Part shown: positions 1 through 42,498 of the stretch, in pieces
How positions within the stretch are numbered: position 1 is the first letter of the stretch
How the letters are laid out: each line of letters begins with the position of its first letter
Assembly: GCA_003158475.1 (NCBI GenBank)
Contig: PMJR01000094.1
Coordinates: 37,529-80,026, forward strand
DNA length: 42,498 bases
Reading direction: 5' to 3'
From: Ignavibacteriota bacterium
Lineage (GTDB): Bacteria > Bacteroidota > Ignavibacteria > UBA10030 > UBA6906
The notes under the pieces: generated by a model
Databases searched by the model: none
Seen by the model: the letters and a program-made list of their open reading frames with translations, nothing else
What the model was told of the DNA's origin: nothing
Translations under genes and position numbers: made by a program

Positions 1-877
1 TGAACTGCTCGGTATAAATTGCGACGGAGAAGAAGGGATGTTTCCGCGTGAACTCTTCCTGCGAGAGCTCCCCCTCCGGCGTTTTGATCTTCGTGGTCTC
101 TGCATTCGTGGTGTCGGTGCGGGAGGTGTCAGGCGCCGTGGTGCCTGCGAAGAGGCTGTCGCCGGGGAGCGTGTCGGTCCTGGCGCTGGCCGCGAGAAGC
201 TTGTCGATCGTCTCGGCGATGCGGTATGTGACGTCGGGTTCCTTCAGCAGCTTGAATTCCAGGAGAGACGTCGCCTGAAGGAGCTGCCGGACTTCGGCTT
301 CCTTGGTGACGCCGGGGAGTGCGACGATGATCCTGGTCCCCCCCAGCTTCTGTATCGACGGTTCGGACACGCCGTACTGGTCCACGCGGTTCCTGACGAT
401 CTCCATCCCCCTGTCGATCGCCTTGGTGGATTCGTCTTCCAGGAACTTGAATATGTCGTCGTTGTTGTCGCGGAGGTTCCGGTAATACCGGCTCATCCTG
501 ATCTGGCGCGACTCGAATTTCCGGCGGAGGAGAAGCACCGGGGACACTTCGGAGGTCTTTGCCTCGGCACGCACCTCTTTCATGATCTGGTTAAAGACGT
601 CGTCCTTGTTTTTTGCCAGATCCTCGACGAGTCTCAGGACGTTGACCTCCAGCACCACGCGCATCCCTCCCTGGAGGTCGAGGCCGAGCTTGATGCGCCG
701 TGCGCGCGCATCCCGCAGTCCGGCTTCGTGATTCGCGACGAACTGCAGGCTGTCGTCACCGCTCAGATTCTTGAGCTGCTGGTGGAGATCGTAGTCCCGC
801 CAGGTGGGGTAGAGATAGTAGACGGCAACGATAATGCACGCAACAATGATGACAAATCTGCCGGCATATTTTTTCAC
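1..877 (-). CDS. secD: Protein translocase subunit SecD, N-terminal part (3' end beyond window)
   Basis: SecD forms the SecDF complex in the inner membrane and uses the proton gradient to help pull proteins out of the SecYEG channel. The frame starts at GTG (877-875) and stays open to base 1, giving 292 codons; the C-terminal membrane domain lies outside the window. Residues 1-25 contain the first membrane segment (MKKYAGRF then a hydrophobic run). The SecD signature LGLDLQGG is at residues 64-71, and the second hallmark, NRVDQYGVSEPSIQ followed by IIVALPGV, is at 163-190. A GGAGG Shine-Dalgarno lies just upstream of the GTG. The region after residue 210 is rich in Thr and Asp and looks like a lineage-specific insert in the periplasmic domain. 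It is divergent from the PpiD-like chaperone gene, which acts on exported proteins. Identification is secure; only the length is unknown. Confidence 0.95.
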   Translation of the reverse strand, partial: MKKYAGRFVIIVACIIVAVYYLYPTWRDYDLHQQLKNLSGDDSLQFVANHEAGLRDARARRIKLGLDLQGGMRVVLEVNVLRLVEDLAKNKDDVFNQIMKEVRAEAKTSEVSPVLLLRRKFESRQIRMSRYYRNLRDNNDDIFKFLEDESTKAIDRGMEIVRNRVDQYGVSEPSIQKLGGTRIIVALPGVTKEAEVRQLLQATSLLEFKLLKEPDVTYRIAETIDKLLAASARTDTLPGDSLFAGTTAPDTSRTDTTNAETTKIKTPEGELSQEEFTRKHPFFSVAIYTEQF

Positions 878-952
878 GAAAAAACCTCCGAGGTCGAACG
901 AACGGGGAACTGACGCGTGGAAGGGATGATCAACGGATCGTCCAAGCTTATG

Positions 953-981
953 AATATACGCCCGGGGTGGCTAAAAGTCAA
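953..981 (-). promoter_or_regulatory. Predicted secD promoter (TTGACT-17-TATATT)
   Basis: On the minus strand TTGACT (981-976) and TATATT (958-953) are separated by 17 bases, close to the sigma-70 consensus. A transcript would start near 946 and carry a leader of about 70 bases. It lies back to back with the promoter for the divergent chaperone gene, the two -35 boxes being 11 bases apart. Confidence 0.6.
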
Positions 982-992
982 CGAGAAAAGCG

Positions 993-1021
993 TTGCTTTT
1001 GCTGGACATTTCAGTTATATT
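993..1021 (+). promoter_or_regulatory. Predicted promoter of the PpiD-like gene (TTGCTT-17-TATATT)
   Basis: TTGCTT (993-998) and TATATT (1016-1021) are 17 bases apart. The -10 box is identical to the one predicted for secD. The AAGGAGG ribosome site (1055-1061) and ATG (1074) follow, giving a leader of about 45 bases. Confidence 0.5.
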
Positions 1022-1073
1022 TTTTTTCGTTCCCGTTGTCTCTTTCCCCTGAGTAAGGAGGTTTCTCTTTCGT

Positions 1074-3206
1074 ATGCCTATAATGACGCGCATGCGTGAC
1101 AGCATGCCAGTGATTCTTTTTGGACTGCTCATTGCGTTTCTGATTACCATCGTGTTCGAGTGGGGGATGGATTACCTGGGCATCCGCGGCGGGCAGCAGG
1201 ATTTCGTCGGTAAGGTGAACGGAAAGAAGATCACGTACCGCGAGTTCTCCGAGCTGCTCAAGACCTTGAGCGACAATGCCAAGTCGCAGTCGGGGCAGGA
1301 ACCCGACGAAGCGATGACCCGCGAGCTGCGCAACCAGGCATGGCAGTCGATCGTCAACGAACGTCTCGCTGCCGAGGAGATCAAACGGCTCGGGATCACG
1401 GTGAGCGATCAGGAACTTCGCGATTGGGTTTTCGGCGACAACCCGCCCCAGGAACTCCGAAGGAACTTTACGGACTCCACGGGCAATTTCAACAGAGAGA
1501 TGTACGAGCAGGTGCTCACAAATCCCAACCAGTATATACAGGATCCGAGCGGCCGGGACCCGAATTACGGAGTGAAAAAGCTGCAGGATTTCGAAAAAAT
1601 GCTCCGCCAGCAGCGAATCCAGGCCAAGCTGCAGAGCCTGCTACTGGCCTCGGTACGGGTGACCGACGGGGAGCTCATGCAGAGGTTCGCCGACGGGACC
1701 GTGCATTATGACGCGCTGTATGCGCTTTTTGACCCATCGCTCCTGGTCAAAGACGCCGATGTGCAGCTGACCGACGAAGACCTGCGCGCCTTCTATCAGG
1801 AGACCATTGACCAGTACAAATTCGAAGCCACGAGAAAGCTGAAATTCGTCCTCTTCCTGGAAAACGCTTCCTCATCGGACACCGCGTCGCGCCGCAAGGA
1901 AATCGAGGACGTCGCTGCGAAGGCAAAAAGCGGGCTGGATTTTCTGGAGCTCGTGTACACTTACTCCGACCGGCCCGACAGCGGCGTGGTCTTCCATCGC
2001 GGTGAGCTGAGTGCGGCCCTCGACAACGGCGTGTTTTCCGCTTCTCCCGGGGCGGTTGTCGGCCCGGTCGAGGATCAGGAGGGTGAGCATCTTGTGAAGC
2101 TGCTCGAGGAGAAAAAGGGGACGAACGAATACATTCATGCCGCGCACATTCTGCTCCCCCTCGGGGGTCCTGACTCCGCGGCGGCGAAGACCCTGGCCGT
2201 GGAGATTGTCGCGCAGGCTCGCGCCGGGAAGGACTTTGCCGCGCTGGCCCGCGAGTTCTCCAAGGACGGGTCGAACGCGCAGAACGGCGGCGATCTCGGC
2301 TGGTTCACAAAGGGGCGGATGGTTCCTGCGTTTGAGAAGGCCGCCTTTGCGGCAAAGACGGGTGAGATCGTGGGACCGGTCCGGACCCCGTTCGGGTTGC
2401 ACATCATAAAAGTGTCCGGCCGCGACAACCGCGAAGTGAAGCTTGCGCACGTTCTCATGAAAATCACCCCGAGCTCGCAGAGCAAGAACGATGTCGCGGA
2501 CAGAGCGAAGGATTTTGCCTACAACGCGCGCGAGTCGGAGTTCAACAAGGAAGCGCAGCAGACGGGGCTTGAAGTCAGGGAATCGCAGATCCAGGAAAAA
2601 ACGACGGTCGTCCCCGGCATCGGCCCCAATGAAGCAATCATCCGCTGGGCGTTCGCTGCAAAAGTGGGGGGGGTGAGCGAACCGTACACGATCACCAACG
2701 GCTACGCGGTGTTCTCCGTGGTCGAAGCGAAAGACGCGGGGGTCAGGGCGTTCGATGAGGTGAAGGAATCCCTGAAACCGCCTGCGCTTCGAAAGAAGAA
2801 AATGGAGCGGGTAAAGCAACTCGCCGCAGAGGCGCGGGAAAAGCTCTCCCCGGGAGACAGTCTGACAAGGTTGACCGGCACCTCTCCGTTGGTCACGGTG
2901 CAATCGACGGGTTCATTCACCGCATCGGGTTCAATCCCGGGCGTGGGGCGCGACCCCGAATTCATCGGCGCCGCCACGGGACTGAAGGTGGGCCGGATCT
3001 CTCCGCCCGTGTCCGGTGCGCGCGGGGCGTACCTGATACAGCTTCTCAGTAGTTCGATGTTCGACTCCAGCGCGTACGCCGTGCAGAAAGACGTTTTGCG
3101 CTCGCGCGCGTTTCAGGAGAAACGGAATCGCTTCCTGTCGGAGTGGATCACGCGATTGAAGGAGAAGGCCGACATTGAAGACAAGCGGGACATCTTCTAC
3201 CGGTAG
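1074..3206 (+). CDS. ppiD: Membrane-anchored periplasmic peptidyl-prolyl isomerase/chaperone, PpiD/SurA family
   Basis: The 710-residue protein has one N-terminal membrane anchor (about residues 12-30), a SurA/PpiD-type helical N domain (about 40-215) and parvulin-type repeats. The middle repeat, about 353-450, is the best conserved: it begins HAAHILLP (355), has the GGDLGWF motif and ends GPVRTPFGLHIIKV. The stretches at about 255-345 and 455-570 look like degenerate rotamase repeats. Known PpiD proteins bind polypeptides leaving the Sec channel and help outer-membrane protein folding. The ATG at 1074 is chosen because AAGGAGG lies 12 bases upstream; ATGs at 1083 and 1092 are alternatives. 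The gene opens a + strand run, is divergent from secD, and is followed at once by an outer-membrane barrel gene, a plausible client. The length is somewhat above that of E. coli PpiD (623 residues). Confidence 0.88.
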   Translation: MPIMTRMRDSMPVILFGLLIAFLITIVFEWGMDYLGIRGGQQDFVGKVNGKKITYREFSELLKTLSDNAKSQSGQEPDEAMTRELRNQAWQSIVNERLAAEEIKRLGITVSDQELRDWVFGDNPPQELRRNFTDSTGNFNREMYEQVLTNPNQYIQDPSGRDPNYGVKKLQDFEKMLRQQRIQAKLQSLLLASVRVTDGELMQRFADGTVHYDALYALFDPSLLVKDADVQLTDEDLRAFYQETIDQYKFEATRKLKFVLFLENASSSDTASRRKEIEDVAAKAKSGLDFLELVYTYSDRPDSGVVFHRGELSAALDNGVFSASPGAVVGPVEDQEGEHLVKLLEEKKGTNEYIHAAHILLPLGGPDSAAAKTLAVEIVAQARAGKDFAALAREFSKDGSNAQNGGDLGWFTKGRMVPAFEKAAFAAKTGEIVGPVRTPFGLHIIKVSGRDNREVKLAHVLMKITPSSQSKNDVADRAKDFAYNARESEFNKEAQQTGLEVRESQIQEKTTVVPGIGPNEAIIRWAFAAKVGGVSEPYTITNGYAVFSVVEAKDAGVRAFDEVKESLKPPALRKKKMERVKQLAAEAREKLSPGDSLTRLTGTSPLVTVQSTGSFTASGSIPGVGRDPEFIGAATGLKVGRISPPVSGARGAYLIQLLSSSMFDSSAYAVQKDVLRSRAFQEKRNRFLSEWITRLKEKADIEDKRDIFYR

Positions 3207-3918
3207 CGACCGCGGACGGAGGAGGGGCGTCAGGCTCCTCCTCGTCGTCGCCACGGCGGCTCTGGGTGCCGCCCCCCTCCGTGCAGGCGATGGACCTTTC
3301 TCGATACTCGTGAAAGGAAACCTCACGACAAGCTCGCTGATCTACGTTACGCCCGATGCGGTCGATCCCGTTGCGAGAGGAAACACATTCGACCTGACCG
3401 GGACTTTCGGGTACGGCGCCGAGGTCCGGTTCAGAATCCCGGAGACGAGCCTCGCCCTGGGATTGTCCGCCGACTACATCAGGAGCCGGGGGACGGGCTC
3501 GCTCAACGGAACCACGATCCCCATTGAAGACGGGTACACCGCGATCCCGGTGGAGCTGACCGGGTACTTCATCATCCCTCTTTCCGGCGAGTTCTTCGGC
3601 GTGTACATGGGGGGAGGAGCGGGGATGTACTTCGGCAACAGGACATACTCCCTCGGCGGGGTCGAAGCAACGACGGTGGAGAATAATCCCGGATTTGCCA
3701 TCCATGTCCTCGGGGGGATGAGCTACCGGTTTCTCAATTCCTTCCATGGCATCTTCGAGATGAAGTTCCGCGATCTGCAGTTTGAATCCGTGAATGCATT
3801 CACCACCCGCGTCATACGTTACCAGGACACGGTCATCAACGTCAGTACGCAACCCTTCAAATCCCGCGTCGAGACAGACGGGATCATCTTCCAGCTTGGA
3901 ATCGCCTACACATTTTGA
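3175..3918 (+). CDS. Outer-membrane beta-barrel protein, OmpA/opacity-like, function unknown
   Basis: The 247-residue frame starts at TTG (3175), inside the last 32 bases of the chaperone gene, with GGAG at 3161-3164 placed 10 bases before it. An arginine-rich start (RGRRRG) leads into a hydrophobic run and an A-P-L-R-A cleavage-like site near residue 37, so it is probably secreted. The rest alternates polar and hydrophobic residues with many Gly and aromatic residues, and the last residues (FQLGIAYTF) end in Phe, as in the BamA-recognition strand of outer-membrane barrels. No specific porin or enzyme motif is visible. The overlap with the upstream gene suggests translational coupling; periplasmic chaperone and barrel may be made together. 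The family is a guess from composition and pattern; export and barrel topology are fairly safe. Confidence 0.75.
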   Translation: MKTSGTSSTGSDRGRRRGVRLLLVVATAALGAAPLRAGDGPFSILVKGNLTTSSLIYVTPDAVDPVARGNTFDLTGTFGYGAEVRFRIPETSLALGLSADYIRSRGTGSLNGTTIPIEDGYTAIPVELTGYFIIPLSGEFFGVYMGGGAGMYFGNRTYSLGGVEATTVENNPGFAIHVLGGMSYRFLNSFHGIFEMKFRDLQFESVNAFTTRVIRYQDTVINVSTQPFKSRVETDGIIFQLGIAYTF

Positions 3919-4607
3919 ACGTGCTTCCCCCGCCGGCGATCACAGCACGCTTCGACGTCGTGACAGAGGAAGTCAGCTCTTCTCGCTTTCGCTGGTCACT
4001 CCTTGCAGTACGCGATACCAACCGACTTCTTGACGCAATCACGCCGGACCAGTTCGAAGCTGACGGGCGGCTCCCGTACTGGGCCGATCTTTGGGCGTCG
4101 TCCCCCGCGCTCGCCGGACATCTGCGTCAGAGGCCGGGACTGGCCGGGAAGAAACTCCTTGAACTGGGATGCGGGCTGGGTCTGGCGGGGATCGCGGCGG
4201 CGCAGTCAGGAGCCACGGTCCTGATGACGGATTACGAAGAGGATGCCCTCGAGTTCGCACGTTTCAATGCGGCAATGAACCTTGAGTGCAGAGAGCTCTC
4301 CCGTGTGACATTTCGCTGCATGGACTGGCGGATCGCGGAGATCCCGGAGACGTTTGACGTCATCATAGGTGCCGACATCGCGTATGAACGGAGGAACTTC
4401 GAGCCGCTCCTCTCGCTCGTACGCAAGCTGCTTCGACCGGGCGGCGCGTTTCTCCTCGCTGACCCGGACAGGGACACCGGCAGGGAATTCGTCCGCCTGG
4501 CGGGATCGGGGGGATTCTCCGTCAGCGAGCATCGCTCCCCCGTGAACCACCGGGGACGGGACCTGACCGTCATACTGTCCGAGTTTCTCCGGAAGGAGGA
4601 GGGATGA
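3915..4607 (+). CDS. Class I SAM-dependent methyltransferase (Methyltransf_16/METTL21-like)
   Basis: The 230-residue protein has the seven-strand methyltransferase fold markers. Motif I LLELGCGLGLAG is at 81-92, an acidic residue that would hold the SAM ribose is near 106 (MTDYEED), and a motif IV-like VIIGADIAYE lies at about 149-158. The preceding LPYWADLWASSPALA is typical of protein-lysine methyltransferases of the METTL21/ETF-beta KMT type and of relatives acting on small molecules, so the substrate cannot be assigned. The start is TTG at 3915, overlapping the upstream stop by four bases; GTG at 3921 is a close alternative. It overlaps aroK by ATGA. An electron-transfer oxidoreductase gene lies elsewhere in the window (31820), so an ETF-related role is conceivable but unsupported. 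Confidence 0.8.
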   Translation: MNVLPPPAITARFDVVTEEVSSSRFRWSLLAVRDTNRLLDAITPDQFEADGRLPYWADLWASSPALAGHLRQRPGLAGKKLLELGCGLGLAGIAAAQSGATVLMTDYEEDALEFARFNAAMNLECRELSRVTFRCMDWRIAEIPETFDVIIGADIAYERRNFEPLLSLVRKLLRPGGAFLLADPDRDTGREFVRLAGSGGFSVSEHRSPVNHRGRDLTVILSEFLRKEEG

Positions 4608-5161
4608 ACGCTCCCCCGGCGGTCCGGATATATATTACCGGGTTCATGGGAAGCGGCAAGAGCACCGTCGGTCCCCTGCTTGCCGCGCGCCTCGGGTACG
4701 AGTTCGTTGATCTTGATGCCCGCATCGAGGAGGTTGAGGGGAAGGCGGTCCCCGAAATATTCAGCGAGAGGGGGGAGGCGGTTTTCCGGTCTCTGGAGCG
4801 TCGTGAGCTCCTGCTCCTGCGCAGCCTGGATGGGATTGTTGTCGCCACCGGCGGAGGGGCGCTCACCGATCCCGGATCATGGGAAATCATCCGGGGATCG
4901 GGTCTGCTCGTGTATCTCGAAGTGCCGGTTGAAATCCTCGTCGCGCGCCTCCGGGGAAGGAGAGGTCGTCCCATGATCGCCGCGGACGACGGGACGCCTC
5001 TCGCTGATGAACAACTCCGCGATCGCATCACGTCTCTCCTCCGCTCCCGTGAGCCCCTTTACCGCCGGGCCGACATCATCGTCGACGCCGGCTCCCAATC
5101 TCCCGGCGAGACCGTCTCCGCGATCCTGAGGTCGTCCGGCACGCTTCCCGGTTCACGCTGA
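4604..5161 (+). CDS. aroK: Shikimate kinase
   Basis: AroK phosphorylates the 3-hydroxyl of shikimate with ATP, the fifth step of chorismate and aromatic amino acid synthesis in the cytosol. The 185-residue length fits the family. Visible elements are the P-loop GFMGSGKST (13-21), the shikimate-binding DLD (36-38) and FR (61-62), the GGG of the Walker B/shikimate loop (ATGGGAL, 81-87), and the Arg-rich lid region (RGRRGRPM, about 121-128). The ATG overlaps the stop of the methyltransferase as ATGA, so translation is probably coupled. No other aro gene is nearby. The region after it (5162-5255) separates it from the heptose genes, which appear to have their own promoter. Confidence 0.95.
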   Translation: MNAPPAVRIYITGFMGSGKSTVGPLLAARLGYEFVDLDARIEEVEGKAVPEIFSERGEAVFRSLERRELLLLRSLDGIVVATGGGALTDPGSWEIIRGSGLLVYLEVPVEILVARLRGRRGRPMIAADDGTPLADEQLRDRITSLLRSREPLYRRADIIVDAGSQSPGETVSAILRSSGTLPGSR

Positions 5162-5196
5162 GCACAGGATCAGCCATCCTGAACTCCTCCAACTCC

Positions 5197-5225
5197 TTGC
5201 ATCTCAATCAGTTAATAGGTAAATT
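5197..5225 (+). promoter_or_regulatory. Possible promoter of the heptose/tamB unit (TTGCAT-17-TAAATT)
   Basis: TTGCAT (5197-5202) and TAAATT (5220-5225) are spaced by 17 bases in an AT-rich patch after aroK. The match is weaker than that of the secD and radA promoters, but the TTG/TAnnTT pattern is the same. The predicted transcript would start about 24 bases before the rfaE1 ATG. Confidence 0.35.
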
Positions 5226-5255
5226 ACATTTTTACTAACGGCACGAACCTCGCAC

Positions 5256-6260
5256 ATGACCGAAAAACGCCTCCGGGAACTGCTCGGCAACTTCAGTGGA
5301 AAACGGGTTGCCGTCGTGGGCGACCTGATGCTCGACCGCTACTACTGGGGGTCTGTGCACAGGGTTTCCCCGGAAGCACCCGTCCCAGTAGTCGAGGTTG
5401 ACACAGAATCCGTCAGGTTCGGCGGGGCGGCGAACGTTGCGAACAACATACAGGCTCTCGGCGGCAGGGCGTTCCTGATCGGTCTCGTGGGGGACGACCA
5501 TCCCGGCGTGATGTTCAGGAAGATGCTGACCGATCAGGGTCTCGAAACAGGAGGCATCGTCATCGACCCTGCCAGGCCAACCACAATCAAGACCCGCGTG
5601 ATCGCCGCCGGACAGCACGTCGTCCGGATTGACAACGAATCAAAGCAGGATTGTCCTGAGCTCCTCCGGGCAAAACTGATCGACGCGGTCCGCTCAAGCA
5701 TACGTTCTCTGGACGGCGTTATCATCGAGGATTATAACAAGGGAGTCGTCACACGCGACGTTATCCATGCAGTCATCGCCGCTGCTCAGGAACACGGGAA
5801 GCCCGTGGCCGTCGACCCAAAATTCAACAACTTCTTCGAATACAAGAACGTCACCGTCTTCAAACCGAACCGGCGTGAGGTCGAAGAAGCCGTCGGAGGT
5901 AAACTGAAAACGGTTGCAGACGTTGAGAGGGCGGGGAAGAGTCTTCTTGAATCGCTGAATGCGCAGAATGTCCTTCTGACGCGCGGAGAGGAAGGAATGT
6001 CCCTTTTTCAGTCCGGGGGGAGTGTCACGCATTTCCCGACAACAGCCGGGGCGGTGCAGGATGTCTCGGGGGCGGGGGATACCGTCATCTCCACGCTCAC
6101 GATGGCCCTGGTTGCGGGTGGCGGTATCACGGAATCGTGCATCCTCGCGAACTGTGCCGGGGGGGTCGTCGTGGGTGCCGTCGGGATCGTGCCGATACTC
6201 CCTGAACAGCTGCTCGGGGCGGTGCTTCGCAACATGGACATGTACAGGGACGGAAACTGA
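5256..6260 (+). CDS. rfaE1: D-glycero-beta-D-manno-heptose-7-phosphate kinase (HldE kinase domain as a separate protein)
   Basis: This PfkB-family kinase adds the 1-phosphate to heptose-7-phosphate on the way to ADP-heptose for the lipopolysaccharide core. The 334 residues show VVGDLMLDRYYWG near the N-terminus (about 19-31), RFGGAANVANNI (about 54-65), and the C-terminal DVSGAGDT with the catalytic base Asp275 in GAGD (272-275). The sugar and the VDPKF and FKPNRRE segments match RfaE1 rather than ribokinase. In E. coli the activity is fused to the adenylyltransferase in HldE; here the second half is the next gene, sharing a single base (TGATG). The ATG at 5256 has no clear Shine-Dalgarno. 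GmhA, GmhB and HldD are not in the window. Confidence 0.92.
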   Translation: MTEKRLRELLGNFSGKRVAVVGDLMLDRYYWGSVHRVSPEAPVPVVEVDTESVRFGGAANVANNIQALGGRAFLIGLVGDDHPGVMFRKMLTDQGLETGGIVIDPARPTTIKTRVIAAGQHVVRIDNESKQDCPELLRAKLIDAVRSSIRSLDGVIIEDYNKGVVTRDVIHAVIAAAQEHGKPVAVDPKFNNFFEYKNVTVFKPNRREVEEAVGGKLKTVADVERAGKSLLESLNAQNVLLTRGEEGMSLFQSGGSVTHFPTTAGAVQDVSGAGDTVISTLTMALVAGGGITESCILANCAGGVVVGAVGIVPILPEQLLGAVLRNMDMYRDGN

Positions 6261-6748
6261 TGGGAAAAGTCGTCTCCCTTCCCGCGCTTGCCCGCATCCG
6301 GGCCCGGCTTCGACGGCAGGGGAAGTGCGTGGTATTCACCAACGGGACGTTCGATATCGTGCACAGGGGACACGTGGAGTACCTGGGAGCGGCACGGAAA
6401 ATGGGGGACGTTCTGATCGTCGGCCTCAACAGTGACGCCTCCATTCGGCGCATCAAAGGTCCGAAGCGGCCCATCAACCGCGCAGCCGACCGGGCGGCAG
6501 TGCTTGCAGCGCTCGCCTCCGTGGATTATGTCTGTTCGTTCGGCGAGGAGACGCCCTACCGGATGATCCGGCGGCTCCTCCCCGATGTTCTCGTGAAAGG
6601 GGCCGACTGGAAAAAGGGGGCGATCGTCGGGAGTGACGTGGTCACGGAGAACGGGGGTTCGGTCAGGACCGTCCGTCTCACACCGGGGCGCTCGACGACG
6701 AACGTCATTGACCGTGTCCTGCGGGCGTATGCCCGCCGCGTGGGATGA
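6260..6748 (+). CDS. rfaE2: D-glycero-beta-D-manno-heptose 1-phosphate adenylyltransferase
   Basis: RfaE2 transfers AMP from ATP to heptose-1-phosphate to give ADP-D,D-heptose. The 162-residue protein carries the nucleotidyltransferase signature VVFTNGTFDIVHRGH, with the ATP-binding HxGH at 35-38 (HRGH), then VGLNSDASIRRIKGPKRPI and, near the end, GRSTTNVIDRV, which takes the place of the usual ISTT-type motif. Length and motifs agree with the stand-alone C-terminal half of HldE. The start codon overlaps the stop of rfaE1 by one base, so the two halves should be made in matched amounts. The tamB-like gene starts 31 bases downstream, linking heptose activation with an envelope-lipid/protein transport factor in one probable transcript. 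Confidence 0.93.
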   Translation: MGKVVSLPALARIRARLRRQGKCVVFTNGTFDIVHRGHVEYLGAARKMGDVLIVGLNSDASIRRIKGPKRPINRAADRAAVLAALASVDYVCSFGEETPYRMIRRLLPDVLVKGADWKKGAIVGSDVVTENGGSVRTVRLTPGRSTTNVIDRVLRAYARRVG

Positions 6749-6779
6749 GGGGCGCTCCGTCCGCCGGGGAGTGAGGTTC

Positions 6780-9700
6780 GTGAGAAAGATTCGCACAATA
6801 GCGCTCTACCTGCTGATCGGGATACCGCTCTTTATCGGCGTCATCATCGCGATCACGCAGACCCAGATCTTCCGCGACCGGCTTCGCGCCGCCGCGCTCT
6901 CCGAGCTTGACTCCCTCCTCAACGGTGAAGTCCACATCGGCCGTCTGGACGGCGACCTGATTACGGGGATAACGATCGACAGCATCTCGATCGACGTTAA
7001 CGACGGACCCTTCCTGCGGATCCCGCGTCTGGAGATTGCATACAACTTCTTCGCACTCCCCGGGAAGACCATTGCCATCCGGAAGCTGACGCTCACGCGC
7101 CCCGAAATCCATTTCTCCCGGGCGCGTGGCGGCCGGTGGAACCTGGCGGATCTCCTCCGCCGGCGGTCCCCTGATACCACGGCGTCGAAGCCCTTCGACT
7201 GGGTGATCGACGTCCAGCGGCTCGAGATACTCGACGGTACCGTTTCGCTGCTCGACTCTCTGTCGCTTGCCGATGAGCACCACGGGGAAGTGAAGGGCGG
7301 GGCGGTCGAGTACCATGCCTTCACGCTCGAGGGAGTCAATCTCGTCCTTGCGGCGAATATCCGGAGGGACAGGCAGCGCGTGGTAATCGCATCCTGCTCT
7401 TTTTCCTCGGCGGCACCCGATTTTCGGCTCAAGTTGCTCTGCGGTGTGTTCAGCCTCTCGCCGGGGGAGGCCCGGGTGGACAGCATGCGCATTATTACCG
7501 GAAAGACGAACCTCTCTCTCGACGCGTCAATAAAAGACATCGACCTCCTCGGCGGCATAGTCCTGCGGAACCTGAAGGCTGCACCCGTCGAGCTGTCACT
7601 CCGGGCCCGTCCGATAGACCTCGATGAGCTCAAATCGTTCCTCGATCCCCTGGAATTTCTCTCGGGGGCCGCGGAGATCACGCTGCAGGCTGCCGGGCCG
7701 TTCGGGGATCTTGACGTCAGGAAGCTGGATCTGCGTTTTGGCAAATCCTCTCTGTTCCTCAGAGGGAGTATATCCAACCTGCACGATCCGGGACGTGTCG
7801 CGCTCAATGTGAAGGTCACAGAGAGCACAGTCGACGGGACCGATGTGCAGGCGCTCCTTCCCGGTCTTGATCTCCCGGATCTCACCCCGCTGGGGACAAC
7901 CACGCTGAATCTGGAGTATGAAGGGACGCCGGCCGACATCCGGACGAAATTCCTCGTCGAGACGGCCGCCGGAAAAGTCCAGTCTTCCGGGCTCAGGCTG
8001 ACGGTCGGCGGCCCGTCGGTCCTGGGGTATGACGGGACGATACTTTTCAGGAAGCTGGATCTCGGCAGGGCACTGGCCGACGAGGGGCTCAAGAGCAATC
8101 TGAACGGGACGCTTGTGGTCCGCGGGAAAGGCGTCACTGTCCGTGGTCTGGCCTCCGTGATGGATCTTACGATAGACAGCTCCTCATTCCGCGGCCTCCC
8201 GCTGATGCGGACGCAGGTAACGCTCCAGGGTGCGGGCGGCAGGATCAGCGGAGGCACGAAAATCTCGCTCGGCGACATGCAGGCGGAGTTGACCGGGGAT
8301 GTGCAGCAGGCAACGGGAAAAGACCCCGCCTTCCATCTCGAAGGGGACGTGTCGTCTCTCAATCTCGAGAACGTACTCCACGACAGCAGTTACAACAGCG
8401 ACATCACGATGAAGCTCAAAGTCCAGGGGTCGGGATCCTCATGGGGGACCGTCAACGGCGATGTGACTGTCGACCTCTCTTCGTCGCGCTACCGGGATTA
8501 CACGCTGGACCAGGGTGTCGTCCATCTCATGCTGGATCAGAAGGACTCGTTGAACAAACGCCTCCAGTTTGAATCCAACATCGCCGATCTGACGCTCACA
8601 GGTGCATTCGACCTGAAGTACATGGCCAACCTGGCCAGGTTCGAGGCCGCCAGCCTCCGCGGGGCGATCGTCGGCAGGATTGCCCTCATCGATCCTTCGT
8701 TTCAGGCCGGGTTCAATCGCGCGGACCTGGACGCGAGCGCCCGTCCCCTCATCCTTGGGCCCCGGCATCTCGATGCGCACTACATCCTGCACGTGAAGGA
8801 TCTCGAGCCCCTTTCGTCGGCCGCCGGCAGCACGAGCTTCGACGGCACGGGGCTGCTCACCGGGACCGTCCGTGGTGGGTACGACGGACTGGCGCTCACC
8901 TCGGAGGCGGTACTGGAGGATTTCTTTTACGGAAAGGCGGATGCCGGAATGTTGATCGAGGACGGCAGGGTCCGGCTTGATGTGAGTGGTCTCGCGCCGG
9001 AATTCCCGCTCAAGGGGGCCTCGGTTCATCTCGAGGCGAGCGCCGGGAAGGTCCATGTCAACAGGAATACGCTGGACAGTCTGGACGTCACGGTCACCTA
9101 CGGAAACGAACGGGCCTCGTTTGCCACCCGCGCGATCTTCAACAATGTTTACCGCCTGGGTTCCACCGGCAGCGCGCATGTGGACGAAAACAGTTTCAGC
9201 ATCTTCCCCTCGACGCTCGATATCGCGTACCGTGATTTCCTCTGGCGTGCCGATTCGGGTGCGGCCTTGCGCGTGAACCACGTCGGTGCGGGGCTCACCG
9301 GACTGATCCTCCGGCGCGATTCGCAGTCCGTCGCCGTGAATATGAACCTCGGGCAGGGGCGTACTTTCGATGCCTCCGTCGAAGGAAAGAACCTCGATCT
9401 CGAGGGACTGAAACATCTCCTCGGGGGAGAGGAAGCCCCCGGTGAAGTGAAGACGTTTACCGGGACAGCCCGGTTGAGCGCGAAGGGGTCCGGAACGCTC
9501 TCGGATCCCGAGATGAACGCCAGCGTTGAAGCCGACAGCGTCACATTCCGTTCCCTCCCCTTCGGCCGGATCATGTCGGACCTCCGGTACCGGGACGGGA
9601 CTATCGATGGACATGTGCGGGTCGTCGAACCGGGCAAGCCCGCTGAGACGACCCCCATCATGACGATCGACGGGACCCTCCCCGTGGACCTTCGCCTGGA

Positions 9701-11318
9701 AAAATCGGGTGAAGACACCGCCCGGAAGGAAATGAACCTCCACGTTCTCGCCCACGGGGTCCAGATAAACATACTGGAGCCCCTGCTTCATACGTTCAAA
9801 GACCTGTCGGGGCTGATGACGTGCGACCTCAATCTGACCGGGCCCATGAATGGGCCGACCTACACCGGCACGCTGGGGATCTCGCAGTGTTCGTTCTTCT
9901 TCCTGCCGAACAACATCCGGTACACGCTTGAGGGGACATTCAGGCCCGGGGGGGAACGGATCAGTGTCCTCGACTGCACGGTACGAAACGTCCCCGAGGA
10001 CGTGCGTGGGGGGAGGGAGGGGATCCTGCACCTCGGCGGCGATTTTTCTCTCCGCGATCTGCGTCCCGGCGACTTTAACCTGACCGCCGCCGGCAGGCTC
10101 CTGGTCGTTAAGGAGACTACCGAAAAATCCTCTCTTGGAGTCTACGGTGATCTCTTCGTCGAGATCGGCCCCGGGCCTCTTCAGTTCACGGGAGAAATCG
10201 AGAACTCCCTCCTGAAGGGCTCGCTCAGTGTCGGGAATTCCACGCTGATCTTCCCGCCCGCACAGTCAAACGTCAAGGAAGAATCCCCGGAGTCCGTCCG
10301 GCTCGTGTTTGTGAATGACACGCTCAGGGTGACACGGAGGCCCGAACGCTCCGCCGCTGCAAAATACTTTGCCGACACATCGGGGAGCGCGGCATCTGCA
10401 GCGACAGGGGAGAAGAAAACAAAATCGTTCATGGACGGCCTTGGGTACGATCTCGATATCGATGCAAGCGGCGGGAACACCGAAATCCGCATGATATTCG
10501 ATCCTGCGACGAGCGAAGAGCTCGTGGCCGCAATTGACGGCAGGTTCACGATCACAGGCGACGGAAAGCGCTGGACGGGGGAACTGACCATCAACCGTGC
10601 GTACTACAACTTCTTCAAGCGGTTCGATGCGACCGGCAGCATTCGCTACACGGGGGATTTTCTGAATCCCGAGCTGAACATCAACGCGACGTACCAGGCG
10701 ACGCGGACGGTTCAGGATACCTCGGCCTCTTCCCCGCCGCAACGGTCGGAAAAGGTCATTGTCACACTCAAGATCAGCGGGACCCGCAAGGCCCCCAAGG
10801 TCGAATTCGGGATGACGATCAACGATGTCGATTACTACAACTACAGCGGGACGACATCGCATGATCTGCAGACCGACGCGATCTCCTTTATCGTTGCGGG
10901 GAACTTCCCGCTCAACGCTAATCAGAGAAGCGACCTCACCACCCAGGCCCAGTCGATGGCCCTGAACACCACACTCACCGGTGCGTCGTCCGTGCTTACG
11001 GAAAAGTTCTCGGCCTTCCTCAGACGGCAGACGGGAATCGATGTCAACGTCGAACTGAACGTCGCCGGAAGGGAAGCCACCGAACTCCGTCTGAGCGGCA
11101 CAGCCTGGAACGGCTACTGGCGGTACGGGGGGACCATCCTCAACGATCCCCTCGCCAATGCAAACGTCAGCATCCTCTACTCGTTCGGGACAATATTCGA
11201 CAACCCCACACTGCGCAATCTCATGTTCGAGCTTGAACGCCACGTCGAGCCATCCGTCATCACCAACGACCTCAAGCGGATCAACTCCGCCAGGGTCTTT
11301 TACCGTTTTTCATTCTAA
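6780..11318 (+). CDS. tamB: TamB/AsmA-like translocation and assembly protein (DUF490 C-terminal domain)
   Basis: The 1512-residue protein has one N-terminal membrane anchor (about 6-27: IALYLLIGIPLFIGVIIAI), then a very long run of alternating beta-strand sequence, expected to form the hydrophobic groove of TamB. It ends with the DUF490 domain (about 1170-1512), with phrases such as ELTINRAYYNFF, GNFPLNANQ, NVSILYSF and a final YRFSF. TamB bridges inner and outer membrane and helps move phospholipids and assemble some outer-membrane proteins. GTG at 6780 is preferred because GGGGAG (6766-6771) stands eight bases before it and the anchor follows at once; GTG at 6771 is possible. E. coli TamB has 1259 residues, so this is on the long side. 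No TamA with POTRA domains is seen here, but an Omp85-like barrel is encoded two genes downstream. Confidence 0.9.
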   Translation: MRKIRTIALYLLIGIPLFIGVIIAITQTQIFRDRLRAAALSELDSLLNGEVHIGRLDGDLITGITIDSISIDVNDGPFLRIPRLEIAYNFFALPGKTIAIRKLTLTRPEIHFSRARGGRWNLADLLRRRSPDTTASKPFDWVIDVQRLEILDGTVSLLDSLSLADEHHGEVKGGAVEYHAFTLEGVNLVLAANIRRDRQRVVIASCSFSSAAPDFRLKLLCGVFSLSPGEARVDSMRIITGKTNLSLDASIKDIDLLGGIVLRNLKAAPVELSLRARPIDLDELKSFLDPLEFLSGAAEITLQAAGPFGDLDVRKLDLRFGKSSLFLRGSISNLHDPGRVALNVKVTESTVDGTDVQALLPGLDLPDLTPLGTTTLNLEYEGTPADIRTKFLVETAAGKVQSSGLRLTVGGPSVLGYDGTILFRKLDLGRALADEGLKSNLNGTLVVRGKGVTVRGLASVMDLTIDSSSFRGLPLMRTQVTLQGAGGRISGGTKISLGDMQAELTGDVQQATGKDPAFHLEGDVSSLNLENVLHDSSYNSDITMKLKVQGSGSSWGTVNGDVTVDLSSSRYRDYTLDQGVVHLMLDQKDSLNKRLQFESNIADLTLTGAFDLKYMANLARFEAASLRGAIVGRIALIDPSFQAGFNRADLDASARPLILGPRHLDAHYILHVKDLEPLSSAAGSTSFDGTGLLTGTVRGGYDGLALTSEAVLEDFFYGKADAGMLIEDGRVRLDVSGLAPEFPLKGASVHLEASAGKVHVNRNTLDSLDVTVTYGNERASFATRAIFNNVYRLGSTGSAHVDENSFSIFPSTLDIAYRDFLWRADSGAALRVNHVGAGLTGLILRRDSQSVAVNMNLGQGRTFDASVEGKNLDLEGLKHLLGGEEAPGEVKTFTGTARLSAKGSGTLSDPEMNASVEADSVTFRSLPFGRIMSDLRYRDGTIDGHVRVVEPGKPAETTPIMTIDGTLPVDLRLEKSGEDTARKEMNLHVLAHGVQINILEPLLHTFKDLSGLMTCDLNLTGPMNGPTYTGTLGISQCSFFFLPNNIRYTLEGTFRPGGERISVLDCTVRNVPEDVRGGREGILHLGGDFSLRDLRPGDFNLTAAGRLLVVKETTEKSSLGVYGDLFVEIGPGPLQFTGEIENSLLKGSLSVGNSTLIFPPAQSNVKEESPESVRLVFVNDTLRVTRRPERSAAAKYFADTSGSAASAATGEKKTKSFMDGLGYDLDIDASGGNTEIRMIFDPATSEELVAAIDGRFTITGDGKRWTGELTINRAYYNFFKRFDATGSIRYTGDFLNPELNINATYQATRTVQDTSASSPPQRSEKVIVTLKISGTRKAPKVEFGMTINDVDYYNYSGTTSHDLQTDAISFIVAGNFPLNANQRSDLTTQAQSMALNTTLTGASSVLTEKFSAFLRRQTGIDVNVELNVAGREATELRLSGTAWNGYWRYGGTILNDPLANANVSILYSFGTIFDNPTLRNLMFELERHVEPSVITNDLKRINSARVFYRFSF

Positions 11319-11333
11319 GAGGAGACGCACATC
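11319..11333 (+). promoter_or_regulatory. Strong ribosome site placed on an ATC codon (RNase R start)
   Basis: GAGGAG (11319-11324) directly follows the tamB stop codon and lies six bases before ATC (11331-11333), the ideal spacing for a start. No ATG, GTG or TTG exists in the rnr frame between the tamB stop (11316-11318) and ATG 11454. The site therefore decides the start of RNase R. Confidence 0.7.
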
Positions 11334-13496
11334 GCACAGATCAAGCAACGGGTCCTCGCTTACCTCACGTCGCACGCCGCCGCGGTCACGGTCAAGGACC
11401 TCGCCAGGCACATCAAGGTCAAAGGGAAGGATGAGTTCCGCGCCCTTCGTGACATGATGGACGAGCTCGAACGGAAAGGGATCGTCACGGCTGACGATCA
11501 GGGGAAGTTCACCTACAGCCGCCGGAAGGAGAAACGGGAGAACGGGGGAAAGACGTCCAGCCGCATCAGGGGGACGCTCTTCATGACGCGCCGCGGATTC
11601 GGGTTCGTCGCAATCGAAGGGACCGACGAAGAAATCTACATCGCACCGAAATATCTTCACACCGCACTCCACAGTGATGTCGTGGAGGTCGTGCAGTTCG
11701 CCGGCCGGGCCGGCCGCGGCGGCCGGGGGAAAGGGCGTGAGGATGACAGGGCCGAAGGGGAAGTGGTCGCCATACTCGAGCGCAAGATCACGACCGTCAC
11801 CGGGCGCCTGGAAGCGGGGAGGTCGTCGTTTTTTGTCGTCCCCGATGACGAGCGCATCGCGCGCGATATCTATGTTGCGCGCGAGGACTCGCTCGGGGCA
11901 AAGCCCGGCGACAAGGTCGTCGTCCGTCTCCTCGAGTGGACCGACGAACACCTGAACCCGGAGGGGCAGATCACGGAAATACTGGGGACGGCCGGTGACG
12001 CGCGCGTGGAGGTTCTCAGCGTCGCGCGCACGTTCGGTCTTCCGGCGCATTTTCCGCCGGCGGCGGAAAATGAAGCCGCTGCGCTCAATGCCACAATATC
12101 GGGGGAGGAGATACGGGGCCGGATCGACTGCCGCCGCATCACGTGCGTCACCATCGACCCCGAGGACGCGAAGGATTTTGACGACGCGGTGTCGTACGAG
12201 CCGCTTCCGGGCGGGAGCGCCCGACTGGGCGTCCACATCGCCGACGTGAGCCACTACGTGCGTCCGGGGACGGCGCTCGATGCCGAAGCGTATGCGCGGG
12301 GGACGAGCGTCTACATGGTCAACGAAGTCGTCCCGATGCTCCCGGAGCGTCTCTCGAACGACCTTTGCAGCCTGAGAGCGGATGTCGACCGGCTGACATA
12401 CAGTGCTTTCATGGACATCGCTCCGGACGGTGCGGTCGAGCGGTACTCCATAGGCAAGAGCGTCATACACAGCGCCCGCCGGTTCAGTTACGAAGAGGTC
12501 CAGAAGGTGATCGATTCGGGGAAGGGAGAGCATGCAGAGATCATTCTCCCCCTGTTCGATCTCTCACGCGTGTTGTTGAAACGGAGGAGGAAAAACGGAA
12601 GCCTCGATTTCGACACAGGCGAGGCGAAGTTCCAGTTCGACGCGGAAGGGCTCCCATCGCGCATCATCAAGAAGATCCGGCTGGATGCACACCGGCTCAT
12701 CGAGGAGTGCATGCTCCTTGCAAATCAGACGGTCGCCCGCCACATCGGCGCGCAGAAAAAGGAAACTGAGGTGAAGCCCTTTTTGTACCGCGTTCACGAC
12801 CTTCCCGACCCGGTGAAACTTCAGGAGCTCGCCGGCTTCGTCAAACAGTTCGGGTACTCTCTGGAGGCGAAGAACGGCGTCTCCTCCCGTGAGCTGCAGA
12901 AGCTTCTTGACAGGGTGGAAGGTTCCGAAGTGGAAAACGTCATCAACGAAGTAGCGCTCCGCTGCATGGCCAAAGCGGTATATGCGACCAGGAACATCGG
13001 CCACTACGGGCTGGCATTCACGCACTACACGCACTTCACATCCCCGATCAGGCGATATCCCGACCTCGTTGTCCATCGTCTTCTGGAAGAGTACGGGAAG
13101 GGCGTCACCGGGACGCGCCTCGAGGAGATCCGGAAGGGGCTTCCCGACATCGCCCGCCAGTCCTCAGAACGGGAGAGACGTGCCAACGACGCGGAACGGG
13201 CTTCGGTGAAGGTGATGCAGGTCGAATACATGAAGCGCCACGTAGGGGATGAGTTTGGCGGCGTCGTCACGGGGGTCACGAATTTCGGCATTTTTGTTGA
13301 AATCAGCGACCTTCTCGTCGAGGGGATGATCCCGGTTCGGGAGCTCTCGGACGACTATTACGTCTTTGACGAAAAGCACTATTCGCTCCGCGGGCGTTCA
13401 CTCGGCAAGGTGTACCGGCTGGGGGACCCCCTCCGTATCAAGGTCCTCTCCGTCAACGCGGCTGGGCGAAGGATCGATTTCGCAATTGTTCCGTAA
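11331..13496 (+). CDS. rnr: Ribonuclease R, 3'-5' exoribonuclease, apparent AUC start
   Basis: RNase R degrades structured RNA from the 3' end in the cytosol. With the start at ATC 11331 it has 721 residues: a winged-helix N domain (about 1-55: IKQRVLAYL, VTVKDLARHIK, ELERKGIV), cold-shock domains (about 80-220: GTLFMTRRGFGFV), the RNB catalytic domain and a C-terminal S1 domain (about 640-720: GGVVTGVTNFGIFVEI). The RNB motif DPEDAKDFDD (276-285) supplies the four metal-binding Asp residues (276, 282, 284, 285), and HFTSPIRRYPDLVVHR is also present. Starting at the first ATG (11454) would remove 41 residues and cut the winged helix in half, although the upstream codons read as good protein. 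ATC may be a true non-AUG start or a one-base error for ATG. The gene follows tamB by 12 bases. Confidence 0.9.
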   Translation: MAQIKQRVLAYLTSHAAAVTVKDLARHIKVKGKDEFRALRDMMDELERKGIVTADDQGKFTYSRRKEKRENGGKTSSRIRGTLFMTRRGFGFVAIEGTDEEIYIAPKYLHTALHSDVVEVVQFAGRAGRGGRGKGREDDRAEGEVVAILERKITTVTGRLEAGRSSFFVVPDDERIARDIYVAREDSLGAKPGDKVVVRLLEWTDEHLNPEGQITEILGTAGDARVEVLSVARTFGLPAHFPPAAENEAAALNATISGEEIRGRIDCRRITCVTIDPEDAKDFDDAVSYEPLPGGSARLGVHIADVSHYVRPGTALDAEAYARGTSVYMVNEVVPMLPERLSNDLCSLRADVDRLTYSAFMDIAPDGAVERYSIGKSVIHSARRFSYEEVQKVIDSGKGEHAEIILPLFDLSRVLLKRRRKNGSLDFDTGEAKFQFDAEGLPSRIIKKIRLDAHRLIEECMLLANQTVARHIGAQKKETEVKPFLYRVHDLPDPVKLQELAGFVKQFGYSLEAKNGVSSRELQKLLDRVEGSEVENVINEVALRCMAKAVYATRNIGHYGLAFTHYTHFTSPIRRYPDLVVHRLLEEYGKGVTGTRLEEIRKGLPDIARQSSERERRANDAERASVKVMQVEYMKRHVGDEFGGVVTGVTNFGIFVEISDLLVEGMIPVRELSDDYYVFDEKHYSLRGRSLGKVYRLGDPLRIKVLSVNAAGRRIDFAIVP

Positions 13497-13610
13497 GGGT
13501 GTACCGTCGGGGCGTACTGCAGAGAGGTCCCGTAGTGGAGCCTTTTCCGCCGCGAATGTGTTAAACCATTAACGGATGTCGGGTGTTTAATACAGGGGAT
13601 CCCCGCCTGT

Positions 13611-13640
13611 TTGCTTCATCTTCGGGATTTTTCATACATT
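13611..13640 (+). promoter_or_regulatory. Possible promoter of the peptidase-propeller-barrel gene (TTGCTT-18-TACATT)
   Basis: TTGCTT (13611-13616) and TACATT (13635-13640) are 18 bases apart in the 206-base gap after rnr. The gap also has a small perfect inverted repeat GTTAA-acca-TTAAC (13560-13573), a possible regulator site. The transcript would carry a leader of about 55 bases ending in a GAGGGGAG-like ribosome site before ATG 13703. Confidence 0.35.
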
Positions 13641-13702
13641 GAAAGCGGACGATCCCCGCTTCATCTCTGGCGGCACGGGGACATTCATCGAGCGAGGGGA
13701 GT

Positions 13703-16700
13703 ATGAAACTGTTCGAGCGGGGCGTTGTACGCTGGGCCGCTGCCCTTTTCCTGTGCGTGTGTGCAACCGGGGCCTCCCGGGCTCAGGAAGAGCAGTTCGG
13801 GAAGAACAAGGTGCAGTACACGCGGTTCCGCTGGTCGTATATACAGTCGGATCATTTCGACATCTACTTCTCCGACGGAGGACAATACCTGGCGGAATTC
13901 ACCGCCACAGCCGCCGAGTCTGCCTACGCATCGCTCAGCAAGTCATTCCGCTACCAGCTCGTGAACCGTGTTCCCATCATCGTGTACAACTCGCACAACG
14001 ATTTCCAGCAGACGAATGTCGTGAGCGAATACCTTGAAGAGGGGATCGGCGGGGTCACGGAGCTTTTCAAGAACCGAGTCATCCTTCCGTTCGAAGGGGA
14101 GTACAGCAAGTTTCGTCACGTCATCCACCACGAGCTATCGCATGCCGTCCTCAACGACATGTTCTACGGCGGATCCATCCAGTCGATAATCTCGAACAAC
14201 ATCACGCTCCAGCTCCCCCTCTGGTTCAACGAGGGACTTGCGGAGTACGAAGCGCTGAAATGGGACACCGATTCCGACATGTTCCTCCGCGACGCCACGG
14301 TGCACGAATATCTTCCGCCAATCAGCCAGCTCTACGGGTATTTCGCTTACCGGGGGGGCCAGTCGCTCTGGTGGTACATCGCGGGAAAATACGGGGAACA
14401 GAAGGTGGGGGAGATCCTGAACCGGATCAAGAGCACGAGAAGCGTGGAAGGCGGATTCCGGGGATCCCTCGGTCTCACCCTGGAGGAGCTGAACGAGAGA
14501 TGGCAGAAGGAGATGAAGGTTATCTACTGGCCCGACATCGCCAGGCGCGAAGAGCCCGCAGATTACTCCCGGCGTCTGACGGACACGCGGAAAGACGGAT
14601 CGTTCTACAACACCAGTCCCGCCATCTCCCCTCAGGGGGACAAGGTCGCGTTCATCTCGAACCGGAATGAGTATTTCGATGTCTTCATTATGAACGCCAC
14701 GGATGGGAGCATCATCCAGAAGCTCGTGAACGGGCAGACTACGAACAACTTTGAAGAACTTCACCTTCTCACCCCGGGGATAAGCTGGTCACCCGACGGC
14801 AAGCGGATCGCGATCGCAAGCAAAGCCGGAGAACAGGATGCGATATTCCTGATCGACGTTGCCAGCGGCGAGCAGGAACAGCTGTCATTCGACCTGGCCG
14901 GGATTTTTTCGATCGACTGGTCACCGAAGGGGGACGCGATCGCATTTGTCGGGAACACGCCGAGCCAGTCCGATATATTCGTATACAACCTCAGGACAAA
15001 GAAGCTTGTCAACCTGACCGATGACATCTACAGTGACGAACGTCCTGCCTGGTCCCCCGATGGAAAGAAGCTCTACTTCTCCTCGGATCGCGGGGATGTG
15101 GTCTCGCATGACTCCACCGACATCCGCTTTCACGACTACAGCAGCTACGACATCTATTCGATCGACGTTGCCACCCGGAACATCGAGCGTTTCACCGACT
15201 GGTCCCGAAGCAACCAGGGCTCGCCGGTGGTATCGCCCGACGGGAAGAAGATTCTCTTCGTGTCCGACCGGAACGGCATCAACAACATCTACGAGCTGAA
15301 CCTGGACACGAAGAAATGGCGCCCGATCACCAATTCGCTGAGCGGCGTGTACCAGCTCTCGCTCTCGCACGACGGGAGCAAGATGGTCTTCTCGTCCCTT
15401 ATCAACGGCGGCTTCAACATTTTCCTGATGAGGAGCCCGTTCGACCGCGACATCAAGATGGCCGAACTGGAGCCGACCGAGTATTTCAAGGTGCTCTACC
15501 CGCCCGCGAAGGAGCAGGAGAAAGAGAAAGCCGTGGTGACGAAATCAGTGGCCGCCCGGCGCGACAGTTCGGCGATCCTGCAGGGTGGGGTCGTGCTTTC
15601 CGATACACTGCTTCCCCTCGCCTCGGGGAATCCCGCCGGCGAGACCCGTGACACCGTGCAGGTCGCGGGGAAACCTGCCGCAGCCGTGGACTCGGCGATG
15701 TACGGAAAAGACGTGCAGATCGACTTCAGCAGTTATGTGTTCAAGGAAACATTTACCGACGTGGTGCCGAAGGACTCGACGATCCAGAAAATGCCAAAGA
15801 TCACCGAGAACCTCGACAAGGAGGGGCACTACAGGATCAACAAGTACAAGCTCAATTTTACGCCGGACATTGTCTACGGTAATGCGGGCTACGACACATT
15901 CTACGGCGTGACCGGCTCCACGATCATGGCCTTCAGTGATCTGATGGGAGACCATCAGATCATATTCTCGACGAACCTGCTTCTCGACCTGAAGAACAGC
16001 GACTTCGCGCTTCAGTACTACTACCTTCCCAATCGCATGGATTTCGGCATCGGGGGATTCCACAGTGCGCGCTTCATCGCGCTCCTCGATCAGTACGGGG
16101 GGAGCATCTACCGCTTTCAGACGTACGGCGCCGCGCTCTCAGCGATGTACCCGTTCGACCGGTTCGACCGCCTAGAGATGGCCCTGAACTGGTTTACAAT
16201 TTCCAAGGAGAACATGGAAGTCACGGATGCGCCCGCCGAGAACCTCACGGTGCTTGTGCCTCAACTCTCCTATGTCCACGACACATCGCTCTGGGGATAC
16301 ACGGCGCCGATGCTGGGCTCGCGCTACAAGTTCATGCTGTTCGGAACGCCCAAATTCGGCCTGAGCGGGATAAGTTTCCTCAACGTTACGGGGGACTACC
16401 GGACGTACCTCCGCCTCGGACGCAACTACAGCATCGCGTTCCGCCTGGCGGGAGGAGGGAGCTTCGGCGGGAATCCCCAGAAGTTCATCGTCGGGGGGAC
16501 GTCCAACTGGATCAACAGGACATTCACCAACGACTACATCCCGTTGACGAACGCTTCGGACTACATCTTCCTCCAGGCGGGTGTCCCGCTGCGTGGATAC
16601 GACTACAACGCTCAGATCGGTTCGCACTATGGCCTGTTCAACTTTGAGCTCCGCTATCCTCTCTTCGCATTCCTTCAGGCAGGACCCCTGCCGATCGGAC

Positions 16701-16945
16701 TTCAGAGCATTGCGGGCGTCATGTTCTTCGATATGGGTTCGGCGTGGGACAGGGGGCGGGATTATGTGGCCTTCACGCATGACGAGAACGGCAGTCTCGT
16801 TTCCCGCGATCTGCTCATGGGGATGGGGACCGGCGCGCGGATATTCTTCCTTGCCTTCCTCGTCCGGTTCGATATCGCCTGGGCCTGGGACGTTCACTCC
16901 TTCTCCCCGCCCAAATATTACTTCTCACTCGGCACAGATTTCTAG
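13703..16945 (+). CDS. Outer-membrane protein fusing zinc-peptidase, TolB-like propeller and Omp85-like barrel
   Basis: The 1080-residue protein starts with a signal peptide (about 1-28, ending ASRAQ). A gluzincin-type peptidase domain (about 40-285) has HELSH (HExxH, 143-147) and, 29 residues later, NEGLAEY, with Glu177 the likely third zinc ligand, as in the peptidase-MA family. From about 300 to 580 run repeated PD40/TolB-type blades (SPDGKRIAIAS, WSPDGKKLYFSSDRG, SPDGKKILFVSDRNG). After a linker (about 590-700) comes a beta-barrel like the Omp85/D15 surface-antigen domain: RGYDYN, FNFELRYPLF, FFDMGSAWD and a terminal FSLGTDF. The barrel would sit in the outer membrane with the propeller and protease probably in the periplasm. 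Related proteins occur in Bacteroidota-type genomes, but I know of no assigned function. It lacks recognisable POTRA domains. It could process or assemble surface proteins. Confidence 0.85.
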   Translation: MKLFERGVVRWAAALFLCVCATGASRAQEEQFGKNKVQYTRFRWSYIQSDHFDIYFSDGGQYLAEFTATAAESAYASLSKSFRYQLVNRVPIIVYNSHNDFQQTNVVSEYLEEGIGGVTELFKNRVILPFEGEYSKFRHVIHHELSHAVLNDMFYGGSIQSIISNNITLQLPLWFNEGLAEYEALKWDTDSDMFLRDATVHEYLPPISQLYGYFAYRGGQSLWWYIAGKYGEQKVGEILNRIKSTRSVEGGFRGSLGLTLEELNERWQKEMKVIYWPDIARREEPADYSRRLTDTRKDGSFYNTSPAISPQGDKVAFISNRNEYFDVFIMNATDGSIIQKLVNGQTTNNFEELHLLTPGISWSPDGKRIAIASKAGEQDAIFLIDVASGEQEQLSFDLAGIFSIDWSPKGDAIAFVGNTPSQSDIFVYNLRTKKLVNLTDDIYSDERPAWSPDGKKLYFSSDRGDVVSHDSTDIRFHDYSSYDIYSIDVATRNIERFTDWSRSNQGSPVVSPDGKKILFVSDRNGINNIYELNLDTKKWRPITNSLSGVYQLSLSHDGSKMVFSSLINGGFNIFLMRSPFDRDIKMAELEPTEYFKVLYPPAKEQEKEKAVVTKSVAARRDSSAILQGGVVLSDTLLPLASGNPAGETRDTVQVAGKPAAAVDSAMYGKDVQIDFSSYVFKETFTDVVPKDSTIQKMPKITENLDKEGHYRINKYKLNFTPDIVYGNAGYDTFYGVTGSTIMAFSDLMGDHQIIFSTNLLLDLKNSDFALQYYYLPNRMDFGIGGFHSARFIALLDQYGGSIYRFQTYGAALSAMYPFDRFDRLEMALNWFTISKENMEVTDAPAENLTVLVPQLSYVHDTSLWGYTAPMLGSRYKFMLFGTPKFGLSGISFLNVTGDYRTYLRLGRNYSIAFRLAGGGSFGGNPQKFIVGGTSNWINRTFTNDYIPLTNASDYIFLQAGVPLRGYDYNAQIGSHYGLFNFELRYPLFAFLQAGPLPIGLQSIAGVMFFDMGSAWDRGRDYVAFTHDENGSLVSRDLLMGMGTGARIFFLAFLVRFDIAWAWDVHSFSPPKYYFSLGTDF

Positions 16946-17032
16946 CACCTGCCATCCGGGGAAACGAAAGCGCTTCTCGTTATCTCAACGGGGAGCTCTT
17001 TCTGCGACACGGCAATCCTCGTCGATTCAATC

Positions 17033-18505
17033 TTAATTCAACGGCAGCCTCACCGTAAACACCGACCCCTTCAACACCTCGCTGTCCACGGTGATCGTCC
17101 CCCGGTGCAGTTCCGCGATCCACTTCGCAATGGAAAGTCCGAGCCCGGTCCCCCCCATCTCGCGTAAGCGTGCCTTGTCCACCCTGTAGAACCGGTCGAA
17201 GATCCGTGGAAGATCTGCCTCCGGTATGCCGATCCCCGTATCGCTCACACGGAACACCACGGATCCGTTCTGCCTTTCCAGCACCAGCGTCACCTTCCCT
17301 CCCTCGGGCGTATATTTGATCGCGTTATCGATGAGGTTCAGGAAGAGCTGCCGGAGTCTGAGCCTGTCGCCGACGATCATGACGGGTGAACCCGCCTCAA
17401 GCGTGACAGCGATATGTTTCTCGGAAGCCAGTATGCAGCTGTCCTCGAAGAGTTCCTCGAGGAGCGTCTTCATGTCGACCTCCGAGAAGTCGGCGCGGTA
17501 GAGCCCCCGGTCAGCCTTCGCGAGCGTCAGGAGGTTGTCGATGATGGATGTGAGCCGGAGAATCTCTTCCAGCGTGCTCTCCAGGACCCGCCTGTATCCT
17601 TCCGGGGTCTTCGGGCTGCGGAGCGCGATCTCGATCTCCCCGCGGACGATCGTCAACGGCGTGCGGAGCTCGTGCGACGCGTCAGCGGAGAACTGCCGTA
17701 TCCGGAGGAACGACTCGTGGAGTCGCCGGATCATCTCGTTGATTGTCAGTGTCAACCGGCCGATCTCATCGTCGCTCGGTCTCACGGGGAGCGACTGGTC
17801 GAGGCTCTCTGCGGTGATGCGCCGGGTGCGCCTGGTAATCTCGTCCACGGGAGCCAGTGATTTCTTGGCGAGCGCAAACCCGCCGAAAACAGAGACTGCC
17901 AGTGCGAGGGGGAACAATACGAGGAATATCACATAAAGGCTTTGCAGCAGGTCCCGCACTTCCGAAAGGGGATACCCGACGAGATATGTATAGCTGTCGT
18001 CGCGTGCGAGCGCAATCCTTACCGGCTCCCCGTTCAGCCAGCCGGTGGTGAGGACCGTCGCGCTCACGGCAACCGTGTCCGCAAAAACCAGGCTGTCGGT
18101 CCCGAGGTTATACGACCGGTAGATGATGGTCCCTCTCCTGTCGGCGAACTGTATGTAGATCTTCTTGGGGCTCTGGAGCGTGTGCTTGAATATCTGGTTC
18201 CAGATCTCGTCCGCCTCCTCGGTAGTGTCCTTTCCGGCCGCCTCCTGAGTTGCGGGGAGCTGGCCGGCTTTTTTTCGGATCATCGTGTCTATCGAGCGCC
18301 TCCCCGGTTTCACTTTCGATTCCTGTGGCTGAATGAACTCGCGCACCCAGCGGACCTCATTCTTGAGCGAGAGATCAAGGTTCTCCGAGAGGGTTTTGCT
18401 TGTGTAATAGTAGGAGAGTGCGCCGAACAGGAGCATGGTGGAGAGCACGAGCAGCGTGTACCAGAGCGTCAGACGGGCCCGAATGGATTGTATCCGGAGT
18501 TTCAC
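17033..18505 (-). CDS. Sensor histidine kinase with HAMP domain
   Basis: The 490-residue membrane kinase has two membrane segments (about 13-33 and 188-210) flanking a periplasmic sensor region of about 150 residues. A HAMP linker (about 211-265), a dimerisation domain with the phospho-acceptor in SHELRTPL (His278), and a C-terminal ATPase domain follow. The ATPase has the N box LFLNLIDNAIKYTPEGG, the G1 box DTGIGI, the F box FDRFYR and the G2 box GTGLGLSIAK. The domain order resembles CusS/QseC-type kinases. It lies four bases downstream of the response regulator gene on the same strand, so the two form one operon and a cognate pair. The signal cannot be read from the sequence; the sensor domain shows no familiar ligand motif. 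Confidence 0.93.
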   Translation of the reverse strand: MKLRIQSIRARLTLWYTLLVLSTMLLFGALSYYYTSKTLSENLDLSLKNEVRWVREFIQPQESKVKPGRRSIDTMIRKKAGQLPATQEAAGKDTTEEADEIWNQIFKHTLQSPKKIYIQFADRRGTIIYRSYNLGTDSLVFADTVAVSATVLTTGWLNGEPVRIALARDDSYTYLVGYPLSEVRDLLQSLYVIFLVLFPLALAVSVFGGFALAKKSLAPVDEITRRTRRITAESLDQSLPVRPSDDEIGRLTLTINEMIRRLHESFLRIRQFSADASHELRTPLTIVRGEIEIALRSPKTPEGYRRVLESTLEEILRLTSIIDNLLTLAKADRGLYRADFSEVDMKTLLEELFEDSCILASEKHIAVTLEAGSPVMIVGDRLRLRQLFLNLIDNAIKYTPEGGKVTLVLERQNGSVVFRVSDTGIGIPEADLPRIFDRFYRVDKARLREMGGTGLGLSIAKWIAELHRGTITVDSEVLKGSVFTVRLPLN

Positions 18506-18509
18506 TGTC

Positions 18510-19208
18510 TCATTCCTTCCGGAGGACGTACCCGACCCCCCGCACCGTATGGATCAGCTTCCCGGGGAATCCCGATTCGATCTTCGCCCGCAGGTGGTTG
18601 ATGTACACGTCGATGAGGTTCGTCCCGGTGTCGAAACTGTAGTCCCAGATGTGCTCCGATATGATCGATCTGCTCAGCACGCTCCCTTTGTTCCGGAGAA
18701 AGAACTCGAGCAACGCGTACTCCTTGGCGGTCAGGTCGATCGGCGTCCCCGCGCGCTTCGCCTTGTGTGAGACCGTGTCGAGCTCCAGGTCGGCGAATGT
18801 GAGAAGCGTGGTTTTATCAAGCACGCCCCGGCGAAAAAGCGAGCGCATGCGTGCGAGAAGTTCTGCGAATGCAAACGGTTTGGTGAGGTAGTCGTCCGCC
18901 CCGCTATCGAGTCCCGCTACCTTGTCTTCGGTGGCGGTTTTTGCCGTCAGGATCAGTATCGGCGTTGTCCCTCCCCCCTTCCGGTACGAGCTCGTAAGCT
19001 CGAGCCCGCTTTGCCCGGGCAGCATTACATCGACGATGAGGAGATCATAATTGCCGGCCTGCGCCATGCGGAGTCCCTCTTTGCCGTCGGGTACAGTGTC
19101 CACCTCGTACTTCTCCCCCTTCAGCCCAACCTGAATCATCAAGGCAACCTTCGGGTTGTCCTCCACGACGAGGATGCGCATAGCCTGTGTCGCGTTCGGT
19201 GATGTCAT
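18510..19208 (-). CDS. OmpR/PhoB-family response regulator
   Basis: The 232-residue protein has a receiver domain (about 10-125) with the acidic pair E16-D17, the phospho-acceptor Asp60 (LLIVDVMLPGQSG), Thr88 and Lys110 (TKPF). A winged-helix DNA-binding domain (about 135-232) follows, with LTAKEYALLEFFL, NLIDVYINHLRAKI and the terminal HTVRGVGYVLR. It is the first gene of a two-gene operon with the sensor kinase. The start at ATG 19208 has no Shine-Dalgarno; MRILVVEDN at 19181 is the alternative. The predicted promoter ends only nine bases before ATG 19208, consistent with a nearly leaderless mRNA from that ATG. Targets are unknown. Confidence 0.94.
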   Translation of the reverse strand: MTSPNATQAMRILVVEDNPKVALMIQVGLKGEKYEVDTVPDGKEGLRMAQAGNYDLLIVDVMLPGQSGLELTSSYRKGGGTTPILILTAKTATEDKVAGLDSGADDYLTKPFAFAELLARMRSLFRRGVLDKTTLLTFADLELDTVSHKAKRAGTPIDLTAKEYALLEFFLRNKGSVLSRSIISEHIWDYSFDTGTNLIDVYINHLRAKIESGFPGKLIHTVRGVGYVLRKE

Positions 19209-19217
19209 GTCATCGGA

Positions 19218-19246
19218 AAAATAGCGGATTTTATCGCGACTTGCAA
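19218..19246 (-). promoter_or_regulatory. Predicted promoter of the two-component operon (TTGCAA-17-TATTTT)
   Basis: On the minus strand TTGCAA (19246-19241), 17 bases, then TATTTT (19223-19218). Only nine bases separate the -10 box from the ATG of the regulator, so the mRNA leader would be about two to three bases with no room for a ribosome site. Confidence 0.5.
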
Positions 19247-19300
19247 AAGTGTTCCGTGTCCGAAATCTCGCGCAGAACGCTCTCGATTCACTGATCCCCG

Positions 19301-19774
19301 CTACTTCTTTTCGAGGAATCGCTCGATCTGTCGCCTGTGGCGGAGGACATGGACAATCGCATGTTCCAGCATCTGCTCCATGTCATACTGCACACCCCAC
19401 CTGGAATTGATACGCACGGCGCTCACCTGCTCGTCTGAATACTCCCAGCGCCCCTCGAGTGTCTCTGCAGTATATGCAAGCATATGCTTGATCTGGTCCA
19501 GCGATAGGCTCCTGGCAAGGAGTTGTAGTACGGGTCGTCCGGACGGAACCGAGAACGCCTGCCGGATGTAGTCGGCATAGCCGTATCCGGATCCGATGAC
19601 GTGATTCGTGATTGTTTGAACCGACCGGCAGTGCGGATCGGCTGTACGTGCATCGCGCTCGTGTTCAAACTCGGCGTCGGAGATGTCGCTGACGATCCGG
19701 ACGAGATCCGATGCCGCGCGCTCGTATTCGTCCATCATTGCGCCGACTCCTCCGCTCCTGTATGATTTGCTCAT
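19301..19774 (-). CDS. DinB/YfiT-superfamily protein, possible metal-dependent thiol transferase
   Basis: The 157-residue protein fits the four-helix-bundle DinB fold. Candidate metal-binding His residues are in TITNHVIGSGYGYADYIRQAF (about residue 58) and in EQMLEHAIVHVLRHRRQIERF near the C-terminus, the usual positions of the three-His site. Members of the superfamily include bacillithiol and mycothiol S-transferases, while many are uncharacterised stress proteins, so a reaction cannot be named. The ATG at 19774 has AAGGAGG about six bases before it. Codon and base use match the neighbours. It is read in the same direction as the two-component operon, but 92 bases separate it from that operon's regulator gene and a promoter lies between, so it is probably transcribed separately. 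Confidence 0.75.
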   Translation of the reverse strand: MSKSYRSGGVGAMMDEYERAASDLVRIVSDISDAEFEHERDARTADPHCRSVQTITNHVIGSGYGYADYIRQAFSVPSGRPVLQLLARSLSLDQIKHMLAYTAETLEGRWEYSDEQVSAVRINSRWGVQYDMEQMLEHAIVHVLRHRRQIERFLEKK

Positions 19775-19889
19775 GGAAGCCTCCTTCTACGCCGCTGGAC
19801 GGCGGCACTCGTGAGTTCCCGGATTGCGTCTTTCCCGACCCACCGGGCCGATTGAGAATCCAAGCGTGCAATCTCCACCTTCTCTTATG

Positions 19890-19918
19890 GAGATACGAAA
19901 TCCCCTCGATTGAAACAA
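19890..19918 (-). promoter_or_regulatory. Possible promoter of the DinB-like gene (TTGTTT-17-TATCTC)
   Basis: On the minus strand TTGTTT (19918-19913) and TATCTC (19895-19890) are 17 bases apart. The -10 box is weaker than in the other candidates, and the implied leader is about 110 bases, so this is tentative. Confidence 0.3.
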
Positions 19919-19957
19919 TATGCCGGTCCGGAAGTGTCTGGATAACTGCCCCGAAAG

Positions 19958-19987
19958 TTGACTTTATATGAATTATGATACTATATT
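19958..19987 (+). promoter_or_regulatory. Predicted promoter of the toxin-antitoxin operon (TTGACT-18-TATATT)
   Basis: TTGACT (19958-19963) and TATATT (19982-19987) are 18 bases apart inside an AT-rich block (about 19957-19990) that stands out from the GC-rich surroundings. The antitoxin of such systems normally represses its own promoter; the repeated TATA/ATAT steps between the boxes could be its operator, but no clean palindrome is seen. Confidence 0.55.
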
Positions 19988-20008
19988 GATAGAGAACAGG
20001 GAGGGTCT

Positions 20009-20281
20009 ATGCCGATCATTAAGCCTATTTCCGATCTCCGGAACAAGTCCAGGAGAATTTCCGAGCTTGCGCACAAGGCCAACGAGCCGATCTTCATCAC
20101 AAAGAACGGTGAAGGTGATCTGGTGGTTATGTCGCTGGCGAGTTACGGCGCGATGAAACAAAAACTCGATCTCTTTGGCAAACTTGCGGTTGCTCAGGCT
20201 CAGAAGGCACATGGTGACCGGGGACGGAAGTTGGCCGACGTTGTGAGAGACCTGCGGAAAAAAATTCGTGACAAAGACTAA
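20009..20281 (+). CDS. Type II antitoxin, Phd/YefM family
   Basis: The 90-residue protein starts with the Phd/YefM pattern: PIIKPISDLRNKSRRISELAHKANEPIFITKNGEGDLVVMSLASY, i.e. a beta-hairpin DNA-binding and dimer domain. A charged, helical C-terminal part (about 60-90) would wrap the toxin. Antitoxins of this family neutralise a co-encoded RelE/ParE-fold toxin and repress the operon. AGGGAGGG (19998-20005) lies three bases before the ATG, a strong ribosome site that would favour antitoxin excess. The end of the gene overlaps the toxin start by 14 bases. Family assignment rests on the N-terminal motif and the pairing. Confidence 0.88.
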   Translation: MPIIKPISDLRNKSRRISELAHKANEPIFITKNGEGDLVVMSLASYGAMKQKLDLFGKLAVAQAQKAHGDRGRKLADVVRDLRKKIRDKD

Positions 20282-20576
20282 ATTCACCGTCCGGCTTCTT
20301 CGTGCGGCTGAAGAAGATCTGAACGACATTCTTGAGTACATTGCCGCCGACAATCCGTCTGCCGCAGCGGCTGTCCTTGACCGAATTGAGAGAGATTTTC
20401 GGCTGCTGAGCCAGCAGCCCCGATTGGGGCGAATCCCGGAAGAGGAAGAACTGGTTCGTATGGGATATAGATTCCTTGTGGTCCGGGATTACCTGATCTT
20501 CTATACCCTCGAAGAGGGAACCATCCTCGTGCACCGGATCGTTCACGGTGACCGCGATTATCTTCGGTTGTTCTAG
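20268..20576 (+). CDS. Type II toxin, RelE/ParE family
   Basis: The 102-residue protein begins at GTG 20268 inside the antitoxin gene and reads FTVRLLRAAEEDLNDILEYIAADNPSAA, the ParE/RelE opening of a strand followed by two helices. It continues QQPRLGRIPEE, YRFLVVRDYLIFY and VHRIVHGDRDYLRLF, the core strands of the fold. The R-x-L-V-x-x-Y-L-I-F-Y stretch is usual for ParE-like toxins. RelE members cut mRNA on the ribosome and ParE members poison gyrase; the sequence does not decide between them, though the helical hairpin favours ParE. The operon lies between chromosomal genes with no visible mobile-element ends. Confidence 0.88.
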   Translation: MTKTKFTVRLLRAAEEDLNDILEYIAADNPSAAAAVLDRIERDFRLLSQQPRLGRIPEEEELVRMGYRFLVVRDYLIFYTLEEGTILVHRIVHGDRDYLRLF

Positions 20577-20766
20577 TCTCACCAGACACACCTGCCGACC
20601 ACGCTCCCCGCGTAATATGCCTGCAGAATCTCTTGAGCGGTCAATGTGCTCGATGACGGCAAACATGTTCGCAGCGGCGAGGGTTACCTCTCTCCGGGGT
20701 CTTGGCGGCATATCCAGGTCCCGTTCGCTCTGTTGGGCCAGCGGCGAGTCCGCGAATTCCTGGTAA

Positions 20767-20795
20767 TGGACACTTGCACGATTTTTTATTATCTT
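20767..20795 (+). promoter_or_regulatory. Possible tatT promoter (TGGACA-17-TATCTT)
   Basis: TGGACA (20767-20772), five of six bases of the -35 consensus, and TATCTT (20790-20795) are spaced by 17. The -10 region also reads TATCTTTG, which matches the Bacteroidota TAnnTTTG box. The rest of the 20577-20823 gap holds no gene I can support. Confidence 0.45.
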
Positions 20796-20823
20796 TGTCG
20801 CGTTCTCAAACCTGGACCCGCCG

Positions 20824-21684
20824 ATGAAAATCACACTATTCTTCTGCTGCGCAGCGCTGCTTGCATTCTCCGGCTGCATCAGGACGCTCGCGGTTTCGGC
20901 TGTCGGAGGGATCGCCGATGACGGGTTTGAGGCTTTCACGTCCGAGAGTGATCTGGATTTTGCGGAGCAGGCTCTCCCCGGGAATCTGAAGCTCCTCGAA
21001 GTCATGCTGAAAAGCGACCCGGACAATGAGCGGCTCCTGCGTCTGCTCAGCCAGGGATACGCGAGTTACGCGCTTGCATACCTGGAAGAGAAGGACGATG
21101 TGCGTGCGAGGGATTTCTACGTCCGCGCGCGGGACTTCGGGTACCGCATCATGCGCCGGGACGCCGGACTGGCGAAGGCGCTGGCCGGCTCGCTCGACGA
21201 TCTGAAAGCGGAGCTTGCAAAACGCGGGAAGGACGACGCGCCGGGCGTGTTCTGGTCGGCGTTCGGCCTCGGGAGCTATGTACAGCTCGCCCTCACGGAG
21301 CCTTCTGCCCTTGCGGAGCTTCCAAAGGCGGAAGCGATGATGGAATTCGTTGCCCGCGTTGATTCAGAGTACTACTACGGAGGGGCTCACCTGTTTCTCG
21401 GGGCACTTGCAGGGATGCGGCCGCAGATGCTCGGCGGGAACCCGGAAAAATCAAGGGCGCATTTTGAGACGGCCATCAGGCTCTCCGGGGGGAAGTTCCT
21501 GCTGACATATGTGTACTACGCCCGCTCGTACGCAGTCCAGACACAGAACGAAGCGCTCTTCACCGAGCTGCTGACAAAGGTGCGCGATGCCTCTCTGGAG
21601 ATACTTCCGGAGTTCCGTCTGGCGAACGCCATCGCAAAGAAGAAAGCCGCGATCCTCCTGGCGAAAAAGTCCGATCTCTTCTAA
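20824..21684 (+). CDS. tatT: TatT-like lipoprotein, TRAP transporter T component (TPR-type)
   Basis: The 286-residue protein has a lipoprotein signal peptide with lipobox AFSGC (Cys19), then an all-helical, TPR-like repeat array: LLEVMLKSDPDNERLLRLLSQGYASYALAYLEE, VRARDFYVRARDFGYRIM, and YYGGAHLFLGALAGMRPQMLGGNPEKSRAHFETAI. This matches the TatT family described from Treponema pallidum, a periplasmic trimer that docks a DctP-type binding protein in TPR-associated TRAP transporters. The dctPQM genes lie immediately beyond but on the opposite strand, so TatT has its own promoter while its partners are transcribed toward it. Usually the T component is in the same operon. No Shine-Dalgarno is seen at the ATG. 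Confidence 0.85.
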   Translation: MKITLFFCCAALLAFSGCIRTLAVSAVGGIADDGFEAFTSESDLDFAEQALPGNLKLLEVMLKSDPDNERLLRLLSQGYASYALAYLEEKDDVRARDFYVRARDFGYRIMRRDAGLAKALAGSLDDLKAELAKRGKDDAPGVFWSAFGLGSYVQLALTEPSALAELPKAEAMMEFVARVDSEYYYGGAHLFLGALAGMRPQMLGGNPEKSRAHFETAIRLSGGKFLLTYVYYARSYAVQTQNEALFTELLTKVRDASLEILPEFRLANAIAKKKAAILLAKKSDLF

Positions 21685-21687
21685 CAG

Positions 21688-21733
21688 TCCCGCCGTCCTC
21701 GGGCGGGATTGACAACCCCGCCATTCAGGCGGG
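21688..21733 (+). terminator. Two adjacent GC hairpins between convergent tatT and dctM (terminator or REP-like repeat)
   Basis: TCCCGCC (21688-21694) pairs with GGCGGGA (21702-21708) over a seven-base loop. CCCGCC (21717-21722) pairs with GGCGGG (21728-21733) over a five-base loop. The two hairpins share their stem sequence. They begin four bases after the tatT stop and lie 36 bases past the dctM stop, so they could end transcripts from both sides. They lack a clear U-run and could instead be a REP-type repeat. Confidence 0.6.
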
Positions 21734-21768
21734 ACTAAACCCCGCGCACACCGTACCCCGCAGTGATC

Positions 21769-23046
21769 TTACTGCCCCGTCCCCTGTCCCACCAGCATCA
21801 GACTCAGGTGCGGCAGATAGGTTACCAGCAGGAGTGTCACCACCAACAGAAGGAAAAACGGCACTACCGATTTGTAGACCTCCGGGAGCGGCTTGTTGAA
21901 CCGGATGCTGGAGAGGAACAGGTTCAGTCCGAGCGGCGGCGTCATGTATCCGATCTCGAGGTTCAGCAGGAATATGATCCCCAGGTGGATCGGGTCGACC
22001 CCGTACTGGAGCGCCACCGGGAGAATCAGCGGGACGACGATGATGATGGCGGAAAAGATCTCCACCATGTTCATCACCAGTATGAAGAAGTTCAGTATGA
22101 TCAGGAACACGATCTTGCTGCTCACGTACGTGCTTATGAACGCGAACAGCTTCATCGGGATCTGCTCGTCGATCAGGTAGCTCGTGACGCCCATCGCCGA
22201 ACCGAGCATGACGAGTATGGCGCCGACGAGTATCATGCTCTCCCTGACGACGCGGGGGAGATCCGCGAAAATCTTGACTTCGCGGTGAACGAAGACCTCG
22301 ACGATCAACACGTACGCCGCCGTCACCGCCGCCGCTTCCGTCGCCGTGAATATCCCCCCGTAGATCCCGCCGACAACCACCACAGGAAGGGGGGCTTCCC
22401 AGCCAGCCTCTTTCAGTGCGCTCCAGACCTCTCTCCACGAAAACGGCGTACGCTGGACCTTCGCCACGACCCCGGTCCGCATCGCATATGCTGAGAGTAT
22501 GACCAGAAGAAGTATCCCCGGGATCAGTCCTGCCATGAACAGGTGGTCGATGTTGACCTTCGCGATGATGCTGTAGAGTATGATCGGCAGGGACGGAGGG
22601 AAGAGCAGCCCGAGGCTGCCGGAGGTCGTCACCAGTCCGAGCGAAAATTTCTCAGGATAACGGTGCTGGATGAGCGCCGGATAAATAAGTCCTCCAAGCG
22701 CGATGATCGTCACCCCCGACGCACCGCTGAACGCGGTGAAGATCGCCGTCGAGAAGAGTGCGACGACCGCAAGCCCTCCCGGCATCCATCCAAAGAGGGA
22801 TCCGGCGAGCCTGATCAGGCGCCTGGGTGCCTGGCTTTCTGCAAGGAGGAAACCGGCAAATGTGAAAAGCGGGATGGCGATCAGTGCCGGGAGATCGACG
22901 AGCCTGTACAGCTCGGCGATCATTGCGGCCGTGTCCGTCCCGGACGAGGTGAACGCGATAAGTCCGATAGCGCCGATGATCGTGAAGAGGGGAGCACCCG
23001 CAAGTGCGAGTACGCCGAGGAGGACGATGACGACCCAGACGCTCAT
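21769..23046 (-). CDS. dctM: TRAP transporter large permease subunit (DctM/TatM)
   Basis: The 425-residue protein is almost wholly hydrophobic, with about 12 membrane segments, and shows DctM-family features: TAFSGASGVTIIALGGLIYP, SLGLLFPPSLPIILY, GIFTATEAAAVTAAYV and LEIGYMTPPLGLNLF. DctM is the ion-coupled channel of tripartite TRAP transporters in the inner membrane. The start at ATG 23046 overlaps the dctQ stop as ATGA; upstream codons in the same frame have no hydrophobic or conserved character. Together with dctQ, dctP and the convergent tatT it makes a complete four-part importer. The FPPS and TPP loops resemble the sodium-binding regions of this family, so sodium coupling is likely. 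Confidence 0.95.
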   Translation of the reverse strand: MSVWVVIVLLGVLALAGAPLFTIIGAIGLIAFTSSGTDTAAMIAELYRLVDLPALIAIPLFTFAGFLLAESQAPRRLIRLAGSLFGWMPGGLAVVALFSTAIFTAFSGASGVTIIALGGLIYPALIQHRYPEKFSLGLVTTSGSLGLLFPPSLPIILYSIIAKVNIDHLFMAGLIPGILLLVILSAYAMRTGVVAKVQRTPFSWREVWSALKEAGWEAPLPVVVVGGIYGGIFTATEAAAVTAAYVLIVEVFVHREVKIFADLPRVVRESMILVGAILVMLGSAMGVTSYLIDEQIPMKLFAFISTYVSSKIVFLIILNFFILVMNMVEIFSAIIIVVPLILPVALQYGVDPIHLGIIFLLNLEIGYMTPPLGLNLFLSSIRFNKPLPEVYKSVVPFFLLLVVTLLLVTYLPHLSLMLVGQGTGQ

Positions 23047-23552
23047 AGCGCAGGTCCCTCCGCCTCGGGACCGCGCACCGCGCGCACGATGTTTTCGATC
23101 ATCCGCAGGAGGAATTGAATCAAAATGAGGCAAAACCCGAGGGGGACGATGATCGCGGCGGCACGCTGCGGCACCTGGAGGAAGAGCATGGAATCGGCAT
23201 CCATACCCACGCTAACGAACGTCAGGCTCGCCTGCAGCATGAAATAACAGATCACGATGGCGAACAGATCGGAGAATGCGGCGAACCAGGCTTTGAGTTT
23301 TGGATGGAGGAACCGGGTGAGGATGTCGATGTGGAAGTGCTTATCCTCGCGCGTGGCCATATATGCGCCGAAAAACCCGACCCAGAGCACCATGTGACGG
23401 GCGGCGATGTCCCCCCAGATGATCCCTGTGTGGAGGGAGAGCCGGAGGAGCACCTGCAGCGCGGCGATTCCGAGCATCATCACGAAAAAGAACATCAGCA
23501 GCCAGGTGACGGCCTTTGTGAGGACCCTGTCGACCGCCCTGAGAACGCTCAT
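23043..23552 (-). CDS. dctQ: TRAP transporter small permease subunit (DctQ)
   Basis: The 169-residue protein has four hydrophobic segments (about 15-36, 50-66, 87-110 and 130-152), as expected for DctQ. It carries the family pattern EDKHFHIDILTRFL after the second segment and a W-G-D-I-A-A-R-H-M-V-L-W start to that segment. DctQ packs around DctM to form the membrane part of the transporter. ATGA overlaps on both sides (dctP stop at 23549-23551, dctM start at 23046) show tight translational coupling in the order P-Q-M. Assignment is secure from length, topology and context. Confidence 0.93.
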   Translation of the reverse strand: MSVLRAVDRVLTKAVTWLLMFFFVMMLGIAALQVLLRLSLHTGIIWGDIAARHMVLWVGFFGAYMATREDKHFHIDILTRFLHPKLKAWFAAFSDLFAIVICYFMLQASLTFVSVGMDADSMLFLQVPQRAAAIIVPLGFCLILIQFLLRMIENIVRAVRGPEAEGPAL

Positions 23553-24550
23553 TTGCCGTGCTCCTGACGGTAGGTGCGCAGAGACGACTCCACCTGGTCA
23601 AGGAGCTCCTGTGAAAAGAGTTTGCCGACGAGCAACTGACGCGCTTTCTTGCCTGTCGATTCGAACTGGGCCGTCACTTCCTTCGTCGGGGTGATCACCG
23701 TGAATCCCTTCTCTTTCAACGTGGCGATCGACTTCTCGTTCTCGTCGCGGCTGGCGAGCGTCAGCTGGCGGAAATATTTCCGCCCGTTCGTCACAAGTAT
23801 GTCCTGGATGTCCTTCGGCATCGCATCGAACACCTTCTTGGAGATCAGGACGGCACCCTCGCTGTTGGCCAGCGGCAATCCCATCATGAACTTGACACGG
23901 GTAAACCATGAGAGAGCGACAAGCTCATAGGGGGGAACATAGACAGTATTCACCATCCCGGTCTGGAGCGAGGTGCTGACGTCCGTGATTGAAAGAGGGA
24001 TAGGGGAAACGCCGATTGCCTGGAATGCCGCCTCGGCGATCGGATCCCCTTCCCACATCCAAATTTTCGTCTTCTTGAGATCCTCCGCCGACCCCACCGG
24101 CCTGTCCGAGTAAATATACACGAGCCCCACTTCGGCCCATCCAAGTAAAACGAATCCTCCTTCTTCGATTGCCTGCTGGAACTCCTTGTCGAATTTGTTG
24201 ACGATGAAGTCTACTTCGTCGTGATTCTTGAAAAGGAAGGGAGCGTCGAGAATCCGGACCTTCTTCGCGATTTCGTTGATTCCCACACCTGTGAATCCCG
24301 CGGCACTGTACTGTCCCAGTTTGATCTTGCGGACCACGTCCTTCTCATCTCCCGCCACTCCCCCGGCATAGATCTTGAACCCCAGCCGCCCCCCGCTCTG
24401 CTCCCGGATCGCTTTGTCAAAATCGCGCATCACTTTGGTCGGCGTGCTCCCTTCCGGAGCAAGTGTTGCGAACTTCACCAGGTACTGCTGCGCGCTGAGC
24501 GAAGGCGCAATCAGCGCCACGCATACAATCAGGAGAAGAGAGCGTTTCAC
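23549..24550 (-). CDS. dctP: TRAP transporter substrate-binding protein (DctP/TatP type)
   Basis: The 333-residue periplasmic protein starts at GTG 24550 with AAAGG a few bases upstream, followed by a signal peptide ending SLSAQQ (about residue 21). It then shows the DctP family core: KFATLAPEGSTPTKVMRDFDKAIREQSGGRLGFKIYAGG, DAPFLFKNHDEV, and SITDVSTSLQTGMVNTVYVPPYELVALSW. In most DctP proteins the segment after AEDLKK reads K-I-R, and the Arg clamps the substrate carboxylate. Here it reads K-I-W-M-W-E-G-D, with Trp at about 164. The ligand may therefore be non-acidic or hydrophobic, as reported for the TatT-associated binding protein of Treponema. The hydrophilic frame upstream of the GTG is not counted because the signal peptide begins here. 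Confidence 0.93.
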   Translation of the reverse strand: MKRSLLLIVCVALIAPSLSAQQYLVKFATLAPEGSTPTKVMRDFDKAIREQSGGRLGFKIYAGGVAGDEKDVVRKIKLGQYSAAGFTGVGINEIAKKVRILDAPFLFKNHDEVDFIVNKFDKEFQQAIEEGGFVLLGWAEVGLVYIYSDRPVGSAEDLKKTKIWMWEGDPIAEAAFQAIGVSPIPLSITDVSTSLQTGMVNTVYVPPYELVALSWFTRVKFMMGLPLANSEGAVLISKKVFDAMPKDIQDILVTNGRKYFRQLTLASRDENEKSIATLKEKGFTVITPTKEVTAQFESTGKKARQLLVGKLFSQELLDQVESSLRTYRQEHGK

Positions 24551-24589
24551 GGTTTTCCTTTCTCGGAAGAATCCGAATGTTCGGTCAAC

Positions 24590-24610
24590 GATGGCGCCTT
24601 CGGCGCCATC
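24590..24610 (-). repeat. Perfect 9-bp inverted repeat in the dctP leader
   Basis: GATGGCGCC (24590-24598) and GGCGCCATC (24602-24610) form a 9-base-pair hairpin with a three-base loop, 40-60 bases before the dctP start. No U-run follows on either strand, so it is not a standard terminator. It may be an operator, an mRNA-stability hairpin between the glycosidase gene and dctPQM, or an attenuator. Confidence 0.6.
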
Positions 24611-24692
24611 AACGATCCCGGCGCCACTTTCATGCGGGGCTAGATAAGTTAAGAGACTTTTCCCCATATTCAAGCCCACCTGTTTCTCCCTC

Positions 24693-26435
24693 TTATGGCA
24701 AATCAAACGGTTGTTCCACAACCGACTCGCCTGTCCTGAGCCGGAAGCTGTACTTCCCCGGCACGAACTGCACGTTGCTCAACCCTACCACATAGATACC
24801 TGTTTCCTGCGTGTCGCTCACCAGCGTCGTGAGTATCGAGTCGCTCGATCCCGTGGGTCGTGCCAGGAGATCGAGCGTCACAAGCGTTTTCTTTGCGAGC
24901 GAGTACGCCACCATCCGTGGCGTCCCCCCCTGTGAAGAAAGTGAGGCCGAGAGTCCGGTCATCTCCGTCAGTTTTCCTCTGAGCGAAAGGAATTCCTTCA
25001 TCGTTCCGCCCGATATCTGGGACGGGGGGCCTTCGCTGTTGGCCGCGTTTATTGCACTCACGGCGTAGTAGTACGTCCCTCCGGAAGGCACTCTGACGGT
25101 ATCCGTGCATGACGCGGTCGATCCCGGAACCACCTGTGAGATGGCCCGGGGATCGTCGAACGGGATCTGCGGCGATGTCCATCTGTACAGAACGTAGCGT
25201 CGCGCTCTCGTTCGTTCCGCCACCGTCTGGGGGGGGATCCATTGAATATCGAAGACGTTCGTGGTGATCTCTGTGACAGCCGGCTGGAGCGGCGGAGGGG
25301 GAGAACTGGCGTCTTTCCAGGGCATTGGGGGTATGAGTGCCGGTGTTGCGTAACGCCCTCCGGAGAGTCCAGCGGCGCGAATGCTCTCATATCGGAAGTA
25401 CGACTGCCCCGCGTTGCCCGCCTTCCGCGATATGTCGATCTGCCGGGGGACTTCCCTCGCGACATCGTCCTTGTAGGCGCCGATCCCTGCATAAACGTGC
25501 CGGCCCCCCGCAATTTGCTGCCAGCCCGGAACGAGCGCCGCGTAATCCGGTCCGCCCCTGGAACTTCCTATGGCCCAGTAGACCTGAGGGGACACATAGT
25601 CCATCTTCCCGGTTTTCAGCCAGGTCCGGGTGTCCTGGTAGTATTCTCCGGCAGCGGCAGAGACAAACCCGCTGTCAGATCCAAAAATTCCGAGCGGGGA
25701 AGCTCCGATTTTCAGCAGGGGGCGAAGTGCTGTCAGCCGGTCGTAGCACTCCGCAACGAACCTGTCCAGGTTTGATTTTCTCCATCTGTCCCTCGGGATC
25801 CCGAGGCCGTATTTCTTATAGGAATCTCCGTCGGGGAAGTTTCGTCCCGGGTACCGGAGGTAGTCGAAATTGATCCCGTCGAGGTCATACTTCCGCGCGA
25901 TGTCCATCACAACGTTCAACAGGAATTTTTCCACTTCGGGGATCCCCGGGTCCAGCCATCCCTCCCCGTGGTCGCTGAATATCCAACCTGGATGGGCCCG
26001 CGCCAGGTGGGGAGGGGTGCTCAGCGGGACTGATCCGCTCCCCCTCACTTTGTAGACATTCACCCATCCGTGAACTTCGAGGCCGGCCTCGTGCGATTCG
26101 TTGATCAGGAATGCAAGCGGGTCCCACCCGGGGTCCTTTCCGAGCGTCCCGGTGAGGTTCTCGGCCCACGGTTCATACGCGGACCGGTAGTATGCGTCCC
26201 CGCGGGAGCGTATCTGGAAAAAAATCGTGTTGAAGTTGAGTGACTTGAGGTGGCGGACGATCTCGCGAAGCGATGCCTGCTGTTCAGTCCTGTCAGTGCT
26301 CCGCGGCCAGTCGAGGCCGGACGCGGTGGTGAGCCACACGGCGCGTACCTCCCGTTTCGGGGTTGGCGGTGGCTGTGCGACGGCTTCAGAAGCGAAGAGT
26401 ACGAGAGAGAAGAGAAGGAGGGGCCGGATGGGCAA
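24693..26435 (-). CDS. Secreted glycoside-hydrolase-like protein GHL10 (DUF187) with fibronectin type III-like C-terminal domains
   Basis: Starting at TTG 26435 it has 580 residues with a short signal peptide (PIRPLLLFSLVLFASEAVAQ). A GHL10 barrel (about 25-345) reads EVRAVWLTTASGLDWP, LNFNTIFFQIRSRGDAYY, HGWVNVYKVR, DGINFDYLRYPG and KMDYVSPQVYWAIG. The Asp/Glu-rich strand ends resemble the active site of this family, which includes E. coli DigH (YddW), a hydrolase of denuded peptidoglycan. A linker and Fn3-like domain follow (about 375-480: VTEITTNVFDIQWIPP, RYVLYRW, TYYYAVSAIN), then a C-terminal all-beta segment (about 495-580) like a sorting or carbohydrate-binding domain. GTGs at 26477 and 26489 lie on or upstream of the predicted promoter and are unlikely starts; an ATT after GAGGAG is a third option. 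It lies upstream of dctPQM on the same strand. Confidence 0.82.
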   Translation of the reverse strand: MPIRPLLLFSLVLFASEAVAQPPPTPKREVRAVWLTTASGLDWPRSTDRTEQQASLREIVRHLKSLNFNTIFFQIRSRGDAYYRSAYEPWAENLTGTLGKDPGWDPLAFLINESHEAGLEVHGWVNVYKVRGSGSVPLSTPPHLARAHPGWIFSDHGEGWLDPGIPEVEKFLLNVVMDIARKYDLDGINFDYLRYPGRNFPDGDSYKKYGLGIPRDRWRKSNLDRFVAECYDRLTALRPLLKIGASPLGIFGSDSGFVSAAAGEYYQDTRTWLKTGKMDYVSPQVYWAIGSSRGGPDYAALVPGWQQIAGGRHVYAGIGAYKDDVAREVPRQIDISRKAGNAGQSYFRYESIRAAGLSGGRYATPALIPPMPWKDASSPPPPLQPAVTEITTNVFDIQWIPPQTVAERTRARRYVLYRWTSPQIPFDDPRAISQVVPGSTASCTDTVRVPSGGTYYYAVSAINAANSEGPPSQISGGTMKEFLSLRGKLTEMTGLSASLSSQGGTPRMVAYSLAKKTLVTLDLLARPTGSSDSILTTLVSDTQETGIYVVGLSNVQFVPGKYSFRLRTGESVVEQPFDLP

Positions 26436-26466
26436 TGAGATTTCCGAAATAATGAATCTCCTCGCT

Positions 26467-26495
26467 AATATACTCACGCCGTGAGGCACAATCAA
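26467..26495 (-). promoter_or_regulatory. Predicted promoter of the GHL10 gene (TTGATT-17-TATATT)
   Basis: On the minus strand TTGATT (26495-26490) and TATATT (26472-26467) are 17 bases apart. The transcript would begin near 26460, downstream of both possible GTG starts, so the start codon must be further on. Its -35 box lies seven bases from that of the divergent radA promoter. Confidence 0.55.
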
Positions 26496-26502
26496 CGCCC
26501 GG

Positions 26503-26531
26503 TTGTAAGTCTCTCCCGTCGTCGGTATATT
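26503..26531 (+). promoter_or_regulatory. Predicted radA promoter (TTGTAA-17-TATATT), probably leaderless
   Basis: TTGTAA (26503-26508), 17 bases, TATATT (26526-26531). Only five bases separate the -10 box from the radA ATG (26537), so the transcription start should fall on or next to the ATG and the mRNA would lack a ribosome site. Confidence 0.6.
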
Positions 26532-26536
26532 AAGCA

Positions 26537-27904
26537 ATGAGCAGGGACAAAGTACATTCCCGATACGTCTGCCAGTCCTGCGCGTACGAATCCGCCCGGT
26601 GGGCCGGGAAATGTCCGAATTGCGGGGAGTGGAACACATTCGTCGAGGAGATCCTCCCTGCCAGACGTCATCAGGCGCGGGGGGGGGGAGAAGCGAAGTC
26701 CGCGGGACCTGTCTCCATCGGAGCTGTGGACATTGCCCCCGAGCCGCGTTCGGCGGTCGGGATTCCCGAATTTGATCGGGTGTTGGGAGGGGGCATCGTA
26801 CCCGGCTCCGTGGTTCTTGTCGGCGGCGACCCCGGGATCGGCAAGTCGACGCTGATGATGCAGATGGCGTCGTCACTCCGTTGCGTAACGCTCTACATCA
26901 CCGGGGAGGAATCTGTCGGCCAGATAAAGCTCCGCGCCGAGCGGCTCGCGGTCAAGCCGCCGGAGTCGCTTCTCCTCCTTGCTGAAACCAACCTTGACGT
27001 CATACAGGCGGTGATCGCGAAGCAGCCGCCGGACCTCATCATCGTGGATTCCATCCAGACGATGTTCCGCCCCGATCTTGAAAGCGCTCCCGGGACTGTG
27101 AGCCAGGTGCGTGAAGCAACTGCCACATTCATGCGCCTGGCGAAGACGAGCGGCATCCCGGTGTTTCTTGTCGGACACGTGACAAAAGAGGGTATCATTG
27201 CGGGGCCCAAAGTGGTGGAGCATATGGTGGATACGGTGCTCCAGTTCGAGGGGGAACGGCAGCACGCATTCCGGATCCTGCGGGCGATGAAAAACCGGTT
27301 CGGCTCGACCAACGAGATCGGAGTCTTCGAGATGAACGACGGGGGACTTCGTGAGGTGGCAAATCCTTCCGAGGTTTTCCTTGCCGAGAGGAAATCCGGC
27401 GCTTCGGGATCCGCCGTCGTGGCGAGTGTCGAGGGGACCCGCCCCCTCCTTGTTGAGGTCCAGGCGCTCGTTGCACCGACAAGTTATGGGGTCCCGCAGA
27501 GGAGTTCCACCGGGTTTGATTCCCGGCGGCTGCAGATGCTCCTTGCAGTGCTCGAAAAACGGGCGGGTCTCCGTCTCGGTCAGTACGACGTGTTCGTCAA
27601 TGTTGCCGGCGGAGTCCGGATAGATGAACCTGCCGTGGATCTGGGGATGGCGCTTGCCATCGTCTCGAGCCTGCGGGACATCCCCGTCGATTCCACGGCG
27701 GTGGCAATCGGCGAAGTAGGCCTTGGCGGCGAGATACGGAGCGTCAGCCAGGTCGAAAAGCGGATCGGTGAAGCCGGGAAACTCGGTTTCACGCGCTGCC
27801 TTCTCCCGCGCAGTAACGCGCGCAATCTCACCCGCCGGAACGGCGTCGAACTCATTGAAATAGAAACAATCGACCAGGCGATCACAGCCATGGTCGGGTC
27901 CTGA
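26537..27904 (+). CDS. radA: DNA repair protein RadA/Sms
   Basis: RadA is a RecA-like ATPase that helps branch migration during recombinational repair. The 455-residue protein has all family parts. A C4 zinc motif (C12-x2-C15 ... C26-x2-C29, ending CPNCGEWN) is followed by the RecA-like core with Walker A GDPGIGKST (97-105), and a Walker B-like LIIVDSIQT. The RadA-specific KNRFGS is at 252-257. The Lon-like C-terminal domain (about 290-455) contains SSTGFDSRRLQMLLAVLEKR and DLGMALAIVSSLRD. It opens a + strand run and is divergent from the GHL10 gene. The ATG has no Shine-Dalgarno and lies right after a -10 box. Assignment is certain. Confidence 0.97.
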   Translation: MSRDKVHSRYVCQSCAYESARWAGKCPNCGEWNTFVEEILPARRHQARGGGEAKSAGPVSIGAVDIAPEPRSAVGIPEFDRVLGGGIVPGSVVLVGGDPGIGKSTLMMQMASSLRCVTLYITGEESVGQIKLRAERLAVKPPESLLLLAETNLDVIQAVIAKQPPDLIIVDSIQTMFRPDLESAPGTVSQVREATATFMRLAKTSGIPVFLVGHVTKEGIIAGPKVVEHMVDTVLQFEGERQHAFRILRAMKNRFGSTNEIGVFEMNDGGLREVANPSEVFLAERKSGASGSAVVASVEGTRPLLVEVQALVAPTSYGVPQRSSTGFDSRRLQMLLAVLEKRAGLRLGQYDVFVNVAGGVRIDEPAVDLGMALAIVSSLRDIPVDSTAVAIGEVGLGGEIRSVSQVEKRIGEAGKLGFTRCLLPRSNARNLTRRNGVELIEIETIDQAITAMVGS

Positions 27905-27909
27905 TCTGC

Positions 27910-29262
27910 ATGCCCGCGTCTCCTGTGCGCATACTCATCAGGCCGGGATCCGTGGTCACCATGGACCCGTCCCGGCGTGTGCTCCCGGGTGGCGCCCTCG
28001 TCGTCACGGGCTCGTCGATCGAATCCGTCCTGACAGCTCCCGAGCTCGCCGCTCTGCCCCCCTTTGACGGGACTGTCTTCGACGCTCCCGCGCTCACCGC
28101 GATCCCCGGCTTCATACAGACGCACATCCATCTGTGCCAGACGCTCTTCCGCGGCTTGGCGGACGACCTTGAGCTTCTCGACTGGCTGCGTCTGAAAATC
28201 TACCCGTATGAAGCGGCGCACAACGCGGCCTCGATGCGTGCCTCCGCAATGAACGGTATCGCCGAACTGATCCGGTCCGGGACGACGACGATCATGGACA
28301 TGGGAAGCGTCGAGAACGAAGAGGAGATCGCCGCCGCCGTGGAGGAAACGGGGCTCCGTGCGTTCATCGGAAAGGCGATGATGGACAGCAACGATGTCTA
28401 TCCCGGGCTCCGCGAATCGACGGACGACGCCCTCCGGTCGACTCTCAGACAGGCCGAACGGTGGCACGGGAAAGGGGACGGAAGGATGAAATATGCCGTT
28501 GCCCCGCGGTTTGTCCTCTCTTGCTCCGACCGGCTCCTTACTGAAGCTCATGCGATGACCGCCTCATTTCCCGGCATGCTCTTTCACACGCACGCCGCGG
28601 AGAACCGCCGGGAGATGGAAGCCGTGCGCAAGCGCTGCGGGGCCGGCAACATCGAATTCCTTGAAAATCTCGGCATCCTCCGGGCCAACACCTGTCTGGC
28701 GCATTGCATCTGGATCAGCGAGAATGAAATCGCTCTCCTCCGGGAGAGGGGCGCAAAGGTGCTCCACTGTCCCACTTCGAACCTCAAGCTCGGCTCCGGG
28801 ATCGCCCGGATCCCCGATCTCCTCTCGCGCGGCATCCCGGTGTCCCTCGGTGCCGACGGAGCACCGTGCAACAACACGCTCGACATGTTCCAGGAAATGC
28901 GCCTTGCGGCACTCATTCAGAAACCTCTTCACGGCCCTGCGGCTATGACCGCCGCCACCGTCTTCGAACTCGCCACGCGCGGCGGGGCGGTGGCACTCGG
29001 CTGCGAACGCGAAACAGGCAGTCTGGAATCCGGCAAGAAAGCGGACCTGGCGCTTCTTGATCTCGGCCGCCTCTGGAATCCCGCGGTTGAAACGAATCCG
29101 TATTCCGCGATTGTCTACACCGGCTCGCCGGAGAATGTCCGCTACGTCATGATCGATGGCGCATGGGTCTATAGAGACGGGGCACACACCACACTGCGCG
29201 CAGGCGCGGTCGCCGAATCAGCGAAGAAGCAGCTCAAGCTCCTCCTCGACCGTGTGCACTGA
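27910..29262 (+). CDS. Amidohydrolase, MtaD/S-adenosylhomocysteine deaminase-like
   Basis: This 450-residue metal-dependent amidohydrolase belongs to the TrzA/AtzA/MtaD branch, which deaminates adenosine-type compounds (S-adenosylhomocysteine, methylthioadenosine, 5'-deoxyadenosine) or related heterocycles. The metal ligands can be placed: His72 and His74 (QTHIHL), His228 (FHTHAAEN, with the catalytic Glu231 three residues on), His265 (CLAHCIW) and Asp316 (LGADGAPCNNTLDM). The G-A-D-G-A-x-x-N-N-x-L-D-M segment and the R-G-L-A-D-D-L-E-L-L-D-W-L segment near residue 81 are typical of MtaD-like enzymes. The exact substrate cannot be fixed by eye. It starts five bases after radA with no clear ribosome site. 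With the next gene (inosine-type nucleotide pyrophosphatase) it suggests purine salvage or clean-up. Confidence 0.88.
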   Translation: MPASPVRILIRPGSVVTMDPSRRVLPGGALVVTGSSIESVLTAPELAALPPFDGTVFDAPALTAIPGFIQTHIHLCQTLFRGLADDLELLDWLRLKIYPYEAAHNAASMRASAMNGIAELIRSGTTTIMDMGSVENEEEIAAAVEETGLRAFIGKAMMDSNDVYPGLRESTDDALRSTLRQAERWHGKGDGRMKYAVAPRFVLSCSDRLLTEAHAMTASFPGMLFHTHAAENRREMEAVRKRCGAGNIEFLENLGILRANTCLAHCIWISENEIALLRERGAKVLHCPTSNLKLGSGIARIPDLLSRGIPVSLGADGAPCNNTLDMFQEMRLAALIQKPLHGPAAMTAATVFELATRGGAVALGCERETGSLESGKKADLALLDLGRLWNPAVETNPYSAIVYTGSPENVRYVMIDGAWVYRDGAHTTLRAGAVAESAKKQLKLLLDRVH

Positions 29263-29312
29263 TTCTCTTGCTTCGGCCATAGCATCTTCCTTGACATCAA
29301 TACTCAACCCCC

Positions 29313-29909
29313 ATGAAGCAACTCGTCCTCGCCACTCACAACCGTGACAAAGCGCGTGAGATCTCCGCGCTCCTTTCCGATCTCGGCGTCGAGGTGCTCA
29401 CGCTCGATGCATTTCCACAGATCGGACCCATCGTCGAGGATGCCGGTACGCTCGAAGGGAACGCCCTCCTCAAGGCGAACGCTGTTGGCCGCTCAGCACG
29501 CCTCCCCGCTCTCGGCGATGATACGGGACTCGAAGTTCACTCTCTCTACGGAGAGCCCGGCATCCGCTCCTCCCGGTATGCGGGGGAACACGCGACGTAC
29601 GCGGAAAACGTTGCGAAACTCATTGCGAACATGAAGGGATTCCCCCCCAGGCGCCGGGCCGCCCGGTTCCGATGCGTGCTCGCGTTTGTCGCGCCGGGAA
29701 TCGGGCCCCGGACGGTGGAGGGAATCTGCCGGGGGGACATACTCGAAAAGCAGCGTGGAATAGGCGGGTTCGGCTATGACCCTCTGTTTCTTCCGAAGGG
29801 ATTTGATACGACACTCGCGGAAATGGACCTTTCACTGAAAAATAAGATCAGTCATAGGGGGCTGGCAATTCAAGCGATGCTCCCCATCTTGAAGGGTTAC
29901 TTCGAATAG
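29313..29909 (+). CDS. rdgB: dITP/XTP pyrophosphatase (RdgB/HAM1 family)
   Basis: RdgB hydrolyses dITP, ITP and XTP to monophosphates and keeps deaminated purines out of DNA and RNA. The 198-residue length is typical. Visible motifs are the N-terminal LATHNRDKAREI (7-17) with the triphosphate-binding T-x-N and K, ALGDDTGLEV (66-75) with the catalytic Asp70, EPGIRSSRYAG (81-91), GIGGFGYDPLFLP (about 150-162) and the base-binding KNKISHRG (about 177-184). The ATG has no clear Shine-Dalgarno and lies 50 bases after the amidohydrolase stop. Assignment is secure. Confidence 0.96.
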   Translation: MKQLVLATHNRDKAREISALLSDLGVEVLTLDAFPQIGPIVEDAGTLEGNALLKANAVGRSARLPALGDDTGLEVHSLYGEPGIRSSRYAGEHATYAENVAKLIANMKGFPPRRRAARFRCVLAFVAPGIGPRTVEGICRGDILEKQRGIGGFGYDPLFLPKGFDTTLAEMDLSLKNKISHRGLAIQAMLPILKGYFE

Positions 29910-29917
29910 AGCTCTTG

Positions 29918-30835
29918 ATGTTGAATTTCCGCTATTGGATCGTTATCTTGTTGTTCAAAGATTTTAGCGATTTGCCCATTCGCGCTCTCGTGACATCGAT
30001 ATTTCGAAGAAGCAGGCTGGGGCCTTCCCTGGAGTATACCACAGAGGGCGTCATCTGGCGGCTTCACCCCGCTCCGGCAGGAATGCTGGTCGGGGAGGAG
30101 CGAAATATCGAATTCAAAACGGCCTCATTCTTCTGCGTGGATTCTTCGGGCACACTTTGGAAGGGGAAAAATTTCGGCGAGGAGTGGTGGACGGGGATTG
30201 AGACGGTTCATCGAGGCGTGCTCTTCCTCTACGGGTTTGCGACGCCTGAGCTCCCCGGGCGCAAAGGGATCACGGCAGTCGATTGCGTCACGGGTGGCTT
30301 CCTCTGGAAGAACGGAGAGTTGACTCTTATCGCGGCAGCCGGAGACACGATATACTCGTCACGGGAGGCGCCGGGTGGCCCCGTCATTGCCGAGATAGAT
30401 CCCCGGACAGGTGATTTGGTGAGGGAAGTGGGACGGGGTCTAAGTGCCATGCAACAGGTACCCCGTTCCGACGATTGTCTTGAAGACGTGGAGTACCCGC
30501 AGGTTCTTTCGGAACATGATGTCTCGCCTCTCTCCGCGCTCGTCCGGCAATTCTCCGCCCCGGCGGTGACTGAATGCCCGGTAGAATATAGTGAACATGG
30601 TCCCTATCTCGTGATCGTGTACCACCGGGGGAGCGGCCCGGCCCGCGCTGGGCGGTCCCGGTACATTCAGGTGATGGACGTGGTGGAACGCCCGTCGGGG
30701 ACCGTGGCTATGCGCGTCACGCTCGATCCGGCGGTCTCGACCCCCGCACTCGGCTCGTTCCTCGTGCACTCGGGCACGTTGTACTTCGTCCGTGAAAAGA
30801 AGACGCTCACGGCAGTTCGACTCCCGGGGAAGTAA
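29918..30835 (+). CDS. Conserved-looking protein of unknown function (possible DUF4905-like)
   Basis: I do not recognise this 305-residue protein with confidence. No membrane segment or signal peptide is clear; the first residues (MLNFRYWIVILLFKDF) are only weakly hydrophobic. The body reads like repeated beta strands: VIWRLHPAPAGMLVGEERN, TASFFCVDSSGTLWKG, HRGVLFLYGFATPELPGRKGITAVDCVTGGFLWKNGELTLIAAAGDTIYSS, AEIDPRTGDLVRE. This alternation of a value, a display and a ratio-type phrase resembles small propeller-like Bacteroidota proteins annotated DUF4905, which is a guess. The annotated start is ATG 29918, three bases after an in-frame TTG. It lies eight bases after the pyrophosphatase gene and 14 before the PhzF-like gene, so it is co-transcribed. 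Confidence 0.6.
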   Translation: MLNFRYWIVILLFKDFSDLPIRALVTSIFRRSRLGPSLEYTTEGVIWRLHPAPAGMLVGEERNIEFKTASFFCVDSSGTLWKGKNFGEEWWTGIETVHRGVLFLYGFATPELPGRKGITAVDCVTGGFLWKNGELTLIAAAGDTIYSSREAPGGPVIAEIDPRTGDLVREVGRGLSAMQQVPRSDDCLEDVEYPQVLSEHDVSPLSALVRQFSAPAVTECPVEYSEHGPYLVIVYHRGSGPARAGRSRYIQVMDVVERPSGTVAMRVTLDPAVSTPALGSFLVHSGTLYFVREKKTLTAVRLPGK

Positions 30836-30849
30836 ATCAGAAAGATCAA

Positions 30850-31749
30850 ATGAAAATCAGTGTAAAGCAGGTGGACGCCTTCACGGAGACTCCCCTCACC
30901 GGAAACCCGGCAGGGGTTGTCCTGAAGGCGGAAGGTCTCTCCGACAGACAGATGCAGATGATCGCCCGGGAGATGTCCGTTCCGGAAACCGCGTTCATTC
31001 TCCCGCCGTCCATCCCGGGGGCCGATCTTCGCGTTCGTTGGTTCACTCCCACGATCGAAGTTCCTCTCTGCGGCCACGCCACCGTCGCGAGTTTCCATGC
31101 CCTTGCGGAGGACAACATGTTCGGGATGGAACATCCGGGCTCCTATTCGTTCAAGCTCGAGACGAAGTCAGGGATCCTGCCGGTGGAGGTCACCAAGACA
31201 CTCGAGGACACCGACGTCCTTTTCGGGTTAACGCTACCCGAATTCACGCGTGCGGGGCAATACAAGCTCGATATCATGCGGATCCTCAATATCACGCTCG
31301 AGGAATTCGAAAACAGGATGCCGATCGTCGTGGCGAACTACCTGTATGTTCCCATCCGGCGGCTCCACACGATCTTTTCGATGAAACCCAACTTCTTCGC
31401 GATGTCGCAGTTCCTCAGCAACCGGAACCTGAGCGGACTCTGTGTGTTCACTACGGAGACCGTGGACAAGGGCTCGCATGTCCATTCCCGGTTTTTCGCA
31501 CCGACCGTGGGTATCAACGAAGACCCGGTCACCGGGTCTGCGAACGGTCCGCTCGGGGCGTATCTCTTCGAACGGGGGGAAGTGGCTCCCGTGGGCAATG
31601 TCGTCAACATCATCGGCGAACAGGGGGATGTCATAGGACGGAAGGGACGCGTGACCATCCGTCTCACCGTGCAGGGGCCGCAGGTGACCGCGGTACAGAT
31701 CGGCGGCAGGGCGGTGACGGTCGTGGAGGGGGAACTGCTGATCGATTGA
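30850..31749 (+). CDS. PhzF-family isomerase/epimerase-like protein
   Basis: The 299-residue protein has the two-lobed diaminopimelate-epimerase-like fold of the PhzF family. The N-terminal FTETPLTGNPAGVVL (11-25) is followed by PETAFIL (45-51), with the catalytic Glu46, then CGHATVASFHAL (74-85). The C-terminal lobe has NEDPVTGSANGPLGAYL (about 220-236), which binds the acidic substrate with a backbone loop. PhzF isomerises dihydro-hydroxyanthranilate in phenazine synthesis, but most genomic members have unknown substrates and no phenazine genes are present here. It follows the unknown gene by 14 bases and precedes the FeS oxidoreductase gene by 70 bases. Confidence 0.9.
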   Translation: MKISVKQVDAFTETPLTGNPAGVVLKAEGLSDRQMQMIAREMSVPETAFILPPSIPGADLRVRWFTPTIEVPLCGHATVASFHALAEDNMFGMEHPGSYSFKLETKSGILPVEVTKTLEDTDVLFGLTLPEFTRAGQYKLDIMRILNITLEEFENRMPIVVANYLYVPIRRLHTIFSMKPNFFAMSQFLSNRNLSGLCVFTTETVDKGSHVHSRFFAPTVGINEDPVTGSANGPLGAYLFERGEVAPVGNVVNIIGEQGDVIGRKGRVTIRLTVQGPQVTAVQIGGRAVTVVEGELLID

Positions 31750-31819
31750 AGTTCACCCGCCACTCCGAAATCCAGATCCGCCGCATCCCGGGCAAAGCAC
31801 CCCGCTGAAGGAACTCTGA

Positions 31820-33796
31820 ATGACACTCAATGCACTCCTGTTTGCGCTCGTCTTTGTTGCCGCCCTCGCATTCTTCGCGCGCAATGCTGTTCGGCTCATC
31901 GGTTACCTGCGCATCGGCAAGAAAGAAGACCGCTTCGCCGGAGCCGGCCCGAGGCTGCGGCGGGTTCTCACAGTCGCCTTCGGCCAGTCAAAGCTGCTCC
32001 GTGAGCCCTTCGCGGGACTTCTGCATCTCCTGATCTTCTGGGGATTCGTCGTCCTCCTCTCCGCCGTTCTCGAATCGGTGGGAGAGGGACTCTTCCCCGG
32101 ATTCTCATTTTCATTCCTGGGACCGCTGTATCCTCCTCTTCTCTTTCTCGTTGACCTTTTCGGCGCGCTCGTCATCATATCAGTTGTGGTGTCGATCGTC
32201 CGTCGCCTGTTTGCCCCGCCGGCGCGGCTGCGCGTCACCGGGCACGCGAAGTGGGACGCGATACTCATACTCTCTCTCATTTTGATTGTCATGCTCACGA
32301 TGTTCGGCCAGAACGCCGAGCGCATTGCGACGGGCGTTCCGGGCGACGCGCGTTTCATTGCCGTGCAGCTTTCGGGTCTCTTCCCGCGCGAGAGCGCTCA
32401 CGCATGGTTCCTCGCCTTCTTCTGGGGTCACATGGTTGCCGTGCTGGGCTTCCTCAATTACCTCCCCTACTCCAAGCACCTTCACGTCCTCACTTCGATC
32501 CCCAACGTTTATTTCTCCTCCCTGGCGGCGAAGGGCGCGCTTGCCCCCATCAACCTTGCCGACGAGACGCTCACAAAGTACGGCGCGACGGACATTGAAG
32601 ACCTCACCTGGAAACAGCTTCTGAACGGCTTCACATGTACGGAGTGCGGACGTTGCACATCCGTCTGTCCGGCAAACGCGACGGGGAAGCTCCTCAATCC
32701 GAAGAAGATCATGGTGGATCTTCGGGCGCGGACGATGGAGAAAGCACCGGCCGTGGCTTCCGCCGCCTCTGCGTCCGGGGGAGATGCATCGGCTCTCCTG
32801 GGCCACCAGTTACTTGACAATTTCATCACCGAGCAGGAGCTCTGGGCCTGTACCACATGCATGGCCTGCGTGCAGGAGTGTCCTGTCATGATCGAGCACG
32901 TCGACACCATCGTCGACCTCCGGCGGGGCCTGGTTTTGAACGAATCGCGGTTCCCCGACGAACTGAAGACCACATTTGCGAACCTGGAGAGGAACTTCAC
33001 GCCGTGGGGATTCGGCCATGCCGCGCGCGCCGACTGGGCGGAAGGGATGGATATCCCCCGTCTGGCCGACACCGGGAAAGCTGACCTCCTCTTCTGGGTC
33101 GGCTGCGCAGGCTCATACGACGCGCGGTACAGGAAAGTGACGCAGGCGTTTGCGCGACTGATGCAGAAGGCGGGTGTGAATTTTGCCATCCTCGGAGCCG
33201 AAGAAAAGTGCAACGGCGATGCCCCCCGCAGGATGGGGAATGAATACCTCGCGCAGTCGCTCATCACGGAGAACGTGGCCACGCTCAACAGGTACGGGGT
33301 GAAGAAAATCGTCGTCACCTGTCCCCACTGCATGCAGTCGCTCGGGAAGGAGTACCGCCAGTTCGGCGGTGAGTACGAGGTCGTCCACCACACGACGTTC
33401 ATACAGGAGCTTCTGGATTCCGGGAAACTGAACATCCCCTCACGCGGCGCGGCCACGATGACGTTCCACGACCCCTGCTACCTTGGCCGCTACAACGACG
33501 TGTACGACGCCCCGCGCGACATACTGGACAGCCTGGGGACGCGCGTTGAGATCAAACGGAACAGGGACAGGAGCTTCTGCTGCGGGGCGGGAGGGGGGCG
33601 CATGTGGATGGAGGAGAAGGAGGGGAAGCGCGTGAACGTCGAACGGACGGAGGAAGCTCTTGCCACGGGGGCGGGCGTTATCGGAACCGGGTGTCCGTTC
33701 TGCATGACGATGCTGACGGACGGTGTCAAGGAAAAGGATCCCTCCGGCGCGACTGCCGTCAAAGACATTGCCGAGCTTGTTCTCGAATCTCTCTGA
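31820..33796 (+). CDS. Membrane heme/FeS oxidoreductase with CCG domains, ETF:menaquinone oxidoreductase-like
   Basis: The 658-residue protein has an N-terminal membrane domain (about 1-240, five to six segments) similar to the NarI-type heme-b subunit, with His residues in LLHLLIFWGF and FWGHMVAV as candidate heme ligands. Two 4Fe-4S motifs follow: CTECGRCTSVCP (C273-C283) and CTTCMACVQECP (C344-C354). Two cysteine-rich CCG domains come next. The second is canonical (DPCYLGRY, SFCCGAGGGRMW, GCPFCMTML); the first reads VGCAGSYD, EEKCNGDA, CPHCMQSL, so Asn replaces the second Cys. This layout matches membrane-bound HdrD/GlpC-like proteins, including the ETF:menaquinone oxidoreductase that passes electrons from fatty or aromatic acyl-CoA oxidation to quinone. 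No etfAB or acyl-CoA dehydrogenase gene is in the window, so the donor is inferred. GAAGGA stands before the ATG. Confidence 0.88.
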   Translation: MTLNALLFALVFVAALAFFARNAVRLIGYLRIGKKEDRFAGAGPRLRRVLTVAFGQSKLLREPFAGLLHLLIFWGFVVLLSAVLESVGEGLFPGFSFSFLGPLYPPLLFLVDLFGALVIISVVVSIVRRLFAPPARLRVTGHAKWDAILILSLILIVMLTMFGQNAERIATGVPGDARFIAVQLSGLFPRESAHAWFLAFFWGHMVAVLGFLNYLPYSKHLHVLTSIPNVYFSSLAAKGALAPINLADETLTKYGATDIEDLTWKQLLNGFTCTECGRCTSVCPANATGKLLNPKKIMVDLRARTMEKAPAVASAASASGGDASALLGHQLLDNFITEQELWACTTCMACVQECPVMIEHVDTIVDLRRGLVLNESRFPDELKTTFANLERNFTPWGFGHAARADWAEGMDIPRLADTGKADLLFWVGCAGSYDARYRKVTQAFARLMQKAGVNFAILGAEEKCNGDAPRRMGNEYLAQSLITENVATLNRYGVKKIVVTCPHCMQSLGKEYRQFGGEYEVVHHTTFIQELLDSGKLNIPSRGAATMTFHDPCYLGRYNDVYDAPRDILDSLGTRVEIKRNRDRSFCCGAGGGRMWMEEKEGKRVNVERTEEALATGAGVIGTGCPFCMTMLTDGVKEKDPSGATAVKDIAELVLESL

Positions 33797-33832
33797 GTCG
33801 AATAGTTTCTCACTAAAGAAAGCGAGTTCTCT

Positions 33833-35461
33833 GTGGCACTTCCGATATTCAAGAAAGTCACCGCCTGGGTAAAATCCATCATCACCCCGCCCCCGCTTCC
33901 CACGATTGTGCCGACCAAGCCGGGTCAATCCGGTAACGCCCGTCTGGGGCAGCCCCCGGCCGGGCGACAGGGCCAGCCGCCCCCGGTAAGGCAGGGGCAG
34001 CAGACGCGCGAACGGGACCACCGTCGCCGTGGAGGCGTTCCCCCCCGTGAACCGCAGGCCCGCGCGCCGCGCCCCCCCCGGACCCCGCGTCAGGCCCCCG
34101 CGCCGGCTCCCGAAAGCCCGCCGCAGCGCCGCTGGGATCCTTCGGAGTTCAGTGTCCCGCCGGAGGAAGGGAAGCTCCGGTTCCATGATCTCGATCTCTC
34201 GCCGGAGGTCATGCGAGCGATCCATGAGCTGGGATTTCATTACTGCACGCCGATTCAGGCGGGCATACTCACCAAGACGCTCGCGGGGTTGGATGCGACC
34301 GGTCGCGCGCAGACGGGGACAGGAAAAACCGCAGCCTTCCTGATCACCATACTTACGCAGTTCGGCCGGAAGCCTTTCGCCGAGCCGCGGAAAAAAGGGA
34401 CGCCGCGCGCGCTCATACTCGCCCCGACGCGCGAGCTTGTCCTGCAGATCGAGAAAGACGCGAAGGGTCTGGGTAAATACACGCGCACAAAGACGATGGC
34501 GGTGTTCGGCGGGATGGACTACGTGAAGCAGAAGAGAATGCTCACGGAAGGATCGATCGATATCGTCGCGGCGACCCCGGGCAGGCTGCTCGACTACAAG
34601 CGGAAGGGGGATATTGATCTGAGCCAGGTGGAGATTCTCGTCATTGACGAAGCGGACCGGATGCTCGACATGGGGTTCATCCCGGATGTCCGGCGGATCA
34701 TCGAAAGCACCATGCCGAAAGGAAAGAGGCAGACGATGTTCTTCAGCGCCACGCTCACCCCGGAGGTGAACCGCCTGGCCGCTTCATGGACGAAGGACGC
34801 AGTCCACATCGACGTCACGCCGCCACAGGAGATGACGCTTGCCGCAATCGACCAGGTTGTGTATATCACAACCAACGCCGAGAAGTTCACGCTCCTCTAT
34901 AACGTGATCACACAGTTCAATCTCGATCGTGTCATGGTCTTTGCCAACAGGCGGGATGAGACGCAGACTCTCAAGGACCGCTTTGCGGCGCATGGCATAA
35001 GCTGCGGACTCCTCTCGGGAGACGTCTCCCAGGAACAGCGGGTGAAGACGCTGGAGGCGTTCCGCGAAGGGAAACTCAAAGTTCTCGTCGCGACTGATGT
35101 CGCAGCGCGCGGCCTGCATATCGAGGGGGTCAGTCACGTCGTCAATTACATGCTCCCGATGGACCCGCAGGACTACGTCCACCGTATCGGCCGGACCGGC
35201 CGCGCGGGCGCAACGGGCACATCAGTCAGCTTTGCCACCGAGACTGAAGCATACGAAATACCTGCCATCGAGGCATTTATCGGCAGGTCTCTTCGCGCGA
35301 TCACGCCCGAGCCCGCTCTCCTTGCCGCCCCGCCCACGCCGTCGGCGATGCCGGTTCGTGAACACAGGAGACCTCCCCAGCGGAGCGGCCGCCCTCAGTC
35401 CGGGCGTCCACGTAACCGTGGACCCCGCAGAGGCGGCCCCGGCGGTCGGCGCCCGGGGTGA
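33833..35461 (+). CDS. rhlB: DEAD-box RNA helicase, RhlB-like, with disordered ends
   Basis: The 542-residue helicase unwinds RNA in the cytosol and probably acts in mRNA decay or ribosome assembly. The core (about 110-480) shows CTPIQ (Q motif), AQTGTGKT (Walker A), APTREL, TPGRLL, the DEAD motif in VIDEADRMLDMGF, SAT, GLLSGDVSQEQR, VATDVAARGLHI and HRIGRTGRAG. The order and wording, for example GLHI rather than GLDI, resemble E. coli RhlB. The first 105 residues are rich in Pro, Arg and Gln, and the last 60 are rich in Arg, Gly and Pro (RGGPGG type), probably RNA-binding disordered tails. The start is GTG 33833. It follows the FeS oxidoreductase gene by 36 bases. Confidence 0.93.
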   Translation: MALPIFKKVTAWVKSIITPPPLPTIVPTKPGQSGNARLGQPPAGRQGQPPPVRQGQQTRERDHRRRGGVPPREPQARAPRPPRTPRQAPAPAPESPPQRRWDPSEFSVPPEEGKLRFHDLDLSPEVMRAIHELGFHYCTPIQAGILTKTLAGLDATGRAQTGTGKTAAFLITILTQFGRKPFAEPRKKGTPRALILAPTRELVLQIEKDAKGLGKYTRTKTMAVFGGMDYVKQKRMLTEGSIDIVAATPGRLLDYKRKGDIDLSQVEILVIDEADRMLDMGFIPDVRRIIESTMPKGKRQTMFFSATLTPEVNRLAASWTKDAVHIDVTPPQEMTLAAIDQVVYITTNAEKFTLLYNVITQFNLDRVMVFANRRDETQTLKDRFAAHGISCGLLSGDVSQEQRVKTLEAFREGKLKVLVATDVAARGLHIEGVSHVVNYMLPMDPQDYVHRIGRTGRAGATGTSVSFATETEAYEIPAIEAFIGRSLRAITPEPALLAAPPTPSAMPVREHRRPPQRSGRPQSGRPRNRGPRRGGPGGRRPG

Positions 35462-35534
35462 CCGGCCTGCTGTATCACTTCGCGCATCTGATCAGTACAA
35501 TGTACGAAACAGTTCACAGGTTCGGACGGTATAT

Positions 35535-36287
35535 ATGATGAATAGCTGGACGATGCGCCTCATCATTGCAAACGTGGGGCTCTACGTACTGAGTCTCGCG
35601 GCCCCCGGCCTCATGAATGCCATGATGCTGGTTCCGGCGTACGCGCTCCTCCGTCCCTGGACGCTGGTGACGTACATGTTCATGCATGCCAGCCTGAGCC
35701 ACATACTGTTCAATATGCTCGGACTCTTCTTCTTCGGACCCCGCGTAGAGGCTGAGCTCGGCGGCGCGCGCTATCTCTGGCTCTATTTCATCGGCGGGCT
35801 CATGGGGGCGGCCCTTTCATTTGTGTTCACTCCCTTCGTGGCGATCGTCGGGGCCTCGGGGGCCATCTACGGGGTCTTCCTTGCGTTTGCATATTTCTGG
35901 CCCCGGGAGAAAATATTCATCTGGGGGATCTTGCCCGTCGAGGCACGGTGGCTTGTCGTCGGCATGACGGCCCTTTCCCTCTATGGAGGACTGGGGAGCG
36001 AGGGGAACATCGCACACTTTGCGCACCTCGGGGGATTTGTAGGCGCATACATCTATCTCAAGCTCATCGATCCCCGCAGGCACCGCTCCCAGGTGACGGC
36101 CGCTCCTCTGCCTTCTCTCATTTCCAGGAGTGCGGTTGACCGCTGGGCCAGGATCGACAGCGCAAAGCTCCACGAAGTGAACAGGGAGGAACTCGACCGG
36201 ATCCGCATGAAGCTCTCGATGCAGGGGGTCGAAAGCCTGAACCCGCAGGAAATCTCATTCCTGGACCGTTTCAGCGAAGGCCTGTGA
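35535..36287 (+). CDS. Rhomboid-family intramembrane serine protease
   Basis: The 250-residue protein has six membrane segments and the rhomboid signatures: HASLSHILFNM (51-61) for the oxyanion His56 and Asn60, GASGAIYG (107-113) with the catalytic Ser109, and the HxxHLGGFVGAY pair with His164 as the likely general base. A cytosolic tail (about 190-250) with LDRIRMKLSMQGVESLNPQEISFLDRF resembles the C-terminal domain found on Bacteroidota rhomboids. Such enzymes cut membrane proteins within or near transmembrane helices. The ATG at 35535 (or 35538) is chosen because upstream codons in that frame, inside the helicase gene, do not look like rhomboid sequence. It lies 73 bases after the helicase stop and 51 before the M16 pair. 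Confidence 0.92.
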   Translation: MMNSWTMRLIIANVGLYVLSLAAPGLMNAMMLVPAYALLRPWTLVTYMFMHASLSHILFNMLGLFFFGPRVEAELGGARYLWLYFIGGLMGAALSFVFTPFVAIVGASGAIYGVFLAFAYFWPREKIFIWGILPVEARWLVVGMTALSLYGGLGSEGNIAHFAHLGGFVGAYIYLKLIDPRRHRSQVTAAPLPSLISRSAVDRWARIDSAKLHEVNREELDRIRMKLSMQGVESLNPQEISFLDRFSEGL

Positions 36288-36338
36288 TCGTCACAGTATC
36301 ACCCGTGATCCACCACCGAGCACAACTGGAGACACTCT

Positions 36339-37667
36339 ATGAAACCGATCGCCGCAGGCCTTTGCCTGCTTCTTCTTGCCGGGAGTTCCGCAATGGCTGA
36401 GACGATACTTCCGTACAAAGTCCACACAACGGTCCTTCCGAACGGACTGAAAGTAATAACGATCCCGATGGAATCTCCGGGGCTCGTCGCCTACTACTCG
36501 GTCGTCAGGACCGGCAGCAGGGACGAGGTGGAGTCCGGCAAGTCGGGGTTCGCCCATTTCTTCGAGCACATGATGTTTCGCGGAACGAAGAAGTACCCCG
36601 GCCCGGTCTATGACAGCGTCGTGACCTCGATCGGGGCGAGCGCCAACGCATTCACGTCGGACGACATCACCGCCTACCACCTGAATTTCGCAGTGGAAGA
36701 CCTGGAGAAGGTCATCGAGGTGGAGAGCGACAGGTTCCAGAACCTCCATTACGATCTCCCCGCGTTTCAGACCGAGTCAGGTGCCATCTACGGAGAATAC
36801 AGGAAGGGCGTGACAAATCCATTTGAGGTGCTCGACGAGAAAGTGCGCGACCTCGCATTCGATGTCCACACCTACAAGCATACGACGATCGGGTTCGAAC
36901 GGGACATCAAGGCCATGCCCGAAGCCTACGACTACAGCCTGGACTTCTTCAAACGGTTCTACCGCCCCGAAAACGTCGTCCTCCTTATCGTGGGGGACAT
37001 CAAGCCGGACGCCGTCCTCAAACTCGTCAAAAAGTACTACAGCGGCTGGCAGAAGGGATACGAGCCGTCCAGCGTTCAACAGGAGCCGCCGCAGAAAGCG
37101 GAACGGGCGGGCACAGTCGCGTATCCCGGGAAAACCCTCCCGATACTCGACATGGCATTCAAGGGGGATGCGTTCGATCCCGCCAATGCCGATTTCGTGG
37201 CGGCCACCGTTCTCGGTGATCTGGCGTTCGGAGAAACGAGCGACATCTACAAGAAACTCTACATACAGGAGCAGCGGGTTGACGCGCTGCAGGCCAGCAT
37301 ACCCCTGCAGCGCGACATGCCCCTCTTCGAAATCGTCGCCCGGATTAAAAAGGATGAGGACATCCCTCTCATCCAGGATGAAATCCTGAAAACCATCGCG
37401 TCATTCCAGGCAACGCCGGTGGATGCGCAGAGGCTTGCCGGAGTGAAAAAAAGAGGGCGGTATGAATTCCTGATGAACCTCGACACGCCGGACAAGGTGG
37501 CGGGCCGCCTGGCCTATTTCGTGGCGAACACCGGAGGCATCGACGCGGTGGACGCGTATTACACCGCTCTTGCGAAAGTGACCCCGGAGGACATCATGAA
37601 CGCCGCGAAGAAATACTTCGTTCCCGAACGGCGGACCATTGTGGTCCTGAAAGGAGCGGCGAAATGA
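36339..37667 (+). CDS. Zinc peptidase, M16 family, catalytic subunit
   Basis: The 442-residue protein begins with a signal peptide (MKPIAAGLCLLLLAGSSAMAE), so it acts in the periplasm or outside. The inverted zinc motif HFFEH (73-77, HxxEH) is followed by Glu153 in GAIYGEYR as the third ligand, which makes it the active partner of a heterodimeric M16B peptidase of the processing-peptidase type. A C-terminal M16 domain (about 190-440) completes the clam-shell half. CTGGAGA gives a moderate ribosome site. It overlaps the next gene by ATGA, so the two subunits are translated together. Confidence 0.93.
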   Translation: MKPIAAGLCLLLLAGSSAMAETILPYKVHTTVLPNGLKVITIPMESPGLVAYYSVVRTGSRDEVESGKSGFAHFFEHMMFRGTKKYPGPVYDSVVTSIGASANAFTSDDITAYHLNFAVEDLEKVIEVESDRFQNLHYDLPAFQTESGAIYGEYRKGVTNPFEVLDEKVRDLAFDVHTYKHTTIGFERDIKAMPEAYDYSLDFFKRFYRPENVVLLIVGDIKPDAVLKLVKKYYSGWQKGYEPSSVQQEPPQKAERAGTVAYPGKTLPILDMAFKGDAFDPANADFVAATVLGDLAFGETSDIYKKLYIQEQRVDALQASIPLQRDMPLFEIVARIKKDEDIPLIQDEILKTIASFQATPVDAQRLAGVKKRGRYEFLMNLDTPDKVAGRLAYFVANTGGIDAVDAYYTALAKVTPEDIMNAAKKYFVPERRTIVVLKGAAK

Positions 37668-39169
37668 ACACCCTTACCCTCACCGCAGCCCTCGTGTGTT
37701 CCGCCCTTTGTTCCATGACAATCGGAGAAGCGAGCGTGAAGACCGAAAACGTCGTTGTCGTCCCGGTGAAGAACGACCCGACAGTCTGCTTCCGGATCTG
37801 GTTCAAGGTCGGATCACAGAACGATCCCGGGGGGAAGGAAGGTCTGGCGTCGATCACCGCGGCAATGCTTACGGACGGATCGACGCTCAGGAACAGCTAC
37901 GAACAGATCCTGGAAAAACTGTATCCACTGGCCGCAGCGTACGACGCGACAGTGTCGGCCGAAATGACCGTCATCTACGGGCGCGTCCATAAGGACAACC
38001 TCGGCGAGTACTATCCGCTGTTTCTCGACGCCATGACGGCGCCGGCGTTCTCGCAGCAGGATCTCGATCGGATCAAGAGTCAGACGCTGAACTATCTGGA
38101 AAACACGCTCCGCTACTCGAGCGATGAAGAGCTCGGGAAAGCGGTCCTGTACAATGCGATCTTCGCCGGCACGCCGTACGGGCACATCGCCTCCGGCCTT
38201 GTCTCGAGCGTGAAGAGCATCACGCTCGACGATGTCCGCAGCTTCTACAAGATCTATTTCACGAGAGACAATCTCGTGGTAGGCCTCGGGGGAGGCTACG
38301 ACGCGACGCTTCTTTCCCGCCTGGAAAAGGACCTGGGCAAGCTTCCCGCCGGGAAGCCCCGCCCCATTGATCCGCCCGTGCCGGCGGGCCTCCGGGGATT
38401 CAAGGCGACGATTGTCGAGAAGGATGCGCCCGCCACCGCGATAAGCATGGGGGTCCCGATCGACATCCTCCGCGGGAGCAAGGACTGGTACGCGCTGGCG
38501 ATCGCGAACTCATGGCTGGGGGAACACAGAAACTCGAGCAGCCATCTGTACCAGGTCATACGCGAGGCGAGGGGTCTGAACTACGGCGACTACTCGTATA
38601 TCGAGAACTTCCCGGAAGCGGGGAGACGCACCGTCCCGCCGCAGAACGTGTGCCGGCGCCAGCAGATATTCGAGATGTGGATCAGGCCCGTCCCGCCGGA
38701 CGCCGGGCACTTTGCACTTCGCGCGGCGCTCCGGGAGTACAGGCACCTCGTGGAGAACGGTCTGACGAAAGAGCAGTTCTCACTCACACGGAAATTCCTG
38801 AAGAAGTATATCCTCAACTATGCCCCCACAACGATGGCGCGCCTCGGCTATGCGATCGACGACAGTTTTTACGGGATTCCCGGGAGCCATCTTGCGCAGT
38901 TCCGCGCGATGGCGGGGACGCTGACACTCGCGGACGTCAACAAAGCGATCAAGAAGCACCTGCACTACGGCTCAATGGAAATTGTAGTCGTGGCAAAGGA
39001 TGCAAAAGGGTTTCACGACGAGCTTGCGGGCGACCTGCCGAGCCCGATAACGTACGGGACAAAGAAACCGGAGGTTGTTCAAAACGAAGACAAGGAGATC
39101 GCGGTCTTCCCGGTAAAGCTTTCCCCGGAAGATATCACGGTCGTCCCGGTCACGGAGATTTTCAGGTAG
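37664..39169 (+). CDS. M16-family peptidase partner subunit without zinc motif
   Basis: The 501-residue protein has a signal peptide (MNTLTLTAALVCSALCSMTIG) and the M16 fold. At the place of HxxEH it reads GKEGLASITAAMLTDG, so the zinc ligands are gone (ASITA at 62-66). The R/Y pair that helps substrate binding in this type is kept in REARGLNYGDYSYIE. Inactive partners of M16B heterodimers look like this, and the gene follows the active one with an ATGA overlap. A Cys/Arg-rich stretch (VPPQNVCRRQQIFEM) and a C-terminal tail (about 460-501) are extra. Its stop overlaps that of the convergent amino acid permease gene by eight bases, leaving no room for a terminator. Confidence 0.92.
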   Translation: MNTLTLTAALVCSALCSMTIGEASVKTENVVVVPVKNDPTVCFRIWFKVGSQNDPGGKEGLASITAAMLTDGSTLRNSYEQILEKLYPLAAAYDATVSAEMTVIYGRVHKDNLGEYYPLFLDAMTAPAFSQQDLDRIKSQTLNYLENTLRYSSDEELGKAVLYNAIFAGTPYGHIASGLVSSVKSITLDDVRSFYKIYFTRDNLVVGLGGGYDATLLSRLEKDLGKLPAGKPRPIDPPVPAGLRGFKATIVEKDAPATAISMGVPIDILRGSKDWYALAIANSWLGEHRNSSSHLYQVIREARGLNYGDYSYIENFPEAGRRTVPPQNVCRRQQIFEMWIRPVPPDAGHFALRAALREYRHLVENGLTKEQFSLTRKFLKKYILNYAPTTMARLGYAIDDSFYGIPGSHLAQFRAMAGTLTLADVNKAIKKHLHYGSMEIVVVAKDAKGFHDELAGDLPSPITYGTKKPEVVQNEDKEIAVFPVKLSPEDITVVPVTEIFR

Positions 39170-40547
39170 CGGCCGTCCGCTTCCAGTAGAAATAGAACGG
39201 AAGGCCCGCGAGCAGGAGGAGCAGTCCGACGAGGGAGTCCGACGACTGCTGTATGAGCGTATTGATGACAAACCACGTCGCGACGGCGACGAAGAGTATC
39301 GGCACCACGGGATAACCCGGGACGCGGTAGGCGGGATTGGCGGAAGGGAACTTGTGCCGCATAATGAATATCCCCGCGGCACCGAGAGCGTAGAATATCC
39401 ACGCGGCGAAGATCACGTACGTGAATATCTGATCGTATGTCCCGGTGAGCGTCAGCAGTGATGCCCACGCGGCCTGGACGACGAGCGACCGGGCGGGGGT
39501 GCGGTACTTCGGATGGACCTGCCCCATCTGACTGAAAAACATCCTATCCTTCGCCATGGCGAAGTAGACGCGCGCGGTGGTCATCGACGTCGCATTCACC
39601 GTTCCGAACGTCGATATCATCACCGCCGCCGAGATGATCATCCCCCCGTAACCGGAGAATACCCTCTCCATCATGTCCGCCGCGACCAGCTTCGATTGCG
39701 CCATCTCCCCGATCGGCAGCACGTAGAGATACGCAAGGTTTGTGAGCACGTAGATACAGATCACGGCGATCGTTCCCAGTATCAGTGCCCGGGGTATGTT
39801 CCTTTGCGGATCCTTCACCTCGCCGGCGAGGTACGTCAGGCTGTTCCAACCATCGTACGACCAGAGCGTTGCGACCATGGCGATACCGACTGCGCCGAGG
39901 AGATTCCCCGATGACGGGATCCCCCAGAGGGGGAAGAAATGGCTTGTGCTCCCCTTCCCCGCGGCAAACCCGAGGACGATGATCGCGCCGATTGCCGCGA
40001 CCTTCAAGGATGTAAACACCACCTGAAGCATGCCTCCCCGCTGCACTCCCGTGTAGTTCACTGCTGCCACGGTCACGATGGCGCCGATGGCGACAAGCTT
40101 GACGCCGATATCGGCCAGCGGGGCGATGTCACCGATGAAAGGGATCTTCAGGGCTTCGAGGGCGGGACTCAGGTGGGGGAGGCTGACGAAATATCCGAAA
40201 TAGCGGGCGAACGCAACGGCGATAGCGGCGATGGACCCGGTCTGATACACGATGAACGTGCACCAGCCGTAGAGAAACGCGAGCCAATCGCCGTACAGAA
40301 CGCGGAAGAATACATACTGCCCCCCCGGTTCAGCGATCTCGCTCGCGATTTCCGCATTTGTCAGAGCCCCGGCCAGCGTGAGGAGCCCTGTCAGGACCCA
40401 CACGGCGATCATGATGCCGGGGACCTGCACCACCGCGGCAACCCGCTGGGGCGTCAGGAATATCCCCGATCCTATGACCGAGCCGATGACCACCGCCGCG
40501 GCGGAATACGGGCCGAGCCTGCGCGAGAGTGTCTGTGGCGTCTCCAT
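39162..40547 (-). CDS. Amino acid permease, APC superfamily
   Basis: The 461-residue protein is an inner-membrane transporter with about 12 hydrophobic segments. The first helix has the APC signature VVIGSVIGSGIFLTPQRVA (about 17-35), followed by GALTNAEIASEIAEPGGQYVF (the Glu-rich second loop) and, in the middle, LWSYDGWNSLTYLAGEVKDPQRNIPRAL, which is typical of the LAT/serine-threonine exchanger branch. Substrates are probably neutral amino acids. The ATG at 40547 is used because METPQTLSRRLG leads straight into the first helix; there is no convincing ribosome site. It is the last gene of the minus-strand set starting with ftsH. Confidence 0.9.
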   Translation of the reverse strand: METPQTLSRRLGPYSAAAVVIGSVIGSGIFLTPQRVAAVVQVPGIMIAVWVLTGLLTLAGALTNAEIASEIAEPGGQYVFFRVLYGDWLAFLYGWCTFIVYQTGSIAAIAVAFARYFGYFVSLPHLSPALEALKIPFIGDIAPLADIGVKLVAIGAIVTVAAVNYTGVQRGGMLQVVFTSLKVAAIGAIIVLGFAAGKGSTSHFFPLWGIPSSGNLLGAVGIAMVATLWSYDGWNSLTYLAGEVKDPQRNIPRALILGTIAVICIYVLTNLAYLYVLPIGEMAQSKLVAADMMERVFSGYGGMIISAAVMISTFGTVNATSMTTARVYFAMAKDRMFFSQMGQVHPKYRTPARSLVVQAAWASLLTLTGTYDQIFTYVIFAAWIFYALGAAGIFIMRHKFPSANPAYRVPGYPVVPILFVAVATWFVINTLIQQSSDSLVGLLLLLAGLPFYFYWKRTAAT

Positions 40548-40643
40548 GGTCAGACACCATAAGATTTTTCTCCCTCTCCCGCAACAGCCGGCCCGGAAGA
40601 GCACCCGGAGAAGATCTTCCTCATCTCTGCTTCAGGACCCGGC

Positions 40644-40718
40644 CTATTTGAATTCCCTGCAGTTGTATTCCAGTTCTTTGAGATCGAACTTGGCGGACAA
40701 CGGGTCGCGCCGTGCCAT
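40644..40718 (-). CDS. Possible 24-residue micro-ORF after the DGK1-like gene
   Basis: ATG 40718 lies one base after the TGA of the preceding gene and opens a 24-codon frame: MARRDPLSAK followed by FDLKELEYNCREFK. It ends in TAG and sits 96 bases before the permease ATG. The start position suggests translational re-initiation. The composition (charged, amphipathic, with a Cys) is protein-like, but I recognise no family, and a frame this short can occur by chance. Confidence 0.35.
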   Translation of the reverse strand: MARRDPLSAKFDLKELEYNCREFK

Positions 40719-40719
40719 G

Positions 40720-41385
40720 TCAGATCATCCCGTCGAGTTTGAAGAGGTTTACTGCGGGAAGGAAGAGGAGATAGAGGATCCACATGACGCCGCCGACGGT
40801 GAGGGGTATCGAGAGGTTGTCATCCACGCCTATCGCGGAGGCCTCGACGACTGCGGCGAGCAGAGCCGCCGCGGCGCCGATAAGGTACTCCGCGGGCGCG
40901 TACTCCACTTTGGGCGCGAACGCCACGACGAAGAGGCCGCTGACGAAGAACGCGCTTGCTCCCTCCAGGCTCTTTCTCATGAACCGGTGTTTTCCGAACC
41001 GTCGCCCGATAAGCGCGGCGCTCGAGTCGGAAATGATAAGAACCGCGATCGCGGTGATGGCGATGACTTTCGGAAAAAAGAGCACAAGAAGCGTGGCGGC
41101 GAGAAGGACGTACGTGGCGCCGGTGAGTCGTCGCCCCCGTTCATTCTGTTCGTGCGAGCGGAGCAGGAACCCGAAGTACGTATTGTAGACGCGGCCGATG
41201 GCGGGGACGAAAAGCCGGCCGAAGTCCGAGAGCCCGCAGACAAGCGTCAGGGGAATGAGGAGGGCGAGCGCGGTCCACTTCGGGATAAAATAGTAGACTA
41301 CCGGGATCAGGAGCGAGAAGAGATGGATCCCTTTCCGGATAATCTCCGTCCCGTAGCTCTCCTCGACACTCGGCGGAAGACTCAT
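40720..41385 (-). CDS. Dolichol kinase/DGK1-like CTP-dependent lipid kinase family protein
   Basis: The 221-residue membrane protein has about seven hydrophobic segments and the family motifs seen in SEC59/DGK1-type and related CdsA-like proteins. The N-terminal [20 protein letters not shown] (14-33) is followed by [24 protein letters not shown], the signature [19 protein letters not shown] (about 117-135) and [13 protein letters not shown]. Yeast members phosphorylate dolichol or diacylglycerol with CTP; bacterial ones are often annotated phosphatidate cytidylyltransferase, so the lipid substrate here is unknown. It overlaps the ftsH stop as ATGA and is probably made with FtsH. Confidence 0.85.
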
Positions 41386-42498
41386 TTCCTGGTTGTGCGG
41401 CCGTCGGCCGCGGGAGCGGGCGGCTTCTCGGGCGCGGGCTCCCCGTTCCCCCTCTTCTCGACCGGCGGCAGCAGTTCGCCGCGTATGATGGCGTTGATCT
41501 CCGCCCCGTCAAGTATTTCCCGTTCGAGAAGGGCGGCCGCGAGGCGGTGAAGTGTGTCGAGGTTTTCGCTCAGGATCTTCTCCGCCCGCTTCATGCCGTT
41601 GGTCACGATCTTCTTGATCTCTTCGTCGATCGAGATCGCCGTGTCCTCGCTGTAGTTCCGGTTGCGTGTGATCTGTCGTCCCAGGAAAATCTCCTCGTCC
41701 CGCGCGCCATAGGTGAGCGGTCCCAGCTTGTCGCTCATACCCCACTCGCACACCATCTTGCGGGAGAGCTCGGTGGCGCGTTCGATGTCGTTGCCGGCCC
41801 CCGTCGTCAGTTCCTTGAATATCAGTCTTTCCGCAGCCCTGCCGCCGAGCGCGTACGTGATCATCGCCTCGAGATACGCTTTCGAATACGTGTGTTTCTC
41901 GTCGATGGGCAGGTAGGTCGTCAACCCGAGCGCGCGCCCGCGAGGGATGATCGTCACCTTGTGGACCGGGTCGGCTTCGGGGATCATCCTGGCGACGAGG
42001 ACGTGACCGATCTCGTGGTAGGAAGTGATCTTCTTCTCCTTCTCCGAGATGATCAGGCTCTTTCGCTCCATCCCCATCATCACCTTGTCTTTCGCCTCTT
42101 CGAAATGGCGCATGGAAACGGCCTTGTCGTTCTGCCGTGCAGCAAGGAGCGCCGCTTCGTTCACCAGGTTTGCGAGTTCCGCGCCTGCGAGACCCGGCGT
42201 CCCCTTGGCGAGCGTCTCGAGAATCACGTCGTCTGCGAGCGGGATGTTCTTCGTATGGACCCGCAGTATTCCCTCGCGTCCCTTCACGTCCGGTCTGTCG
42301 ACAACCACCTGCCTGTCGAATCGTCCGGGCCTCATCAGAGCGGGGTCGAGGACGTCCGGCCGGTTGGTGGCCGCGATAATGATCACGCCGCTGTTCTGTT
42401 CGAATCCGTCCATCTCGACGAGGAGCTGGTTCAGCGTCTGCTCCCGCTCGTCGTGTCCGCCGCCGAGACCCGCCCCGCGGTGACGGCCCACGGCGTCG
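41382..42498 (-). CDS. ftsH: ATP-dependent zinc metalloprotease FtsH (5' part beyond window)
   Basis: FtsH is a hexameric membrane protease that degrades unneeded and damaged membrane and regulatory proteins. The visible 371 residues begin at the end of the Walker B region (DAVGRHRG). They contain the second region of homology ([23 protein letters not shown]), the arginine fingers, and the protease domain with HEIGH (HExxH, usually HEAGH), whose third ligand is Asp in [11 protein letters not shown]. The C-terminal tail is rich in Pro, Glu and Lys. The N-terminal membrane part, Walker A and 5' end lie outside the window. The stop overlaps the DGK1-like start as ATGA. Confidence 0.97.

Follow-up and report, generated by a model that had tools for sequence, protein, structure and literature searches.

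A peptidase-propeller-Omp85 fusion protein encoded near tamB in Ignavibacteria, and its predicted pseudo-peptidase relatives in Bacteroidia

Architecture of the gene and its product

The window analysed here is a stretch of 42,498 nucleotides from an Ignavibacteriota bacterium (contig PMJR01000094.1). The gene under study extends on its forward strand from 13703 to 16945, starts with ATG and encodes a protein of 1080 residues, which comprises a signal peptide, a gluzincin peptidase domain, a six-bladed propeller, a disordered linker and a 16-stranded Omp85-type barrel. It is preceded on the same strand, which carries all the features described below except the minus-strand frames, by tamB (6633..11318), encoding an AsmA/TamB-like bridge protein; no other PF04357 match was found in the genome. 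The rnr gene (11454..13496), encoding RNase R (TIGR02063, 728 bits), lies between the two in a conserved order. Minus-strand open reading frames inside the gene (14135-14764 and 16172-16897) display no gene-like signs, and another one inside rnr (11310-12533) is without a Pfam match; the three were deemed spurious. A terminator-like stem-loop follows the gene directly (16972..16996), at a density of such structures no higher than expected by chance.

A previous examination of the letters and open reading frames, called here the sequence-only reading, had proposed one exported chain uniting a zinc peptidase, a TolB-like propeller and an Omp85-like barrel. Pfam, an AlphaFold2 model of the full chain (pLDDT 81.5, pTM 0.79) and the signal peptide all agree with this proposal. 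The matches above curated Pfam cut-offs are Peptidase_MA_2, PD40 and Omp85, and the combination of a signal peptide, a gluzincin domain, a TolB-like propeller and a 16-stranded Omp85 barrel in a single chain is strongly supported. The four motifs on which the proposal relied, HELSH, NEGLAEY, RGYDYN and FFDMGSAW, are indeed present.

The signal peptide (residues 1-27, 13703..13783) is of the SPase I type, with ..GASRA before the cleavage site and QEE after it. This assignment relies on the sequence and on the conservation, in family alignments, of a cleavage between A and Q and of a mature chain starting with Q..FGxNK. No lipobox was recognized in it by eye.

The propeller (residues 297-585, 14591..15457) is six-bladed and TolB-like. 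It matches PD40 over six stretches (105 bits) and superimposes on TolB with a Z score of 28 and an rmsd of 2.2 over 244 residues. The protein is nevertheless not TolB itself, as the TolB equivalog TIGR02800 is matched by the propeller part only, with 148.8 bits against a cut-off of 343. The propeller is followed by a disordered and unalignable linker of about 110 residues (592-707, 15476..15823), predicted with a pLDDT under 50 between residues 612 and 688 and varying in length from 69 to 163 across the family. Within this linker, a short linear motif, DFSSYVF (residues 674-680, 15722..15742), is conserved across three sets of family members. The pattern [D/N]-hydrophobic-x-N-[Y/F]-x-F is found in 85/110 members from both the active clade and the sister clade described below (52/69, 9/11 and 24/30 in the three sets), for a shuffled expectation of about 1 (means of 0.70, 0.06 and 0.06 respectively). 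It is absent from the paralogues examined.

The barrel (residues 719-1080, 15857..16942) ends with an aromatic F. Sixteen strands, as expected of an Omp85 protein, can be counted in the AlphaFold2 model, where the sequence-only reading had anticipated a barrel. It is comparable to D. radiodurans BamA (Z 25.4) and to TamA (Z 23), and residues 795-1080 match PF01103 with 34.9 bits, above the curated cut-off of 24 bits. Since the Omp85 profile detects just 7/40 family members at E<=0.001, the barrel assignment rests mainly on the model and on the motifs. The first of these, RGYDYN (residues 964-969, 16592..16609), corresponds to the (V/L)RG(F/Y) motif of Omp85 loop 6 (LRGYDYN, 963-969), and the second, FFDMGSAW (residues 1008-1015, 16724..16747), to the FxDxGxxW strand motif. 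Across 69 members, both motifs show no or almost no variation. No POTRA domain was matched by Pfam models up to an E value of 1, and only the disordered linker separates the propeller from the barrel. An identification as TamL was ruled out by the lipo_TamL score (11.2 bits against a cut-off of 400 bits) and by the lack of POTRA and lipobox.

This gene was found in 41/41 near relatives, and a scan of 40 family members with Pfam matched PD40 and Peptidase_MA_2 in 40/40 each. The family is old and widespread.

A predicted active site conserved in one clade and lost in the other

The peptidase domain (residues 31-296, 13793..14590) adopts a gluzincin fold, modeled separately with a pLDDT of 86.9 and a pTM of 0.84, and matches Peptidase_MA_2 between residues 71 and 271 (50.5 bits). 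Its structural neighbours are the M9 collagenases (Z 16), the M30 lugdulysin (Z 15) and the M1 aminopeptidases (Z 13). A profile of the domain gave no match against PDB sequences, and this kinship is visible by the fold only. The HELSH motif (residues 143-147, 14129..14143), invariant in 54/54 and 69/69 members, would provide two zinc-ligand histidines and the general-base glutamate. NEGLAEY (residues 176-182, 14228..14248) would contribute the third ligand, E177, invariant like E181 in 54/54 members. An HExxH motif and a downstream Glu ligand in such a fold place the domain in clan MA(E). No M48 or TPR domain was matched by Pfam up to an E value of 1, which sets the protein apart from M48/BepA.

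The putative zinc site of the sequence-only reading is borne out in its ligands by the family search, as H143, E144, H147 and E177 are invariant in all 54 full-length members; such conservation indicates that these motifs did not arise by chance. The same four residues are also invariant, together with Y216, in an alignment of 69 rows. Y216 belongs to AYRGGQ (residues 215-220, 14345..14362) and is likely the transition-state tyrosine: it is separated from E144 by 72 residues, compared to 73 between E242 and Y315, the residues named in the lugdulysin mutant 7bb9. Conservation of the predicted active site throughout the family containing the window's protein is strongly supported. The 1080-residue protein may well be a protease, and the invariance of every putative catalytic residue suggests that catalysis is under selection in this active clade.

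A sister clade is present in 67/80 genomes sampled in the class Bacteroidia. In 30/30 of its members, both histidines of HExxH, the glutamate and Y216 are lost (Y216 is kept in 0/30), while structural residues and the Omp85 residues R964, E982, D1010 and G1012 are retained. On alignment evidence, this clade is composed of pseudo-peptidases, which kept the shape of the domain and lost the whole active site. The question whether the three domains always travel together therefore receives a divided answer, affirmative for the domains and negative for the active site. As judged from these residues, one clade has retained catalysis and the other can do without it, so proteolysis is excluded as the core function of the family at large.

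This situation bears on the possibility that the protein is a processing enzyme for particular exported clients (propeptides, lipoproteins or secretion-system cargo), in which the barrel would be only an anchor or an exit devoid of insertase role. The strict conservation of the active site and the reuse of Omp85 barrels for new functions, as in PlpD, are in its favor. The preservation of R964, E982, D1010 and G1012 even where the enzyme is dead suggests instead that the barrel has an older function of its own, and renders this possibility distinctly unlikely.

Conservation of the tamB neighborhood

The proximity of tamB had been pointed out by the sequence-only reading, and the order tamB-rnr-peptidase-propeller-Omp85 extends well beyond the source genome. 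In Ignavibacteria-type loci, tamB lies within 12 kb (<=12 kb) in 38/52 cases, counting the loci with at least 5 kb of upstream flank, and rnr is directly upstream of the gene in 50/66. In other families of the phylum, tamB is linked in 10/20 loci; in 7 of these, all from two families, tamB is packed behind rnr. The conservation of this linkage is strongly supported, and both lineages that diverged at the base of the active clade display it.

The block could nevertheless be held by something other than a shared function, since rnr is a housekeeping gene. The tamB link might then be functionally meaningless, hldA-hldC-tamB-rnr-peptidase-propeller-Omp85 being an inherited block maintained by co-transcription. 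This view is compatible with the distribution of the linked TamB copies over at least two groups of the tree, which also led us to discard a special "TamB2"-type clade, and with the unlinked loci, which number 14/52 among the Ignavibacteria-type and 10/20 in other families. These loci, like the 12/12 examined in Bacteroidia, where the linkage is missing too, also speak against a shared role with TamB. The co-transcription view remains doubtful, as tamB is still adjacent after an inversion in one locus (L072), and adjacent and divergent in another from which rnr is absent (L156). Moreover, the linkage reaches deep branches on either side of the basal split, and conservation seldom extends to genes outside the block. 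A special C-terminus of the linked TamBs was rejected as well: Ignavibacteria TamBs, including that of the window, end in a canonical aromatic-ended strand. In genomes with two TamBs, the linked copy ends earlier in PF04357, at about 365-370 of 381.

An interaction of the protein with TamB may be proposed from gene order. The lack of POTRA counts against such a partnership, as POTRA domains are the means by which TamA-type proteins meet TamB. The observation that TamA is missing holds within the window; elsewhere, the genome encodes BamA, POTRA-type and patatin-type Omp85 proteins, among them a separate protein resembling type Vd (PL-Omp85), L004. BamA and the POTRA-type proteins could serve TamB.

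The protein might otherwise be primarily an outer-membrane receptor for TamB dedicated to the transfer of lipids, or of lipids and proteins, in which the propeller and the linker motif dock the bridge. The peptidase would be merely regulatory or structural, and could thus decay in Bacteroidia. This scenario accommodates the conserved linkage, the lack of POTRA, the dispensability of the catalytic residues in the sister clade and the presence of the linker motif in both clades. It is unlikely, given that linkage to tamB is missing from the pseudo-peptidase clade, that the invariant residues of the active clade point to selected catalysis, that the POTRA-type Omp85s of the genome are available to TamB and that TamL serves TamB in the Bacteroidota species studied (PMC12045153).

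A possible role in outer-membrane biogenesis

The sequence-only reading had envisaged a self-contained device for the maturation, secretion or assembly of surface proteins, of which the surface-maturation idea finds at most partial support. No sequence feature places the peptidase outside the cell, and in PlpD, the best-studied fusion of an enzyme to an Omp85 barrel, the enzyme was shown to be periplasmic (PMC11116518); this precedent makes a periplasmic topology likelier than a surface one. A type Vd-like protein, delivering its own N-terminal peptidase-propeller to the surface as a protease or maturation device, would account for the succession of signal peptide, enzyme, linker and barrel on a single chain and for the secreted collagenases among the nearest structural relatives of the peptidase. 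It would however require the passage of two folded globular domains through a closed 16-stranded barrel, and the single-copy, near-universal and vertical spread beside tamB/rnr is unlike that of a secreted effector. With the PlpD precedent added, this hypothesis is very improbable.

The explanation proposed here, with a probability of about 0.4, is that the protein is a factor of outer-membrane biogenesis that faces the periplasm, combines BamA-, BamB- and BepA-like functions in one chain and acts together with TamB or in its vicinity. The barrel would reside in the outer membrane, with the peptidase and the propeller on the periplasmic side. The seam of this barrel would deal with outer-membrane proteins or lipids as they arrive, in the manner of BamA/TamA, while the propeller would recruit clients or partners in a BamB- or TolB-like manner. 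The peptidase might, like BepA, trim or clear clients that have stalled or misfolded at the barrel, and TamB, encoded nearby, would supply the bridge to the inner membrane. The linker motif survives in the clade devoid of predicted catalysis, which makes it the foremost candidate for a docking peptide or one that binds the seam. The peptidase domain of the Bacteroidia proteins would persist as a non-catalytic scaffold.

A more ambitious proposal sees in this protein a third, POTRA-less TAM-like machine. It would be a dedicated TamB partner in Ignavibacteria and related lineages, docking by its propeller or linker motif, with a built-in proteolytic quality control that the ancestor of the Bacteroidia form lost in a single step. 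The odds are clearly against it.

Outer-membrane assembly is very different in Bacteroidota, and systems from outside Proteobacteria are only now emerging (PMC12611786, PMC12578637, PMC12045153). A near-universal fusion of barrel, propeller and protease, a natural sister clade with a dead enzyme and a conserved linker peptide raise concrete and testable questions: the service to TamB, proteolysis as a part of assembly and the partner of the linker peptide. Culturable relatives should exist for genetics, considering the frequency of the pseudo-enzyme clade in the Bacteroidia genomes sampled.

Comparison with known systems

The three ingredients of the protein occur in E. coli as separate proteins meeting at one site, BamA, BamB and BepA, and are fused here. 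At the BamA seam, the zinc peptidase BepA acts on clients (PMC8423444). It belongs to M48, whereas the window's peptidase is another gluzincin type (Peptidase_MA_2, nearest to the M9, M30 and M1 folds), and the TolB-like propeller is likewise unlike the E. coli set. The M9 collagenases, M30 lugdulysin and M1 aminopeptidases share with it the fold, the HExxH motif with its downstream Glu and the likely catalytic Tyr, at 12-15% identity; the window's peptidase differs by its predicted tethering to the outer membrane. Identity with the Bacteroidota BAM subunits BamG/H/M/P or the propeller protein BamI was rejected, as searches in the text of two papers revealed neither a peptidase nor an Omp85 fusion among these; BamM is a PPI-fold lipoprotein.

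TamA and TamL have in common with the protein an Omp85 barrel (Z about 23 for TamA) and a genomic link to tamB. Each of them possesses three POTRAs, TamL being moreover a lipoprotein (PMC12045153 for TamL); the window's protein has no POTRA and carries instead a peptidase and a propeller. PlpD and the PL-Omp85 proteins also fuse an N-terminal enzyme to a 16-stranded Omp85 barrel, but PlpD is a homodimer with a patatin lipase and POTRA, lacking a propeller (PMC11116518). Neither a patatin domain nor POTRA was found by Pfam in the 1080-residue protein, which falls outside type Vd.

The absence of an assigned function, noted by the sequence-only reading, holds, but the architecture of propeller and Omp85 barrel was already known. 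A literature search on Omp85 proteins with a peptidase or a propeller yielded one directly relevant study, the 2014 classification of Heinz & Lithgow, in which such proteins were catalogued as "WD40-Omp85" (PMC4104836). Its "Metallo" subfamily has a different N-terminal domain, PF00149. The WD40-Omp85 subfamily shares with the window's protein a TolB-like N-terminal propeller, an Omp85 barrel and the lack of POTRA, and almost certainly includes the present family. Its description is silent on the peptidase domain, its clade-wise loss, the tamB linkage and the linker motif. The recurrent tamB-rnr order, the predicted pseudo-peptidase clade of Bacteroidia and the linker motif can be added to this catalogue.

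Domain organization and predicted structure

The gene at window positions 13703-16945 of the forward strand encodes a protein of 1080 residues, in which Peptidase_MA_2 (71-271), PD40 repeats (about 300-580) and Omp85 (795-1080) each score above the curated Pfam cut-off. The motifs on which a sequence-only reading had based a zinc peptidase, a TolB-like propeller and an Omp85-like barrel do lie where that reading placed them. The chain begins with an SPase I-type signal peptide, after which family alignments reveal a conserved mature N-terminus (FGxNKV). Open reading frames antisense within this gene are not convincing as genes.

An AlphaFold2 model of the full chain, built on a 69-sequence alignment (mean pLDDT 81.5, pTM 0.79), comprises a peptidase domain (35-290), a six-bladed propeller (about 300-585), a region of disorder (612-688) and, from 719 to 1076, 16 long strands. 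The check proposed by the earlier reading, structure prediction of the whole chain, returned both the barrel and a peptidase domain. Structure comparisons of the model pair the propeller with TolB (Z 28, rmsd 2.2 across 244 residues); for the barrel they find BamA (Z 25) and TamA (Z 23). The peptidase domain modelled alone (pLDDT 86.9, pTM 0.84) is assigned to the gluzincin fold by its similarity to M9 collagenases (Z 16), to M30 lugdulysin (Z 15) and to M1 aminopeptidases (Z 13-14). E144 and Y216 are spaced by 72, almost the 73 that separate E242 from Y315, the two residues mutated in lugdulysin 7bb9, and Y216 is therefore probably the catalytic tyrosine.

Distribution of the family and conservation of the active site

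A family match is present in all 41 near-relative genomes and, at E<=1e-20 and with paralogues counted in, in 101 of 148 genomes across the phylum; like the other counts given here, these were taken over genomes that are themselves related and do not amount to independent observations, and most sequences come from metagenome-assembled genomes. The closest named sequences, 87-91% identical, belong to Ignavibacteriae MAGs from a fen; for other classes only a family number is available, unless a named near-copy could be used. The genomes of family f20 listed in the phylum sample (2-3 Mb) contain no member though most have TamB, apparently a lineage-wide loss.

All 54 full-length members carry H143, E144, H147 and E177, and in the 69-row alignment these four residues and Y216 never vary. 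The predicted zinc ligands are thus conserved in the family. As to whether the three domains travel together, a Pfam scan of 40 members detected PD40 and Peptidase_MA_2 in every one and Omp85, at E<=0.001, in only 7; the barrel assignment consequently depends for the most part on the model and the motifs.

Loss of the active site in a sister clade

Relatives that are full-length and collinear occur in 67 of 80 sampled Bacteroidia-class genomes; we infer the name of this class, to which genome G087 belongs, from its place in the phylum, its genome sizes and its gene content. Among 30 aligned pseudo-peptidases, H143, E144, H147 and Y216 are each found in none and E177 in six. All 30 retain W174, G178, G219, P172 and N105, and 29 retain the Omp85 residues R964, E982, R984, D1010 and G1012. 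Of the 37 sites in the peptidase domain that never vary among active-clade members, 20 persist in at least half of these proteins, so the domain looks still folded. In a tree restricted to propeller and barrel columns, with the peptidase excluded, the active family, the pseudo-peptidase family and three paralogous families each form a separate single branch (all trees were quick searches supported by SH-aLRT only). HExxH is present in nearly all paralogues examined, which makes a single loss of the active site in the Bacteroidia form the simplest, though provisional, reading.

Propeller and barrel are joined by a linker that varies greatly in length (69-163 residues among active-clade members) and is unalignable in sequence, and yet contains a motif, [D/N]-hydrophobic-x-[N..]-[Y/F]-x-F, seen as DFSSYVF at 674-680 in the window protein. 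It occurs in 52/69 Ignavibacteria-type members, 9/11 members from other families and 24/30 pseudo-peptidases, where shuffled sequences gave averages of 0.70, 0.06 and 0.06; these counts are descriptive, the pattern having been drawn up after inspection of part of the same sequences, but the gap remains large. The motif is absent from 12 paralogues examined, whose linkers are short. It supports the kinship of the active and pseudo-peptidase clades, and points to a common partner or a self-binding site. In PlpD, a beta-signal-like peptide binds the first strand of its own barrel (PMC11116518), a parallel that serves as a lead only.

Genomic neighbourhood and candidate TamB partners

In the window, hldA (5256-6260), hldC (6260-6748), tamB (6633-11318, forward) and rnr (11454-13496, forward) precede the gene, and a convergent two-component pair follows it. 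On the co-occurrence with tamB proposed for checking, 38 of the 52 Ignavibacteria-type loci whose upstream flank reaches at least 5 kb have tamB within 12 kb, and among 20 loci of the phylum's other families tamB is linked in 10. The rnr gene lies directly upstream in 50/66 Ignavibacteria-type loci and is adjacent in 10/20 of the others, where often just a few bases separate the open frames. The tamB association is still present where the block is inverted (locus L072) or where rnr is absent and tamB divergent (L156), and the basal split of the active clade in the propeller-barrel tree has tamB-linked members on either side. Genes beyond the block are seldom conserved (two-component pair in 10-12 of 80 loci, aroK in 4/80).

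Neither tamB nor rnr was found near the pseudo-peptidase gene in 12 loci examined. Recurrent neighbours there are a metallo-beta-lactamase-fold gene, a TauE-type permease gene and one further family; in loci L223-L234, a divergent gene of the first kind flanks the pseudo-peptidase gene in 7/12 and a TauE/SafE permease-type gene does so in 6/12.

Other features of these regions were also recorded. A SurA/PpiD-like double-rotamase chaperone is encoded upstream of the hld-tamB block (1074-3206), and was not seen adjoining it in 80 related loci. A GHL10 glycoside-hydrolase-like protein (24693-26876, reverse strand) adjoins a TRAP transporter (DctM/DctP); near the block in relatives, TRAP transporter genes occur in about ten and a GHL10 gene in four. 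In two-TamB genomes of families f25/f26 (L235-L254), the linked copy lacks the last PF04357 positions and ends in a low-complexity tail, and the other terminates in an aromatic-ended strand.

The window tamB is the sole PF04357 match found in its genome, which has seven PF01103 matches, the window protein among them. By their sequences, L002 is a BamA with five POTRA-like domains, L001, L003 and L007 are further POTRA-type Omp85 proteins, and L004 (contig C54) is a patatin-type, POTRA-bearing, PlpD-like protein. L006/L041 (contig C124), of about 1100 residues with HEFTH ... AEGVAQ, is a second peptidase-propeller-Omp85 protein, representing a paralogous family of different zinc-ligand spacing. 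Candidate alternative partners for TamB are thus encoded, given these other POTRA-type proteins; the best lipo_TamL match (1e-26) is under the cut-off. A same-order relative carries a strong TamL-TamB neighbour pair of the Flavobacterium TamL2/TamB2 type (G030:C16:352107-355847), unusual for the order and perhaps horizontally acquired.

Proposed function and comparison with known systems

Four features together suggest an outer-membrane biogenesis device: an Omp85 barrel whose loop-6 Arg/strand Asp-Glu set is intact, a propeller like that of BamB or TolB, the zinc peptidase, and linkage to tamB. Accessory functions would be fused on, with the peptidase lying in the periplasm; zinc binding, proteolysis, this topology, insertase activity and TamB contact are putative parts of the model.

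The architecture itself is known already. In the classification of Heinz and Lithgow (PMC4104836), WD40-Omp85 is one of ten subfamilies and is compared to a fusion of BamA with BamB; the word "peptidase" was not found in their text, and their "Metallo" subfamily bears another domain, PF00149. No experimental study of the peptidase-propeller-Omp85 family was found in the open-access literature. What is new is thus the peptidase domain, the pseudo-enzyme clade, the tamB linkage and the linker motif. PlpD is a case in which the enzyme joined to an Omp85 barrel stays in the periplasm (PMC11116518). BepA, a zinc peptidase that works on clients at the seam of BamA, is both assembly helper and protease (PMC8423444), and the Bacteroidia pseudo-enzyme is consistent with a helper role that outlasted catalysis.
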